A model generated the notes under the pieces. The model was not told where the DNA came from. It saw only the letters and a list, made by a program, of their open reading frames with translations, and searched no databases. From Pseudomonadota bacterium (lineage in GTDB: Bacteria > Pseudomonadota > Gammaproteobacteria > Xanthomonadales > Xanthomonadaceae): 64,000 nucleotides of DNA. The stretch spans positions 310,001-374,000 of the forward strand of contig JAKACT010000001.1 of assembly GCA_021821195.1 (NCBI GenBank). Reading direction: 5' to 3'. The translations under genes and the position numbers were made by a program. This document shows, piece by piece, positions 1 through 64,000 of the stretch (the stretch's first letter is position 1; each line of letters starts with the position of its first letter).

Positions 1-130
1 TCGGCGCGATCACGATCAGGGCGAGATCACGCCACAGGCGCTGCCGACGCGGGCTTTCCGCCGCGCGCGCGCTGCCTGTTTTCGCCGCCGCCTTACGGCT
101 GCCGCCGACCTCGGATACCGCTTTCGCCAC
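1..130 (-). CDS. ftsK: DNA translocase FtsK, N-terminal fragment (runs off the left edge)
   Basis: Only the first 43 codons lie in the window. Translation from a GTG at 130 gives a basic, Ala/Lys-rich cytoplasmic leader, then an arginine patch (SPRRQRLWRDL) and the start of a hydrophobic helix (ALIVIAP). This matches the beginning of FtsK, the hexameric septal translocase that pumps chromosome termini through the division site; the first of its four membrane helices would begin here. A GAGGT ribosome site lies 10 bases upstream of the GTG. Placement next to ald and trxB agrees with xanthomonad gene order. The motor and gamma domains are outside the window, so identity rests on this short piece plus context. 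Confidence 0.75.
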   Translation of the reverse strand, partial: MAKAVSEVGGSRKAAAKTGSARAAESPRRQRLWRDLALIVIAP

Positions 131-175
131 CTGCGATCAGACCTCAGGAAATCCCCATAGGCCTTTGATAATACG

Positions 176-2339
<2,164 letters not shown>

Positions 2340-2431
2340 CCGCGCCCGCGGATTGCCCGGTCGGCAATCCGCACGGCTGCAAGCGCCCGGCTCCGGCCGG
2401 GCCGGGCCGGAAGTCGCGGTAGTCTTCGCCA

Positions 2432-3580
2432 ATGCCCGTGATGCGCATCCACCGCGTGCTGTCAGAAATTCCGGCCGCCGCCTGGGATGCCCTGCACGAC
2501 GGCCGCAATCCCTTCATCGCGCATGGCTTCCTGCACGGGCTGGACGCCACGGGCTGCCTGCGCGACGACTGGGGCTGGACGCCGCTCCACCTTGGCCTGT
2601 GGGAAGGCGAAACGCTGGTCGCCGCCGCGCCGGGCTACCTCAAGACCAACTCGCACGGCGAATTCGTGTTCGACCACGCCTGGGCACGGGCGTATGCGCA
2701 GCACGGCCTGGACTACTACCCGAAATGGCTGTGCGCGGCGCCCTACTCGCCGGTGACCGGTCCGCGCCTGCTGGCGCGCGACGAAATGGCAAAGAGACGC
2801 CTGCTCGAGGCGATCACCGACTTTGCCGGGCAGTCCGGCCTGTCCTCGGCGCACATCAACTTCCATGGCGAGGCCGACGAAGCCTTGTTCGGCGGCGACA
2901 CGCAGGACGAACGCTGGCTGCTGCGCGAGGACATCCAGTACCACTGGCGCAACGATGCCGGCTGGGCCACGTTCGAAGATTACCTCGGCGCCATGGATCG
3001 CAAGCATCGCAAGAACATCCGTCAGGAACGGCGCAAGGTCCACGAGGCCGGGATTTCCTTCCGCATCCTGCATGGCGACGAAGCTGCGGACGACGATCTT
3101 GCCGCGATGCACGGCTTCTACCTGCAAACCTTCGCCGACTATGGCAATTCGCCGGCGCTGACGCTTGGGTTCCTGCGCCACCTCGCACGGACGATGCCGC
3201 GCCAGCTGGTCATCGTGCTGGCCCAACGCGAGGGAGCGGCGATCGCCGGCGCACTGTGCCTGCGCGGCGGCAACACCCTGTACGGACGCTACTGGGGCGC
3301 CGCGGAACTGCACCCCGGCCTGCATTTCGAAGCCTGCTATTACCAAGGCATCGATTACTGCCTGCGCGAAGGCCTGACCCGCTTCGAGCCGGGCGCGCAG
3401 GGCCGCCACAAGCTCGCCCGCGGCTTCCTACCGACGCTGGTGCGCAGCCGCCACCACGTCGTCGATCCGCGCTTCGCCCGCGCCCTGCGCGACTGGTGCG
3501 CGCAAGAACGCCGCGAGGTAAGACACCACCTGCAGCAGTTGCAGGCGCATTCGCCATTCCGCGACGAGGCGGCGGCATGA
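2432..3580 (+). CDS. FemAB/GNAT-like predicted N-acyltransferase (COG3146 type)
   Basis: A 382-residue soluble protein resembling the FemAB-like family of predicted acyltransferases (PF04339, COG3146). Recognisable parts are the N-terminal NPFIAHGFLHGLD block, the KWLCAAPYSPVTGPRLL segment, HRKNIRQERRK, and the GNTLYGRYWGA...FEACYYQGIDYC region typical of these double-GNAT proteins. Substrate is unknown; relatives transfer amino acids or acyl groups to amines. The stop overlaps the aat ATG by ATGA, so the two are probably translationally coupled; such linkage to aat hints at aminoacyl transfer but proves nothing. No clear Shine-Dalgarno precedes ATG 2432; an in-frame ATG at 2441 is an alternative start. 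Confidence 0.8.
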   Translation: MPVMRIHRVLSEIPAAAWDALHDGRNPFIAHGFLHGLDATGCLRDDWGWTPLHLGLWEGETLVAAAPGYLKTNSHGEFVFDHAWARAYAQHGLDYYPKWLCAAPYSPVTGPRLLARDEMAKRRLLEAITDFAGQSGLSSAHINFHGEADEALFGGDTQDERWLLREDIQYHWRNDAGWATFEDYLGAMDRKHRKNIRQERRKVHEAGISFRILHGDEAADDDLAAMHGFYLQTFADYGNSPALTLGFLRHLARTMPRQLVIVLAQREGAAIAGALCLRGGNTLYGRYWGAAELHPGLHFEACYYQGIDYCLREGLTRFEPGAQGRHKLARGFLPTLVRSRHHVVDPRFARALRDWCAQERREVRHHLQQLQAHSPFRDEAAA

Positions 3581-4317
3581 GCCTGCACCTGTTCGAGCTG
3601 GACGCCGACCCCGCCTCGCCGTTCCCACCGGTCGAACTGGCGCTGGACGACCCCGACGGACTGCTCGCCTTCGGCGGCGACCTGTCGCCCACGCGCTTCC
3701 TCAATGCCTACCGCAACGGCATCTTCCCGTGGTTTTCCGAAGGCGAGCCGATCCTGTGGTGGAGCCCTTCCCAGCGAGCGGTGTTCCGCACCAACGGCGT
3801 GCACCTGCCCTCGCGCCTGCGCCGACGGCTGCGCAACAGCGGCTGGACGGTACGCGCCGACAGCGCCTTCGCACGGGTCGTCGCCGGCTGCGCCGCGCCG
3901 CGCGAAGGACAAAGCGGCGGCACCTGGATCACCGTCGACATGCAGGCGGCCTACCTCGCCCTGCACCGACTCGGCCACGCCCACAGCATCGAGGTCTTCG
4001 ATGCAGAAGACCGGCTGGTCGGCGGACTGTTCGGCCTGTCGTTCGGGCACATGTTCTGTGGCGACAGCATGTATTCGGCGGAATCGGGCGCGTCCTCGCT
4101 GGCGCTGGCGGCGCTGGCATCACGGCTGCACGAATGGGACTGGCCGCTGCTGGATGCGCAGGTGCCCAATCCGCACACCCGCCGGCTGGGGGTGGAAACG
4201 TGGTCGCGGGGCGACTACCTCGCCGCGCTTGAAAGCCTGCGGGGGCTACCCGCCACGCCGGGAAACTGGCGCGAACGCTTCGGCGAATGGCCCGCTTCGG
4301 CGCTGGCCGCCGCCTGA
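3577..4317 (+). CDS. aat: Leucyl/phenylalanyl-tRNA--protein transferase
   Basis: Transfers Leu or Phe from aminoacyl-tRNA to proteins with N-terminal Arg or Lys, marking them for the ClpS/ClpAP N-degron pathway. At 246 residues it is of normal length and carries the signature blocks GLLAFGGDLSP, AYRNGIFPWFSEGEPILWWSP, SIEVFD, GGLFGLSFGHMFCGDSMYS, and DAQVPNPHTRRLG. The ATG overlaps the stop of the preceding acyltransferase gene. It is followed after 110 bp by infA, the usual gammaproteobacterial order; clpA is not between them here. Confidence 0.97.
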   Translation: MSLHLFELDADPASPFPPVELALDDPDGLLAFGGDLSPTRFLNAYRNGIFPWFSEGEPILWWSPSQRAVFRTNGVHLPSRLRRRLRNSGWTVRADSAFARVVAGCAAPREGQSGGTWITVDMQAAYLALHRLGHAHSIEVFDAEDRLVGGLFGLSFGHMFCGDSMYSAESGASSLALAALASRLHEWDWPLLDAQVPNPHTRRLGVETWSRGDYLAALESLRGLPATPGNWRERFGEWPASALAAA

Positions 4318-4333
4318 ACGATTAACGGGATTT

Positions 4334-4362
4334 TTGCAAGACCCGGCCCGACGTGGCAGAAT
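4334..4362 (+). promoter_or_regulatory. Candidate sigma-70 promoter for infA
   Basis: TTGCAA at 4334-4339 and CAGAAT at 4357-4362 are separated by 17 bases, each matching four of six consensus positions. The site lies in the aat-infA gap, about 65 bases upstream of the infA ATG, where an independent infA promoter is expected. Seen by eye only. Confidence 0.4.
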
Positions 4363-4427
4363 GTCGGACTTTCGGGCCCCATATTCATGGCGCCCTCCCC
4401 AGATACAGGACACGCTCCGGCAGACAC

Positions 4428-4646
4428 ATGGCGAAAGACGACGTCATCGAATTCGAAGGCACAATCTCCGAAACCCTCCCGAACACCATGTTCCGGGTGA
4501 AGCTGGAGAACGGCCACGAGATCATCGCCCACATCTCCGGCCGCATGCGCAAGAACTACATCCGCATCCTGACCGGTGACCGGGTCAAGGTCGAAATGAC
4601 CCCCTACGACCTGACCAAGGGCCGGATCACCTACCGCCACCGCTGA
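4428..4646 (+). CDS. infA: Translation initiation factor IF-1
   Basis: A 72-residue S1/OB-fold protein that occupies the ribosomal A site during initiation. The sequence [19 protein letters not shown] and the blocks [22 protein letters not shown] and [21 protein letters not shown] are near-invariant in proteobacterial IF-1. The ATG at 4428 is fixed by the conserved MAKDD start even though the frame stays open upstream. It is probably transcribed alone from its own promoter and ends at the intrinsic terminator 35 bp downstream. Confidence 0.99.
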
Positions 4647-4680
4647 ACCTCGCTGGTTCGACTGGCCGCTACTCCGCAGA

Positions 4681-4700
4681 CGCCCCGCAAGGGGCGTTTT
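4681..4700 (+). terminator. Intrinsic terminator of infA
   Basis: A GC-rich hairpin with six-base arms (CGCCCC and GGGGCG) and a short GCAA loop is followed at once by four T residues. It lies 34 bases after the infA stop codon. Confidence 0.8.
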
Positions 4701-4786
4701 GCGTTCCTGCGCACCGTTGACCTGCATCATGTAGCGACGCCCGGGACCGGCGCAGACTGCAGGCCAACCCGCAGCGGAGCAGGCCC

Positions 4787-5719
4787 GTGTCCAGCCGCCA
4801 TCCCGGCATTGCCAGCAGCATCCTCGACGCCATCGGCGATACCCCATTGCTGGAGATCGACGGCGTGTTCGCCAAGTGCGAATTCCTGAATCCGTCTGGC
4901 TCGATCAAGGCGCGCATCGCCAAATACATCGTCGAACGCGCCGAACAGGAAGGCCTGCTCAGGCCCGGCGACACCATCGTCGAAGCTACCAGCGGCAACA
5001 CAGGAAACGCCTTCTCGATGGTGGCCGCGGTCAAGGGCTACCGGATGCTGGTGGTGATGCCGGAAGGCCTGTCCAGCGAGCGGGTGGCGATTTCCCGCGC
5101 GTTCGGCGCCGAGGTGCTGTTCTGCGGCAACTTCCACGTCAACGCCGCGCTGGAACGCGCGCGCGAACTCGGCCGGCAGCCCGGCTACTTCTTCCCCGGC
5201 CAGTTCGAGAACGAATGGAACGTGGACGAGAACCGCAGCTGGCTGGGCCAGGAAATCCTTGCCCAGTTGGGCGGACGGGTGCCGGATGCATTCGTACACG
5301 GGGTGGGCACCGGCGGCACCCTGATCGGCGTCGGCCAGGCGCTGCGCGCGGCGAATCCGGACGTGCGCCTGTTCGCGATGGAACCGTCCGAGTCGCGCAC
5401 CATCCTTTGCGGCGAGGTGGCGCTGCACAAGATCGAGGGCATCTCCGACGGATTCATTCCGGCCATCTTCGCCCGTCATCGCGAGCTGGTGGATGCCACC
5501 ATCAGCATCTCCAGCGAGGACGCGGTGGCGCAGATGCGCGCACTGGCGCGCGAACGCGGCCTGCTGTGCGGCCCCAGCTCCGGCGCCCATGTGCTGGCGG
5601 CGCGCCGGATCATGGCCCAGCACCCGGAGTTGCAGACGGTGGTCACCATCCTCGACGACGAGGGTGAGAAATACCTGCACGACTTCCACATGCAGCCGGC
5701 GCCCGGCAACGGCGCATAA
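4787..5719 (+). CDS. PLP-dependent cysteine synthase family protein
   Basis: A fold-type II PLP enzyme of 310 residues, the length of O-acetylserine sulfhydrylase (CysK/CysM). The PLP lysine sits in NPSGSIKAR, the phosphate loop is GVGTGGT, and the substrate loop is TSGNTGNA, which all fit the cysteine synthase/cystathionine beta-synthase group. The usual NPGGSVKDR block is altered: Ser replaces Gly and Ala replaces Asp after the lysine, so the enzyme may not be a classical CysK. The start is a GTG at 4787 after GCGGAGCAGG. It stands alone between infA and a sensor gene, without cysE or sulfate genes. The family is sure; the reaction is not. Confidence 0.85.
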   Translation: MSSRHPGIASSILDAIGDTPLLEIDGVFAKCEFLNPSGSIKARIAKYIVERAEQEGLLRPGDTIVEATSGNTGNAFSMVAAVKGYRMLVVMPEGLSSERVAISRAFGAEVLFCGNFHVNAALERARELGRQPGYFFPGQFENEWNVDENRSWLGQEILAQLGGRVPDAFVHGVGTGGTLIGVGQALRAANPDVRLFAMEPSESRTILCGEVALHKIEGISDGFIPAIFARHRELVDATISISSEDAVAQMRALARERGLLCGPSSGAHVLAARRIMAQHPELQTVVTILDDEGEKYLHDFHMQPAPGNGA

Positions 5720-5882
5720 GCAATCCCCCCGCGGCAGCGCGCATGGGCTGCCACGCCGCGGCCGGTGTTTCATCGCGCGCGGCCGGTTGCCAGCCCACGG
5801 CACGTCTAGTATGAAGGCCTGGCCACGGTGGCTTGATCCACCCCCGGCTGTCCAGCGCTCCATACCCTAGACGAGACACTAC

Positions 5883-8800
5883 GTGCTGCACACCCGGCCG
5901 CGCACATCGCTGATCCAACGACTGTCCCTGGGCATCTGGGGACTCTTCCTCGCCCTCCTGCTGCTGCTGTCCGGGCTGGGATACCTGGCGATGCGGATGG
6001 CGACCGACAGGCTCGTGCCAATGATCGCCCAACACGCGGTGGAACTGCGCGCCGATGCCAGCGGCGGGCTCTTCCTGCAGGCCGAACAAAGCGTGCAGCG
6101 ACTGCAACGGGAGCTGCTGCTGCGGCTCTCGCAGGCCGACCGCGAGGCCACCTTGGCGCGCTTCGACGCGCTATTCGCGCGCAGCGCCGACGGGTTGTGG
6201 AGGCTGCGCCCGGAACTGGTGGATACGCAGCGCGCGCCGACGCTCTACCTGCACCAGCCGCCGCAAGGGCTGGGCGAATCCGCGCGCCTGCGCGCCGTGG
6301 TTGCCTACGACCTGCTGCGCGAGCAGGGCCCGGCGCTAGTGCCGCCGTTCTTCTCCGTTTACATGGATTTCGTGGAAGACGGCCTGATGGTTTACGCCCG
6401 CGGGGTCGATTGGGGCAGCGGCGCCGACGCCACCGCCACCAATACCGGCTATCCGACCATGCAGGGCTCGGAGCCGCTCCGCAACCCGCAGCGCAAGGTG
6501 TTCTGGACGCCGGTCTACTTCGACAAGCAGGCCGCCACCTGGATGGTCTCGGTGATCAAGCCGTTGGACTGGCAGGGCCAATGGGTCGGCACGGTGGGGC
6601 ACGACGTCTCGGTGCAGACGCTCCTCGACCGGACCGCCGCCAGCCACGAGGACGAAGGCATCCAGCTGGTCATGAGCGCCGAAGGCGACCTGATCGCGCA
6701 CCCACGGCTGGGCCGCCGCATCGCCGCCGCCGATGGCCAGCTCAAGATCGCCACCCTCAACGACCCGGTGCTTGGGCAAGTGCAGCGCATGGTCGCCAAG
6801 GCCGGCACCGACAGTGGCGCCAGCCGCACCCCGGACGGCAGCCAATGGGTGGCATGGTCGAAGATCCATGGGCCGGGCTGGTTCCAGGTCTACCTACTGC
6901 CGCAGTCCCGGGTCAATGAGCTGCTGGCGTGGGGCATGGGCGCACTGTCCTGCATCGGCATCGCCGGCCTGCTGCCGGCGATGTGGCTGCTGCGTCGGCG
7001 CGTGCGCCAGCTGTTTGGGGTCCCGTTGAAGCGATTGGCGGTGGCAGTCGACGAGCTCAGCCAAGGACGCGATCCGCAGCCCATCGCCATGGGCAGCCGC
7101 GACGAACTGGGCCGGCTAGCCGATGCCTTCGACGACATGGTGGAAGAGCTGATCCAGCAGCGCGCCCTGCAATTCGCGCATGCGCAGGCCCTTCAGACCG
7201 AGATCGACGAGCGCCGCCAGTTCATGACCCGGCTGGAGGAAGAACGCGCGCGCCTGCTGGCACTGCTGGGCGCGATGAACCTGGGCATCGTGTTCGTCGG
7301 CAATGGCAACCAGGTCACCTATTGCAACGCGGCGTTCCTGTCGATCTGGGAGCTGCCCGAGGGCACCACGGTGGTCGGCCGCAGCACCCGCGAGACGCTG
7401 GAGATCGCCAAGCGGCTGATGACGGACCCAGGCGCGGTGCTGCCGCAGCTGGAGGAATCGCTGGCCAACCAGGAGCGGCCCCGGCAGCTGGAGATCCGGC
7501 TGTTCGGCGACCGCGTGGTCACGCACGATTCCTACCCGGTGCACGACGGCCACGGCCATTTCATCGGCCACCTGTGGGTGCAGGAAGACGTGACCCACGA
7601 ACGCCAGACCGCGGCGCAACTGGTGCGCCTGGCCGAACACGACGCGCTGACCAACCTGTACAACCGCCATCGCTTCGAGGCCGAGCTGTCACGGTTCTTC
7701 CATGACGCCGAGCGCATCCCGGCCCAGGCCGCGCTGTTGTTCTTCGACCTCGACGAATTCAAGTACGTCAACGACACCTTCGGCCATCGCGCCGGCGACG
7801 CGGTGCTGAACCGGGTGGCGATCGAGCTGCGCACGCTTGTCCGCGACGGCGACATCCTGTTCCGCCTCGGCGGCGATGAGTTCGCCGTGCTGATGCCGCA
7901 CGCCAGCCTGGACGATGCCGAGCACCTGGCCGAACGGATCGTGCGGCGCATCTCGCAGACCCCGATGCCCATGCAGGACCAGACCGTGCGCCTGACCACC
8001 AGCCTCGGCATCGCGCACTACCCCACCCATGCCGGCAACGCGGAAGAACTCGTCGCCCACGCCGATGCCGCCATGTACCAGGCCAAGCACACCGGCAAGA
8101 ACCGGTGGAAGGTCTACCGCATCGACCGCGACGCCTCGCGCGAAATGGTGACCCGGCTGGCATGGAACGACCGCATTTCGAGGGCGCTGGAGAACGGCCA
8201 GCTGCAGCTGCATTTCCAGGGCGTCTACCGCGCCGGCAACGGCCACCTCGCCCACCTCGAGGCGCTGCTCCGGATGGAGGATGAAACCGCCCCCGGCCAG
8301 CTGATCATGCCCGGGCAGTTCATCGACCAGGCCGAGAAGAGCGGCAAGATCCTGGAGATCGACCGCTGGGTCGCCAACGAGGCGATCCGCCTGCTCGCCG
8401 CCCATCCGCACCTGCCGGCCATGGCCATCAACATCTCCGGCCGCTCCTTCGACGATCCCGACCTGCCCGCCTACATCAGCGCGCAGCTGCAGCGGCAGCA
8501 CGTCTCGCCCAAGCGGCTGCTGGTGGAGCTGACCGAGACTTCGGCGGTGTCCGACATGGGCGATGCCGCGCGCTTCATCGCCGCGCTGCGCCGCACCGGC
8601 TGCCCGATCTGCCTGGACGACTTCGGCACCGGGTTCGCATCGTTCGCCTACCTCAAGCACCTGCAGGCCGACATCCTCAAGATCGACGGCCTGTTCATCC
8701 GCGACCTACCGCTGGAACGCGACAACCAGGTGTTCGTGCGCGCCATCATCGAAGTGGCCCACGGGATGGGCAAACTGGCGGTCGCCGAGTTCGTGGAAGA

Positions 8801-8921
8801 CGGCAAGACCCTGCTGATGCTGCGGGAAATGGGCGTGGACATGGTCCAGGGCTTCCACCTCGACCGCCCCAAGGCCGACCACCCGGCGCTGCGCGCGGGC
8901 GCGTCGGCCCCACGGCCCTGA
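5883..8921 (+). CDS. Membrane sensor GGDEF-EAL protein (c-di-GMP turnover)
   Basis: A 1012-residue inner-membrane signalling protein. Order of parts: membrane helix at about 18-40, periplasmic dCache-like region to about 340, second helix (about 345-365), HAMP, a coiled linker, a PAS domain (about 455-570), GGDEF (motif LGGDEF near 663) and EAL (LEALLR near 792). The cyclase site is intact. The phosphodiesterase half has EAL, NIS, ELTET, DDFGTG and the LKID lysine, but the late AEGVET motif reads AEFVED, so hydrolytic activity needs testing. The start is a GTG at 5883. It is a single transcription unit that ends before the convergent tRNA-Ala. Confidence 0.93.
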
Positions 8922-8978
8922 GCGAACGCGCCGGGCGCCCGACCAGCCCGCCGGGAGCATCGCAAGGCGCCGGAAACC

Positions 8979-9008
8979 AAAAACCCCAGCCGCAAGCGAC
9001 TGGGGTTT
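8979..9008 (-). terminator. Intrinsic terminator of the tRNA-Ala gene
   Basis: A hairpin with nine-base arms (8981-8989 with 9000-9008) is followed on the minus strand by five T residues, seven bases past the CCA end of the tRNA. The stem could also end the plus-strand GGDEF-EAL transcript. Confidence 0.8.
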
Positions 9009-9014
9009 GGATAT

Positions 9015-9090
<76 letters not shown>

Positions 9091-9270
9091 ATGGGGGAAA
9101 CGCGATTATACGGATGCCGCCACGCGCTGCCAACTCCCCCGCCGGCATGGCCGCCGGGGCCAGCAGGAAGGACGGCTCAAGATCGGGCCTGCGGCGGCGA
9201 TATAGTGGAAGGGGACGAGCCACCCGGGGCCGCGTTGCCCCGGATCTTCTGGCCTCCAGGGGGCAACATC

Positions 9271-11955
9271 ATGCGAATGGTCGGTGCGGGAATGCGTTCG
9301 ATCACGGCGCGCACGGCGCTTATCCTGGGCACGGTGGCAGCACTGTGCTTCGCGGGGGCCGCCTGGATGATCCAGCAGAAGGCCGCGCAGGTGCAGGAAG
9401 CCACCGCGATGGACGAGCTGGAGCAGCTGGCCCGGGCGGAGGCGGCGAAAGTCCGGGGCTCCACCACCGAAACCCTGTCGCGCGTGCGCGGCCTGGCCGA
9501 TGCCACGCTGGCGATCATGGCGCGCGGCGACGGCACCCGCGGCGAGGCCTCCGCCCTGGTACGCCGCTTCTCCGAAAACGACCCGGCGGTACTGGGCTAC
9601 TGGCTGGAGATAGAGCCCAACGGCTTCGACGGGCGCGATGCCGAATTCGTCCGCAGTTGGGCCGCGGGCGAACCGACCGGGGAAGCACGCGATGCCGTCG
9701 TGGCCGCGCTGGATCCCGCCCAGCAGGTCAGCACCGATGCCGGCCGGATGTCGGTGTACTGGACGCGCGAGCCCTCGGGCAAGGTTTCCCTGCAGGATGC
9801 GGTGGGCGCCGAGAACGACCTCGTGGTCACCGGCGACAAGGCCGAGAAATACTACGCGGCGGTCAGGAATCGCGGCGATGAGCTGATGTTCGAACCTTAT
9901 TCCGACGAGGTTTCCGGCAAGCAGGTGCTGATGACCAGCCTGATGGTGCCGCTCAAGGTCGACGGTCAATTCCGCGGGGTGGCGGGCACCGACATCAGCC
10001 TGGATGCCATCCAGGCCAACCTCGCCAAGGTGCGGCCCTACCAGCGCGGCGTGGTGCGCCTGCTATCGCCCACCGGAATGGTGCTGGCGGCACCGGAGAA
10101 GGAGCTGCTGGGCAAACCGTGGAAGCAGGACCTGCGCGACGTGCTGGCGGCACTGGCCAGGGGCGAAACGGTCCGCCGGCGCGAAACAGGGTCGTTCGTG
10201 CAGGGCGAGGTGTTCCGCGCATACGTCCCGGTCACCGTCGGTCGCTCGCCGGACGCCTTCGCGCTGATGGTGACCGCACCGGCGGATGCAGTGATGGCCG
10301 GCGTGGCGGAAGTCCGCAACCGGGTCATCCTGGTCGGCATCGCCAGCGTGCTGCTGCTGGTCGTGGTGGTGGTCCTGCTACTACGCGCCCTAGTCGGCGC
10401 GCCGCTGCGCGGCATCGTGCAGGGGGTGGACGCGGTGGCCGCGGGCCAGCTGGACTATCCCATCGCCGCCGGCGGCGAGGACGAGGTGGGCAGGGTCTCG
10501 CGCGCGCTGCGCAAGATGCAGGCCGATCTCAAGGCGCGCCTCGACGCCGAGCGGCGGGTCGCCGCCGAGAACCAGCGGGTGCGGATCGCACTCGACAACG
10601 CCGGCACCGCCATGCTGATCGCCGGCGCCGACGGCTGCGTGGCCTACGCCAACCCAGCGATGCGCAACCTACTTGCGCAATACCGCCCTACCCTTGCCCG
10701 CTACCTCCCGCACGCCGACCTGGACCAGCTCGAGGGCCAACCGCTGGCGCAGCTGCAGCCGGAACGCAGCCTTGACCCGGCGCGGCTCGACGCGATCGAC
10801 CAGCGCGAACTGGCATTCGGCAGCGCGGTGTTCGTGCAGGTCGCGGCGCCGGTGGTATCGCCCGAAGGCGAGCGGCTGGGCGTCGTGGTGGAGTGGCGCG
10901 ACCGCAGCCAGGAAGTGGCCGTGGAGGCCGAAGTCGGCGAGGTGATCGAGGCCGCCGCCGCCGGGGACCTGTCCAGGCGCATCGAGGTCGCCGGCAAGAG
11001 TGGTTTCTTCCGGCGCCTGGCCGAAGGCGTGGACGGCATGCTGGACGCCAATGCCGGCACCATGTCCGACGTCCAGCGCGTGCTCGCGGCGCTGGCCCGG
11101 GGCGACCTGACCCAGCGCATCACCGCCGACTACCGCGGCGTGTTCGGGCGCATGCGCGACGACACCAACGCCACCGTCGAGCGGCTGACCGAAACCATGC
11201 AGCGGGTGCAGGCGGCGGTGGCCGCCATCCGCACCGCCGCGCGCGAGATCGCCGCCGGCAACAGCGACCTATCGGCGCGCTCCGAACAGCAGGCGGCATC
11301 GCTTGAGGAAACCGCAGCCTCGATGGAGGAGCTGACCTCCACCGTCAAGAACAATGCCGAGTCCTCCAACCAGGCGCGCCAACTGGCCACCGGCGCGGCC
11401 GACGTGGCCGCGCGCGGGGGTGCGGTGGTCGAGCAGGTGGTCGAACAAATGGACGGCATCACCGCCGCCTCGAAGCGGATCGAGAACATCATCAGCGTGA
11501 TCGACGGCATCGCGTTCCAGACCAATATCCTCGCGCTCAATGCGGCGGTGGAAGCGGCGCGCGCCGGCGAGCAGGGCCGCGGCTTCGCGGTGGTGGCGAG
11601 CGAAGTGCGCGCACTGGCACAGCGCTCCGCCGAGGCGGCGAAGGAGATCAAGGGCCTGATCGGCAACTCGACCGAGCGGGTGGACCAAGGCGCCGCGCTG
11701 GTGGCGCAGGCCGGCGGCACCATGCAGGAGATCGTCGACGCGGTGCGCCGGGTCAGCGACCTGATGGCGGAGATTTCCGCCGCCTCGCAGGAACAGAGCA
11801 CCGGCATCGAGCAGGTCAACCAAACCATCACCCACATGGACGGCGTGACCCAGCAGAACGCGGCGATGGTGGAGGAAGCCAGCGCTGCCGCGCATTCCCT
11901 GCAGGAGCAGGCCGACGAACTGGCCGAAGTGGTGGCGGTATTCCGGATGCGCTGA
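9271..11955 (+). CDS. Methyl-accepting chemotaxis protein with periplasmic dCache sensor
   Basis: An 894-residue chemoreceptor. Parts: membrane helix at about 10-33, periplasmic dCache-like sensor (about 35-345), second helix (about 350-373), HAMP, a PAS-like domain (about 430-550), further HAMP-like segments ([28 protein letters not shown]) and the signalling hairpin (about 660-890). The conserved tip [20 protein letters not shown] is present, flanked by [18 protein letters not shown]-type methylation helices. There is no C-terminal CheR-docking pentapeptide. The start is the ATG at 9271 after a G-rich site; ATG 9292 is possible. The ligand cannot be named. No che genes are nearby. Confidence 0.95.
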
Positions 11956-12029
11956 GGACGCACGGCCGGGGGATGGCGACCCCCGGGCCGGCTGGGTACA
12001 GTGATGCCATTCATACGGACGCATCCTGC

Positions 12030-12569
12030 ATGCCACACGCCGCCCGGAGGACGCAGTGGTCCGTTGCCTTGGCATTCCTTGCCCTCTGCTGGCCCCACGC
12101 TCCCTCCGCCGCGGCACGGCAGGACGCCTCCCCTCCCGCCGGAAGCGCCCGTTCCCGCGAAGTCGAAACCGACCCGCAAACCGGTCGGATCCTGCGTTTC
12201 CGCGACGAGCGCGGGGACTTCCGCTACCGCTACGACGCCAACGGGCGGCTGCTAGAAGCGATGCGCGAGGGCGACACCGTCGCCACCCTCGCCTGGAACG
12301 ATCGCAACCTGCCCGCCTCACTGGCGCTGCAGGGCCTGGGCGACGCCTCCCGCCACCAGCTGGCGTTCACCTACGACGCACGCGGCCGGGTGGTTCGCAT
12401 GCGGCTGGACGATCGCGGCACCATCGCCATCCGCTACGGGCGCGACGGCGAGCCGGTGATGCGTTCGACGCTTAACCCCGACGGGCACCGAACCACGTTC
12501 GGGATGTTCGGCACCCTCGCCATGCTCACCCAACCCGCCGGCATCACCATCAGGATCACACCGAAATGA
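12030..12569 (+). CDS. Small secreted YD-repeat protein
   Basis: A 179-residue protein with a signal peptide (about residues 1-28, ending at a PSAAARQ-like site) and several short Rhs/YD-type repeats: TGRILRFRDERGDFRYRYDANGR, LAFTYDARGRVVRMRLDD and IAIRYGRDGEPV. YD repeats normally wind into the shell of Rhs or teneurin toxins; here only about three occur, with no toxin tip, so it is not an Rhs effector. The stop overlaps the ATG of the next gene (ATGA), making it the first gene of a four-gene operon. The start at 12030 is chosen because it begins the signal peptide. Function unknown. Confidence 0.7.
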   Translation: MPHAARRTQWSVALAFLALCWPHAPSAAARQDASPPAGSARSREVETDPQTGRILRFRDERGDFRYRYDANGRLLEAMREGDTVATLAWNDRNLPASLALQGLGDASRHQLAFTYDARGRVVRMRLDDRGTIAIRYGRDGEPVMRSTLNPDGHRTTFGMFGTLAMLTQPAGITIRITPK

Positions 12570-15487
12570 ACGCCGCCCTTCGCAATGCCCCCGTCCTTCG
12601 CCGCGCCACGCTCGCCTGCCTGCTGGCCGCCCCTGGCGTTGCCGGGGCCGCCACCTCGCCCAGGATCCAGGCCGACGACCAGGTCCAACTGGCAGCCACC
12701 CAAGTGGAATGGACGCTGGACGGCCCCTTCGCCCTGCGCCGGGTCGAACTGGTCATCCGCAATCCCCACGACCGCCCGCTGGTAACCACCGTACAGGTGC
12801 CGCTCGCCGGCAACGAACGCCTGCACGGGTATGCGCTGGACATCGAGGGCCAGCTGCGCGACGCGGTGCCGGTGGAGCGGATCCGGGCCCGCGCCGCCTT
12901 CGAGGAAACCGTGCGCAACCGGGTGGATCCGGCGCTGGCGCAGAAGGACGCGGGCAACCGCTACGGGATCCGGGTGTTCCCGATCCCCGCCCACGGCGAA
13001 CGCCGCCTGCGGCTGGATATCGCCAGCCTCGCCGCGCGCGAGGCCTGCGGTTGGCGGCATCGCCTCGACGCCGGCCTGCCGCTCGGCAGCCAGCCGACGT
13101 CGCGCGCCGCGGCCACGACCAAGCCGGTGGCCGCCGGCACCACGTTGCCTGGCTGGCATGCCGCGCAGTCCGCCTACGTGGCCAGCTGGCAGCCAGCCGC
13201 CAAGGCTGTACCCAGCGCCTGCCTCGCCGCGCCGACGGCGGATGCCGCCTTCCAGGCAAGGTTCGAGGACGGCCTGGAGATGCATTGGCTGGAAGTGCCC
13301 GCGCGCCGTCCGGCGGCGGTGCCCGCCTCGCCCGCAGTCAACCGCATCGAGGTGGCCTGGGATGCCTCGTACAGCACGCTCGGCATCGACCGCACGCCCG
13401 AGCTCCAGCTGCTGGATCGCTACCTGCGCGGGCGCTCGGTCGAGGTCACCCTGAGCGTGCTGCGCGAAACCGTGCAGCGGCGCCAGGTTCGCATCGACTC
13501 GGCGGATGCGCTGGCGAAGTTCCTCTCCGCCTTGGCCGACGAACGGCCCGACGGCGCCACCGCGCTGCCAGCCTGGCGCGCCGACCCGCGGGCCCAGCAG
13601 GTACTGCTGTTCAGCGATGGCGTCGCCACCTTGCCGGGCGCGGTGGATCCCGCCACCCGCGCACCGGTGTTCGTGATCGCCCAGGGCGTGGCGGATCCCG
13701 CCTTGGCCCGTTGGCTCACGCGCAGCGGCGGCCAAATACTCGACCTTGCGGCGCTGACGCCCGACCAGGCCCTGCGCGCACTGCACCGCACGCCAACCCT
13801 GCGGGCGGCGCTGGGCCCGCTGGATCGCAACTGGTACCTCGAGCAGTACGCGGTCGACGACGGCGCGCTCCGGGCCTGCCACGTGGCCCCGGCCCCGGGC
13901 GCCGTTCCGCGCCTATCGCTGATCCATGCCACGGCCTCCGGGCCTCGCGGGCAGGCGCACCGGGCGCCGTCCGCGCGCAACTCCGCACTGGCCGCCTTCT
14001 GGTGCGCCACCTGGCAGGCCGAGGCGCTGGAAGCCCAGCCAGGCCAGCACCACGCCGCGCTGGCCGCACTGGGCGAGCGCTTCGGCGTGGCCAACCGCGA
14101 AACCAGCCTGCTGGTGCTGGAAAACGACGATGATTACGTCCGCTTCGGCATCTTGCCGCCGGCGGCGGACGTCGCCTTGCGCGACCGCATCCAGCGGCGG
14201 CGCGCGCAGGCAGGAATCGAGAAATCCGCGGCATGGAAGGAAAACCGCCAAGCGATCCAACGCGGCTGGGAGGCGCGGATTGCGTGGTGGAACACCGTCT
14301 TCCCCAAGGACGATCCACGGCCGCGCTGGGCCGAACAGCGCCGCCAGGCCGAAGCCCAGCGTGCCCGCGAAGATGCAGAGATGGCGCGGGAGCGCCGGCT
14401 TGCACCGCGTCGGTTGGTCGGCGCCGCCGCGCCAATGGCAGCGGATGCGGCGGCAGCCCCGGCCTCGATGTCCGCACCGCCCCCGCCGCCCGCACCTGCC
14501 CCGTCCGAACCGGATGCACCGGCGGGCGGCATCGGCATCCAGCTGCAGGCCGTGGCCATGGATTCGCCGTACGTGGCCGAACTGCGCGCCGCACAAGCGG
14601 CGGCACCGCTCTACGACCGCTACCTGGACCTGCGCACGCAGTACGGGCAAAGCCCGGCCTTCCACTTCGACGTGGCACAGCGGCTGTTCGAGCTGGGCGA
14701 CGCCGAGCGCGGCTGGCGGGTGCTCAGCAACCTCGTGGAGCTGATGCCGAACGACCCCGCCAGCCTGCGGCTGGTGGCTTACCGGCTGCAGGAAGCCGGC
14801 CTGCAAGACACCGCCATCGCACTGCTGCGCAAGCTACGCGAGCTCGCCCCGGACGAACCGCAGTCGTTCCGCGACCTGGCGTTGGCGCTGCGCGCGCCGG
14901 CAACCTGCGGCGAAGCGCTGGCCTTGCTGGAACACGTGGTGGATACGCCATGGTCGCCGCGCTTCGCCGACATCGGGGTGATTGCGCTGGCGGAACGCAA
15001 CGACCTGCGCACGCGCTGCCCCGCCGTTGCCGCCGACACCACGGCCGACCCGCTCGCGCAGCCCCTGCCGGTGGGCCTGCGCGCCGTGCTGCGCTGGGAC
15101 CTCGACGACACCGACATCGACCTGCACGTGACCGATCCGAATGGCGAGGAGGTCTATTACAGCCATCGCCTCAGCTACCAGGGCGGCACCATCTCGCGCG
15201 ACTTCACCGCCGGCTACGGCCCAGAGGAGTTCATCCTGCGCAACCCCAAGCCCGGCACCTACGAGGTAGCGGTGAACTACTACGGCAGCCGGCTGGCGAA
15301 GCTGACCCGTGGCGCCACCCTCAACCTGGGCCTGCAGACCGGCTTCGGCACCGCCGCCGCGCACGAGCAGGCCGTCAACCTCCGCCTGCTGGAGCAGACC
15401 GGCAAGGTGGTGGTGGGGCGTTTCACCGTGCAGGCGGACGGCACGCTGGGACTGGCGCAGGCCAGCAACGACAAAGCCTCGCCGTGA
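12566..15487 (+). CDS. Exported VIT/vWA-like protein with TPR and DUF2135 domains
   Basis: A 973-residue exported protein. In order: signal peptide (about 1-28), a VIT domain (about 33-150, as in inter-alpha-trypsin inhibitors), a reduced vWA-like region with a MIDAS-type DASYST near 266 and LLFSDG near 349, a proline-rich hinge near 630-650, TPR-like helices (about 690-775) and a C-terminal DUF2135 domain (about 840-945) with DTDIDLHVTDPNGEEVYYSH and NPKPGTYEVAVNYYG. VIT-vWA proteins usually mediate adhesion or scaffold large envelope complexes; the catalytic state is unknown. It is coupled by 4-bp overlaps to the genes on both sides. Confidence 0.85.
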   Translation: MNAALRNAPVLRRATLACLLAAPGVAGAATSPRIQADDQVQLAATQVEWTLDGPFALRRVELVIRNPHDRPLVTTVQVPLAGNERLHGYALDIEGQLRDAVPVERIRARAAFEETVRNRVDPALAQKDAGNRYGIRVFPIPAHGERRLRLDIASLAAREACGWRHRLDAGLPLGSQPTSRAAATTKPVAAGTTLPGWHAAQSAYVASWQPAAKAVPSACLAAPTADAAFQARFEDGLEMHWLEVPARRPAAVPASPAVNRIEVAWDASYSTLGIDRTPELQLLDRYLRGRSVEVTLSVLRETVQRRQVRIDSADALAKFLSALADERPDGATALPAWRADPRAQQVLLFSDGVATLPGAVDPATRAPVFVIAQGVADPALARWLTRSGGQILDLAALTPDQALRALHRTPTLRAALGPLDRNWYLEQYAVDDGALRACHVAPAPGAVPRLSLIHATASGPRGQAHRAPSARNSALAAFWCATWQAEALEAQPGQHHAALAALGERFGVANRETSLLVLENDDDYVRFGILPPAADVALRDRIQRRRAQAGIEKSAAWKENRQAIQRGWEARIAWWNTVFPKDDPRPRWAEQRRQAEAQRAREDAEMARERRLAPRRLVGAAAPMAADAAAAPASMSAPPPPPAPAPSEPDAPAGGIGIQLQAVAMDSPYVAELRAAQAAAPLYDRYLDLRTQYGQSPAFHFDVAQRLFELGDAERGWRVLSNLVELMPNDPASLRLVAYRLQEAGLQDTAIALLRKLRELAPDEPQSFRDLALALRAPATCGEALALLEHVVDTPWSPRFADIGVIALAERNDLRTRCPAVAADTTADPLAQPLPVGLRAVLRWDLDDTDIDLHVTDPNGEEVYYSHRLSYQGGTISRDFTAGYGPEEFILRNPKPGTYEVAVNYYGSRLAKLTRGATLNLGLQTGFGTAAAHEQAVNLRLLEQTGKVVVGRFTVQADGTLGLAQASNDKASP

Positions 15488-17217
15488 GCCTGCAGCAGGC
15501 CCTGCATGCAGTGATGGCAGCGGCACTGCTCCTGCTGCCGGCCTGGGCGGCCCCGGCAGGGGCCGCTACCGTGCCGCAGCTGGTGCATGCGCTTGATGGC
15601 CAGGCGCACATCCCGGACAGCCTCGCGGAGCGCCGGGCCGCGCCTGCCGCCTACCTGCGTGCATTGGACGGCATCGGCAAGCTGGCCACCCTGTCGCAGG
15701 GCAGCAAGAAGTTCATGGGCTTGTGCCCCGAGGAAAATTTCCCGCTGACCCGCGCCCACCTCGCGTTCAGTCGCTCATTGGGCGGATTCCTCCATGACCG
15801 CCGGCTGCAATGGAATGCCGGCCAGTACGCAGGTGGCGACGAAGCGCCCGTGACCCGACACGCGCTGGCGCTGGGCGAATACCTGCAGGATCTGTCCGGC
15901 ACCGCACCCACGCCGCAGGATGCCCTGCTGGAGCGCCTCCGGGCCGGGCACGACGTGCCGTATGCCGGGGACGCACCCCGCCGCGACTGGCTGGACTTCT
16001 GCGCCACCGCCGAATTCATCGGCCACGAGCTGCTTCGCGAGAATCCCCAGGCGAAGACGCTACTGCTGCAGGAGGACTGGAGCGACGAAGACCTGGCCCG
16101 GCTGGATGCAGCAACATTCAAGCAGCGCATCGAACTTGCGGTGGCGTTGTATTCCACGGCAGTGATCGAGTTCGACGCCAGCTTCGCCGTTACCGAGCGC
16201 CAACGGGCACCTGCCTATGCATCGCCACCCGGCACGGTCTACACACGCTCGCAGTGCCAGCGCGCGCGCAGCGCCGAAACCCGCGACGCCCGCGCCGGGC
16301 TGGAGCGGGCCTGGGCATTGTCGGATCCGTCCTGCGGCTCGCAGGACCTGCCCGCTGCCTGGCGGCAGTTGCTGGCAGTGGCTGCCCTGCGCGATACCGC
16401 CACCGGCAGCCAGCCGCAGGTGGCGTTGGCCAACCAGGCCGTGGCCCTGGCCAGCGAGCGCGACATCGAGGCCACCGCGATCGAATTGCTGGACCTGCCA
16501 TTCACCGCCGATGGGCGCTTCGCCGGTTTCCTCGACCAGCTCCCGGAACCGGAACGCAGCGAAGCGCAGGCTGCCAACACGGCTGCGCATCACTTCCTTG
16601 CTAGCCACCATGACCGGCTGGCGCTGCTGCTCGAATCGCACGAGAAGCTGTCGTTGGACCAGGCCCAACGCGATGCCTGGTGGCTGCAACAGGCCTATCT
16701 GCACGGCGACCTGCTCGCCCTGCTGCCGCTGTATGACAACTACCGCAACGCCCGGCATTGGCTGGCCCGCGGCGCAGGCAGCAGTCCGTATGCCAGCCTG
16801 GTCTTCATCGCCGCCAGCCCCCGCAACCAGCCGCGGGCCGACGCGCTGCTGGAGACACTGCAGGGCGACCCGCGACCACGGGTTCGGGCGCGGGCCAACC
16901 TGCTGCGGGCGATGTGGCTGCTGGGCGCAGCAAAAGAGGGAATCCCCGCAAGCATCGCCCCGCTGCTGGATACCGGCATCGAGCAGGGGCTGGCCGAAGC
17001 CTTCCTCCTCAAGGCCATGCAACTCCGCCAGGCCGGCGGGGATTGGCAGGCACCACTGGCCGCGTGCATGCAGGCGGATGCCACGCCACTGCTTGCCTTC
17101 GCCCCTAGGGATTTTTTCCAGCCAAAGGAAATGACGAGCCGCGGCAACCGCTGCAACGACGCCACCACCGATACCGCGCTGCGAACACTGGAACTGAAGT
17201 GGCGACGCGCCTGGTAG
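15484..17217 (+). CDS. Exported protein of unknown function
   Basis: A 577-residue product starting at a GTG that overlaps the stop of the VIT gene (GTGA). The first 27 residues form a signal peptide ending near AGAATVPQL. No domain is recognised. The rest is helical and Ala/Leu/Gln-rich, with cysteines near CPEENFPL, DFCATAEF, RSQCQRARS and SDPSCGSQ. The second half resembles helical TPR- or Sel1-like scaffolds without a clear repeat. Codon use is like that of its neighbours. Its position between VIT and another small exported protein suggests joint work in the periplasm, possibly as a complex. Confidence 0.7.
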   Translation: MSLQQALHAVMAAALLLLPAWAAPAGAATVPQLVHALDGQAHIPDSLAERRAAPAAYLRALDGIGKLATLSQGSKKFMGLCPEENFPLTRAHLAFSRSLGGFLHDRRLQWNAGQYAGGDEAPVTRHALALGEYLQDLSGTAPTPQDALLERLRAGHDVPYAGDAPRRDWLDFCATAEFIGHELLRENPQAKTLLLQEDWSDEDLARLDAATFKQRIELAVALYSTAVIEFDASFAVTERQRAPAYASPPGTVYTRSQCQRARSAETRDARAGLERAWALSDPSCGSQDLPAAWRQLLAVAALRDTATGSQPQVALANQAVALASERDIEATAIELLDLPFTADGRFAGFLDQLPEPERSEAQAANTAAHHFLASHHDRLALLLESHEKLSLDQAQRDAWWLQQAYLHGDLLALLPLYDNYRNARHWLARGAGSSPYASLVFIAASPRNQPRADALLETLQGDPRPRVRARANLLRAMWLLGAAKEGIPASIAPLLDTGIEQGLAEAFLLKAMQLRQAGGDWQAPLAACMQADATPLLAFAPRDFFQPKEMTSRGNRCNDATTDTALRTLELKWRRAW

Positions 17218-17705
17218 CCAGGCTCGTCGTGCTTGCATTGCTGCACGCCGGCAACGGCGACGCCACGGCTGCCGACACGCTGCCGGCACGGGTGGCGCTG
17301 TGGCTGTCCGCGCCACCGGCCGATGGCAGGCTGGAAAGCTGCGCGCAAGCCGCGCCGGCCACGGCGTGGCAACTGGCGCAGGCCGACGCCGCGCTGGTGC
17401 GCTTAGGGCAGGACCTGCAGCTGCAGCGGCTCGCCGAAGCGGGCAGTCGCGGGGTGGCATGGACGCAGCGCTGCTTCCAGCTGCGCCACGGCACACGCGT
17501 GCTCCTGCAGGGCGCCGTGGTACCGGCGGAATCGGCGCGACTACTCCCGCCCCCACTGCCAGTGCTGGTGCTGGAAAACCGCGCGCGCCATGTCCCCGTA
17601 TTGGCATTGGCCTGCGGCTTTCCTGCCCGGACCACGGCCTTCGCGCATGCCTGCGCCGGGACACTTCGCGAAGGCGGTGAAGGAAGCCGCCCGCCAGCCC
17701 CCTAG
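17199..17705 (+). CDS. Small exported protein of unknown function
   Basis: A 168-residue protein starting at GTG 17199 inside the end of the previous gene (19-bp overlap). It has an N-terminal hydrophobic stretch (LVARLVVLALLHAGNG) that looks like a signal peptide and four later cysteines (ESCAQA, QRCFQL, LACGF, HACAG), which could form two disulfides. No family is recognised. It is the fourth and last gene of the exported-protein operon; the downstream gap separates it from a convergent peptidase gene. Confidence 0.6.
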   Translation: MATRLVARLVVLALLHAGNGDATAADTLPARVALWLSAPPADGRLESCAQAAPATAWQLAQADAALVRLGQDLQLQRLAEAGSRGVAWTQRCFQLRHGTRVLLQGAVVPAESARLLPPPLPVLVLENRARHVPVLALACGFPARTTAFAHACAGTLREGGEGSRPPAP

Positions 17706-17716
17706 CCAGGTCGCCC

Positions 17717-17736
17717 GCCAGCCCGCGCGGGCTGGC
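17717..17736. repeat. 20-bp perfect palindrome between convergent genes
   Basis: A self-complementary GC-rich 20-mer with ten-base arms lies in the 128-bp gap between the end of the exported-protein operon and the end of the convergent dipeptidase gene. It has no T-run, so it may act as a Rho-assisted stop or 3'-end stabiliser rather than an intrinsic terminator. The rest of the gap (17737-17833) holds a weaker hairpin near 17800 and nothing else recognised. Confidence 0.45.
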
Positions 17737-17833
17737 CACCACCGCAGCACATCCGCCGCGTGGACAGGCCGGTGGATCGCGCAAGCGATGGCAGGGCCTT
17801 CGCCCGCGCTTTAGCGCAGGCGGGCACGCCGAT

Positions 17834-19555
17834 TCAGTCGCGCAGGAACAGCTCGCCGATTGCCAGCGCGGTCCTGTACGGCTCCGGATCGTTGCGGTTG
17901 CTCAGCAGTACCACCGTCAGCCGCTGCGCCGGCCAGCGCACGATGACGTTGCGGAAGCCGATGGTTTCGCCGGAGTGCCACAAGGTGTCGCCGGTGATGC
18001 GCCAGCCGAAACCGTAGTGCGCGTCATAGCCCTCGCCCACCACCTTGGCGTGTGGGGCGAACGCCAGCGCGCGCGAGGCGTCCGACAACAGGCGGTCGTC
18101 GCACAGCGCCGCGTCCCAGCGCGCCAGGTCGTCGATGCTCGAATAGATGCCGCCATCGCCCAGCACCGCGCTGGTCGAACTCTGGTCGGTGCGCTGCCAT
18201 CTTTCGACAGGCGCGGCGCCGCTGATCTCGCTGTGGCCGAAGGCCCGGTGCGGCACCTCCGGCCCACCGGCCACATAGGCCAGGCTGCCGTGCATGCCCA
18301 GCGGCTGGAAGATGCGGCTGCGCAGGAAGTCCGGGTAGGCCATGCCCGAGGCGCGCTCCACGACCAGCGCCAGCAGCGCATAGCCACTGTTGCTGTAGCG
18401 GTAGGCGCTGCCCGGCGCGAAGTACAGGCGGTTTTCCTTTTCCAGCAACGCCAGCACCCCGGCGTCGCGGATCTGCCCGTCGTACGGCTCCTGCATCAGG
18501 TCTTCGTAGTCCACCAGCCCGGAGGTGTGGGTGAGCAGCTGGCGCAAGGTGATCGCGGCGGCGGCGTCCGGCAGCGATGGCAGCCATTTGCGCGCCGGGT
18601 CATCAATCCCGAGTTTTCCATCCTGCGCCAGCAGCAGGATCGCGGCGGCGGTGAACTGCTTGCTGACCGAAGCCAGCCGGTAGGCGGTGGCCGGGCCGGC
18701 TTCGACGTCGCGCGCCAGGTCGGCGCGGCCGTAACCGCGCGCCACCACCGCCGCGCCGTCCTCCAGCACCAGCAGGGAAGCGCCGGGAGCTTCGCCCTCA
18801 TAGCGTTGCATCAACGCATCGATGGCGGCGTCGCGGGTCGGGGGCGCAGTCACGGGCACGTCGTAATACCGGTCGGGGGAAGGTTCGGGATCGAGGCGGA
18901 AATGCCACCACTCCTCGGGCAGGTTGGCGAAACCCTCGGCCGCCATCGCGTCGCGCAGCCGGTGGCGGTTGGCGCGCTGGGCGGCGCTGGCCTCGGGACT
19001 GTCGGTATTCGCGCGGGTGCCGAAGAAGTCGAAGGCGGTGCCCATGTCCAGCGGCGTGCAGGCGGCGCCCTGGGCATCGCACTGCAGCAGGGTCAGGTCG
19101 ACGGTGCCGCCGCGGCTGTGCCCGGAAACCGGAGCGATGTAGACGCCGCGCAGCTGCGGCTTGTCGAGGTCGGGATAGAACTCGGCCTTGGTGCGGAGAT
19201 CGGTAGGGTCGTCCATCCAGCGCACGAACTGCGCCACCGCGCGCGCCGGGCGGTAGCAGTCGTACACGCGCAGGCGCTGGTGCTGCTTGCGCAGCGACGC
19301 CTCCACCCGCGCCAGCGCCTGTGCGACTTCGCGCTTGAGCCAGCAGCGCGGCGCCAGGTAGCCGTCGATGGGCACGCCGACGAAGTTGTGGCTGCCGGCA
19401 TATCTGATTTCCTGGGACAGGTCCGGCACCAGCGTGCGGATGTCCACCAGCCCGGCCTCGTCCATGCTGCGCGCGGGCGACAGCACCGGCGCTTCGCCCG
19501 CATGCAGCGGCGCGACGCAGGCCAGCAGGGCCGCAAGCAGCAACGCCCTACTCAC
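17834..19555 (-). CDS. D-Ala-D-Ala dipeptidase (VanX family) fused to a serine beta-lactamase-like hydrolase
   Basis: A 573-residue exported fusion. After a signal peptide (about 1-20) comes a VanX/DdpX-type zinc D,D-dipeptidase (about 28-220) with the arginine of YDCYRPARA, zinc ligands in SGHSRGGTVDLT and the EEWWH pair. It is followed by a class C beta-lactamase-like domain (about 228-573) with the SVSK serine/lysine near 296, YSN near 390 and HSG near 528. Both sites look complete. VanX enzymes cut D-Ala-D-Ala; the second domain could act on D-amino-acid peptides. The GTG start at 19555 overlaps the stop of the upstream serine hydrolase gene, making it the last gene of lysA-hydrolase-fusion. 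The exact peptide substrates are inferred. Confidence 0.88.
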   Translation of the reverse strand: MSRALLLAALLACVAPLHAGEAPVLSPARSMDEAGLVDIRTLVPDLSQEIRYAGSHNFVGVPIDGYLAPRCWLKREVAQALARVEASLRKQHQRLRVYDCYRPARAVAQFVRWMDDPTDLRTKAEFYPDLDKPQLRGVYIAPVSGHSRGGTVDLTLLQCDAQGAACTPLDMGTAFDFFGTRANTDSPEASAAQRANRHRLRDAMAAEGFANLPEEWWHFRLDPEPSPDRYYDVPVTAPPTRDAAIDALMQRYEGEAPGASLLVLEDGAAVVARGYGRADLARDVEAGPATAYRLASVSKQFTAAAILLLAQDGKLGIDDPARKWLPSLPDAAAAITLRQLLTHTSGLVDYEDLMQEPYDGQIRDAGVLALLEKENRLYFAPGSAYRYSNSGYALLALVVERASGMAYPDFLRSRIFQPLGMHGSLAYVAGGPEVPHRAFGHSEISGAAPVERWQRTDQSSTSAVLGDGGIYSSIDDLARWDAALCDDRLLSDASRALAFAPHAKVVGEGYDAHYGFGWRITGDTLWHSGETIGFRNVIVRWPAQRLTVVLLSNRNDPEPYRTALAIGELFLRD

Positions 19556-21107
19556 AGCCGCGCTCCCGCACGAAGGCCAGGTCCTCGTAGTCGGAACTGA
19601 AATCACCGTCGGGATTGAGTTTGGCCATGTGCAGCCGGGCCTTGCCGCCCTCGCGGGAGAATGCCAGCCACGCGTTTTCGTCCACGGCTTCGTCGTCCCA
19701 GACCAGCAGGTGGCGGCCGTCGAGGCGGCTGATCCGGCCGTGCATCTTCGGCGACTTGGCCGCGCGCCATTCCACCGCCTCGCCGACCGCGCAGATCCGC
19801 ACTTCGCCGAACCACGGGTCGCGCCAGACACCCAGCCATTCGCGCAGCTCGCTGGCAGACACCGGCTGGCGCCGGGCGATATCAGGCAGCGCGGCCTTGG
19901 GCGCCGCGGCCGGCGGCGGCGTGGCCAGCGCATCGGCGTAGCCGTCCACGCCCAAGGACCTTTCCGGGGCGGTGAACAGCTTGAGCAGCGCGGTGCCCAG
20001 CACGGTGCGGGCGCTGCCGCCGTCGCCATTGATCATGAACACGAAGCCGGCGCGGCGGTCCGGCAACAGCATCATCATCGAATACATGCCGCCCAGCGTG
20101 CCGGTATGCGAGACCGTCCACTCGCCATCCACGTCGGCCAGGCGGAAGCCATAGGCATAGGCGTAGTAATGGGTGTCGTCCCACTGCCGCTTGAGCCGGG
20201 AGATCGGCATCGGCGTGCGCGCCTTCCACATTTCCGCGCGCTGCGCATCGCCCAGCCACGCTTTCTGCGCATCGGTCGGCGCCAGCCAGCTGTTGGCCCA
20301 GACCAGCATGTCGTCCAGCGTGCAGCGGATGCCGCCGGCGGGCGCCGAGGCAATCGCCGGCACGATGTCGGCATCGCCGCGGGTGCGCACGATCGCATCG
20401 CCATCGCGCCCGTGCGGCTGCGCCACGCTGCCGGCATCCTTCAGAACGAACTCGCCGACGCGGCAGCCCTGCAGTCCCAGCGGCGTGAACAGCTCGCGCC
20501 GCATCAGCTCTTCGTAGGATGCGCCGCCTGCCGCGGCAGCCACCTGCCCGGCCACCACGTACAGCAGGTTGTCGTAGGCGTAGCCGGCGCGGAAGCCGTA
20601 GGCCGGCTTGATGTGGCGCAGCCCGCGGACGATGTCGTCGCGGTCGAACAGATTGGGTTCCGGCCACAGCATCAGGTCGCCGCCGCCTTCGGGCAGGCCG
20701 CTGTTGTGCACCAGCAGGTCGCTGACCGTCATGTGCGCGGTCACCCACGGATCGTGCATGGCGAACGCCGGCAGGTGCTTCACCACCGGGTCGTCCCACT
20801 GCAATTTGCCCTGCTGCACCAGCCGCGCCAGCACCGCGGCGGTCATCGCCTTGCTGTTGGACGCGATCTTGAACAGGGTCTTGTCCGTCACCGGATCGCC
20901 GCTGCCATGCACGGTCTCGCCGTAACCACGCGCGAAGACCACCCTGCCGTCTTCGATCACGCCCACCGCGATGCCCGGCAGCCGGTAGCGGGCGATGACC
21001 TGGCGCACGGTGGCATCGATTGCCTGCGGGTCCGGCCCTGCCGGCGTTGCGGCGGATGCGACGGCCGGCAGCAGCAGGACCAGCAACAGGACAAGGGCGG
21101 GCTTCAT
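19548..21107 (-). CDS. Exported serine hydrolase (beta-lactamase/D-aminopeptidase-like)
   Basis: A 519-residue protein with a signal peptide (MKPALVLLLVLLLPAVASA) and a class C beta-lactamase-like fold: nucleophile in ASNSKAMT, YDN in AYDNLLY, and HTG in SHTGTLGG. The C-terminal 110 residues (LREWLGVWRDPWFGEVRI onward) look like the beta-barrel DUF3471-type extension seen in D-aminopeptidase and esterase relatives. It could be a peptidase, an esterase or a D,D-carboxypeptidase. The ATG at 21107 overlaps the lysA stop (ATGA) behind a GGAAAAG site; an upstream in-frame GTG at 21119 is less likely. Confidence 0.88.
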   Translation of the reverse strand: MKPALVLLLVLLLPAVASAATPAGPDPQAIDATVRQVIARYRLPGIAVGVIEDGRVVFARGYGETVHGSGDPVTDKTLFKIASNSKAMTAAVLARLVQQGKLQWDDPVVKHLPAFAMHDPWVTAHMTVSDLLVHNSGLPEGGGDLMLWPEPNLFDRDDIVRGLRHIKPAYGFRAGYAYDNLLYVVAGQVAAAAGGASYEELMRRELFTPLGLQGCRVGEFVLKDAGSVAQPHGRDGDAIVRTRGDADIVPAIASAPAGGIRCTLDDMLVWANSWLAPTDAQKAWLGDAQRAEMWKARTPMPISRLKRQWDDTHYYAYAYGFRLADVDGEWTVSHTGTLGGMYSMMMLLPDRRAGFVFMINGDGGSARTVLGTALLKLFTAPERSLGVDGYADALATPPPAAAPKAALPDIARRQPVSASELREWLGVWRDPWFGEVRICAVGEAVEWRAAKSPKMHGRISRLDGRHLLVWDDEAVDENAWLAFSREGGKARLHMAKLNPDGDFSSDYEDLAFVRERGCE

Positions 21108-22357
21108 GCGCTTTTCCACTCGTTCGCGGGGCGTTCGTCGGCGATCATCGCATCGAAGTCCTGGCGCTTGCGGACCAGCGCGTAGCGGCCATCCTCCACC
21201 AGCACTTCCGCCGCCAGCGGGCGCGAGTTGTAGGTCGATGCCATCGACGCGCCATAGGCACCCGCGCCGAGGATGGCGACCAGATCGCCGGCCTCGCAGC
21301 GCGGCATCTCGCGCTGCCGGGCGAAGGTGTCGCCGGTCTCGCAGACCGGGCCGACCACGTCATAGGCCACGCGCTCGCGGCCGGCATCGCCGCCGACCCG
21401 CACGATGTCATGCCAGGCGTCGTACAGGCTGGGCCGCAGCAGGTCGTTCATGCCTGCGTCCAGCATCAGGAAGCGACGCGCGCGGCCGTGCTTTTCCAGC
21501 ACCACGCGGGTCAGCAGCAGCCCGGCTTCGGCCATCAGCCAGCGGCCTGGCTCCACCAGGATGCGTCCGCCGAAACCGGCCAGCGCTTCGCGGATCGCGG
21601 CCGCGTAGGCGGCCGCCTCCGGCGCCACTTCGCCATCACGGTAACGCACGCCAAGGCCGCCACCCACGTCGATACTGGCGATGGCATGGCCGGCGGCTTC
21701 CAACTCGCGCCAGAACGCGGCCATCCGCTGCAGCGCCTCGCGCACCGGCTGCAGGCTCAGCAGCTGCGAGCCGATGTGCATGTGCAGGCCGTCCAGGCGC
21801 AGGTTCGGCCACTGCGCGGCGCCATCGAACCACGCCCGCGCCTCGTCCGTCGGCACGCCGAACTTGTTCTCCGCCTTGCCGGTGGAGATCTTGGCGTGGG
21901 TGAGCGCATCCACGTCGGGATTGATCCGTACCGACGCCACCGCGACGCATCCGCGGGCAGCCGCGATGCGCTGGATGGCATCGAGCTCCGCACGCGATTC
22001 CACGTTGAAGCGGTCGATGCCCGCGGCCAGCGCCGCGTCGATTTCCGCGTCAGTCTTGCCGACCCCGGAAAACACGATGTCGGCCGCGGCGATGCCCGCA
22101 CGCAGCGCGCGTTCCATCTCGCCACCGGAAACGATGTCCGCACCCGCGCCCTCGGCTGCCAGCAGCCGTAGGATCGCGCCGTTGCCGTTGGCCTTGACCG
22201 CGTAGCGGATGCCGGCATCCAGCCCCGCCAGCGCATCGCGCAGTGCGCGAACGCGCCCGCGGATCGCCGGCGCCGAATACACGTAAAGCGGCGTACCTTC
22301 GCGTGCCGCCAGCGCCGCCAGCGCCACGCCCTCGACCGTGCCCGTTGTCGCGTCCAT
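21104..22357 (-). CDS. lysA: Diaminopimelate decarboxylase
   Basis: PLP enzyme that converts meso-diaminopimelate to L-lysine, 417 residues. Motifs: PLP lysine in YAVKANGN, HIGSQ, the phosphate-binding GGGLG, EPGRWL, the CETGD cysteine contributed across the dimer, and GAYGASMASTYNSRP. It is the stand-alone form; many Xanthomonas carry LysA fused to an aspartokinase. The ATG at 22357 is preferred (GGAAG upstream); an in-frame TTG at 22381 is the longer option. It leads an operon with two exported peptidase-like genes, which suggests use of DAP from digested cell walls as well as biosynthesis. Confidence 0.95.
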   Translation of the reverse strand: MDATTGTVEGVALAALAAREGTPLYVYSAPAIRGRVRALRDALAGLDAGIRYAVKANGNGAILRLLAAEGAGADIVSGGEMERALRAGIAAADIVFSGVGKTDAEIDAALAAGIDRFNVESRAELDAIQRIAAARGCVAVASVRINPDVDALTHAKISTGKAENKFGVPTDEARAWFDGAAQWPNLRLDGLHMHIGSQLLSLQPVREALQRMAAFWRELEAAGHAIASIDVGGGLGVRYRDGEVAPEAAAYAAAIREALAGFGGRILVEPGRWLMAEAGLLLTRVVLEKHGRARRFLMLDAGMNDLLRPSLYDAWHDIVRVGGDAGRERVAYDVVGPVCETGDTFARQREMPRCEAGDLVAILGAGAYGASMASTYNSRPLAAEVLVEDGRYALVRKRQDFDAMIADERPANEWKSA

Positions 22358-22379
22358 CCAGCGCACTTCCGTTCCGTTC

Positions 22380-22409
22380 AAAAAAAATGGCGGCCCGGCT
22401 AGGGCCGCC
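22380..22409 (-). terminator. Intrinsic terminator of the TonB-dependent receptor gene
   Basis: A perfect eight-base stem (GGCGGCCC with GGGCCGCC, loop of five) is followed on the minus strand by an A and then eight T residues. It lies 41 bases past the receptor stop codon and just before lysA, so it separates the receptor transcript from the lysA operon. Confidence 0.88.
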
Positions 22410-22450
22410 TCCAGGGGAACCGCAAAATAAACAGGGATACGGCGCAGGGA

Positions 22451-25429
22451 TCAGTAGTTCCAGGTCACGACCAGCTGGGTGTAGCGCGGCGACTGCCAGC
22501 CCCAGCCTTCGCCGAAGTGCGGCATCTTGTTGCCGGGCGTGCTCTCGTAACGCGAGTGCACCTCCACCACCGTCTGCTCGTTGAGCAAGTTATAGACCGA
22601 GAGGCGTGCCTTCAGATCCACGCCCGGCACCGGCAGCGACCAAGTGATGTTGGCACTCAGGTCCTTCACCCACGGCATCCGGCCGAACGCCCCACGCGGC
22701 GAATAGACCAGTTCACGCGTGGTGTAGTCGCCGCAGCCCGAGACGCACAACCAGCCAGAACCACCACCCGACGATTCCCTGGGACCACCCGCAGAGCGGT
22801 TGTCGTTCGGCCAACGCACGCCATAGGCCGTGATCGGGCCGCCGGAAATGGCGGAGAAGGTCGCGCCAATGCTCCAGGTTTCGTTGAACTTATAGCTGCC
22901 GCGCAGCTTGAGTTGGTGCCGGTGGTCGTTGAACAGGACGCCATAGCGCTCGTTGACCGCGGGATGATCGTAATACTGGACCAAGTTGGTCCAGTTCAAC
23001 CCCGTGTCGGAGTTCACCGGGCCTTCGACGTTGCCCTCGCTCTTCGACCAGATGTAGCTGGCATTGAAAGCCCACTTGTCGTCCCAGGCGCGGTCAAGCT
23101 GGAACTCCACCGCCTTGTAGGTGCGCCGAGGCTTCTTGTAGCCCATGACCACTTTGCTGCCGGACGTGATCCAGCCATCCTGCGAATTGTCGAACGTCAC
23201 CCATTCTTCGGTATCCGGACACCAAAGAGTGTTGGTCTCCCCAGGATTCAAAATCGGCCAGTCACCCGAGTACCAGTCGCACCCTTCGACGTGCCGGATA
23301 CTGACATCCTCAACCGCACGGGTCACGCGACGGTAAGTCGCATTCACGCCATACGACCACTCGTGGTTGATCGCCTGCTGGAAGCCGAGGATGAACTCGT
23401 CCTGGAAGACCTGCTTGAGGTCGCGCGCGACCGCCGTCCTCATGTCGGAAGGCGCGGGGGCGTTCATGTCGGTGTTGACAGGGCCGATCTGCGCCCCGAG
23501 CTTCGGCAGGAGATAAGGCGCGCCGGTCGTCGGATGGGCGCCCTGTGTCCAGCCGTCGAGCACATAGTAGGTATGCTCGTCAGTGGTGCCTCCGCCAAAA
23601 TAGTCGGTGATCTTGTTCGTCAGGGGAGTGTAGTAACGACCCGCATTGCCAAAGACCTTCGTGGTGCCATCGCCCTTGACGTCCCAGCTGAAGCCCAGGC
23701 GCGGGGAAATCATGTCACTGAAATCGGCCGCGGCGAACGTTGCGCCAGAGGCGAGCGTGTTGGTGAACTTGTCGGCGCGCACGCCAAGGCTCAACAACAG
23801 GTTCGGAGTAATGCTCCAATTGTCCTCAAGGTAGAGCGCCTGCACCTTGGTGCTCACCGGGGAGCCGGTGATGAAGCGCCGCACATCGACGATGGCATTG
23901 ACGCCCGCGGGAATGACGGTGCCGTTCAGCGGACCTCCCGGTGTGGCTCCCAGCACCGAATAACTGAGGCCATCACCAGGGTAGTACGACGAACTATCGG
24001 AATCGGAGACTTCCTGGTCGGCACCAAAGCGCAGGAGGTGGTCGCCGAGCGTCCATTCGAAGTCCAGCCTTGCCGCCCTGCGCTCGTCTTCGCGGTTGTT
24101 GATGGCGCCGTTGCTCGGATGGCAGCCTTCGGGCGTGGTCTTCGGCCCGAACTTGGTGGTATAGGCGCCATCACGGCTGACGATGCTGCAGTCGCCGTCC
24201 AGCGGCGTACCGCTGAGGCTGCTGCGCTTGTTGACGCCATACAGCGCCTTGGCCATGAAGTTGTCGCCGAAGTGGCCGGTATAGGTCAGCGACCAGTTGT
24301 CGCCGCCGGAGCCGGCGGTGCTGCTGCCGCGGGACTCCCCGCGGGCTTGGCTGTCCCAGTCATACCCGTACTTTTCCGTGGTCGAGTCGGCCTTGTCGGA
24401 AAATGCCAGGAACTCCAACTTGTGGTCGTCGCTGATCTGCCAATCGAGCTTGGCGCCCCAAAAATCGTTCTTGCTTTCGGTGTACCAGGCTTCGGTGGTA
24501 TCGATGTCCCTGGGACTGCTGTCACGCACCTCATACATCGCGAAGAAGAACAGCCTGTCTTTCAGGATGGGGCCAGACGCCCAGATATTCGTCTTGTAGA
24601 ACGGACTCGCATCGCGACTGGTGCGGTCGCGCTCCACAAGGTCGCCATCCTTGTAGAAGCGATCGGTGGTGGATGCCGCCCATGCCGCCGGCTGCATGGT
24701 GACCTGTGCGCCCGCATGGAACTCGTTGCCACCGGAACGGGTTACTGCGTTGATCACGCCGCCGGTACTGCGGCCAAACTCGGCCGAATAACCACCCGTC
24801 TTGACCTGCACTTCCTCATAGAAGTTGAACGGAACCGACGAATACCCCTGGCGGTAGTAGGGGTCGGTTACGTTCAATCCATTGATGTAAGCCACGTTCT
24901 CCGCCATCGACGAACCACCGAAAGAGAGGCCGCCCAAGGCCGCCGAAGGCACTACGCCGGGCGCCAGCAGCGCAACCGAGCCAAGGCTTTGGTCCACCGG
25001 CAGGCGCGCGATTTCCTCGCGGGTGATGTTCGTCGCAGACTCGGTCGAATACACGTCCACGCGATTTACTACTCGTGACCCGATCACCTGCACGGCACTG
25101 AGGTTCACTGCGCCGCTGTCGGTCAGGTTGACGGTCGTGGTGCCGCCCAAGGAGACGGTGACGAGGACGGGCTCGCCCGAGCCCGAGCTTAAGCGGTACT
25201 GACCCGGCGGGAGCTGGGCGATGCGATAGCTGCCATCGGCACTGACCTTCGCGCTGCGGGTTTGACCGGTCGCGGCATTGGTGATCGTGAGTTCCGTTCC
25301 AGCCTGGGCACGGCCTGCCACCGCACCGGTGACTGCCTGCGCAAGCGCGGGAGCAGCAACGAACGACGATAGGCACAAGCCCATGGCGATACTGAGTACG
25401 GACTTGCGCAAATTGCGGGTGCTGCTCAT
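22451..25429 (-). CDS. TonB-dependent receptor, Oar type
   Basis: A 992-residue outer-membrane transporter. Signal peptide at about 1-31 (ending APALAQA), a carboxypeptidase-regulatory-like beta sandwich (about 34-95), the plug domain (about 110-225, with INGLNVTDPYYRQGY and GGYSAEFGRSTGGVINAVT), and a 22-strand barrel ending in the aromatic TWNY. This architecture is that of the Oar subfamily common in Lysobacter and Xanthomonas. The imported ligand is unknown; location between DAP/peptide enzymes suggests peptides or murein fragments. The start ATG at 25429 follows GAGAGGT. It is divergent from the NlpC/P60 operon and ends at a strong terminator. Confidence 0.93.
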   Translation of the reverse strand: MSSTRNLRKSVLSIAMGLCLSSFVAAPALAQAVTGAVAGRAQAGTELTITNAATGQTRSAKVSADGSYRIAQLPPGQYRLSSGSGEPVLVTVSLGGTTTVNLTDSGAVNLSAVQVIGSRVVNRVDVYSTESATNITREEIARLPVDQSLGSVALLAPGVVPSAALGGLSFGGSSMAENVAYINGLNVTDPYYRQGYSSVPFNFYEEVQVKTGGYSAEFGRSTGGVINAVTRSGGNEFHAGAQVTMQPAAWAASTTDRFYKDGDLVERDRTSRDASPFYKTNIWASGPILKDRLFFFAMYEVRDSSPRDIDTTEAWYTESKNDFWGAKLDWQISDDHKLEFLAFSDKADSTTEKYGYDWDSQARGESRGSSTAGSGGDNWSLTYTGHFGDNFMAKALYGVNKRSSLSGTPLDGDCSIVSRDGAYTTKFGPKTTPEGCHPSNGAINNREDERRAARLDFEWTLGDHLLRFGADQEVSDSDSSSYYPGDGLSYSVLGATPGGPLNGTVIPAGVNAIVDVRRFITGSPVSTKVQALYLEDNWSITPNLLLSLGVRADKFTNTLASGATFAAADFSDMISPRLGFSWDVKGDGTTKVFGNAGRYYTPLTNKITDYFGGGTTDEHTYYVLDGWTQGAHPTTGAPYLLPKLGAQIGPVNTDMNAPAPSDMRTAVARDLKQVFQDEFILGFQQAINHEWSYGVNATYRRVTRAVEDVSIRHVEGCDWYSGDWPILNPGETNTLWCPDTEEWVTFDNSQDGWITSGSKVVMGYKKPRRTYKAVEFQLDRAWDDKWAFNASYIWSKSEGNVEGPVNSDTGLNWTNLVQYYDHPAVNERYGVLFNDHRHQLKLRGSYKFNETWSIGATFSAISGGPITAYGVRWPNDNRSAGGPRESSGGGSGWLCVSGCGDYTTRELVYSPRGAFGRMPWVKDLSANITWSLPVPGVDLKARLSVYNLLNEQTVVEVHSRYESTPGNKMPHFGEGWGWQSPRYTQLVVTWNY

Positions 25430-25521
25430 AACCTCTCCCCGGTCGATGATTGGATTGCCCTGGATGCCGCGGCACGCGGGATTCCCGCCCCTCGCCTGCC
25501 ATCGGCAGCGACTGTCTTGGC

Positions 25522-25550
25522 TGTGTAACACGTGGGGAAAGTGTGGTCAA
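25522..25550 (-). promoter_or_regulatory. Candidate promoter for the TonB receptor
   Basis: On the minus strand TTGACC (25550-25545) and TACACA (25527-25522) are 17 bases apart, about 93 bases upstream of the receptor ATG. The -10 match is weak. It lies in the unusually AT-rich divergent region. Confidence 0.3.
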
Positions 25551-25560
25551 TAATTTATTC

Positions 25561-25590
25561 TTGACGTATAACAATCTCGAATCACATATT
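25561..25590 (+). promoter_or_regulatory. Candidate promoter for the NlpC/P60-epimerase operon
   Basis: TTGACG (25561-25566) and CATATT (25585-25590) are 18 bases apart in an AT-rich patch of an otherwise GC-rich chromosome, about 74 bases upstream of the ATG at 25664. The divergent receptor promoter lies within 40 bases, so one regulator could control both directions. Confidence 0.4.
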
Positions 25591-25663
25591 CCGCAGCGCA
25601 CAATCCGTAACATCGCCCGCACCGGCCATCACCCGGCTACGGACACTCTCTGAAGGAGTCGGA

Positions 25664-27097
25664 ATGACATCCATGCGATCCACCCGCGCCGGAATGCCGG
25701 CCATGCGCATGCTGGCCTTGGCGTTGGCATTGGCGACCCTGCCGGGCATGGCGCGCACGCCGCAGGCCAACCCACTACCGGTGCCTGCGCACGGCGTCGT
25801 CGGCGTCGCGGACGCCCAGCTCAGCCCGGATTTCTGGATCGCCCGCGCCCAAGCCCCGGATGCACCGCTGATGACGCGCGCTGCCATCGACGCCCGCAAC
25901 GCCCGGCTGCTGCGCGAAGACACGTCGATGCACGACCTGGCCGCGCTGCCGGCAACGCTGGCAAGCAAGCAGGTGACCGACTGGATCAGCGGCCTGGCCT
26001 CGCCGCCGACGCGCGCGCTCTGGGATGAAGCCGGCAATCCAGTGGCGAAGGCCGCCCTTGATGCCATCGTCGCCAACCGCGCGCTCGACGCCATCCCCGC
26101 CAGCCAGCCGACCCGCTTCGGCATGGCCGTCCAGCGTGCCGCGCTGCGCGCCTTCCCGACGGCGCTGCGCGTGTTCAACAGCAACGACGACGCCGACATC
26201 GACCGCTTCCAGGAAAGCGCGCTGTTCCCGGGCGACCCGGTGGTGATCGCGCATGCCAGCGGCGACGGCCAATGGCTGTTCGTGGTCAGCCCGCGCTACG
26301 CCGCGTGGGTGGAGGCCACGGCGATCGCAGCTGGCAGCCGCGATGCCGTGCTGGGCCATGGCCAGCGCACGCCCTACCGGGTCATCACCGGCGCCAAGCC
26401 GCGCACCGTGTTCACCCGCGAGGAGCCGCGCCTGTCCGAGCTGCAGCTGGACATGGGCACCCGCGTGCCGCTGGCGCAGGCGGCGCCGGACCAGCCGGTC
26501 AACGGCCAGCACCCCTACAGCGCGTGGACCCTGTCGCTGCCGGTGCGCAACGCCGACGACCGGCTGGCGTTCGCGCCCGCGCTGCTGCAGAAAATCGCCG
26601 ACAGCCAGGCCGACTACCTGCCGCTGACTCGCGCCAACATCCTCCGCCAGGCCTTCAAGTTCCTCGGCGAACGCTACGGCTGGGGCCATTCGTACAACGG
26701 CCGCGATTGCAGCGGCTTCGTCTCCGACGTGTACCGCAGCATGGGCGTGCAGTTGCCGCGCAACACCAGCGCGCAGGCGGTCAGCCCGGTGTTCGCGCGC
26801 ACCCGCTTCACCCCGGATGACACGCGGGCAACGCGCATGGCCGCAATCAAGTCCCTGCAGATCGGCGACCTGGTCTACATCCCCGGCCACGTGATGATGT
26901 ACATCGGCGACATCGACGGCATGCCCTACGTGATCCACGACACCAATGGCGGTACCGTGCTCGGCGCGGACGGCAAGCCGCGTTCGCTGCGCCTCAACGG
27001 CGTCTCGGTCACCCCGCTGCTACCGCTGCGCTTCGGCAAGGACCACGATTACGTGGATCGCATCACCAACATCGTCAAGGTGGCAGCTGCCCAATGA
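25664..27097 (+). CDS. Exported NlpC/P60 peptidase with SH3-like domains (YkfC type)
   Basis: A 477-residue protein with an N-terminal export signal (about 1-32), SH3b-like modules (about 120-290) and an NlpC/P60 cysteine-peptidase domain (about 300-460). The catalytic Cys349 lies in GRDCSGFVSDVY, the histidine in GHVMMYIGD (about 409) and the third polar residue in VIHDTNG. This domain order is that of gamma-D-glutamyl-L-diamino-acid endopeptidases such as YkfC, which cut between D-Glu and DAP in stem peptides with a free L-Ala. GAAGGAG lies just before the ATG. The stop overlaps the epimerase ATG, mirroring the ykfC-ykfB linkage of Bacillus. Confidence 0.9.
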   Translation: MTSMRSTRAGMPAMRMLALALALATLPGMARTPQANPLPVPAHGVVGVADAQLSPDFWIARAQAPDAPLMTRAAIDARNARLLREDTSMHDLAALPATLASKQVTDWISGLASPPTRALWDEAGNPVAKAALDAIVANRALDAIPASQPTRFGMAVQRAALRAFPTALRVFNSNDDADIDRFQESALFPGDPVVIAHASGDGQWLFVVSPRYAAWVEATAIAAGSRDAVLGHGQRTPYRVITGAKPRTVFTREEPRLSELQLDMGTRVPLAQAAPDQPVNGQHPYSAWTLSLPVRNADDRLAFAPALLQKIADSQADYLPLTRANILRQAFKFLGERYGWGHSYNGRDCSGFVSDVYRSMGVQLPRNTSAQAVSPVFARTRFTPDDTRATRMAAIKSLQIGDLVYIPGHVMMYIGDIDGMPYVIHDTNGGTVLGADGKPRSLRLNGVSVTPLLPLRFGKDHDYVDRITNIVKVAAAQ

Positions 27098-28200
27098 AGA
27101 TCACTGACATCCGCTTCGGCATGCTGCGCGTGCCGCTGAAAACCCCGTTCAAGACCGCGCTGCGCACCGTCGAGCAGGTGGAGGACGTGGTGGTGATGGT
27201 GCACACCGACGATGGCCACGTGGGCTACGGCAGCGCACCCGCCACCGCGGTCATCACCGGCGACACCCACGGCTCCATCGTCGAGGCCATCCGCCACTAC
27301 ATCGCGCCGCGCCTGGTCGGCCACGAGATCGCCAACCTCAACCACCTCACCCACCTGGTGCAGGGCGCGATGGAGAAGAACACCAGCGCCAAGGCGGCGG
27401 TGGAGATCGCCCTGTACGACCTATGGGGCCAGCTGTACCGCGCGCCGATCTACCAGCTGCTGGGCGGCGGCGACCCGGCCATCACCACCGACATCACCAT
27501 CAGCGTGGACTACATCGACAAGATGGTGGCGGACTCGCTGGCGGCGGTGGAGCGCGGCTTCGAATCGCTGAAGATCAAGGTGGGCAAGGACATCGGCCTG
27601 GACATCGAGCGCACCAAGGCGATCCACGCCGCTGTGGAAGGCCGCGCCCTGCTGCGCCTCGACGCCAACCAGGGCTGGACCGCCAAGCAGGCGGTGTATG
27701 CGCTGCAGACGCTGGAGGATGCGGGGGTCAAGCTCGAACTGGTCGAACAGCCGGTCAAGGCGCACGACCTGGCCGGCCTGCGCTACGTCACCGAGCGCGT
27801 GCACACCCCGGTGATGGCCGACGAAAGCGTGTTCGGCCCGCGCGAGGTGGTGGAGCTGATCCGCATGCGCGCCGCCGACATCGTCAACATCAAGCTGATG
27901 AAGACCGGCGGCATTTCCAACGCGGTCAAGATCGCCGACATTTGCAGCCTGTACGGGATCGACTGCATGATCGGCTGCATGCTTGAATCCAGTATCGGCG
28001 TGGCCGCGGCCGTGCACTTGGCGGTGGCGAAGTCGGACGTGATCAGCAAGGTGGACCTCGACGGGCCGTCGCTGTGCCGCTTCGACCCGGTGCAGAGCGG
28101 CGTGGTGTTCAACGAATCGGAGATCAGCGTGACCGACGCACCGGGACTGGGCATCCGCCACATCGAAGGCCTCGCGCCCGCGCATGACCTGGCCGCCTGA
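27094..28200 (+). CDS. L-Ala-D/L-Glu epimerase (dipeptide epimerase, enolase superfamily)
   Basis: A 368-residue enolase-superfamily enzyme of the muconate-lactonizing subgroup. Catalytic lysines lie in SLKIKVGK (about 159-161) and NIKLMK (about 267); the metal ligands are the Asp of RLDANQGW, the Glu of LVEQP and the Asp of MADES. The DLDGP motif near 322-325 is the Asp-x-Asp signature that holds the ammonium group of a dipeptide, which points to L-Ala-D/L-Glu epimerase (YcjG/YkfB) rather than a sugar-acid enzyme. It would turn murein-derived L-Ala-D-Glu into L-Ala-L-Glu for ordinary dipeptidases. It overlaps the peptidase gene by ATGA. Confidence 0.93.
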   Translation: MKITDIRFGMLRVPLKTPFKTALRTVEQVEDVVVMVHTDDGHVGYGSAPATAVITGDTHGSIVEAIRHYIAPRLVGHEIANLNHLTHLVQGAMEKNTSAKAAVEIALYDLWGQLYRAPIYQLLGGGDPAITTDITISVDYIDKMVADSLAAVERGFESLKIKVGKDIGLDIERTKAIHAAVEGRALLRLDANQGWTAKQAVYALQTLEDAGVKLELVEQPVKAHDLAGLRYVTERVHTPVMADESVFGPREVVELIRMRAADIVNIKLMKTGGISNAVKIADICSLYGIDCMIGCMLESSIGVAAAVHLAVAKSDVISKVDLDGPSLCRFDPVQSGVVFNESEISVTDAPGLGIRHIEGLAPAHDLAA

Positions 28201-28210
28201 GGCAATCCCG

Positions 28211-29059
28211 GTGGGCACGGCGCTGGTCAAGATCCGCTCCGAGCGCGACCGCATGTCGGCGATCGAGCGGCGCATCGCCGACTTCATCGTCGAGAACGCC
28301 CAGCTGCTGCGCGACTACTCCTCGCAGCAGCTGGCCAACGCGCTGGGCATCAGCCAGTCCAGCGTGGTCAAGTTCTGCCAGAAGCTCGGCTTCAAGGGTT
28401 ATCCGGACCTCAAGCTGGCGATCAACGAGGCGGTGATCCGCGCCGACAGCAACGGCAGCACGCAGCCGCTGCCGCAGGATGCCTCGCACGCGGCCGCGCA
28501 GGGCTACGGCCTGTGGCTGCGCAAGTCGGAGGCCGAGGAAGCCACCCGCCTGATCAACCCACCCGGCACCCTGACCGCCGTGGCCGAGGCGATCGGACGC
28601 GCCGGCACGGTGTTCATCATCGGCCTGGGCGAAGACGACCTGCACGCGCGCACGCTGGCGCTGCGGCTGGCCCAGCTGGGCATCCTCACCGTGCACAACT
28701 TCGACGCCGCGCACATGACCGCCAGCTTGTCCGCGGCCAGGCCGGACGACGTGCTACTGGCGTTCTCCGAGCACGGCCAGCAGCCCGCGCTGGGCCAACT
28801 GGCGCGGCATATGCGCAGCCAGCGCGGCAAGGTAGTGACCATCACCCGCCACAGCGCCAATGCCCTGCGCGCGCAGGCCGACCTGGCGATGCTGGTGTCC
28901 GCGCACGACGAGCGCACGCACATCGAGCCGCTGCTCTACCACTCCGCCCTGCAGCACCTGCTCGACCGGCTGTTCATCCGCCTGTACGAAGCCGACGGCG
29001 CGCGCCGCGCCCGCCTGCAGGAAACGCTGGAGCGCATCCAGCCGCTGCTGGAACCGTGA
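28211..29059 (+). CDS. RpiR/MurR-family transcriptional regulator with a degenerate SIS domain
   Basis: About 282 residues: an N-terminal helix-turn-helix of the HTH_6 (RpiR) type (about 5-80, SSQQLANALGISQSSVVKFCQKLGFKGYPDLK) and a C-terminal SIS fold (about 110-260). In MurR-like proteins the SIS domain binds a sugar phosphate through SxSGxT; here the block reads AFSEHGQQP and the first loop GLGEDD lacks the usual serine, so a different ligand is likely. It sits in the peptidase-epimerase-transporter operon and probably controls it. GTG 28211 is chosen because TGAGG precedes it; ATG 28184, inside the epimerase gene, is the alternative. Confidence 0.87.
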   Translation: MGTALVKIRSERDRMSAIERRIADFIVENAQLLRDYSSQQLANALGISQSSVVKFCQKLGFKGYPDLKLAINEAVIRADSNGSTQPLPQDASHAAAQGYGLWLRKSEAEEATRLINPPGTLTAVAEAIGRAGTVFIIGLGEDDLHARTLALRLAQLGILTVHNFDAAHMTASLSAARPDDVLLAFSEHGQQPALGQLARHMRSQRGKVVTITRHSANALRAQADLAMLVSAHDERTHIEPLLYHSALQHLLDRLFIRLYEADGARRARLQETLERIQPLLEP

Positions 29060-29156
29060 TGGCCTGGCCTCGCCTCGGGCAGGCAATGACGACATCCCCA
29101 CCCGGCCGGAACCCCCCGGCAAAAGCCCGCTACGATTCCACGATTACCCGGACCCA

Positions 29157-29957
29157 ATGACGATGCCGATCCGCCGCACCACCACCGCCCTGCTTGCCCT
29201 GGCGCTCGCCGCCTGCGCCCATCGCACCGGACTACCTTCCGCGGATGCCCAGCACTGGGCGGACGCACGACAGCTGGTGCTGGTGACGTCCGCCGACTGG
29301 GACGCCACCGGTGGCGAGCTGCGCCGCTTCGAGCGCAACGGCGATGGTGACGGCTGGAAGCAGGTCGGCGAGGCGATGCCGGTGACGCTGGGCCGCGGCG
29401 GCAGCGGCTGGGGCCTCGGCCTGAACCCGCAGCGCGGCGACGGCCCGGTCAAGCGCGAGGGCGACGGCAAGGCGCCGGCCGGCGTGTTCGCCATCGGCAC
29501 CGCGTTCGGTTACGCCGACAGCGCGAACACCGGCCTGCGTTACCAGGCGATGACCGCCAATGACTGGTGCATCGACGTGCCGGCCTCGAACTACTACAAC
29601 AGGATCATCGACCGCAGCACGGTCAAGGCGCCCTACCTCGACCAGTCCAGCGAGCCGATGCGCCGCGACCTGCATGCCGACGGCGACCAGCGTTACCGGG
29701 AAGGCTTCGTGATCGAACACAACGAAGGCGGCGTGGAGCGCCAAGGCGGCAGCTGCATCTTCGCCCACCTGTGGAAGGCGCCCGGGGAAACCACCGCTGG
29801 CTGCACCGCGATGGCGCCGGCCAGCATGGACGCGCTGCTGGCATGGCTGGATGCGGGCCGCAGGCCGGTGTTCGTGCTGCTGCCGAAGGCCCAGTACGTG
29901 GCGCTGAAGCGGGATTGGAAGCTACCGGAAATCACCGCGCCGGAGGCCCGCCCGTGA
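29157..29957 (+). CDS. L,D-transpeptidase (YkuD)-family lipoprotein
   Basis: A 266-residue putative lipoprotein: lipobox ALAAC near residue 21, then a YkuD-type domain of the COG3786 group. Landmarks are KREGDGKAPAGVFAIG, YYNRIIDR, FVIEHN, FAHLWKAPGETTAGCTAM with the likely nucleophile Cys216, and a C-terminal PVFVLLP strand. YkuD enzymes form or cut bonds at DAP in murein; this subgroup may instead be a carboxypeptidase. The gene follows the regulator by about 100 bp, and its stop overlaps the transporter GTG. ATG 29157 and ATG 29163 are both possible starts. Confidence 0.87.
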   Translation: MTMPIRRTTTALLALALAACAHRTGLPSADAQHWADARQLVLVTSADWDATGGELRRFERNGDGDGWKQVGEAMPVTLGRGGSGWGLGLNPQRGDGPVKREGDGKAPAGVFAIGTAFGYADSANTGLRYQAMTANDWCIDVPASNYYNRIIDRSTVKAPYLDQSSEPMRRDLHADGDQRYREGFVIEHNEGGVERQGGSCIFAHLWKAPGETTAGCTAMAPASMDALLAWLDAGRRPVFVLLPKAQYVALKRDWKLPEITAPEARP

Positions 29958-31210
29958 GCCAGACCACGCGCGTGCTGGCCGGCCTCGTCGCCGGTATCGT
30001 CCTCGGCATCCTGCTGGCATGGCTGGCGCCGGATACCGGGTTGCGGATCGCCGCCGTCGTCGAGCCGTTCGGCAAGCTCTGGCTCAACGCCCTGCAGATG
30101 ACCGTGGTGCCGTTGGTATTCGCGCTGGTGGTGGTGGGCATCAACCAGGCCAGCGACGCCGCCCATTCCGGGCGGGTGGCGCGGCAGGCCATCGTCAGCT
30201 TCGTGGTGCTGCTGGCCGCCGCTGCCGCGATGGCCGCCGTGCTGGCGCCGCTGGCGCTGTCGATGCTGCAGCCCGATCCGGCCGTGGCCGCCGCGCTGCG
30301 TGGCCATGCGCAGGACATCGCGCCCCCCGCCGGCGGCTGGGCCGAGGCCCTCGTCGCACTCGTCCCCAGCAATGCCGTTTCCGCCGCCGCGGCCTCGGCG
30401 ATGCTGCCGCTGGTGACGTTCGCGCTGTTCTTCGGCTTCGCCCTGACCCGCCTTGCGCCCGAGCCGCGCGCGCAGGTGGTGGGACTGCTGAAGGCGATCA
30501 GCGACGCGATGATCGTGATCGTGCACTGGGTGCTGTGGGCCGCGCCAGTGGGCATCTTCGCGCTGGTGCTGGCGCTGACAGCGCGCGCCGGCCTCGGCAT
30601 GCTGCAGGCGCTGGGCATCTACATCCTGCTGGAATGCGCGTTGTACGTGCTGGCGGTGGTACTGCTGGTCGCGGTGGCGATCACCGTGGGCAAGCGCCGG
30701 TTCGGCCACTTCATGGGCGGGCTGGTGCCGGTGCAGGCGGTGGCGGCCAGCACGCAATCGTCGCTGGCCACGCTGCCGGCGATGCTGGACAGCGCGCAGA
30801 ACCGGCTGGGCATCCCCGCCCGCGTGTCTGGGCTGGTGCTGCCGATGGCGGTGTCGCTGTTCCGCATCACCTCGCCGATCCAGTACATCGCCACCGCCTG
30901 CTTCATCGCCTGGGCGCTGGGCGTGGACCTGACCGCCGCGCAGCTGGCCACGGGCGTTGCGCTCAGCGTGCTGGTCAGCATGGGCTCGGTGGGCCTGCCG
31001 GGCCAGGCGATCTTCCTCGCCACCAACCTGCCGGTGACCACCGCGATGGGCCTGCCGATCGCGCCGCTGCCGGTGCTGATGGCGGTGGACGCCATCCCCG
31101 ACGTGCTGGCCACCGTGGGCAACGTCACCGGCGACATGACCGCGACGGCGGTGGTGGCGGCGCGCTGCGGCGAGCCGGAACAAGCGGTTCCATCCGAAAC
31201 CACCGCTTGA
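29954..31210 (+). CDS. Dicarboxylate/amino acid:cation symporter (DAACS family)
   Basis: A 418-residue membrane protein of the SDF family (glutamate/aspartate/C4-dicarboxylate symporters, GltP/DctA-like), with eight or so membrane helices and two re-entrant loops. The serine-rich loop AASTQSSLATLP, the following PMAVSLFRITSPIQYIATA helix and the late GLPGQAIFLATNLPVTTAMGLPI region are the substrate- and cation-site signatures. It starts at a GTG inside the stop of the L,D-transpeptidase gene. It would bring in glutamate or similar products of murein-peptide breakdown; the actual substrate is inferred from context. The thr operon follows directly. Confidence 0.92.
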   Translation: MSQTTRVLAGLVAGIVLGILLAWLAPDTGLRIAAVVEPFGKLWLNALQMTVVPLVFALVVVGINQASDAAHSGRVARQAIVSFVVLLAAAAAMAAVLAPLALSMLQPDPAVAAALRGHAQDIAPPAGGWAEALVALVPSNAVSAAAASAMLPLVTFALFFGFALTRLAPEPRAQVVGLLKAISDAMIVIVHWVLWAAPVGIFALVLALTARAGLGMLQALGIYILLECALYVLAVVLLVAVAITVGKRRFGHFMGGLVPVQAVAASTQSSLATLPAMLDSAQNRLGIPARVSGLVLPMAVSLFRITSPIQYIATACFIAWALGVDLTAAQLATGVALSVLVSMGSVGLPGQAIFLATNLPVTTAMGLPIAPLPVLMAVDAIPDVLATVGNVTGDMTATAVVAARCGEPEQAVPSETTA

Positions 31211-31236
31211 CAGCCCTCGCTGCAGTGCAGCAGAGT
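31207..31236 (+). promoter_or_regulatory. Candidate promoter of the thr operon
   Basis: A perfect TTGACA (31207-31212) overlaps the stop codon of the symporter gene; CAGAGT (31231-31236) lies 18 bases on, with three of six -10 matches. Transcription would begin close to the thrL start codon, so the leader message might be leaderless. The location fits; the -10 is weak. Confidence 0.4.
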
Positions 31237-31242
31237 CGGCCC

Positions 31243-31317
31243 ATGTCCCGCCGCATGACCACCACCACGACCATTACCACCGGTACCACGCCGGTGCGGT
31301 CGGTCCTGCCTGGATAA
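31243..31317 (+). CDS. thrL: thr operon leader peptide
   Basis: A 24-codon frame, MSRRMTTTTTITTGTT followed by PVRSVLPG, lies 87 bp before thrA. Nine threonines and one isoleucine in sixteen codons are what a ThrL attenuation peptide needs; the E. coli leader also has runs of TTI and TTG. Ribosome stalling at these codons when charged tRNA-Thr is scarce would favour read-through into thrABC. The start could also be ATG 31255. The mechanism is inferred from composition and position. Confidence 0.8.
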   Translation: MSRRMTTTTTITTGTTPVRSVLPG

Positions 31318-31387
31318 ACCATCCCAGACACACGGCCCCCGCAGCAGAGATGGCGGGGCGCGAATCCCGACTCGACGCGACGCGGGG
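31278..31387 (+). promoter_or_regulatory. Possible thr attenuator region
   Basis: One hairpin (CACCGG with CCGGTG, 31278-31296) overlaps the leader peptide. Downstream, CCCCGC (31337-31342) can pair with GCGGGG at either 31353-31358 or 31382-31387, which would be mutually exclusive. No T-run follows either stem, so a classical intrinsic terminator is not evident. The CACCGGAGG ribosome site of thrA lies just past the last stem. Confidence 0.35.
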
Positions 31388-31404
31388 CTTCCACCGGAGG
31401 CTCC

Positions 31405-33891
31405 ATGGATTCGTCGCAACCTGCACCGCCAAAACCCGTTTGCCGCGCGCACAAGTTCGGCGGCAGTTCGCTGGCCGACGCCGGGCGCATCCGCCATGTC
31501 GCCAGCCTGCTGCTGGCGGATGCCGCCGCGCGACAGATCGCCGTCACCTCGGCGATGCACGGGACCACCAACGCGCTGGTGGCACTGGGTGAAGCCGCCA
31601 CCGGCGGCGGTGACTGGCAGGAGGGGCTGGCCGCCCTGCGCCAGCGCCACCGCGATACCGCGAACACATTGCTGGCCCACCCCGAGGCGGTACTGGCGCG
31701 GATCGACGCGCTCTGCGGCGAGCTGGCCGAGCTGCTGCAGGCCACCTCGCTGCTGCGCCAGCCGGGCCGCACTGCGCTGGAGCGCATCCACGGCATGGGC
31801 GAAGTGCTGTCGACGTCGCTGCTGCATGCGCACCTGCTGGAACGCGGCGGCGACTACGCCCTGCTCGACGCGCGCGAGGTGCTGGTGGTGCGCCATACCG
31901 ACCTCGGCGCGGTGGTCGACTGGGATGCCAGCGCGACGCTGCTGGCCGACTGGCGCGCGCGCCATCCGCAGGCGCGCGTCAACGTGACCGGCTATGTCGC
32001 CCGCGACGAACACGGCCTGCCCACCACGCTGGGCCGCAACGGCAGCGACTACTCCGCGGCGATCTTCGCCAGCCTGTTCAACGCCGACGAGCTGCACATC
32101 TGGAGCGATGTCGATGGCGTGCTTTCGGCCGATCCGCGGATCGTGCCGGAAGCGGTGCCGTTGACCGCGATGAGCTATCGCGAGGCCTGCGAGCTGGCCT
32201 ACTTCGGTGCCAAGGTCATCCACCCGCAGACGATGACGCCGGCGATCGCGCGCGGGCTGCCGATCCTGATGCGCAACACCTTCCGCCCGGATTTCCCCGG
32301 CACCCGCATCGACGCCGATGGCGACCGCAGCGCCGCCGGCCCGGTGAAGGGACTCACGCTGGGCGGCGACTTGGCGCTGGTGTGCCTGGAAGGCGCGGGC
32401 CTGATCGGCGTGCCCGGCACCGCCGAGCGCGTGTTCGCGGCGCTGCATGCCGCGCACATCTCGGTGGTGATGATCTCGCAGGGCAGCTCCGAGCATTCGA
32501 TCTGCTGCGTCGTCCACCAGCGCGAAGCGGCGGCCGCGCGCGACGCGCTGCGCGAGGCGTTCGCCCGCGAACTGGCCGGGGCCCAGGTGCAGGGCGTGAC
32601 GATGCTGGCCGGCGTCAGCGTGCTCGCCGCGGTGGGCGACGGCATGGCCGGCACGCCGGGCGTGGCGGCGCGCATGTTCGATGCGCTGGCGCGTGCGCGG
32701 GTCAACATCCGCGCGATCGCGCAGGGCGCCTCGGAACGCAACATCTCGGTGGCGATCGATTCCAGTGATGCCGCGCGCGCGCTGCGCGCGGTGCACGCCG
32801 CGTTCTGGCTGTCGCCGCAGACGATCGCGCTTGCGGTGATCGGCCCCGGCAAGGTCGGCAGCGCCCTGCTCGACCAGCTGCAGGCGGCGCTGCCGCGGCT
32901 GCGCGAACGCCACAACATCGACCTGCGCCTGCGCGCGCTGGCCAGCCGCAACTCGCTGTGGCTGTGCGAACACGGCGCAGACGCCGACTGGCGCGCACGG
33001 ATGCAGGCGGCTCCGTCAGCGGACGGCCTCGACAGCCTTGCAACGCACCTGCTGGACGCACACCTGCCGCACGCCGTGGTCATCGACTGCAGCGCCAGCG
33101 ACACCGTCGCGCAGCGCTACCCGGACTGGCTGGCCGCCGGCATCCACGTCATCACCCCGAACAAGCAGGCCGGCGCCGGGCCGCTGGAACGCTATGAAGC
33201 GATCCGTGCCGCGCAGGCGAAAAGCGGCGCGCGCTTCCGCTACGAGGCCACGGTGGGCGCCGGGCTGCCGGTGATTTCCACCCTGCGCGACCTGCTGGAC
33301 ACCGGCGACGAACTGCTGGCCATCGAGGGCATCTTCTCCGGCACGCTGGCCTGGCTGTTCAACATGTACGACGGCAGCAAGCCCTTCTCCACGCTGGTGC
33401 GCGAGGCGCACGCGCTGGGCTACACCGAGCCCGACCCGCGCGACGACCTCTCCGGCACCGACGTGGCGCGCAAGCTGGTGATCCTCGCCCGCGAATCCGG
33501 CATGCCGCTGTCGCTGGCCGACGTGCAGGTGGAAAGCCTTGTCCCCGACGCCCTGCGCGACGCCGACCGCGACGCCTTCATGGCCGGGCTGGAAACGCTG
33601 GACGCGCCGATGCGGGCCCGGCTGGACGCCGCCCGTGCCAAGGGCTGCGTGCTTCGATATGTCGCCCGGTTGGCGCGTGATGGCAAGGCATCCGTTGCGC
33701 TGCGCGAGCTTCCCGCCGACCATGCCTTCGCCCACCTGCGCCTGACGGACAACTGCGTGTCGTTCACCACCCGCCGCTACTGCGACAACCCGCTGGTCGT
33801 GCAAGGCCCCGGCGCCGGGCCGGAGGTCACCGCCGCGGGCGTGTTCTCCGACCTGCTGCGTCTGGCCGCAGCGCTGGGAGCCAGGCTGTGA
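31405..33891 (+). CDS. thrA: Bifunctional aspartokinase I / homoserine dehydrogenase I
   Basis: An 828-residue two-enzyme protein for the first and third steps from aspartate to threonine. The N-terminal kinase (about 15-290) has [20 protein letters not shown] and [13 protein letters not shown]; the middle holds two ACT-type regulatory units (about 315-470, [13 protein letters not shown] and [16 protein letters not shown]); the C-terminal homoserine dehydrogenase (about 475-828) has the NAD(P) motif [33 protein letters not shown] and [19 protein letters not shown]. It is probably threonine-inhibited, as in E. coli, and controlled by the thrL leader. It starts after GGAGG, and its stop overlaps the thrB GTG. 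Confidence 0.97.
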
Positions 33892-34820
33892 GCGCCGTGC
33901 GATACGAGGCGCGGGCGTTCGCACCCGGTTCGGTCGGCAATGTCGGCGTCGGCTTCGACGTACTCGGCCACAGCATCGCCGGCATCGGCGATGTCGCCAT
34001 CGTGCGCCGCATCGAGGCGCCGACGGTGCGGATCAGTGCCATCCGCGGCGCCGTCACCGACCTGCCGCTGGAGGCCGCGCGCAACACGGCCGGAATGGCG
34101 CTGATCGCCCTGCGTGAGGCGCTGGCGCTGCCGTTCGGCTTCGAGATCGAGATCGACAAGGGCATCCCGCTGGGCTCCGGGCTGGGCGGCTCGGCCGCGT
34201 CCTGCGTGGCCGCGCTGGTGGCGGCGAACGCGTTGCTGGAGGTGCCGCTGTCGCCCCACGCCCTGTATCCGCATGCGCTGGCCGGCGAAGCCGTGGCCAG
34301 CGGCGGCCGCCATGGCGACAACGTCGGGCCGATGCTGCTGGGCGGGCTGGTGCTGGCCACCGCGGACCGGCTGACGAAGATCGAGGTACCAGCCGCATGG
34401 CACGCGGCGGTGGTGCATCCGCACGCGGTGCTGGAAACCCGCCGCGCGCGCGAAGCGCTGGCCGGGGCCTATGCGCTGAAGGAATTCGTCGCGCAAAGCG
34501 CGAATCTGGCGCAGGTGCTGCTGGGCTGCGAGCGTGGCGACGCGTCGCTGGTGCGGGCCGGCCTTGCGGACGTGCTGGTGGAGCCACGCCGCGCGCCGCT
34601 GATCGCGGGTTTCGCGGCAGTGAAGCAAGCCGCACTGGAGGCCGATGCCATGGGCGCCAGCATTTCCGGCGCGGGGCCCAGCGTGTTCGCCTGGTGCGAG
34701 GATGAAGCCACCGCACGGCGCGCGGGCGGCGCGATGACGGCTGCATTCGCCGCCGCCGGCATCGACAGCGACCTGCACCTCACCGCCATCGCCGGACCGG
34801 CCGCGCGGGTGCTGGCATGA
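33888..34820 (+). CDS. thrB: Homoserine kinase
   Basis: GHMP-family kinase that phosphorylates L-homoserine, 310 residues. The phosphate-binding loop [14 protein letters not shown] is intact, the N-terminal [19 protein letters not shown] and the C-terminal [11 protein letters not shown] blocks are typical. It starts at a GTG (33888) that overlaps the thrA stop and ends in ATGA overlap with thrC, so the three enzymes are tightly coupled. Confidence 0.97.
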
Positions 34821-36109
34821 ACGCCTACAGCACACGCGGCCGCGCGCCGCTTGTTTCGATCGCGGATGCCATCGCCGCCGGCCTCGCACCGGATGGCGGC
34901 CTGTACATGCCCGCAACATGGCCGTCGTTCACCGTCGCGCAGTTCGAAGGCGCGGACACGCTGGCCGACGTCGCCACCCGATTCCTCGCCCCGTTCTTCG
35001 CCGACGGCGCGCTGGAATCCGCCCTGCCCCGCATCTGCAGCGACGCGTTCGCCATCGAGCCGCCGCTGGTGGATTTCGGCAAGCGCGGCGACTTCCTGCT
35101 GGAGTTGTTCCACGGGCCCACCGCCGCGTTCAAGGACTACGGCGCGGCCTTCCTGGCCGGCTGCCTGGCGGCGCTGCCGCGCGGCGACAAGCCCTTGACG
35201 ATCGTGGTGGCCACCTCCGGCGACACCGGCGCAGCGGTGGCCGCCGCCTTCGACGGCCGGCCCGGGTTCCGCGTCGCCATCCTCTATCCCGATGGCCGCG
35301 TCTCCCCGCGGCAGGCGCACCAGCTGGGCTGCTTCGGCGACAACATCCGCGCGTTCCGCGTGGACGGCAGCTTCGACGACTGCCAGCGACTCGCCAAGAC
35401 CCTGCTCGCCGATGCCGCCTACCGCGCCGAGGTGCCGCTGGGCTCGGCCAACAGCATCAGCCTGGGCCGGCTGCTGCCGCAGGCGGCCTATTACGCGCAC
35501 GCCGCCCTGCAGCACTGGCGCAGCACCGGTCGCACGCTGAACTTCGTGGTGCCCACCGGCAACCTCGGCAATGCGCTGGCCTGCCTGCTGGCCAAGCGCA
35601 TGGGCCTGCCCATCGGCGAGGTGGTACTGGCCAGCAATGCCAATACCGTGCTGCCGGAGTTCTTCGCCGGCGGCGACTACGCACCACGGCCCAGCATCGC
35701 CACGCTGGCCAACGCGATGGATGTGGGCGCGCCCAGCAACTTCGAGCGCCTGCAATCCCTGTATCCCGACAACGCGGAACTGCGCGCCACCCTGCGCGCC
35801 GAAGCGGTCAGCGATGCGCAGATCCGCGCCACCATCGTCCGCGTCCGCCACGAGCGCGGCCACGTCCTCTGCCCGCACACGGCGTGCGCCGCCGAGGTGC
35901 TGGACCGTCTGCGCGCAGGCGGCGCGCAGGGCGACTGGGCCGCTGTCGCCACCGCCCACCCGGCCAAGTTTCCGGAAGTGGTCGAACCGCTGCTGGGCGA
36001 GACCATCGTCCCGCCACCGGCGTTGGCGGCGATGCTGCAACGGCCCAGCCACGCGCAGGCGCTGGGCAACGATGTGGCGCTGCTGAAGCAACGCCTGCGA
36101 AACGCGTGA
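34817..36109 (+). CDS. thrC: Threonine synthase
   Basis: PLP enzyme converting O-phosphohomoserine to L-threonine, 430 residues as in E. coli. The start [11 protein letters not shown], the PLP lysine in [43 protein letters not shown] and [14 protein letters not shown] are characteristic of the gammaproteobacterial class. It is the last gene of thrLABC; no clear intrinsic terminator was seen in the 95 bp before tRNA-Arg. Confidence 0.97.
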
Positions 36110-36204
36110 GCACAATCGGCAATGCGACCAATCCATGCGGACGAATCAGCAGAATTGCCGGCGGACTGGCGAATTCCCCGGCGATTGCGATAATGGCCGG
36201 TCAA

Positions 36205-36281
36205 GGCCCCGTAGCTCAGCTGGATAGAGCGTCCCCCTCCTAAGGGGAAGGTCGCCCGTTCGAATCGGGCCGGGGTCACCA
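36205..36281 (+). tRNA. tRNA-Arg (anticodon CCT)
   Basis: A 77-base gene with acceptor GGCCCCG against CGGGGTC, D-arm GCTC/GAGC, anticodon stem TCCCC/GGGGA with loop CTCCTAA (anticodon CCT, reading AGG), T-arm GCCCG/CGGGC around TTCGAAT, and an encoded CCA. No integrated element or duplicated 3' end is seen beside it. Confidence 0.97.
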
Positions 36282-36405
36282 GCTCGCCCATTCGCATTCC
36301 AGCGGCAGGCAGGCAACGGCTTCCAGGGTAGGCATGCGCCAGCCTTGTTCGTCTTGTTTGATCTTGACCTGCCCTACGCCAGTACAACTCACCGGAGGTT
36401 CCGCC

Positions 36406-37938
36406 ATGTCCCATCCCGTCCTTACCGCGCTCGGCCTTGCCGCCGTCGAATCCGGCACCTATCTCGGCAACGGCGAATGGTCGAAGACCACCGATGCCGG
36501 CGTGATCGAACCGGTCAATCCGAGCAATGGCGAGGTGCTGGGCCGCGTGCACGCCTCCTCGCAGGCCGACTACGACCTGATCGTCGAACGCGCGCAGGCC
36601 GCCTACAAGGTGTGGCGCACCACCCCGGCGCCGCGCCGCGGCGAGGCCATCCGCCTGTGCGCCGACGCGCTGCGCACCCACAAGGACGCGCTGGGTTCGC
36701 TGGTCGCGCTGGAGATGGGCAAGTCGAAGCCGGAAGGCGACGGCGAAGTGCAGGAAATGATCGACATCGGCGAGTTCGCCGTGGGCCTGTCGCGCCAGCT
36801 GTACGGCCTGACCATGCACAGCGAGCGCCCCGGCCACCGCATGTACGAGCAGTGGCACCCGATCGGCCTGGTGGGAATCATCAGCGCGTTCAACTTCCCG
36901 GTCGCGGTGTGGGCATGGAACAGCTTCGTCGCGGCGGTATGCGGCGACATCTGCATCTGGAAGCCCTCGCCCAAGACCCCGCTGTCGGCCATCGCCAGCA
37001 TGAAGATCTGCAACGAGGCGCTGCGCAAGGGCGGCTTCCCCGACATCTTCTTCCTGTTCAACGACGCCGGCAGCGACCTGGCCCAGGGCTTCGTGGACGA
37101 CAAGCGCATCCCGCTGATCAGCTTCACCGGCAGCACCAAGGTCGGCCGCATGGTCGGCGAGCGCTGCGCGCGCCGCATGGGCCGCAGCCTGCTGGAGTTG
37201 GGCGGCAATAACGCGATCATCCTCGATGAAACCGCCGACCTGAAGCTGGCGATCCCGGGCATCGTGTTCGGTGCGGTCGGCACCGCCGGCCAGCGCTGCA
37301 CCACCACCCGCCGCCTGATCGTGCACGAAGCCGTGTACGACGACGTGCTGGCCAAGCTGGTCACCGCCTACAAGCAGGTGGAAGGCAAGATCGGCGACCC
37401 CACCGACCCGGCCAACCTGATGGGCCCGCTCAACAGCAAGGACGCGGTGGACGCCTACCTCGACGCCATCGCCAAGGCCAAGGCCGCCGGCGGCAAGGTG
37501 GAAACCGGTGGCGCTGCGATCGACCGCCCCGGCAATTTCGTGCTGCCCACGATCATCACCGGCCTGACCAATGACGCCGAGATCGTCCAGCACGAGACCT
37601 TCGCGCCGATCCTGTACGTGATGAAGTACAAGGACCTCGACGAAGCCATCGAGATGCAGAACGCGGTGCCGCAGGGCCTGTCGTCGTCGATCTTCACCAC
37701 CAACCTCAAGCGCGCCGAGGCGTTCCTGTCGGCAGCCGGTTCCGATTGCGGCATCGCCAACGTCAACATCGGCACCAGCGGCGCCGAGATCGGCGGTGCG
37801 TTCGGTGGCGAGAAGGAAACCGGCGGCGGCCGCGAATCCGGTTCCGACGCGTGGAAGGCCTACATGCGCCGGCAAACGAATACCATCAACTACTCCGACG
37901 CACTGCCGCTGGCGCAGGGCATCAAGTTCGACCTCTGA
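36406..37938 (+). CDS. Aldehyde dehydrogenase, ALDH7 type (probable aminoadipate-semialdehyde dehydrogenase)
   Basis: A 510-residue NAD(P)-dependent aldehyde dehydrogenase. The catalytic Cys298 lies in [12 protein letters not shown], the general-base glutamate in [10 protein letters not shown], and the nucleotide loop in [10 protein letters not shown]. The sequence style ([60 protein letters not shown]) is that of ALDH7/antiquitin, which oxidises alpha-aminoadipate semialdehyde in lysine breakdown. GGAGG precedes the ATG. The frame stays open upstream to 36334, but that part is not family-like. A lysine-degradation role would fit DAP/lysine genes nearby only loosely, since no other catabolic gene is present. 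Confidence 0.92.
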
Positions 37939-37947
37939 GGATCGCCC

Positions 37948-38247
37948 ATGAATGCACCCATCCGCCAGACCAGCACGCTCGCCGTGGTGAGCCTCGTCTT
38001 CGGCATCCTTGGCTGGACCCTGCTGCCGTTCCTCGGCAGCCTGGTCGCGGTGGTCTGTGGCCACATGGCGCGCGGCGAGATCCGCCGCGCGCAGGGCGGC
38101 CTGGAGGGCGACGGGATGGCGGTTGCCGGGCTGGTGCTGGGTTACATCGTGATCGGGCTAAGCCTGCTGGCGGTGCTGGCGTTGATCCTGTTCTTCGGCG
38201 GCCTGGCTGCGCTGGTCGGTTTGGCCGGCATGAACGGATCCTTCTGA
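37948..38247 (+). CDS. DUF4190-type small membrane protein
   Basis: A 99-residue protein with two hydrophobic helices (about 10-38 and 55-90) around a loop with GHMARGEIRRAQGGLEGDGMAVAGLVLGY, the DUF4190 signature. Function is unknown; family members are small inner-membrane proteins. It lies 9 bp after the dehydrogenase gene and 6 bp before pyrD, so it belongs to one transcription unit with them. Confidence 0.88.
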   Translation: MNAPIRQTSTLAVVSLVFGILGWTLLPFLGSLVAVVCGHMARGEIRRAQGGLEGDGMAVAGLVLGYIVIGLSLLAVLALILFFGGLAALVGLAGMNGSF

Positions 38248-38253
38248 CCGCGC

Positions 38254-39309
38254 GTGTACGGACTCACCCGCCCCCTACTGTTCGCCCTCGACGCCGAGCG
38301 CGCGCACGGCCTAGGCCTGGCCTCGCTGGAGGCGGCCTACCGCTGCGGCCTGTCGCCGCTGCTGGCGACGCCGCCGCGGCCGCTGCCGACCAAGGCGCTG
38401 GGGCTGACCTTCCCCAACCCGGTCGGGCTTGCCGCCGGGTTGGACAAGAACGGCGCGCATATCGATGCGCTGCTGGCGCTGGGCTTCGGTTTCGTCGAAG
38501 TGGGCACGGTCACCCCGCTGCCGCAGCCGGGCAACCCGCGTCCGCGCATGTTCCGGTTGCCGCAGCAGCAGGCGGTCATCAACCGCCTCGGCTTCAACAA
38601 CCAGGGCGTGGACGTGCTGGTGCGCAACGTCGAGCGGGCCCAGCGCAAGACCGGGCTGCTGGGCATCAACATCGGCAAGAACAAGGACACCCCGAACGAG
38701 GACGCAGTGGCCGACTACATGGTCTGCCTGCGCCGGGTGTATCCGCTGGCCGACTACGTGACGGTCAATATTTCCTCGCCCAATACCGCCGGCCTGCGTG
38801 AGCTGCAGGAAGAGCAGGCCCTGCGCAAGTTGGTCGGCGCCCTGCGCGACGAACAGGAAAAGCTGGCCGCGCGCCATGGCAAGCGGGTGCCGCTGCTGGT
38901 GAAGATCGCCCCCGACCTGTCCGAGAACGACATCGATGCCGCCGCCCGCGTGCTGGGCGACCTGGCGGTGGACGGCGTGATCGCCACCAACACCACGATC
39001 TCGCGCGAAGGCGTCGAGGGGTCGCGTTACGCGCAGCAGGCCGGCGGCCTGTCCGGAGCCCCGCTGATGGGCCAGGCCACCACCGTGCTGCGCATGCTGC
39101 GTACGCGATTGCCGGACACCATCCCGCTGGTCGGCGTGGGCGGCATCCTGCACGGCGCCGATGCGGCCACCAAGCAGGCGGCCGGCGCGTTGCTGGTGCA
39201 GACCTATACCGGCCTGGTCTACCGCGGCCCGGCGCTGATCGCCGAATGCGTGGACGCGCTGCGCCGGCGCAAGGAAGCCCCCAGCCGCGGTACCCTGCCG
39301 CCCGAATGA
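38254..39309 (+). CDS. pyrD: Dihydroorotate dehydrogenase (quinone), class 2
   Basis: Membrane-associated FMN enzyme of pyrimidine synthesis, 351 residues. The N-terminal amphipathic helix ([19 protein letters not shown]) that touches the membrane is the class 2 mark. FMN and substrate residues lie in [23 protein letters not shown], the catalytic-serine loop [22 protein letters not shown] and [10 protein letters not shown]. It starts at a GTG (38254), and its stop overlaps the murB ATG. Confidence 0.97.
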
Positions 39310-40361
39310 ACGTCGCCCGCGGCAACGGCTATCGCATCGCCGAAAACGCCCGGCTCGACGCGCGCAATACCTTCGGCGTGCGCGCCACCGCGCCAATGCT
39401 GGTGGAAGCCACCGACGCCGCGGCGCTGCCGGAGCTGTTCGGCTACGCGATGCTGCGCGACGCATCCACGCTGGTACTGGGCGGCGGCAGCAACCTGCTG
39501 TTCGCCGGCGACCCGCCGGGTGCGGTGCTGGCGCTGGACACGCGTCGCATCGACATGGTCGAAGACGATGGCGCGCGCGCCATCGTCCGCGCCGATGCAG
39601 GCGTGGGCTGGCACGACTTCGTGCTGTGGACGCTGGGCCACGGCCTGGCCGGGCTGGAAAACCTGGCCCTGATCCCCGGCACCGTCGGCGCCGCGCCCAT
39701 CCAGAACATCGGCGCCTACGGCGTGGAGGCGTGCGAGCACGTGCACGCGGTGGAAGCCTTCGACCGCGACAGCGGCGGCTTCGTGCGGCTGGCCGCGGCC
39801 GACTGCGCCTTCGCCTACCGCGACTCGCTGTTCAAGCACCTGCCCGACCGTTACGTGGTGAGCGCGGTGGAGTTCGCGCTGTCACGCACGTTCCAGCCGC
39901 GGCTGGGCTATGCCGGGATCGAGGACGAATTGCGCGCGATGGGCATCGACGGCAGCCCGCGCGCCGCGCAGGTGGCCGAAGCGGTGATCCGCATCCGCCG
40001 CCGCAAGCTGCCGGACCCGGCCGTGGTCGGCAATGCCGGCAGCTTCTTCAAGAACCCGATCGTGCCCGCCGCGCAGGCCGAGGCGCTGCTCGCCGCAAAC
40101 CCGGCGATGCCGGTGTTCCGCGCTGCCGACGCGGGCTCGCGCAAGCTTTCCGCGGCCTGGCTGATCGACCAGTGCGGCTGGAAGGGCCACCGCGACGGCG
40201 ACGCCGGGGTGTCCGCCGACCACGCGCTGGTGCTGGTCAACCACGGCGCCGCCACCGGCCCGGAGCTGCTGGCGCTGGCGCGCAGGATCGCCGAGTCCGT
40301 GCAGGCCCGTTTCGGCGTGGCGATCGAGCCCGAGCCGCGGATCGTGGGCGCGCACTGGTGA
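39306..40361 (+). CDS. murB: UDP-N-acetylenolpyruvoylglucosamine reductase
   Basis: FAD enzyme that completes UDP-MurNAc synthesis, 351 residues, type I (E. coli-like) length. Motifs: NTFGVRA, the FAD loop [33 protein letters not shown], the proton-donor serine in [10 protein letters not shown], and the C-terminal EPEPRIVG. It overlaps pyrD by ATGA and the transporter gene by GTGA, so it is in the middle of a coupled cluster. Confidence 0.97.
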
Positions 40362-41299
40362 ACCCTCCGCGCAATGCCCATGCGCGTGCCGCCCTGCTGA
40401 TGCTGGGCAGCACGCTGGGTTTCGGCCTGATGGCGATCTTCATCCGGCTGGCCTCGAAGACCATCCCAACCTGGGAAGTGGCGTTCTTCCGCAACAGCTT
40501 CGGCTTCCTCACCCTGCTGCCGATGCTGGTGCTGCCGGCGCTGCGCCAGCCGCGTCCGGCCACTGCGTTCGCGGCCAGCGTGCGCACCGACCAGCTGCCG
40601 CGCTACGTGGTGCGCACCGCGATCGGCATCGCCAGCATGTTCTGCGGGTTCTGGGCGATCGCCCACCTGCCGCTGGCACAGGCGGTCTCGCTGGCGTATT
40701 CCTCGCCGATCTTCGTCACCATCGCCGCCATCCTGATGCTCGGCGAGCGCGTGCGCGCACGGCGCTGGACCGCGGTGGCGCTGGGCTTCCTCGGCGTGCT
40801 GGTGATCGTGCGGCCGTGGTCGCATGCGTTCAGCACGGGCTCGCTGGTGGCGGTGGCGGCGGCGGTGCTGAGCGCGCTGGTGGCGATCCAGATCAAGCAG
40901 CTCTCGCAGGTGGACAAGGCCGACACCATCGTGTTCTGGACCTATGCGCTGTGGGTGCCAATGTCGCTGCTGCCGGCGCTATTCGTGTGGGTCTGGCCCA
41001 GCGGCATCACCTGGCTGTGGCTGCTCGCCACCGGCCTGATGGGCACGGTGGGGCAGCTGCTGTGGACGCGCGCGCTGAAGCTGGGCGACGTGTCCGCGCT
41101 GACCCCGATCAGCTTCATGCAGCTGCCGGTGGTCACCCTTGCCGGCTGGGTGCTGTTCGACGAATCGGTGGACGGCCCCACCCTGCTGGGCGCCGGCATC
41201 ATCCTCGGCTCCACCTTCTACATCGCCCACCGCGAAGCCAAGCTGGCGCGCCAGCAGCGCAGCAACGCCCCCAGCGAGGCGGTCGAGCCCGGCAACTAG
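40358..41299 (+). CDS. EamA/DMT-family transporter
   Basis: A 313-residue inner-membrane protein with about ten helices in two EamA halves (FGLMAIFIRLASK and GSLVAVAAAVLSALVAIQIKQLS mark the start of each). The FYIAHREAKLARQQR tail is cytoplasmic. Drug/metabolite exporters of this type move amino acids, nucleosides or unknown metabolites; the substrate cannot be told. Start GTG 40358 overlaps the murB stop. Confidence 0.9.
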   Translation: MNPPRNAHARAALLMLGSTLGFGLMAIFIRLASKTIPTWEVAFFRNSFGFLTLLPMLVLPALRQPRPATAFAASVRTDQLPRYVVRTAIGIASMFCGFWAIAHLPLAQAVSLAYSSPIFVTIAAILMLGERVRARRWTAVALGFLGVLVIVRPWSHAFSTGSLVAVAAAVLSALVAIQIKQLSQVDKADTIVFWTYALWVPMSLLPALFVWVWPSGITWLWLLATGLMGTVGQLLWTRALKLGDVSALTPISFMQLPVVTLAGWVLFDESVDGPTLLGAGIILGSTFYIAHREAKLARQQRSNAPSEAVEPGN

Positions 41300-41377
41300 C
41301 CGACCATGCATTCCGGCACGGGTGACGACCTGCGCAGGGTGCTATTCCTGCACGGTCTTCCCGCCGGATGAACCCCG

Positions 41378-41947
41378 ATGCGCCTTGCCCTGCCATTCCT
41401 GCTCACCGCGCTGGCCGTGCCGGCCTTCGCCTCTGCCCAGAACGCCGCGACCACCACGCCACCCGCGCAGCCGATCAACTTCGCCGTCCCCGCCGCGGCA
41501 GCGCAGGACGTGGCCAGCATCGATGCGATCATCAAGGCGCTCTACGTGGTGATCTCCGGACCGGTGGGCCAGGCCCGCGACTGGAACCGGATGCGCTCCC
41601 TGTTCGTGCCCGATGCCAAGATGATGCCGGTCGGCGTGCGCGCCGATGGCGGTGCCGGCATGCGCCTGCTGCGGGTCAATGACTACGTGGCGCTGTCCGG
41701 CCCGATGCTGGTCGAACGGGGCTTCCGCGAGACCGAGCTTGCGCGCCGCACCGAACAGTTCGGCCACATCGCCCACGTGTTCAGCACCTACGAGGGCAAG
41801 GTCGAGGGCGGCGCGGCGCCGATGCGCGGCATCAACAGCATCCAGCTGATGCATGACGGCCAGCGCTGGTGGATCGTCTCGCTGATGTGGGAAGCAGAGA
41901 ACCCGAAGCTGGCGCTGCCCGCGCAGTACCTGCCCGCCGGCAGGTAG
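41378..41947 (+). CDS. Small exported protein, SnoaL/NTF2-like
   Basis: A 189-residue protein with a signal peptide (ending PAFASAQ, about residue 21). The body has the cone-fold pattern of SnoaL-like/NTF2-like proteins: a helix IDAIIKALYVVISGPVGQ, then RDWNRMRSLFVPDAKM and a C-terminal SIQLMHDGQRWWIVSLMWEAE strand pair. Catalytic activity is uncertain. It converges on the kinase gene with only 7 bp between stop codons. Confidence 0.8.
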   Translation: MRLALPFLLTALAVPAFASAQNAATTTPPAQPINFAVPAAAAQDVASIDAIIKALYVVISGPVGQARDWNRMRSLFVPDAKMMPVGVRADGGAGMRLLRVNDYVALSGPMLVERGFRETELARRTEQFGHIAHVFSTYEGKVEGGAAPMRGINSIQLMHDGQRWWIVSLMWEAENPKLALPAQYLPAGR

Positions 41948-41954
41948 GCGCCGC

Positions 41955-44675
<2,721 letters not shown>

Positions 44676-44766
44676 CGGTAGTCTCCCCTGCCCCGCGATT
44701 CTAGCCGCGGGCGGCCAGTGTCTTGCGCTGGCGTTAGACTCGTGGGTCAGCCAGCTTCGCAATGCC

Positions 44767-45669
44767 ATGACGACCACGGACACCGGGCTGCACGAAACCA
44801 CCCAGCGCACGCTGTTCAGCGAGGGCCCGCTGCGCCCGGCGCCGCGGCCGGCTTGCGTGGTGGTGATCCACGGCGAAGGGCTAGGCCGGCGCGCCGACAT
44901 CCATGCCACGCCGGTGTTGATCGGCCGCTCGCCCGAGGCCGACCTGTCGATCCAGCACAAGAGCGTCTCGCGCCAGCACTGCCGGATCTGGCGCGACGGC
45001 GACACCTGCCGCATCCAGGACCTCGGCGCCACCAACACCACCTGCGTGAACGACACGGGCCTGCAGGGGGAAGCGGTGCTGGCCGATGGCGACCGCATCA
45101 CCGTGGGCGAGAGCATCCTCAAGTTCATCGCCCAGGACAGCGTGGAGGCGCGCTACCACGAAGAGATCTACCAGCTGGCGGTGAACGACCCGCTGACCGA
45201 CCTCTACAACCGCCGCCATTTCTGCGAGATGGTGGACAAGGAAATCGGCCGCGCCCTGCGCCACGAGCGCCCGCTGGCCCTGTGCATCATCGATGTCGAC
45301 CTGTTCAAGCCCGTCAACGACCGCTACGGCCACATCAGCGGCGACGAGGTCCTGCGGCGGATCGGCGCGCTGGTGCACGCGCACGCCCGCGGCGAGGACG
45401 TGGCCGCGCGCATCGGGGGCGAGGAATTCGCCCTGCTGCTGCCGGAATGCGACCTCGCCGATGCCGGCGCGCTGGCGGAACGACTGCGCGCCGCGGTGGC
45501 CGCGGAGGTCTTCGCGCCCGGCGGCGAACCGCAGCGGATCACCATCAGCATCGGCATCGCGGGGCTCGCCGCGGGACGCGACAGCCGCAGCACCCTGATG
45601 GGCGCTGCCGACACGGCCCTGTACCGGGCCAAGAGCGAAGGCCGCAACTGCGTCCGCATCGAGGCGTGA
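44767..45669 (+). CDS. FHA-GGDEF diguanylate cyclase
   Basis: A 300-residue soluble protein: a threonine-rich N-terminus (seven Thr in the first 15 residues), an FHA domain (about 32-125) with all phosphothreonine-contact residues (GRSPEADL, SVSRQH and the Asn of ATNTT), then a GGDEF domain (about 140-300) with the active-site IGGEEF and a typical DPLTDLYNRRHF start. FHA domains bind phosphothreonine, so the cyclase may be switched by phosphorylation. The adjacent divergent kinase is the obvious candidate. The RxxD product-inhibition site before GGEEF is not obvious. Confidence 0.93.
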   Translation: MTTTDTGLHETTQRTLFSEGPLRPAPRPACVVVIHGEGLGRRADIHATPVLIGRSPEADLSIQHKSVSRQHCRIWRDGDTCRIQDLGATNTTCVNDTGLQGEAVLADGDRITVGESILKFIAQDSVEARYHEEIYQLAVNDPLTDLYNRRHFCEMVDKEIGRALRHERPLALCIIDVDLFKPVNDRYGHISGDEVLRRIGALVHAHARGEDVAARIGGEEFALLLPECDLADAGALAERLRAAVAAEVFAPGGEPQRITISIGIAGLAAGRDSRSTLMGAADTALYRAKSEGRNCVRIEA

Positions 45670-45679
45670 CGCGGATGGA

Positions 45680-46933
<1,254 letters not shown>

Positions 46934-46965
46934 GCGGACATTTTAGCGACTGCGACGCACTTCCA

Positions 46966-47088
46966 TGCACGGCTTGGCTGCGTGGCGGGCCTGCTTCGAG
47001 CGCGCCATGGATGGCGCGCGGCCGCGCATCGTAGCTGGATGCGAAGCTTAAGCGGCGAAACGGGCCCGCCACGCAGCCAAGCCGTGCA
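46966..47088. repeat. 123-bp nested inverted repeat (possible MITE/REP-like element)
   Basis: Two perfect 26-base arms (46966-46991 and 47063-47088) enclose 71 bases. Inside are a 9-base palindrome pair (47000-47008 with 47011-47019), a 6-base pair (46993-46998 with 47042-47047) and a smaller hairpin (about 47026-47030 with 47038-47042). It lies between the divergent ispG and xseA starts. No transposase and no clear target duplication were seen. It may be a mobile palindromic element or a structural/regulatory site. Confidence 0.75.
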
Positions 47089-47143
47089 GCGACAAACCAC
47101 GTCGTGCGCGCCGCGAAATACCACATTTCGCTACGATGCCCCC

Positions 47144-48553
47144 ATGCAACGCAACGCCAACATCCTCACCCCCAGCCAGCTGAACACGCTGGCGCGCGAC
47201 CTGCTGGAAGGCAGCTTTCCCAGCGTCGTGGTGGAGGGCGAGATCGGCAATCTCGCGCGGCCGTCGTCGGGCCACCTGTATTTCACCCTCAAGGACGCGC
47301 GTGCGCAGGTGCGCTGTGCGCTGTTCAAGCCCAAGAGCCAGTGGCTGAACTTCATTCCGCGCGAAGGCCTCAAGGTGCTGGCGCGCGGCCGCCTGACCCT
47401 GTACGAGGCACGCGGCGACTACCAGCTGGTGCTGGACGGCATGGAGGACGCCGGTGAAGGCGCACTGCGGCGGGCCTATGAGGAACTGAAGGCGCGGCTG
47501 CAGGCGGAAGGGCTGTTCGACGCCGCCCGCAAACGCGCCCTGCCCGCCTTCCCGCGCCGGATCGCGGTGCTGACTTCGCCCTCCGGTGCGGTGATCCGCG
47601 ACATCGCCAGCGTGCTGCGCCGCCGTTTTCCGCTGCTGGACGTCGAGCTGTTGCCGGTACCGGTGCAGGGCGAAGGCGCCGCCGCGCGCATCCGCAGCAT
47701 GCTCCTGCGCGCCGACGCCAGCGGCCGTTTCGATGCCATCGTGCTGGCACGCGGCGGTGGCTCGCTGGAAGACCTGTGGGCCTTCAACGACGAGGCGCTG
47801 GCGCGCGCAATCGCCGACTGCATGACGCCGGTGGTCTCGGCGATCGGCCACGAGACCGACTTTTCCCTGAGCGACTTCGCCGCCGACCTGCGCGCACCGA
47901 CGCCCTCGGCCGCCGCGGAACTGCTGGTGCCCGACGCCGCCGGCCTGTCGGCGCGGCTGGCCGCCCTGCAGCGGCAGCTGCAGGCCCGGCAGGCCAATGC
48001 CCTGCGCCAGCGCATGCAGCGCCTGGATCGGTCGATGCTGCGGCTGCAGGCGCAGCGTCCGCAGGCGCGGCTGGAAGCGTTCGCGCGCCGCACCACGCAG
48101 GCACGGCAGCGCCTGCACAACGCCATGCAGCGGCGGCTGGAACGCCAACATGCCGTGCTGCGCCACGCCGACGCGACCCTGCGCGCGCAACATCCGCAGC
48201 GCCGGCTGGAGCGGCTGCGGCAACGGCTGGCGGAACTGCGGCCACGCCCGCGTGCGCTGCTCTCCCGCCAACTGCAGGCCCTGCAGCTACGGCTGCAATC
48301 GCTTGAGCACCGTCCGCGCACGCTGCTGGTCCAGCGCCTCCAGCACGACGCCGTGCACCTGCGCGGGCTGGCGCGTTCGCTGCATGCGATCAGTCCACTG
48401 GCCACGGTGGCGCGCGGCTACAGCATCCTGCAGCGCGATGACGGCCACGTGGTGCGCGGCATCGACGAGGTCGCTGTCGGCGACCAGCTGCACGCGCGCG
48501 TGCACGACGGCGAGCTGGTCGTGCGGGTGGAAGCGGCAATCCCCGCTGCGTAG
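47144..48553 (+). CDS. xseA: Exodeoxyribonuclease VII large subunit
   Basis: The nuclease subunit of exonuclease VII, 469 residues. An N-terminal OB-fold (about 10-100, [32 protein letters not shown]) is followed by the catalytic domain (about 120-320, [44 protein letters not shown]) and a long Arg/Gln-rich coiled coil (about 300-430) that binds XseB. The ATG at 47144 is fixed by the conserved N-terminus; upstream frame extends through the inverted repeat and is not protein-like. xseB is not adjacent. Confidence 0.96.
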
Positions 48554-48561
48554 CGCTGGCG

Positions 48562-51411
48562 TCAAGCCGCCGGCAGCGGCACCGGCGGGCTGAACAGGAA
48601 GCCCTGCGCGTAGATGCAGCCGAGTTCCAGCAGGCGGTCGCGCTGGTGGCGGGTTTCCACCCCCTCGGCGATCAGTTCGATGCCCAAGCTGGTGGCCAGC
48701 GCGACGATCGCGCGGATCACCGCCACGCTTTCGGCATAGCCGTCGCTTTCCAGCCCGGCCACGAAACTGCGGTCGATCTTCAGGCTGGCAATCGGGAACC
48801 GGTGCAGGTAGGACAGCGCGGAAAAACCGGTGCCGAAATCATCCAACTGCGCCAGCACGCCGTGGCTGCGCAACAGCGCCAGGCTTTCCAGCGTGCGCGG
48901 GGCGTCGTCCAGCAGCGCCACCTCGGTGATCTCGATCCGCAGCCGCTCCGGCGCCACGCCCGCCGCATCCAGCAGCGACAGCAACCGGGTGGCGAAGTCC
49001 GGCGCGCGGAAATGCCGCGGCGAAACATTGATCGCCGCATAGCCGGGCAGCGGATGGCGCGACAGATCCTCGATCACCCGCGCGTACAGCAGCCAGTCGA
49101 TCTGCTCGATCAAGCCGCTGTCCTCGCCCACGTCGAGGAATTCGCCGGGCACCAGCAGGCCCTGCTGTTCGTGCCGCCAGCGCAGCAGCGCCTCCTGCCC
49201 CACCGGCTCGCCAGAATCCATCCGCACGATCGGCTGGTAGTACGGCACGAAGCGCTCGGACTGGATCGCGCGGCGCAGGTCGGTTTCCATGTCCAGGCTG
49301 CGGGTTGCCTCGCGGTGCATTTGTTCGTCGAACATCGCGCAGCGGTCGCGGCCGTCGCTCTTGGCCCGGTACATCGCGGCATCGGCGTCGCGCAGCATTT
49401 CCTCGCCGCTGCGGTAGCGCGGGTGCCACAACGCGATGCCAATGCTGGCGCTGGGGAACAGTTCGCGCCCAGCCACCCACAGCGGCGCATTGAGCGCCGA
49501 CAGCACGCGCCGACCGAGTTCCTCGGCCATGCCCGGACCGTCCAGTCCTTCGGCGAGGATGGCGAATTCGTCGCCGCCAAGGCGCGACACCACGTCGTCT
49601 CCGCGCACGGTGCCGACGATGCGCCGACCGGCCTCGACCAGCAGTTCGTCGCCCACCGCGTGGCCCACGCTGTCGTTGACCAGCTTGAACCGGTCCAGGT
49701 CCATGAACAGCACGGCGAAGCAGGCCTGCGGATCGTCCGCCGCCGACGTAATCGCGCGCGCCAACCGCTCCAGCAGCTGTAGGCGGTTGGGCAGCCCGGT
49801 CAACGCATCGTGCCGGGTCTGGTGGATGAGCCTGCGCTCGGCGCGCATGCGCTCGCCGATCTGTTCCACCAACTCCGCATTGGTCTCGGCCAGTTCGCGG
49901 GTGCGTTCGCTGACGCGCTGCTCGAGGTTGGCATGGGCCTGCACCAGCCGGTCCTGCGCCTGCTTGCGCGCCAGGCTGCTGCCGATGTGGAAGGCCACGA
50001 AGGTCAGCAGGTCCTGGTCGCGGACGCTGAAACGGATGTCCGCGGAGTAGCTCTGCACCGCGATCACCCCAACCACCTTGTCCTCGTGCATCAGCGGCAC
50101 GCCCAGCCAGCAATGGGCCAGGCTGCCGTGGCTGCGCACCCTGCCTTCCGCCTGCAACGCCTCGATGCGGGCGCGGTCGGCCAGCAGCGGCTTGCCGTTG
50201 CCCAGGACGTATTCGGTCAGCCCGGCGGCCAGCTTGCGCGGCACCCGGTCGACGTCGCGCTCGTCCACCGAGTAGGGGAACTCGAGCATGCTGCCGTCGT
50301 CGGACAGCATCGCGATGTAGAAATTCTGCGCGTACAGCAGCTCGCTGACGATGTCGTGGACCGCGGCGTAGAAGCTGTCGAGGCTGTCGCTGGTCATCGA
50401 CAGTTCGGCGATGCGGAACAGCGCGCGCTGGATCTCCTGCACGCGCTTGCGTTCGAACACCTCCGCCTGCAGCTCCTCGTTGGCGCGGCGCAGCTCGGTG
50501 GTGCGTTCGGCGACCCGCGCTTCCAGCCGCTTGCGCGCCTCGCGCCGCTCCAGCGCAGTCAGCACGTGCTGGGCCACGTAGGCCAGCAGCACCCGGTCGT
50601 CATCGGTGTAGACATCGGCCTGGCGGTAGTTCTGCACCACCAGCGCGCCGGCGACGCGCTCATCGCGGCTCATCGGCACGCCCAGCCAGTCGGCGCTGTC
50701 CGGGCCGCTGTCGTCACCGCGGGGGATACCGAACTGCGCGCGCAGTTCCGCCGACGGCCCACGCAGGGTTTCGCCGCTGCGCAGCAAGCACATGGTGAGC
50801 GTGTTCTCCTCGTCGGTGACCGGGATTTCCTGATCAGGATCGTTGACCCAGGGATCCAGCTGGTCGACGAAATACAGGAACCGCATCGCCTTGCGACTGT
50901 CGTCGTAGAGCACGATGTAGAAGTTCTCGGCGTACATCAGTTCGCCGACGATGGCATGCACCCGCCGCAGCATCACCGGCAGGTCGAGGTTGCTGCCGGC
51001 CAGGTCGGCGATCTCGTAAAGCGCCTGGCGCAGCTGCTCGGAGCGCTGCAACGACGCGATCCGCTGTTCCGCCAGCGCCTGCCGCACGGCTTGGTCCAAC
51101 AGTTGCCGCGCACCGGACAGCCAATAGCTGCCGATCCCCTCCGGCCACGGCAACCGGTGGCTGGCGACCACCGCCAGCTCCGCGCCGTCCGGGCCGCGCC
51201 ATTCCTGCCGCAGCAGGCCAGCGCCCTGGGGTTCACCGCCGGCCACGTCGCTGCCGGCGCCCAGCAGCGCCTGCCGCCACTCCACCCGCACGCATGCGCC
51301 CTCGGGCAGCGTTTGCGCCAAGGCCCCCGCCATCCCCATGAGCGCACCATCGCGCCGCCGCTGGGCGGCCTTGATCGCGGTGGGCGGAATGGTGGCCAAG
51401 GAACCGTTCAT
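48562..51411 (-). CDS. Soluble GAF-GAF-GGDEF-EAL protein (c-di-GMP turnover)
   Basis: A 949-residue cytoplasmic protein: N-terminal region, first GAF (about 120-290), coiled coil with QAEVFERKRVQEIQ, second GAF (about 330-480), a second coiled coil, GGDEF (LGGDEF, about 615) and EAL (GQEALLRW, about 725). Motifs [28 protein letters not shown] and AEGVETR are intact, so hydrolysis is likely; cyclase residues are intact too. GAF domains may sense small molecules or redox. The start ATG at 51411 is a best guess; the frame is open to 51537, and the first clear GAF begins far inside. It is divergent from the sigma factor gene. Confidence 0.9.
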   Translation of the reverse strand: MNGSLATIPPTAIKAAQRRRDGALMGMAGALAQTLPEGACVRVEWRQALLGAGSDVAGGEPQGAGLLRQEWRGPDGAELAVVASHRLPWPEGIGSYWLSGARQLLDQAVRQALAEQRIASLQRSEQLRQALYEIADLAGSNLDLPVMLRRVHAIVGELMYAENFYIVLYDDSRKAMRFLYFVDQLDPWVNDPDQEIPVTDEENTLTMCLLRSGETLRGPSAELRAQFGIPRGDDSGPDSADWLGVPMSRDERVAGALVVQNYRQADVYTDDDRVLLAYVAQHVLTALERREARKRLEARVAERTTELRRANEELQAEVFERKRVQEIQRALFRIAELSMTSDSLDSFYAAVHDIVSELLYAQNFYIAMLSDDGSMLEFPYSVDERDVDRVPRKLAAGLTEYVLGNGKPLLADRARIEALQAEGRVRSHGSLAHCWLGVPLMHEDKVVGVIAVQSYSADIRFSVRDQDLLTFVAFHIGSSLARKQAQDRLVQAHANLEQRVSERTRELAETNAELVEQIGERMRAERRLIHQTRHDALTGLPNRLQLLERLARAITSAADDPQACFAVLFMDLDRFKLVNDSVGHAVGDELLVEAGRRIVGTVRGDDVVSRLGGDEFAILAEGLDGPGMAEELGRRVLSALNAPLWVAGRELFPSASIGIALWHPRYRSGEEMLRDADAAMYRAKSDGRDRCAMFDEQMHREATRSLDMETDLRRAIQSERFVPYYQPIVRMDSGEPVGQEALLRWRHEQQGLLVPGEFLDVGEDSGLIEQIDWLLYARVIEDLSRHPLPGYAAINVSPRHFRAPDFATRLLSLLDAAGVAPERLRIEITEVALLDDAPRTLESLALLRSHGVLAQLDDFGTGFSALSYLHRFPIASLKIDRSFVAGLESDGYAESVAVIRAIVALATSLGIELIAEGVETRHQRDRLLELGCIYAQGFLFSPPVPLPAA

Positions 51412-51559
51412 CTGCCAGGCATATTGCCTGCAACGGGAAAGCCGCGCCATGCCGGCAAACCCCACCCCGCCCGCCCAGGCGTTGGTGTCCACCATGGATT
51501 GCTTGAGACTGCCGACGCCCCCCTTCCCGGCGGCCACGCCTGCCCGTAGGCTGGCGCCC

Positions 51560-52126
51560 GTGAATGCGCCGGAAAGCAGCGATGAATGCCTGATGCTGGC
51601 CTGGATTGCCGGTGACGCCGGCGCGTTCGAACAGCTCTATGCCCGCCACCGGCTCAAGCTCTACCGCTACCTACTGCGCCAGCTGCGGGACAACGGGCTG
51701 GCCGACGAGCTGTTCCAGGACGTCTGGCAGCGGGTGATCGCCGCCCGCGCCGGCTGGTCGGTGCAGGAAAAAACCGCCGAAGCCGGTTTCGTCGCATGGC
51801 TCTACACCATCGCCCACCACCGCCTTGGCGACCACTGGCGCAGCCTGAAGCATCGCCCCGCCGCGCCAGTGGACGCGGACGAGCGGCTGGCACGGCTTGC
51901 CGATGCCGACACACCCGAGCGCGTATTGTCGGAGTTCGAGCGCCGCCGCCAGCTGCAGCTCGCGCTAGACGACCTGCCCGACGAACAGCGCGAGGTGCTA
52001 CTGCTGCGGCTGGAGCAGGAATTGACCCTGGAGGAGATCGGCGAGGTCACCGGCGTGGGCCGGGAGACGGTGAAATCCCGCCTTCGCTATGCCATGGACA
52101 AGCTGCGCGCGAGACTGCCGTCATGA
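51560..52126 (+). CDS. ECF-type sigma factor
   Basis: A 188-residue RNA polymerase sigma factor with region 2 (about 15-90, AGAFEQLYARHRLKLYRYLLRQLRD to FVAWLYTIAHHRLGDHWRS) and region 4 (about 125-185, LDDLPDEQREVLLLRLEQELTLEEIGEVTGVGRETVKSRLRYAMDKLR). There is no C-terminal extension. The start is the GTG at 51560; an in-frame ATG at 51449 exists but precedes the sigma core by a poorly conserved stretch. The stop overlaps the next gene (ATGA), which is probably its membrane partner. Confidence 0.92.
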   Translation: MNAPESSDECLMLAWIAGDAGAFEQLYARHRLKLYRYLLRQLRDNGLADELFQDVWQRVIAARAGWSVQEKTAEAGFVAWLYTIAHHRLGDHWRSLKHRPAAPVDADERLARLADADTPERVLSEFERRRQLQLALDDLPDEQREVLLLRLEQELTLEEIGEVTGVGRETVKSRLRYAMDKLRARLPS

Positions 52127-53055
52127 CCCGTTCGCCCCGCCAACCGTTGGATGCCGAGGAGCGCGCGCTGGCCGCAGGCCTGCCACGCCCGCACGGCCGC
52201 GATGAGCCCGGCGCCGGCATCGATGCACGCATCCTGGCCGCCGCGCACGCAGCCGCGGCATCGCCGCTGCCGGCCACGCCCCGCAGGCGGCGCTGGATCG
52301 TGCCTGCAGGACTGGCCGCCTCGCTGTGCCTGGCGGTGGGGCTGGCCTGGCGCGTCCAGCTTGCGCCGCCGGACGCCGCGCCTGCGGCCGCTCCCCCCAT
52401 GGGGCAGGCGCCGACCGCGCCCGTCGACACTTATCCGGCATCGCCGCAAACCGCGATCACGGCACCGCAGGTGCAACCCCAGCCGGCACCCACGGTGGTC
52501 CCGGTGCCCACGCCCGCGCCCGCGCCGGTTCCGTCACGTAGCCTCCCCGCTGCGGACACCGCGTCGATGATCGACGGGATGCCCCCCGCGCCTGCCAGCG
52601 CGCCGCCAACGGGGGGGATCGCGCCAACGCCGGTGACTGCGTTCCCCGCCTTGCCTGCGCCGCCGGCACCGCCGCCCCCGGTCGAACCTGCCGTCGCGCC
52701 GCGCGCGCTGGCAACTGAATCGGTCGCGGCACCCGCCGCGCGCGCCGCCCCTACGCCGGCCCCTACGCCGGCCCCTACGCCGGCCATGGCCGCCAAGGCG
52801 CGCGCCACCCCGACGGCCGTGCTGGCCCAGGATGCGGCTCCCGACGCGCCGGAGGCGGACGTCCCGCCGGCCACTGCGGATGCGCCGGAAGTGCGCGAGG
52901 CTTGGCTGCGCCGGATCGGTCAACTACAGCGCGAAGGCAGGACCGCCGAAGCCCGCGCCAGCCTCGCCGAATTCCGTCGCCGCTACCCGGACGTCGTGCT
53001 GCCGGCGGAACTGCGCGCGCTGGAAACACCCACGACGGAGCCGGCGTCGCAGTGA
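52123..53055 (+). CDS. Proline-rich membrane protein, putative anti-sigma factor
   Basis: A 310-residue protein coupled to the sigma gene. Residues about 1-58 are cytoplasmic, with DIARILAAAHAAA-like helices; a single helix follows at about 59-80 (WIVPAGLAASLCLAVGLAW). Then about 180 residues are rich in Pro, Ala and Thr (APAPVPS, PAPPAPPPPVEP, PTPAPTPAPT), and a short TPR-like end (about 265-300, REGRTAEARASLAEFRRRYP). Placement and topology suggest an anti-sigma factor, but no zinc or ASD motif is seen. The Pro-rich part might span the periplasm. Confidence 0.7.
   Translation: MTRSPRQPLDAEERALAAGLPRPHGRDEPGAGIDARILAAAHAAAASPLPATPRRRRWIVPAGLAASLCLAVGLAWRVQLAPPDAAPAAAPPMGQAPTAPVDTYPASPQTAITAPQVQPQPAPTVVPVPTPAPAPVPSRSLPAADTASMIDGMPPAPASAPPTGGIAPTPVTAFPALPAPPAPPPPVEPAVAPRALATESVAAPAARAAPTPAPTPAPTPAMAAKARATPTAVLAQDAAPDAPEADVPPATADAPEVREAWLRRIGQLQREGRTAEARASLAEFRRRYPDVVLPAELRALETPTTEPASQ
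52749..52784. repeat. 12-bp tandem repeat (3 copies) in the anti-sigma-like gene
   Basis: Three identical units of CCCTACGCCGGC, in frame, encode Pro-Thr-Pro-Ala in the proline-rich linker. Unit number may vary between strains. Confidence 0.85.
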
Positions 53056-53129
53056 GCCAACGGTCGCTCCCAGGCATTCGCCTGACCTGGATCGCGGCAA
53101 CAGCGGGACGTCGCCGGTAAACTGCGCGC

Positions 53130-54890
53130 ATGAACTCCCCCGCCCCGGCGCCGGCGAAGGCGCCCATCGGTTCACTGCGTACGCTGTGGCCCTTCATCCG
53201 CCGCCACTCCGGCCTGTTCTCCGCGTGGCTGGTGGCGCTGGCCTGCTCCTCCACCGCCACCCTGAGCCTGCCGGTGGCGTTCCGGCAGATGATCGACCAC
53301 GGGTTCAGCAGCGGCGCCAACATCGACCGCACCTTCGCCTTCGTGCTGGCGGTGATCGTGGCGCTGGCGCTGGCGACCGCGGCGCGCTACTTCTTCGTCA
53401 CCCTGCTGGGCGAACGCGTGGTTGCGGACCTGCGCAGCCGGCTGTACGCGCACCTGCTCGACCTCGACGCCGGCTTCTACGACCGCAGCCGCAGCGGCGA
53501 ACTGGTTTCGCGGCTGACCGCGGATGCGGAGCTGCTGCGCAGCGTGATCGCCTCCAGCATGTCGGTGGCCCTGCGCAGCAGCGTCACCGTGATCGGCTCG
53601 ATGGTGATGCTGTTCGTCACCAGTCCGAAGCTGGCGGCGTGGGCGCTGCTGGGCATCCCGCTCGCGGTGGCGCCGATCGTGATCGGCGCGCGCCGCATCC
53701 AGAAGGTCTCGCGCGCCAGCCAGGACCGCATCGCCGACGCCAACGCGCTGGCCACCGAAGCGCTGGGCGCGGTGCGCACGGTGCAGGCGCATTCGCGCGA
53801 AGCGTACGAGCGCGGCCGCTACGCGCAGGCGATGGCGACCGCCGTGGCCACCGCACGCAAGCGCATCGGCGCGCAGGCGCTGGTGACCGCGGTCGCCATC
53901 AGCCTGATCTTCGGCGCGGTGATCGTGGTGCTGTGGTCGGGCGCGCACGACGTCATCGCCGGCCGCCTCAGCGCCGGCGCGCTGGGCCAGTTCGTGATGT
54001 ACGCGCTGATCGGCGGCGGCTCGGTGGGCGCGCTGGCCGAAGTCTGGAACGAGCTGCAGAAGGCCGCCGGCGGCATGGGCCGCATCCACGAGCTGCTGCA
54101 GGAAACGCCGGCCATCGCCGCGCCGGCCCAGCCCAAGGCCCTGCCGATGCCGGTGCGCGGCGAGATCGCGTTCGAGGACGTGACCTTCCATTACCCGCAG
54201 CGCCCCGACACCGCCGCGCTGGCGGGCTTCAACCTGCGCGTGCGCCCGGGCGAGACGGTGGCGCTGGTGGGGCCGTCCGGCGCCGGCAAGAGCACCGTGT
54301 TCGGGATGCTGCTGCGCTTCCACGACCCGCGTTCTGGCCGCATCACGCTGGATGGCATCGACATCCGCGACCTCGACCCCACCATCCTGCGCCAGGCGCT
54401 GGCGCTGGTGCCGCAGGCGCCGGTGATCTTCGCCGCCAGCGCCGCCGACAACATCCGCTACGGCCGGCTGGAGGCCAGTGACGCCGAGGTGCGCAAGGCC
54501 GCGGAATCGGCCGAAGCCGACGACTTCCTCGACGCCCTGCCCGACGGTTTCGCCAGCGAGCTGGGCGAGCGCGGCGCGCGCCTGTCCGGCGGCCAGCAGC
54601 AGCGCATCGCCATCGCCCGCGCGCTGCTCAAGGACGCGCCGGTGCTGCTGCTGGACGAGGCCACCTCGGCGCTGGACGCGCACAGCGAGCGCGCCGTGCA
54701 GACCGCGCTGGAACACCTGATGGAAGGCCGCACTACGCTGGTGGTGGCGCACCGCCTGGCCACCGTGCTCAAGGCCGACCGCATCGTGGTGATGGACCAC
54801 GGCCGCATCGTCGCCGAAGGCACCCACGCCGAATTGCTGGCGCAGGGCGGCCTGTACGCGGAGCTGGCGAAGCTGCAGTTCCTCGACTGA
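53130..54890 (+). CDS. ABC exporter, fused membrane and ATPase domains (MsbA-like)
   Basis: A 586-residue half-transporter that works as a dimer. Six helices (about 20-320) precede the nucleotide-binding domain (about 345-586) with Walker A GPSGAGKST, Q-loop in LVPQAPVIF, signature LSGGQQQR, Walker B VLLLDEATS and the switch histidine in VAHRLAT. The family is the MsbA/ABCB-like exporters (lipids, peptides, drugs). Substrate unknown. It is monocistronic, ending at a bidirectional hairpin. Confidence 0.94.
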   Translation: MNSPAPAPAKAPIGSLRTLWPFIRRHSGLFSAWLVALACSSTATLSLPVAFRQMIDHGFSSGANIDRTFAFVLAVIVALALATAARYFFVTLLGERVVADLRSRLYAHLLDLDAGFYDRSRSGELVSRLTADAELLRSVIASSMSVALRSSVTVIGSMVMLFVTSPKLAAWALLGIPLAVAPIVIGARRIQKVSRASQDRIADANALATEALGAVRTVQAHSREAYERGRYAQAMATAVATARKRIGAQALVTAVAISLIFGAVIVVLWSGAHDVIAGRLSAGALGQFVMYALIGGGSVGALAEVWNELQKAAGGMGRIHELLQETPAIAAPAQPKALPMPVRGEIAFEDVTFHYPQRPDTAALAGFNLRVRPGETVALVGPSGAGKSTVFGMLLRFHDPRSGRITLDGIDIRDLDPTILRQALALVPQAPVIFAASAADNIRYGRLEASDAEVRKAAESAEADDFLDALPDGFASELGERGARLSGGQQQRIAIARALLKDAPVLLLDEATSALDAHSERAVQTALEHLMEGRTTLVVAHRLATVLKADRIVVMDHGRIVAEGTHAELLAQGGLYAELAKLQFLD

Positions 54891-54896
54891 CCGCGC

Positions 54897-54924
54897 AAAA
54901 CAAAACGCCCGGCATTGCCGGGCG
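54897..54924 (-). terminator. Shared intrinsic terminator of the ABC exporter and ydbL
   Basis: A perfect eight-base stem (CGCCCGGC with GCCGGGCG, short loop) lies between convergent genes. On the minus strand it runs into TTTTGTTTT, a good terminator for the ydbL transcript; on the plus strand the tail is weak. Confidence 0.8.
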
Positions 54925-54945
54925 TCCTGTGTCATCCAGCCGCGT

Positions 54946-55566
54946 TTACTTCTGCTTCCAGCTGCCGCCGGACTGGTACCACCAGCCGGCCTTGGCGCTG
55001 GCGATCCACTGCTTGGCGAACACGCCGCGGATCTGTTCTTCCCATTCCGGATGGCCGTTGGCCACCGCCACTTCGCGATAGACCGCCTTGCGGTCGCGAT
55101 TGTCATCGGCCACCGCCGAATTCAGCGCCACGCGATCCTTCAGCTCCACCTTCGAGGCATCGCGCACGGTGATCAGGCCGTCGCCGGTGAAACCCAGCGC
55201 ACCGCTGTCGAAGCCCGCGCGCAGGGTCGTGTTGAAGCGGGTTTCCATGCGCGACTGGATGGCCTGGATCGCCGGTGTCTTCAGGCTGATGTCAGGCGCG
55301 GACTGCGCGCGCGCGCTGCCGATGCCGACCAGCGCCCACGGGTCGATACCGGACAGGTTCAACTCGATGCGACGCTCCAGCATGGCCATGCCGCCACCGC
55401 TGCCGGGGGTTTCCTTGATCTCGACCTTGTCGGCTTCGTTGATGACCTTCTCGACGAACTCCTTGGCCGCTTCCTTGGCCTCCGCCGCGGGGAAATACAC
55501 GTTGATCGTGACGCATGCGCTGAGCAGCAGCGCGGCCGCGACCGGCATGCCCATCCAGTGTTTCAT
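54946..55566 (-). CDS. YdbL/DUF1318-family lipoprotein
   Basis: A 206-residue protein with a lipobox LLLSAC (Cys at about 18) followed by the DUF1318 signature TINVYFPAAEAKEAAKEFVEKVI. The rest (DISLKTPAIQAIQSRMETRF, GLITVRDASKVELKDRVALN, EWEEQIRGVFAKQWIASAKAGWWYQ) is the usual YdbL fold. In E. coli, YdbL helps the YdbH-YnbE envelope bridge; here it directly follows a ydbH-like gene by 35 bp. E. coli YdbL is secreted rather than lipidated, so the lipobox is a difference. AAGGAGC lies before the ATG. Confidence 0.88.
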   Translation of the reverse strand: MKHWMGMPVAAALLLSACVTINVYFPAAEAKEAAKEFVEKVINEADKVEIKETPGSGGGMAMLERRIELNLSGIDPWALVGIGSARAQSAPDISLKTPAIQAIQSRMETRFNTTLRAGFDSGALGFTGDGLITVRDASKVELKDRVALNSAVADDNRDRKAVYREVAVANGHPEWEEQIRGVFAKQWIASAKAGWWYQSGGSWKQK

Positions 55567-55601
55567 CGTCTTGCTCCTTGGTTCGTCCAGCCCGATTGCA
55601 T

Positions 55602-57623
55602 TCAGTCCACCACCGGCGCCACGTCGCCCTTGCCGGCCGCGACCAGGCGCTCCACCAGCGTCGGCCAGTCCACCGCGCGGTTGAAACCCACCACGTCCAG
55701 GCGCGGCAGGCCGCTGCCTTCGACGATAGTAAAGGCGTTGCCCGCTGAACGCAGGCCCGACATCGCGCAAACCTGGTTCTCCAGCCTGCAGCCGATGCCG
55801 ATGCGGCGATAGCCGAAGTCGGAGAACAGCCCGATCAGCTGGCCCTGCAGACTGGTGATGAAGGAGGCGTCGCCGACGCTGCCGATGTCCTGCACCGCGC
55901 GCTGGCTGATCCGCTGGCGCACGCCCGGCGCCTCGTCGGTGATGAAGCGCGCGTCGAACGCCACCGGCGTCCAGTCCACCAGCCGCAGCCCGTTGATGCG
56001 GCCATCCAGACGCCCGGTGATGCTGCCGAAGCCCAGCACTTCGGTCAGCCGCAGCAGGTCCAGGTCGTCCATCGCGACGTCCGCGCTGAGGCTGGGCGCG
56101 GTGCCGAACGGGCGCTCCAGCGCCAGCGAGGAGAACGCCACCCGGCCGTCGAACAGGCCCAGCGACAGCCCGCCGTCGAAATCGATGCGGTCGTTGGCGT
56201 AGTGCACGTGCGGCAGGTCGCCGTCCAACCTGCCCTGGAACGCGGGCAGGCCCAGTGCCTGCGAGACCTTGCCGAAGTCGATCCCCGCCAGCCGCATGCC
56301 GAAGCGGATGTCGGCGCCGGCGCCATCCTGCGGCGGGCGGATGATGACGTCGCGCAGGCCCAGCCGGCCCCCCAGCATCGGCATATCGACCGCTCCATCC
56401 ACGCGCAGCGCACCATCGGCGCTGGCGAACGGCAGCCTAGCTGCACCGAAGGCCAGGCCATACAGTTGGCCTCCATCCCACTGCAGCGCGCTGGCGACCG
56501 GCGCGCCGGCGGAATAGCGCAGGTCGCCGCGCAGGCCATCGAACACGAAACGCCCGGCCGGATCGCGCAGGTCGACGCCATGCAATTGAGCGGTGACGCC
56601 TGCCAGCCCACCTCCGCGCAGGCGTGCGTCCACGTCGATGGCGCCGCGCAGGTCCACCTCGCCAAGCCCCACCAGGCCCATCCAACCGGACAGATAGCGC
56701 GGCCGCAGCGGTGCCATGTCGGCGCTGCGCGCCTGCACGTCCAGCGCCTCCAGCGTCCCGTCCGGCGCCAGCGCGGCGCTGGCGTTGGCCACCAGCGCAT
56801 CGCCGTCGCGCCATTCGATTCGCGGCAGCTGCCAGCCCGCATCGCCGCGCCGCCCCGCCTCCACCCGCAGCCCCACCGGCGTGGCCGGCAGCGCCACGTA
56901 GGTATTGCCGGCAAGGAATTCGCCGCCGCGCAGGTCGCCGGTCACCATCACCTGCGCCAGTCCACCGCCGCTGCGGTAATCGAGCTGCAGCGCGCCGCCC
57001 AGCCCCTCGCCGACGATGCTGGAATCGGCATTCTCGAATCCCGCGCCACCCAGCTTCAGCAGGCCATCCACCCGCAGCGGCGCGCGCGCGGGCGTTGCCA
57101 GCCGCAGCTGCCCGTCCAGCGTGCCCGCCTTCAGCCGTCCCTGCGGCCATGCCTGCGCCAGCAGCGCCTGCGCCCATGCCAGCGGCACCGCGCGCAGGTC
57201 GAAGCGGGTGAGATCGGGCACCGCGACGGTGCGGTCCAGCGCCAACCGGGCCCCGCTGCGCGCCAGCGAAGCGTGGGTGGTCGCGGCGTCGAAGGCCAGC
57301 GCCAACCGCAGCGGCGCGGCATGGCCCTCGCGCAGTTCGCCTGCGCACTGCCAGCCGCCACGCGGGGTGTGCTGCAGCGGGCAGCGCCAGTGGAGGTCGC
57401 GGAAGCGGTAGCCGAGGTCGGGCGCATCCACACGACCGGCCCACAGCTGCAGTTCGCCGGCCGCCGCGCCATCCGGCCAGTCCAGCCGCAGTCGCACCTG
57501 TTCCAGCGTCGCCACCGCGGTGGTGACCTTGGCCACCCGCGCCTGCGCTACCCGCGCCGACGCCACCGGGGCGGCAAGCGCCGCCAGCAGGCACAGGCAA
57601 AGCGTTAGCATCGGGCGCGACAT
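55602..57623 (-). CDS. YdbH-like AsmA-type envelope protein
   Basis: A 673-residue protein with an N-terminal export/anchor stretch (MLTLCLCLLAALAAPVASA) and long beta-rich repeats typical of AsmA-like lipid-bridge proteins (DUF YdbH, PF11739): NADSSIVGEGLGGALQLDY, GLAFGAARLPFASADGALRVDGAV, and the C-terminal SGLRSAGNAFTIVEGSGLPRLDVVGFN. Such proteins span the periplasm and are thought to move phospholipids to the outer membrane. It is shorter than E. coli YdbH (879 residues). The start is the ATG at 57623. Together with ydbL it forms an operon, with no ynbE-like frame between. Confidence 0.82.
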   Translation of the reverse strand: MSRPMLTLCLCLLAALAAPVASARVAQARVAKVTTAVATLEQVRLRLDWPDGAAAGELQLWAGRVDAPDLGYRFRDLHWRCPLQHTPRGGWQCAGELREGHAAPLRLALAFDAATTHASLARSGARLALDRTVAVPDLTRFDLRAVPLAWAQALLAQAWPQGRLKAGTLDGQLRLATPARAPLRVDGLLKLGGAGFENADSSIVGEGLGGALQLDYRSGGGLAQVMVTGDLRGGEFLAGNTYVALPATPVGLRVEAGRRGDAGWQLPRIEWRDGDALVANASAALAPDGTLEALDVQARSADMAPLRPRYLSGWMGLVGLGEVDLRGAIDVDARLRGGGLAGVTAQLHGVDLRDPAGRFVFDGLRGDLRYSAGAPVASALQWDGGQLYGLAFGAARLPFASADGALRVDGAVDMPMLGGRLGLRDVIIRPPQDGAGADIRFGMRLAGIDFGKVSQALGLPAFQGRLDGDLPHVHYANDRIDFDGGLSLGLFDGRVAFSSLALERPFGTAPSLSADVAMDDLDLLRLTEVLGFGSITGRLDGRINGLRLVDWTPVAFDARFITDEAPGVRQRISQRAVQDIGSVGDASFITSLQGQLIGLFSDFGYRRIGIGCRLENQVCAMSGLRSAGNAFTIVEGSGLPRLDVVGFNRAVDWPTLVERLVAAGKGDVAPVVD

Positions 57624-57656
57624 GCACCCAGCATACAAAGCCCCGATGGTGCCGCG

Positions 57657-58349
57657 ATGAACCATTCCCCCGCCCTTGCGCTCCCGCGCCTGCTGCTGGT
57701 CGAGGACGACCCGGTCAGCGCCGCCTTCCTTGCCGGTGCCAGCGCCGCGCTGCCGGCACGGGTGGTGCAGGCGGGCAGCCTGGCCGAAGCGCGGACGGCT
57801 TGCGACGACCAGCGCTTCGACCTGTTCCTGTTCGACGCACACCTGCCGGACGGTCGGGGTGAAGACTTGCTGTGCGCCCTGCGCGAGACCGGCTCGTACA
57901 CCGTGGCGCTGGCGCATACCGCAGAGGCGGATGCCGACCTGCACGCGCGGTTGCTGGCGGCCGGCTTCGTCGAGGTTCTGCGCAAGCCGCTGGCGGTGGC
58001 GGACCTGCACGCCGCACTGCGCCGCTGGCTGCCGGCGGCAACGACCCCGCGCCCGTGTTGGGACGATGCCGCGGCGCTCGCCGCGCTGGGTGGCCAGGCG
58101 GCACACGTGCAGGCGCTACGCGGAATGTTCCTGGCGGAACTGCCGGGGCAGCATGCCCGCATCGCCTCGGCGGTCGCCACCGGCGACGCCGCGACGGTCC
58201 GGGCCGAACTGCACAGGCTGATGGCCAGCTGCGGCTTCGTTGGCGCGGCGCAGCTGGGCGATGCGGTGCAGGCCCTGCGCGCCGCGCCGCTGGATGCGGC
58301 GGCACTGCGGGCGCTGGATGCAGCCGTTGCCGGACTGCTGCCCGGATAA
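57657..58349 (+). CDS. Receiver-Hpt phosphorelay protein
   Basis: A 230-residue protein. The receiver domain (about 10-125) has the acidic pocket VEDD, phosphoacceptor Asp60 in LFDAHLPDG and LRKPL lysine. The Hpt domain (about 140-225) has the phosphorylated-type histidine His186 in ELHRLMASCGFVGA. There is no output domain and no adjacent kinase, so it is probably a relay between an unlinked hybrid kinase and a response regulator. It is divergent from ydbH with 33 bp between. Confidence 0.88.
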   Translation: MNHSPALALPRLLLVEDDPVSAAFLAGASAALPARVVQAGSLAEARTACDDQRFDLFLFDAHLPDGRGEDLLCALRETGSYTVALAHTAEADADLHARLLAAGFVEVLRKPLAVADLHAALRRWLPAATTPRPCWDDAAALAALGGQAAHVQALRGMFLAELPGQHARIASAVATGDAATVRAELHRLMASCGFVGAAQLGDAVQALRAAPLDAAALRALDAAVAGLLPG

Positions 58350-58420
58350 CCGCCCGGCACGGAACCGGGTAACTGCGGTGCATCTCACGAGGTGCAGGCG
58401 CTGCGTGCGCCGCGCCTCCC

Positions 58421-59944
58421 TCAGGAGACGGCGCCCCGCAGTTCCGCCAGCAGCGCGCGGGTCACCGGATCATCGGCGTCGCGCTCGCCGTTCAGCGCCG
58501 GCAGCAGCGCGTTGGCGACCTGCTTGCCCAGCTCCACGCCGAACTGGTCGAAGGCATTGATGCCCCACAGCACCGACTGCAGGTAGACGCTGTGCTCATA
58601 CAGCGCGATCAGCATGCCCAGCGATTGCGGGGTCAGCGCGTCCAGCAGCAGCAGCGTGCTGGGACGGTTGCCGGGATAGCGCCGGTGCGGGTCTTCGCTG
58701 TCGCGGCCATTCGCCAGTGCCTCGGTCTGCGCCAGCAGGTTGGCCAGCAGCGCGGCGTGGTTGGTAACGTGCGGGTGGTCGGCCCTGGCCACGCCGATGA
58801 AATCGGCCGGCACCACCTGCGTGCCCTGGTGCAGCGCCTGGAAGAAGCTGTGCTGGGTGTCGGTGCCGGCGCCGCCCCACCAGACCGGAACGGTGTGCCA
58901 TTCGATCTCGCGGCCGTCCAGCCGCACCGACTTGCCCAGGCTTTCCATCACCAGCTGCTGCAGGTAGCTGGGCAGCAGGCGCAGGCGATCGTCGTAGGGC
59001 AGCACGGCCTGGGTGGCGGCATGCAGGCCGTTGCGGTTCCAGATCGCGGTCAACGCATGCCAGACCGGCAGGTTGTCGCGCAACGGCGCGTGCAGGGCGT
59101 GGGCATCCAGCGCAGCCGCGCCTTCCAGCAACGCCTCGAAGCGGTCCATCCCCAGCGCCAGCGCGATCGGGAAACCCACCGCCGACCACAGCGAATAGCG
59201 CCCCCCCACCCAGTCCCACATCGGCAGGGTGCGCTCGGGCGGGATGCCGAAGTCGGCGACCCGCTGCGCATTGGTGCTGACCGCGTACAGGCGCCCGCCC
59301 TCGGCGGAAGCGAGGTCGCCCAGCCAGGCGCGGACGATGCCGCCGTTCAGCAGCGTCTCCTGCGTCCCGAAGGTCTTGGAGATCATGATCGCGGCGGTGC
59401 GCCGCGGATCCAGCCCGGCCAGCACGCGCTGCGCCGCGTTGCCGTCCACGTTGGACAGGAAATGCACCCGGAAACGGGCATCCGGCTGCGCCAGCGCATC
59501 GACGACCAGGCGCGGCCCGAGGTCGGAGCCACCGATGCCGATGCTGACGATGTCGGTGACGTCGCTGGCGGCCAGCGCGTCCATCAGTTCGCGCATCCGC
59601 AGCTGCGCGGACAGTGCCTGCGCCCGCGCGGCCAGCGCGAAGGCAGAGCTGGCGGCGCTCCCGCGCAGTGCGCCGTGCAGCGCCGCCCGCCCCTCGGTCA
59701 CGTTGACCTCTTCGCCCGCCAGCAGCTGCCGCATCGCCGCGGACAGGTCCGCGCGTTCCGCAATCGAGAACAGCGCATCCAGCGCTTCGCGGTCATACCG
59801 CTGGCGCGCGAAGTTGGCGTAGAGCGGGCCGCAGCGCAGGGCGAAATCGCCGGCGCGGGCGGGATCGGCGGCCAACAAGGCCGGCAGCGTGGTGCCGGAA
59901 AGCCGGTCGGCCTGCGCCTCCAGACCCTCCAGCAGGCCGACCAT
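58421..59944 (-). CDS. pgi: Glucose-6-phosphate isomerase
   Basis: Interconverts glucose-6-P and fructose-6-P, 507 residues. Signatures: [20 protein letters not shown], the loop MESLGKSVR (usually ESNGK), and the catalytic residues in [20 protein letters not shown] and [13 protein letters not shown]. The ATG at 59944 lies 5 bp after the panD stop, so pgi is probably co-transcribed with panD from the promoter upstream of panD. Confidence 0.97.
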
Positions 59945-59949
59945 GCCGG

Positions 59950-60330
59950 TCAGGCCGCCTGCTTGGGCATGGAGTGGTTGGTGTGGGTCAGCCGGTTGTC
60001 GCGGTCCACGTACACGCAGGTCGGCTTGTGTGCCGCGGCCTCCTCGGCATCGCACTGCACGTAGGCGCAGATGATGACCAGATCGCCGACGCGGGACTTG
60101 TGCGCGGCCGCGCCGTTCACCGAGATCACCCCGCTGCCTTCCTCGCCGCGGATCGCGTAGGTGGAATAGCGCTCGCCGCTGGTGACGTCGTAGATGTCGA
60201 TGCGCTCGTATTCGCGGATGCCGGCGATGTCGAGCAGGCGACCGTCGATCGCGCAGGAGCCTTCGTAATGCAGCTCGGCGTGGGTGACGGTGGCGCGGTG
60301 GATCTTGCCCTTGAGCAGGGTCAGTTGCAT
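59950..60330 (-). CDS. panD: Aspartate 1-decarboxylase
   Basis: Pyruvoyl enzyme that makes beta-alanine for pantothenate, 126 residues, full length. Self-cleavage occurs between Gly24 and Ser25 (HYEGSCAID). Other blocks: [48 protein letters not shown]. It follows panC, with a probable promoter and weak terminator in the gap. Confidence 0.98.
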
Positions 60331-60377
60331 GGTTTTCGACTCCGGTGGAACCGGCCGGATGTCCGGCCTGCGGGAAA

Positions 60378-60405
60378 AGTATAGGGCGGGCTTTCCGCGC
60401 TGCAA
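60378..60405 (-). promoter_or_regulatory. Candidate internal promoter for panD-pgi
   Basis: On the minus strand TTGCAG (60405-60400) and TATACT (60383-60378) are 16 bases apart, about 48 bases upstream of the panD ATG. The -10 matches five of six positions. It would let panD and pgi be expressed apart from panBC. Confidence 0.55.
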
Positions 60406-60426
60406 CAAACAGGGCCTTCACGGCCC
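60404..60426 (-). terminator. Weak intrinsic terminator after panC
   Basis: A five-base stem (GGGCC, loop GTGAA, GGCCC) is followed by TGTTTGTT on the minus strand, 16 bases past the panC stop. It overlaps the -35 of the candidate panD promoter. Confidence 0.45.
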
Positions 60427-60441
60427 CGCGCGGCGCCCGGG

Positions 60442-61302
60442 TCAGGCGTGCCCGGCGAGCACGAATTCGAGGTTGTCGATCAGGCGGGTACGCCCCAGCC
60501 GGGCGGCGATGAGCGCCACCAGCGGGCCGGGCTGGCCGTCCACCGGCTCGCTGAAATCCGGGCGCCGCAGCACCGCGTAGTCGGGCACGAAGCCGGCGGC
60601 GCGCAGGGCGGCGTCGGCCTCGGCCTCGACCTGCGCCCGCGGCGCGCCGGCCTGCGCGGCATCGCGCATCGCCAGCAGGGTGCGGTGGATCGCCGGCGCG
60701 GTCGCCCGCTCCTGCGGCGACAGGTACTGGTTGCGCGAGCTCATCGCCAGCCCGTCGCGCTCGCGCACGATCTCGCCGGCCAGGATCTGCACCGGCATCT
60801 GCAGGTCGGCGACCATCTGCCGGATCACCGCCAGCTGCTGGAAATCCTTGCGCCCAAACGCGGCCACGTCCGGCTGCACCTGGTTGAACAGGCGCGTCAC
60901 CACGGTGCACACGCCGTCGAAATGGCCGGGGCGGCAGGCGCCTTCCAGCACCGAGCTCACGCCCGGCACCTGTACCTTCGCCGCCAGCGCCACCCCGAAC
61001 GGGTACATCGCCTCCACTTCCGGCAGCCACAGCGCGTCGCAGCCGGCGGCCTGCAGGCCGCTGGTGTCGGCGTCGGGGGTGCGCGGATAGCGGGTGAAAT
61101 CCTCGCTCGGGCCGAACTGGGTGGGATTCACGAACACGCTGGAGACCACCCGGTCGGCGTGCCGGCGTGCCAGCGTCACCAGCGAATAGTGGCCGGCGTG
61201 CAGGTTGCCCATGGTGGGCACGAAGCCGATGCGCAGGCCCTCGCGCCGCCAGCCGGCGATGGTGGCGCGCAGTTCTTCGAGTCGGGTGATGGTCTGGATC
61301 AC
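60442..61302 (-). CDS. panC: Pantothenate synthetase
   Basis: ATP-dependent joining of pantoate and beta-alanine, 286 residues. The nucleotide-binding [10 protein letters not shown] (HxGH type), [24 protein letters not shown] and the KMSKS-like [10 protein letters not shown] are present. It starts at a GTG (61302) 57 bp after the panB stop, and is part of the pcnB-folK-panB-panC run. Confidence 0.97.
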
Positions 61303-61359
61303 ATGGGTCGCCTGGTTGGCCGCCGGCTTTCCCGCCCGGGAAAACGCGGGGCTGGGCTG

Positions 61360-62175
61360 CTAGCTGTAGGAATGCGCCTTGTCCGGGAAGGCGCCGCTGC
61401 GCACCGCCTCGGCATAGGCACGCACGGCACCGAGGATGGAGCCGCCTTCGGCGAGGAAGTCCTTGACGAACTTGGGCTTGCGGTGGCCGGTATCGATGCC
61501 CAGCAGGTCATGCAGCACCAGCACCTGGCCGTCGCAGCCGGGGCCGGCACCGATCCCGATGGTCGGGATCGGGCTCGCCGCGGTGATCTCCGCGGCAAGC
61601 TCGGCGGGCACGCCCTCCAGCACCAGCAGGGCTGCGCCCGCTTCGGCCACGGCCAGCGCTTCCGCGCGCAGGCGCTCGGCGGCGGACTGTTCGCGCCCCT
61701 GCACCTTGAACCCGCCCATCTTCAGCACCGACTGCGGGGTCAGGCCCAGGTGCGCGCAAACCGGGATCTCGCGGTCGACCAGGAAGCGGATCGTCTCCAG
61801 CTTGTGGCCCGCGCCCTCCAGCTTGACCATCGCCGCGCCGGCCTGGATGAAGCGCACCGCCGCCGCATGCGCCTGTTCCGGCGTGGCATCGCTGCCGAAC
61901 GGGAAGTCGGCGATCTTCAGCGCGTGGCTGGCGCCACGGGCCACCGCGGCGGTGTGGTAGACGATGTCCTCCACCCGCACCGGCAGCGTGGAGTCGTGCC
62001 CCTGCACCACCATGCCCAGCGAATCGCCGATCAGGATCAGGTCGATCCCGGCGTCGTCCAGCACCCGCGCGAAACTCGCGTCGTAGCAGGTCAGCATGGT
62101 CAGCCGACGGCCCGCCTCTCGTGCCTGGGCGAGCTGCGGCACGCTCCAGGACTTCTGTTCGGCATGTACGCTCAT
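61360..62175 (-). CDS. panB: 3-methyl-2-oxobutanoate hydroxymethyltransferase
   Basis: First enzyme of pantoate synthesis, 271 residues, decameric TIM barrel in relatives. Motifs: [10 protein letters not shown], the metal-binding [48 protein letters not shown] and [19 protein letters not shown]. It lies 66 bp after folK. Confidence 0.98.
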
Positions 62176-62241
62176 CGCGGTTCCCGGCAGGTCAGGGGCG
62201 GCATTATCGCGCAGAACCCGGGGCCGGCCGCTTGCCTCGGA

Positions 62242-62769
62242 TCAAGCACCTTCGATTGCCTCCACGCCGGCGACATCCACGTGCCGCAGCGCCTCGCCCA
62301 CGTTGCCGTGGCCGGGGAACGGCTGGTCGGCGGCGATCTCGGCCAGCGGCACCAGCGCGAACGCGCGTTCGTGCAGGTGCGGATGCGGCACGCGCAGTCC
62401 GGGCTGGTCGATGGTGTCATCGGCGTACAACAGCAGGTCCAGGTCGAGCACGCGCGGACCCCAACGCGTTGCAGCCGCCTCGCCATCGCGCAGCCGGCCG
62501 GCCGCGCGCTCGATCGCCAGCAGTTGCGCCAACAGCACCTGCGGCGCGAGCCGGGTCTCCAGCAGCGCCGCCGCGTTGACATAGTCCGGCTGGTCGGTGC
62601 GGCCCCAGGCCGGCGTGCGGTACAACCGGGAAGTCGCCAGTAGGCGACTGCCAGGCAGCGCCGCCAGCGCGTGGAAGGCAGCGCGCAGCGCCTGCAAGGG
62701 ATCGCCGAGGTTGCCACCCAGGCCGATGCAGGCTCGAACCGGCATCTGGGCAGGTTGTTGCCCGCTCAC
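62242..62769 (-). CDS. folK: 2-amino-4-hydroxy-6-hydroxymethyldihydropteridine pyrophosphokinase
   Basis: Transfers pyrophosphate from ATP to hydroxymethyl-dihydropterin in folate synthesis, 175 residues. The blocks IGLGGNLGDP, SRLYRTPAWG, DQPDYVNAA and the metal-binding GPRVLDLDLLLYAD are intact. The start overlaps the pcnB stop (ATGA), the common pcnB-folK-panBC order of gammaproteobacteria. Confidence 0.97.
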   Translation of the reverse strand: MSGQQPAQMPVRACIGLGGNLGDPLQALRAAFHALAALPGSRLLATSRLYRTPAWGRTDQPDYVNAAALLETRLAPQVLLAQLLAIERAAGRLRDGEAAATRWGPRVLDLDLLLYADDTIDQPGLRVPHPHLHERAFALVPLAEIAADQPFPGHGNVGEALRHVDVAGVEAIEGA

Positions 62770-64000
62770 GACCTGCGGCGACGGCGCCGGCGGCGCGGCG
62801 CGGCAGGGGCATCGGGATCGGCCTCGCCGTCGGCGCCCTCCTCCTGCGGATCGCTTGCATCTTCCGCCTCGCTAGCAGCCACGGCGACCGCCGGCTGCAG
62901 CTGCACCTCGCGCCAGAACGCCACGTCGTCGGCATGTGAATCCGACGCGGCCAGGCGCAATTCAAGGAAGTCGATGGCGGCGCGGAAGCGCGGATGCGCC
63001 AGCAGCCGGAACACGCGCTTGCGCTGGCGCAGCGAGAACCGCGGCTGCATCAGCCAGATTTCCTGCATCGGCAGCGAGAAGCGCCGCGGCAGCGCGGTGC
63101 GCGCGACCTGGTGCATGGTCACCCGGTCAGCGGCGCGGCGCTGCGCCTCGACGGCATGCACGCCCTGCGCCTGCAGCTGCGCCAGCGCGCGGCAGTAGGC
63201 CGGCCACAGCAGCACTGCGTACAGGAAGGCCGGCGACACCGGCTCGTCGTTGGCCACCCGCGCGTCGGTATTGCGCAGCCCCTGCACCAGCATCCGCCGC
63301 AGCGCACCGGATTTGTTGGAATCCAGCGCCTTGGCGGTTTCCGGCAGCAGCGCCGGCAGCAGGCCGTGCGCCTCCAGGTGTTCGAAGCTGGCCACCGCGT
63401 GGCCGGACAGGAACAGCTTGAGGGTTTCCTCGAACAGCCGCGCCGGCGAGGCGTCGGCCAGCAGCGGCGCCAGCCGCGGCAGCGGTTCGGCGGTGGCGGC
63501 CTCGATGGTGAAGCCCAGCTTCGCCGCCAACCGCGCCGCGCGCAGCATGCGCACCGGGTCTTCGCGGTAGCGCGCTTCCGGCTCGCCGATCAGGCGCAGC
63601 AGCCGCGCCTGCACGTCGGCATAGCCGCCCACGTAGTCGCGCACCGAGAAGTCCTCGATCGCGTAGTACAGCGCGTTGGCGGTGAAGTCGCGGCGCACTG
63701 CGTCGTCTTCGATGCTGCCGTAGATGTTGTCGCGCAGCAGGCGGCCGCCGTCGTCGGTCTGGCGATCCCCCTCGTCGTCGCCGCCGTTAGCGCGGAAAGT
63801 GGCGACTTCGATGATCTCGCGGCCATAGACCACGTGCGCCAGCCGGAACCGGCGGCCAATCAGCCGGCAGTTGCGGAACAGCGCCTTGACCTGCTCGGGA
63901 GTGGCGCTGGTGGCGACGTCGAAGTCCTTGGGCTCGCCGCCGATCAGCAGGTCGCGCACGGCGCCGCCGACCAGGTAGGCGGCGAACCCGGCTTCGCGTA
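62766..64000 (-). CDS. pcnB: Poly(A) polymerase I (5' end beyond the right edge)
   Basis: At least 411 codons are in the window; translation enters from the right edge in frame as REAGFAAYLVGGAVRDLL. The nucleotidyltransferase core has GGAVRDLLIGGEPKDFDVATSATPEQV, RRDFTANALYY and RLIGEPEARYREDPVRMLRAARLAAKLGF, then the PolyA_pol C-terminal part (RRFSLPMQEIWLMQPRF) and a short basic tail (PRRRRRRRRS). PcnB tails RNA for decay. The GTG at 63959 is an internal valine, not a start. Confidence 0.96.
   Translation of the reverse strand, partial: REAGFAAYLVGGAVRDLLIGGEPKDFDVATSATPEQVKALFRNCRLIGRRFRLAHVVYGREIIEVATFRANGGDDEGDRQTDDGGRLLRDNIYGSIEDDAVRRDFTANALYYAIEDFSVRDYVGGYADVQARLLRLIGEPEARYREDPVRMLRAARLAAKLGFTIEAATAEPLPRLAPLLADASPARLFEETLKLFLSGHAVASFEHLEAHGLLPALLPETAKALDSNKSGALRRMLVQGLRNTDARVANDEPVSPAFLYAVLLWPAYCRALAQLQAQGVHAVEAQRRAADRVTMHQVARTALPRRFSLPMQEIWLMQPRFSLRQRKRVFRLLAHPRFRAAIDFLELRLAASDSHADDVAFWREVQLQPAVAVAASEAEDASDPQEEGADGEADPDAPAAPRRRRRRRRS

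Follow-up and report, generated by a model that had tools for sequence, protein, structure and literature searches.

A conserved divergent gene island and its candidate RpiR operator in Thermomonas and its relatives: a probable regulon for the salvage of peptidoglycan stem peptides

Introduction

Salvage of murein peptides is known from Bacillus and Escherichia coli. In the ykf loci of Bacillus, an epimerase gene lies beside that of an NlpC/P60 endopeptidase, and in the YkfC subfamily of these endopeptidases Asp256 has been called essential and Tyr118 of the SH3b domain is conserved, while in E. coli a MpaA-YcjG-PepD route serves the same salvage (PMC2954226). Another pair of NlpC/P60 enzymes, DvLysin and PnpA, are lysins with an N-terminal c-clip domain that cut gamma-D-Glu-mDAP, also in muropeptides bearing MurNAc, and PnpA is secreted and targets the murein of other bacteria (PMC7860986). 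Here we describe an island from Thermomonas, located in a window of 64,000 nucleotides (the whole stretch of DNA that was analyzed), whose genes an initial annotation had read as a single pathway for cell-wall peptides.

Results

Gene content of the island

Pfam and NCBIfam profile searches place all nine genes where they had been reported, consecutively and in two divergent arms, between 17834 and 31210 of the window:

17834..19555, minus strand: VanX-type dipeptidase and serine hydrolase fusion, predicted (Peptidase_M15 + PF00144)
19548..21107, minus strand: SerH, secreted class C-like serine hydrolase (PF00144)
21104..22381, minus strand: LysA, diaminopimelate decarboxylase, island copy (TIGR01048)
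22451..25429, minus strand: Oar-like TonB-dependent receptor (PF25183, PF07715)
25522..25550, minus strand: proposed minus-arm promoter, read by eye from the window sequence
25546..25560, plus strand: predicted RpiR operator GTCAATAATTTATTC, from conservation among divergent promoters
25664..27097, plus strand: putative NlpC/P60 gamma-D-Glu-mDAP endopeptidase, exported, DvLysin/PnpA type (SH3_6 + NLPC_P60)
27094..28200, plus strand: putative L-Ala-D/L-Glu (dipeptide) epimerase (enolase superfamily; best PDB match 1jpm)
28184..29059, plus strand: RpiR-family regulator with altered SIS ligand loops (PF01418 + PF01380)
29157..29957, plus strand: YkuD-domain lipoprotein (PF03734)
29954..31210, plus strand: SDF-fold symporter with a non-canonical substrate site (PF00375)

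With the start codon (ATG) of Oar at 25429 and that of NlpC at 25664, the divergent promoter at which the arms meet is exactly 234 bp long, as first given. The profile matches also bear out the LysA, the Oar-type TonB receptor, the YkuD lipoprotein and the RpiR regulator of the initial annotation.

The fusion protein matches PF01427 at 132 bits and PF00144 at 228 bits; its NCBIfam VanX match (157 bits) does not reach the equivalog cut-off of 320, and its match to the PRK13128 D-aminopeptidase (112 bits) is also under the cut-off. VanX enzymes are characterized by the motifs SxHxxGxxxD and EWWH and by the Arg of DxYRP. All of these are present in the fusion, where the two zinc motifs are intact, and SxxK, YxN and HxG are intact in both serine hydrolases, of which SerH matches PF00144 at 218 bits and DUF3471 below its cut-off. 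In agreement with the VanX-type activity and the two class C-like domains originally proposed, the fusion is probably a secreted VanX-type D-Ala-D-Ala dipeptidase joined to a class C-like serine hydrolase resembling D-aminopeptidases or DD-peptidases. Its start, the GTG at 19555, was chosen by a signal-peptide-like sequence; the 19556-20029 part of the open frame overlaps SerH, which is read in another frame. LysA scores 465 bits against TIGR01048 (equivalog cut-off 298), with the ATG at 22357 as a possible alternative start; the genome holds another above-cut-off match at C4:665678, and the island LysA is a second copy.

The NlpC/P60 protein had been annotated as YkfC-type, of which the family stands and the type does not. 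Its best NlpC/P60 profile match is 3m1u (110 bits), which extends through SH3b and NlpC/P60, followed by 6sqx (72 bits) and 3h41 (27 bits), the latter spanning the NlpC/P60 part alone. C349 and H409 of the Cys-His dyad are invariant. The position of B. cereus YkfC Asp256 could be read in 160 of 167 sequences: 157, the window protein among them, have Asn, and the other 3 have Asp; because the essential Asp256 is replaced, the enzyme falls outside the YkfC subfamily and that label is ruled out. The nearest solved relatives are DvLysin (3M1U) and PnpA (6SQX), and both the best profile match and the dyad are as expected for a member of their group; the LPRN motif of DvLysin likewise holds Asn.

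L-Ala-D/L-Glu epimerases carry KxK...K catalytic lysines, Asp/Glu/Asp metal ligands and a DxD that binds the peptide amine. The island epimerase has each of these (K160/K162 and K267; D190, E218 and D243; D321/D323, with R24), and its best PDB match is the L-Ala-D/L-Glu epimerase 1jpm (345 bits), which favors the dipeptide epimerase originally proposed; all NCBIfam epimerase cut-offs are unreached. No signal peptide is apparent on it. The YkuD lipoprotein (PF03734, 26.8 bits, cut-off 23.4) has L,D-transpeptidases as its top fold matches at E values of 0.02-0.07, which are not significant; we propose that it may be an L,D-carboxypeptidase or transpeptidase, the substrates of this protein and of the serine hydrolases being beyond what sequence can call.

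The symporter matches PF00375 at 255 bits and shares the family and fold of the GltPh/EAAT/ASCT transporters, with fold matches to the GltPh/ASCT group, but it has Ala in place of the TM8 Arg (GltPh Arg397) and FRITS in place of NMDGT. Ala386, Arg304, Ser307 and Pro308 are invariant in 33 of 33 aligned sequences. The symporter part of the earlier dicarboxylate/amino-acid symporter label is retained, whereas the dicarboxylate or glutamate assignment is withdrawn, as the Arg for acidic side chains and the other substrate determinants are missing and no substrate can be asserted.

VanX, relatives of gamma-D-Glu-mDAP endopeptidases, a YkfB-like epimerase, DAP decarboxylase and an amidase added in 18 of the 167 sequences (Amidase_2 by Pfam, run on one of these 18) all belong to stem-peptide chemistry, which supports a murein substrate. 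Class C-like and NlpC/P60 domains have a range of peptide substrates, and the pathway could in principle serve another D-amino-acid or gamma-glutamyl peptide such as poly-gamma-glutamate. We consider this highly improbable, since VanX, LysA and Amidase_2 fit murein and, to our knowledge, have no role in the use of poly-gamma-glutamate.

Conservation among relatives

Comparison of gene order across relatives had been set beforehand as the test on which a single pathway could fail. The arms proved to be conserved together, the detected island genes standing in one single order in 78 of the 80 family loci with adequate flanks, and because order and co-occurrence are conserved, the grouping of the nine genes is not due to chance. 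Gene counts were taken from tblastn, as ORF clustering missed genes hidden by shadow ORFs. NlpC was found alongside the epimerase in 77 of 80 loci, and in the window the epimerase start at 27094 overlaps the end of the NlpC gene (25664-27097). Across 149 genomes the two co-occur in 90, eight have NlpC without the epimerase, and the table of 90/0/8/51 gives p = 8.5e-32, a value not corrected for phylogeny. SerH was detected in 59/80 family loci (on the expected strand in 57) and Oar in 62/80, while LysA is present in only 17/80; island-type LysA occurs in 20 genomes, all epimerase-bearing, and lies inside the island in 18.

In most relatives the island includes a transglutaminase-like gene, and in some it includes a DUF819 permease; the window's island has neither. 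DUF819 and SDF are both absent from 36/80 loci, and no inner-membrane permease is universal to the island; among recurrent ORF clusters inspected by eye (in L059, L061, L064 and L079 and in the 38 loci, out of 86, that gave no match to DUF819 or SDF), no universal local permease stood out. An orthologous DUF819 elsewhere in the window's own genome was sought and rejected, the sole match being a 32% paralogue with 5 mismatches in the best operator-site match of the 16 kb surrounding it. The same genome encodes two POT permeases and one OPT permease.

Some components also occur apart. In L209 and L210, VanX is divergent from NlpC-(YkuD)-SDF in a reduced cassette from which the epimerase and RpiR are absent; 6 of the 59 genomes that lack the epimerase have a member of the SDF clade, NlpC being absent as well from three of these, and in L207, L208 and L212 SDF has no island neighbor at all. 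These loci would suit an island made up of at least two cassettes (VanX/NlpC/YkuD/SDF, epimerase, LysA), each useful on its own and linked by location only, a possibility we regard as improbable given the nearly fixed order and the confinement, among 149 genomes, of the 15-mer described below and of the RpiR type to those with the epimerase.

The island had also been linked to a bacteriolytic, Lysobacter-like lifestyle. This link is unsupported, as Rhodanobacter, Dyella, Luteibacter, Frateuria and Pseudoxanthomonas keep the island too, and bacteriolysis is not required for having it.

A candidate operator and its regulator

Between the arms, at 25546-25560, lies the 15-mer GTCAATAAWTTATKC, which 132 of 137 divergent promoters carry unaltered and 136 with no more than 2 mismatches, with at least 98% one base in 13 of its 15 columns. 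In Thermomonas it is part of a longer dyad of 20 bp, which runs to 25565; with up to 3 mismatches allowed, the window's genome has a single match to this dyad pattern. There are 69 exact copies of the 15-mer in 149 genomes, spread over 67 of them, and 0 of the reversed pattern, which served as a control.

The site tracks the island RpiR gene, the exceptions being truncated, duplicated or degenerate loci. Within 700 bp, the best match to the site differs from it at 0-3 positions in 68 of 69 loci with RpiR, the remaining one being a truncated contig, and at 5-11 positions in 15 of 17 RpiR-less loci, of which 12 have the NlpC arm with its upstream sequence. Both states are present and covary within genera g1, g7, g10, g11 and g47. 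The regulator is found in 73 of 90 epimerase-bearing genomes vs 0 of 59 others; the 17 without an RpiR match indicate that it is not obligatory, and in 16 of these the exact site is absent as well. We read the 15-mer as a candidate operator and RpiR as its likely regulator, within one murein stem-peptide regulon.

The 15-mer overlaps the TTGACC (25550-25545) of a proposed minus-arm promoter, spaced by 17 nt from TACACA (25527-25522), and the next conserved block, TGTGTAACA, covers this -10; a generic promoter scan did not list this promoter and gave instead two plus-strand candidates (25525-25554 and 25561-25590). The 15-mer could thus be partly a core promoter. That it is nothing more than an unusually conserved one with a TTGACC -35, and no RpiR operator, is very unlikely: its conservation goes far beyond that of a -35, it is absent from RpiR-less loci that have the NlpC arm, and it recurs ahead of TonB receptors. 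One genome (G003) has an island without Oar and an Oar gene elsewhere preceded by the 15-mer, and two others (G117 and G005) have a further TonB receptor frame preceded by the site, that of G117 being interrupted.

The same receptors bear on whether the island instead acts in periplasmic trimming and recycling of self murein, during growth or beta-lactam stress, its TonB receptor serving another substrate. VanX, YkuD and class C-like hydrolases would be able to act on the cell's own wall, Oar was undetected by tblastn in 18/80 loci, and MurR, for one, is an RpiR regulator that governs wall-sugar recycling. Such self-wall turnover nevertheless appears unlikely in light of the site ahead of the Oar gene outside the G003 island and of the further receptor frames, and of the action of the secreted relative PnpA on other bacteria's murein (PMC7860986).

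The island RpiR has the HTH_6 + SIS architecture of the MurR/RpiR phosphosugar regulators (7en5, 8txl, 4ivn), but GLGEDD and SEHGxQ, with invariant Asp151 and Glu196, stand in place of their Ser/Thr ligand loops. In phosphosugar-responsive RpiR regulators these Ser/Thr SIS loops bind phosphate, and by loop comparison the island protein lacks them. It does have a local DNA motif that covaries with its gene, as expected for a regulator with the predicted operator.

Discussion

Based on the computed gene content, conserved order, co-occurrence, conserved site and covariation with RpiR, we consider it probable that the island is one regulon for the catabolic salvage of peptidoglycan stem peptides. 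The single pathway first proposed is thereby supported in part, as a single murein-peptide regulon, through arms conserved together and a shared candidate operator, and loses its bacteriolytic link. Inferring enzyme activities, transport, DNA binding, inducer and sign of regulation from the protein families, we propose that murein fragments would cross the outer membrane via the Oar receptor. In the periplasm, the VanX and serine-hydrolase enzymes and the YkuD lipoprotein would remove terminal D-Ala, the NlpC/P60 enzyme would split gamma-D-Glu from meso-DAP, and an amidase, linked or unlinked, would release the peptide from MurNAc. The epimerase may then convert L-Ala-D-Glu to L-Ala-L-Glu, usable by general peptidases, and the island LysA may convert meso-DAP to lysine. 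RpiR would bind GTCAATAAWTTATKC, overlapping the proposed minus-arm promoter, and repress both arms until released by an inducer, for which a peptide or DAP seems likelier than a sugar phosphate. More tentatively, and with some doubt, the regulon could be order-wide in Lysobacterales, with a dedicated RpiR that senses DAP or a cell-wall peptide rather than a sugar phosphate and acts at a 15-bp operator, of which a genome usually has one, with Oar importing muropeptides and with an SDF-fold symporter of re-made pocket carrying alanine or DAP.

It seems, then, that a Gram-negative order keeps murein peptide salvage as a locus resembling those for carbohydrate utilization, with an outer-membrane receptor, periplasmic and cytoplasmic finishing enzymes and its own switch. 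This yields candidates for an operator, for a non-sugar RpiR ligand and for a substrate of Oar receptors, and points to DUF819 or SDF in the search for the missing murein-dipeptide permease. No paper on the island or site is among the literature matches listed, and one may be in print elsewhere; the salvage theme is already known, while novelty seems to lie in the switch, the receptor and the gene set.

Parts of the island have counterparts elsewhere. As in the island's relatives, a DUF819 membrane protein lies beside an M15 (VanX-family) peptidase in Neisseria meningitidis, there as a pair only, in a methylcitrate-cycle region, and the relevant part of the source gives the pair no function (PMC12671195). 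The passages on DvLysin and PnpA describe no operon like the island's (PMC7860986). The MpaA-YcjG-PepD route takes the tripeptide to DAP and L-Ala-D-Glu and the latter to L-Ala-L-Glu, as the island would, but with a metallo-endopeptidase unrelated to NlpC/P60, and with no receptor or dedicated LysA in the portion describing it (PMC2954226). For the Bacillus ykf loci, the corresponding sections name Dpp/Opp proteins as neighbors and no TonB receptor, VanX, LysA, YkuD or RpiR, and the NlpC/P60 enzyme has Asp256 where that of the island has Asn. The core of both is nevertheless alike: in B. subtilis ykfABCD-dppBCDE and B. cereus ykfBC, as in the island, the epimerase adjoins an NlpC/P60 gamma-D-Glu-diamino-acid endopeptidase, and of the two enzymes in B. 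cereus, again like those of the island, only the endopeptidase carries a signal peptide (PMC2954226).

Gene content and layout of the island

The nine genes assigned to the island in the initial annotation were confirmed by Pfam and NCBIfam searches, together with PDB sequence searches for three of them. Starting at the promoter, the genes of the minus arm are Oar-LysA-SerH-VanX/serine hydrolase, and those of the plus arm NlpC-epimerase-RpiR-YkuD-SDF. The NlpC/epimerase and YkuD/SDF pairs overlap by four bases and the epimerase/RpiR pair by 17, indicating an operon-like arrangement. Five starts were corrected.

Corrected gene starts in the island
19555 (GTG), minus arm: fusion of a VanX-type dipeptidase and a serine hydrolase
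21107, minus arm: SerH, a separate class C-like serine hydrolase
25429, minus arm: Oar, the TonB receptor
29157, plus arm: YkuD protein
29954, plus arm: SDF symporter

The island lies in a genome of 2.92 Mb in 13 contigs. Its closest named epimerase relative, at 99% identity, is a Thermomonas MAG (L004), and, receptor gene aside, the 250-column blocks shared with L004 are 82-99% identical, the majority above 90%; judged by sequence, the window's genome is that of a Thermomonas. In Thermomonas the threonine genes thrA (aspartokinase/homoserine dehydrogenase), thrB and thrC directly adjoin the island downstream (31405-36109), and SDF still adjoins thrA in L208, from a genome of this genus that lacks the epimerase. 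Upstream lies a gene whose product combines VIT and DUF2135 domains (12566-15487).

The receptor departs from this picture. Blocks of 250 columns within the Oar gene (~22500-25415) are 54-70% identical between the window and L004, and both flanks are 82-99% identical (the last block, beyond the end of L004, was left out). This pattern suggests an allele swap of Oar (22451-25429), which would make the receptor a replaceable cassette, perhaps exchanged under selection by phage, bacteriocin or substrate.

Conservation of the two arms

The epimerase (E<=1e-60) is present in 90 of 149 family genomes. Loci were fetched from 85 of these, 86 in all; the window's own genome and four with matches close to a contig start (G030, G071, G092, G124) were left out. 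One genome, G057, contributes two epimerase islands (C4:15229-38801; L086, L169), one with LysA, Oar and TGase (transglutaminase-like) genes and no RpiR, the other with RpiR. Genes were counted by tblastn, with identity thresholds, in the 80 loci whose sequence reaches at least 7.5 kb upstream of the epimerase and at least 3.5 kb past it downstream. The plus arm yielded NlpC in 77, RpiR in 65, YkuD in 62, SDF in 38 and DUF819 in 18; the minus arm yielded Oar in 62, TGase in 61, SerH in 59, VanX in at least 33 and LysA in at least 17, the last three genes, SerH included, being lower bounds because the locus flanks end there. SerH was on the expected strand in 57/59 loci and every other detected gene always was. 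The gene-order comparison proposed in the initial annotation thus found the arms conserved together, with a single order in 78/80 loci; in the two exceptions (L103, L169) a serine-hydrolase gene lies on the opposite side. The same picture was seen in named relatives (Rhodanobacter, Dyella, Luteibacter, Frateuria, Fulvimonas, Luteimonas, Pseudoxanthomonas, Lysobacter and others), a set that comprises the best 80 of 423 candidates, is thereby biased toward close kin and overlaps the family set by at least nine loci. In a same-genus genome (G081 C7:105558-106660, L166) the epimerase appears as two overlapping matches, residues 1-175 and 174-368, possibly a decaying gene or an assembly error.

Co-occurrence across the 149 genomes, with phylogeny ignored throughout, points the same way. 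NlpC occurs in 98 genomes, 90 with and eight without the epimerase, and the epimerase never occurs without it (Fisher p=8.5e-32). Island-type RpiR is found in 73/90 epimerase genomes and 0/59 others. Island-type LysA (>=57% identity) is confined to 20 epimerase-bearing genomes (p=2.7e-5) and lies inside the island in 18 (17 fetched loci and the window); in G114 and G041, whose assemblies are fragmented, it is on a different contig. Other LysA matches, at ~36-44% identity, are mostly open frames of ~860 residues or more, a length that would fit an aspartate kinase-DAP decarboxylase fusion. These matches occur in epimerase-less genomes as well, and the window's own genome has one (C4:665660); the LysA of the island is thus an additional, island-linked copy.

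Compared with the ancestral island, that of the window is smaller: searches for island TGase and DUF819 genes found neither there. TGase (PF01841) stands first in the minus arm in its 61 family loci and in 62/66 long named-relative sequences, and the membrane protein DUF819 (PF05684) first in the plus arm in its 18 and in 50/66, respectively. DUF819 is described as a member of the CPA/AT transporter clan (PMC8396727), and in N. meningitidis its gene is described as adjoining an M15 peptidase gene (PMC12671195). Of 167 sequences searched, comprising 166 loci plus the window, 18 have an Amidase_2-type (N-acetylmuramoyl-L-alanine amidase) gene, in 16 cases on the minus-arm strand; the 18 include two close-kin pairs, and Pfam was run on the L119 member. 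A reduced cassette in L209 and L210 has VanX divergent from NlpC-(YkuD)-SDF and lacks epimerase, RpiR and LysA. Downstream of the plus arm, 17 loci carry a D-amino-acid-oxidase-like, FAD-dependent oxidoreductase gene (e.g., L021:14011-15153; assigned to PF01266 by a Pfam run on L021 alone), as a release of D-amino acids would predict. Further downstream, L043 and L045 carry a second epimerase-cluster gene and a gamma-glutamyltranspeptidase-cluster gene (Pfam run on the L009 member).

A conserved site that follows the regulator

Divergent regions flanked by Oar or TGase at one end and by NlpC or DUF819 at the other were taken from 147 loci; dropping near-identical ones left 137 (67 family, 69 named-relative, and the window). 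The 15-mer GTCAATAAWTTATKC, the predicted RpiR operator, is exact in 132 of these G+C-rich regions; the other five have one mismatch (three regions), two (one) or three (one). Among 136 regions matching at least 13 of the window's 20 bases, 13/15 site columns are >=98% one base. In the window the site (25546-25560) is part of a perfect dyad of 20 bp, GTCAATAATTTATTCTTGAC; the window's genome has no other match to the pattern GTCAANAATNNATTNTTGAC with up to three mismatches. The exact site occurs 69 times in 67 of the 149 genomes, all with the epimerase; an exact scan with the reversed pattern as a control gave no match in the 149. Island promoters account for 67 of the 69: 63 fetched loci, the window, and G030, G071 and G124 (placed by NlpC coordinates). 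The other two both precede TonB receptors. G003, whose island locus (L137) has no detected Oar, carries its extra site on another contig (L204:5621-5635), followed by an Oar open frame from 5641 with a probable ATG at 5719; in G117 the second site lies ~0.3 kb upstream of a further, interrupted receptor frame behind an amidase gene (L119), and the rearranged arm of G005 (L103) has a one-mismatch site ahead of the same kind of receptor.

The site and RpiR come and go together. In the 86 family loci, the best-matching stretch of the 700 bp upstream differs from the site at 0-3 positions in 68/69 RpiR-bearing loci, the exception (L110) being on a contig that starts ~255 bp before NlpC, and at 5-11 positions in 15/17 RpiR-less loci. 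Three of these 15 are weak alone, since L168 lacks sequence upstream and the epimerases of L154 and L155 have no adjoining NlpC; exact genome-wide scans found no site in their genomes. The two RpiR-less loci with a perfect site are L086, whose genome has RpiR in a second island, and L153, on a contig of 3.6 kb that ends within the epimerase. At a cut-off of two mismatches, 67 loci have both, two RpiR only (L110, L115), two the site only and 15 neither. Across the 90 epimerase genomes, 66 have RpiR and the exact site, seven RpiR only, one the site only (G114, source of L153) and 16 neither (p=1.8e-11, phylogeny ignored). Both states occur within five genera (g1, g7, g10, g11, g47), with RpiR and site changing together. 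RpiR-less loci as a rule have more divergent epimerases (49-79% identity); separate acquisition may therefore account for some of these islands.

In the window, the site overlaps a minus-strand TTGACC, 17 nt from a TACACA that is covered by a further conserved block, TGTGTAACA. We read this pair as the minus-arm promoter; it is absent from the list of a generic promoter scan, which gave two plus-strand candidates, of which one (25561-25590) starts within the dyad's right half. Given this overlap with the proposed promoter elements, repression by occlusion would be the simplest model. As to the ligand, solved relatives have the SIS loops GTGSSG/SLSGST or GVGASS/SSSGST, and the island RpiR has GLGEDD/SEHGxQ, where all 33 sequences compared share Asp151 and Glu196; this argues against a sugar phosphate. 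An amine-bearing ligand, for example DAP or L-Ala-gamma-D-Glu, would suit these loops.

Enzymes and transport

The NlpC/P60 endopeptidase had been assigned to the YkfC type, but it is not a YkfC: its profile matches BcYkfC (3H41) at 27 bits, versus 110 for DvLysin (3M1U) and 72 for PnpA (6SQX), and it has Asn where BcYkfC has Asp256, a residue described as essential (PMC2954226). Of 167 sequences, 160 could be read at this position; 157, the window's included, have Asn and three have Asp (L024, L026, L039). PnpA is described as a secreted enzyme that cuts gamma-D-Glu-mDAP in MurNAc-bearing muropeptides, nutrient gain from dead neighbours being one role suggested by its authors (PMC7860986). 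By analogy, the island NlpC/P60 may act ahead of the amidase step, an order that would fit the amidase genes of some loci. For the YkuD protein the Pfam match is weak, and sequence and fold searches of the PDB gave no significant match; we guess at an L,D-carboxypeptidase on account of the missing step.

Transport is the weak link of the salvage reading. The modelled SDF protein (pLDDT 80.4) shares the fold of GltPh and ASCT (best Foldseek E 5.6e-16) and has Ala in place of Arg in TM8 and FRITS, with an invariant Arg, in place of NMDGT. According to their titles, solved structures of GltPh R397C have L-cysteine, L-serine or S-benzyl-L-cysteine as the ligand; a neutral amino acid such as alanine would thus be a likelier substrate than glutamate, and the new Arg304 leaves some room for doubt. 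The SDF clade (>=50% identity; the G007 match is partial) occurs in 51/149 genomes, 45 with and six without the epimerase (p=4e-7, phylogeny ignored). Three of those six have SDF beside NlpC and three lack NlpC, which speaks against L-Ala-D-Glu as its substrate. Neither SDF nor DUF819 is present in 36/80 family loci. The window's own genome encodes two POT permeases, one OPT permease and a distant DUF819.

A probable murein stem-peptide salvage regulon

The best reading of the island, and a probable one, is that it constitutes one RpiR-controlled regulon for the salvage of murein stem peptides. The lysis of prey, which the initial annotation had offered as a setting, is not needed by its distribution across relatives. 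Among the matches listed in literature searches none describes the island or the site, and a description may still exist in print. In working, the island would resemble ykf-type salvage, but its NlpC/P60 is not a YkfC, and it differs from that system in having a receptor, a dedicated LysA and a regulator of its own.
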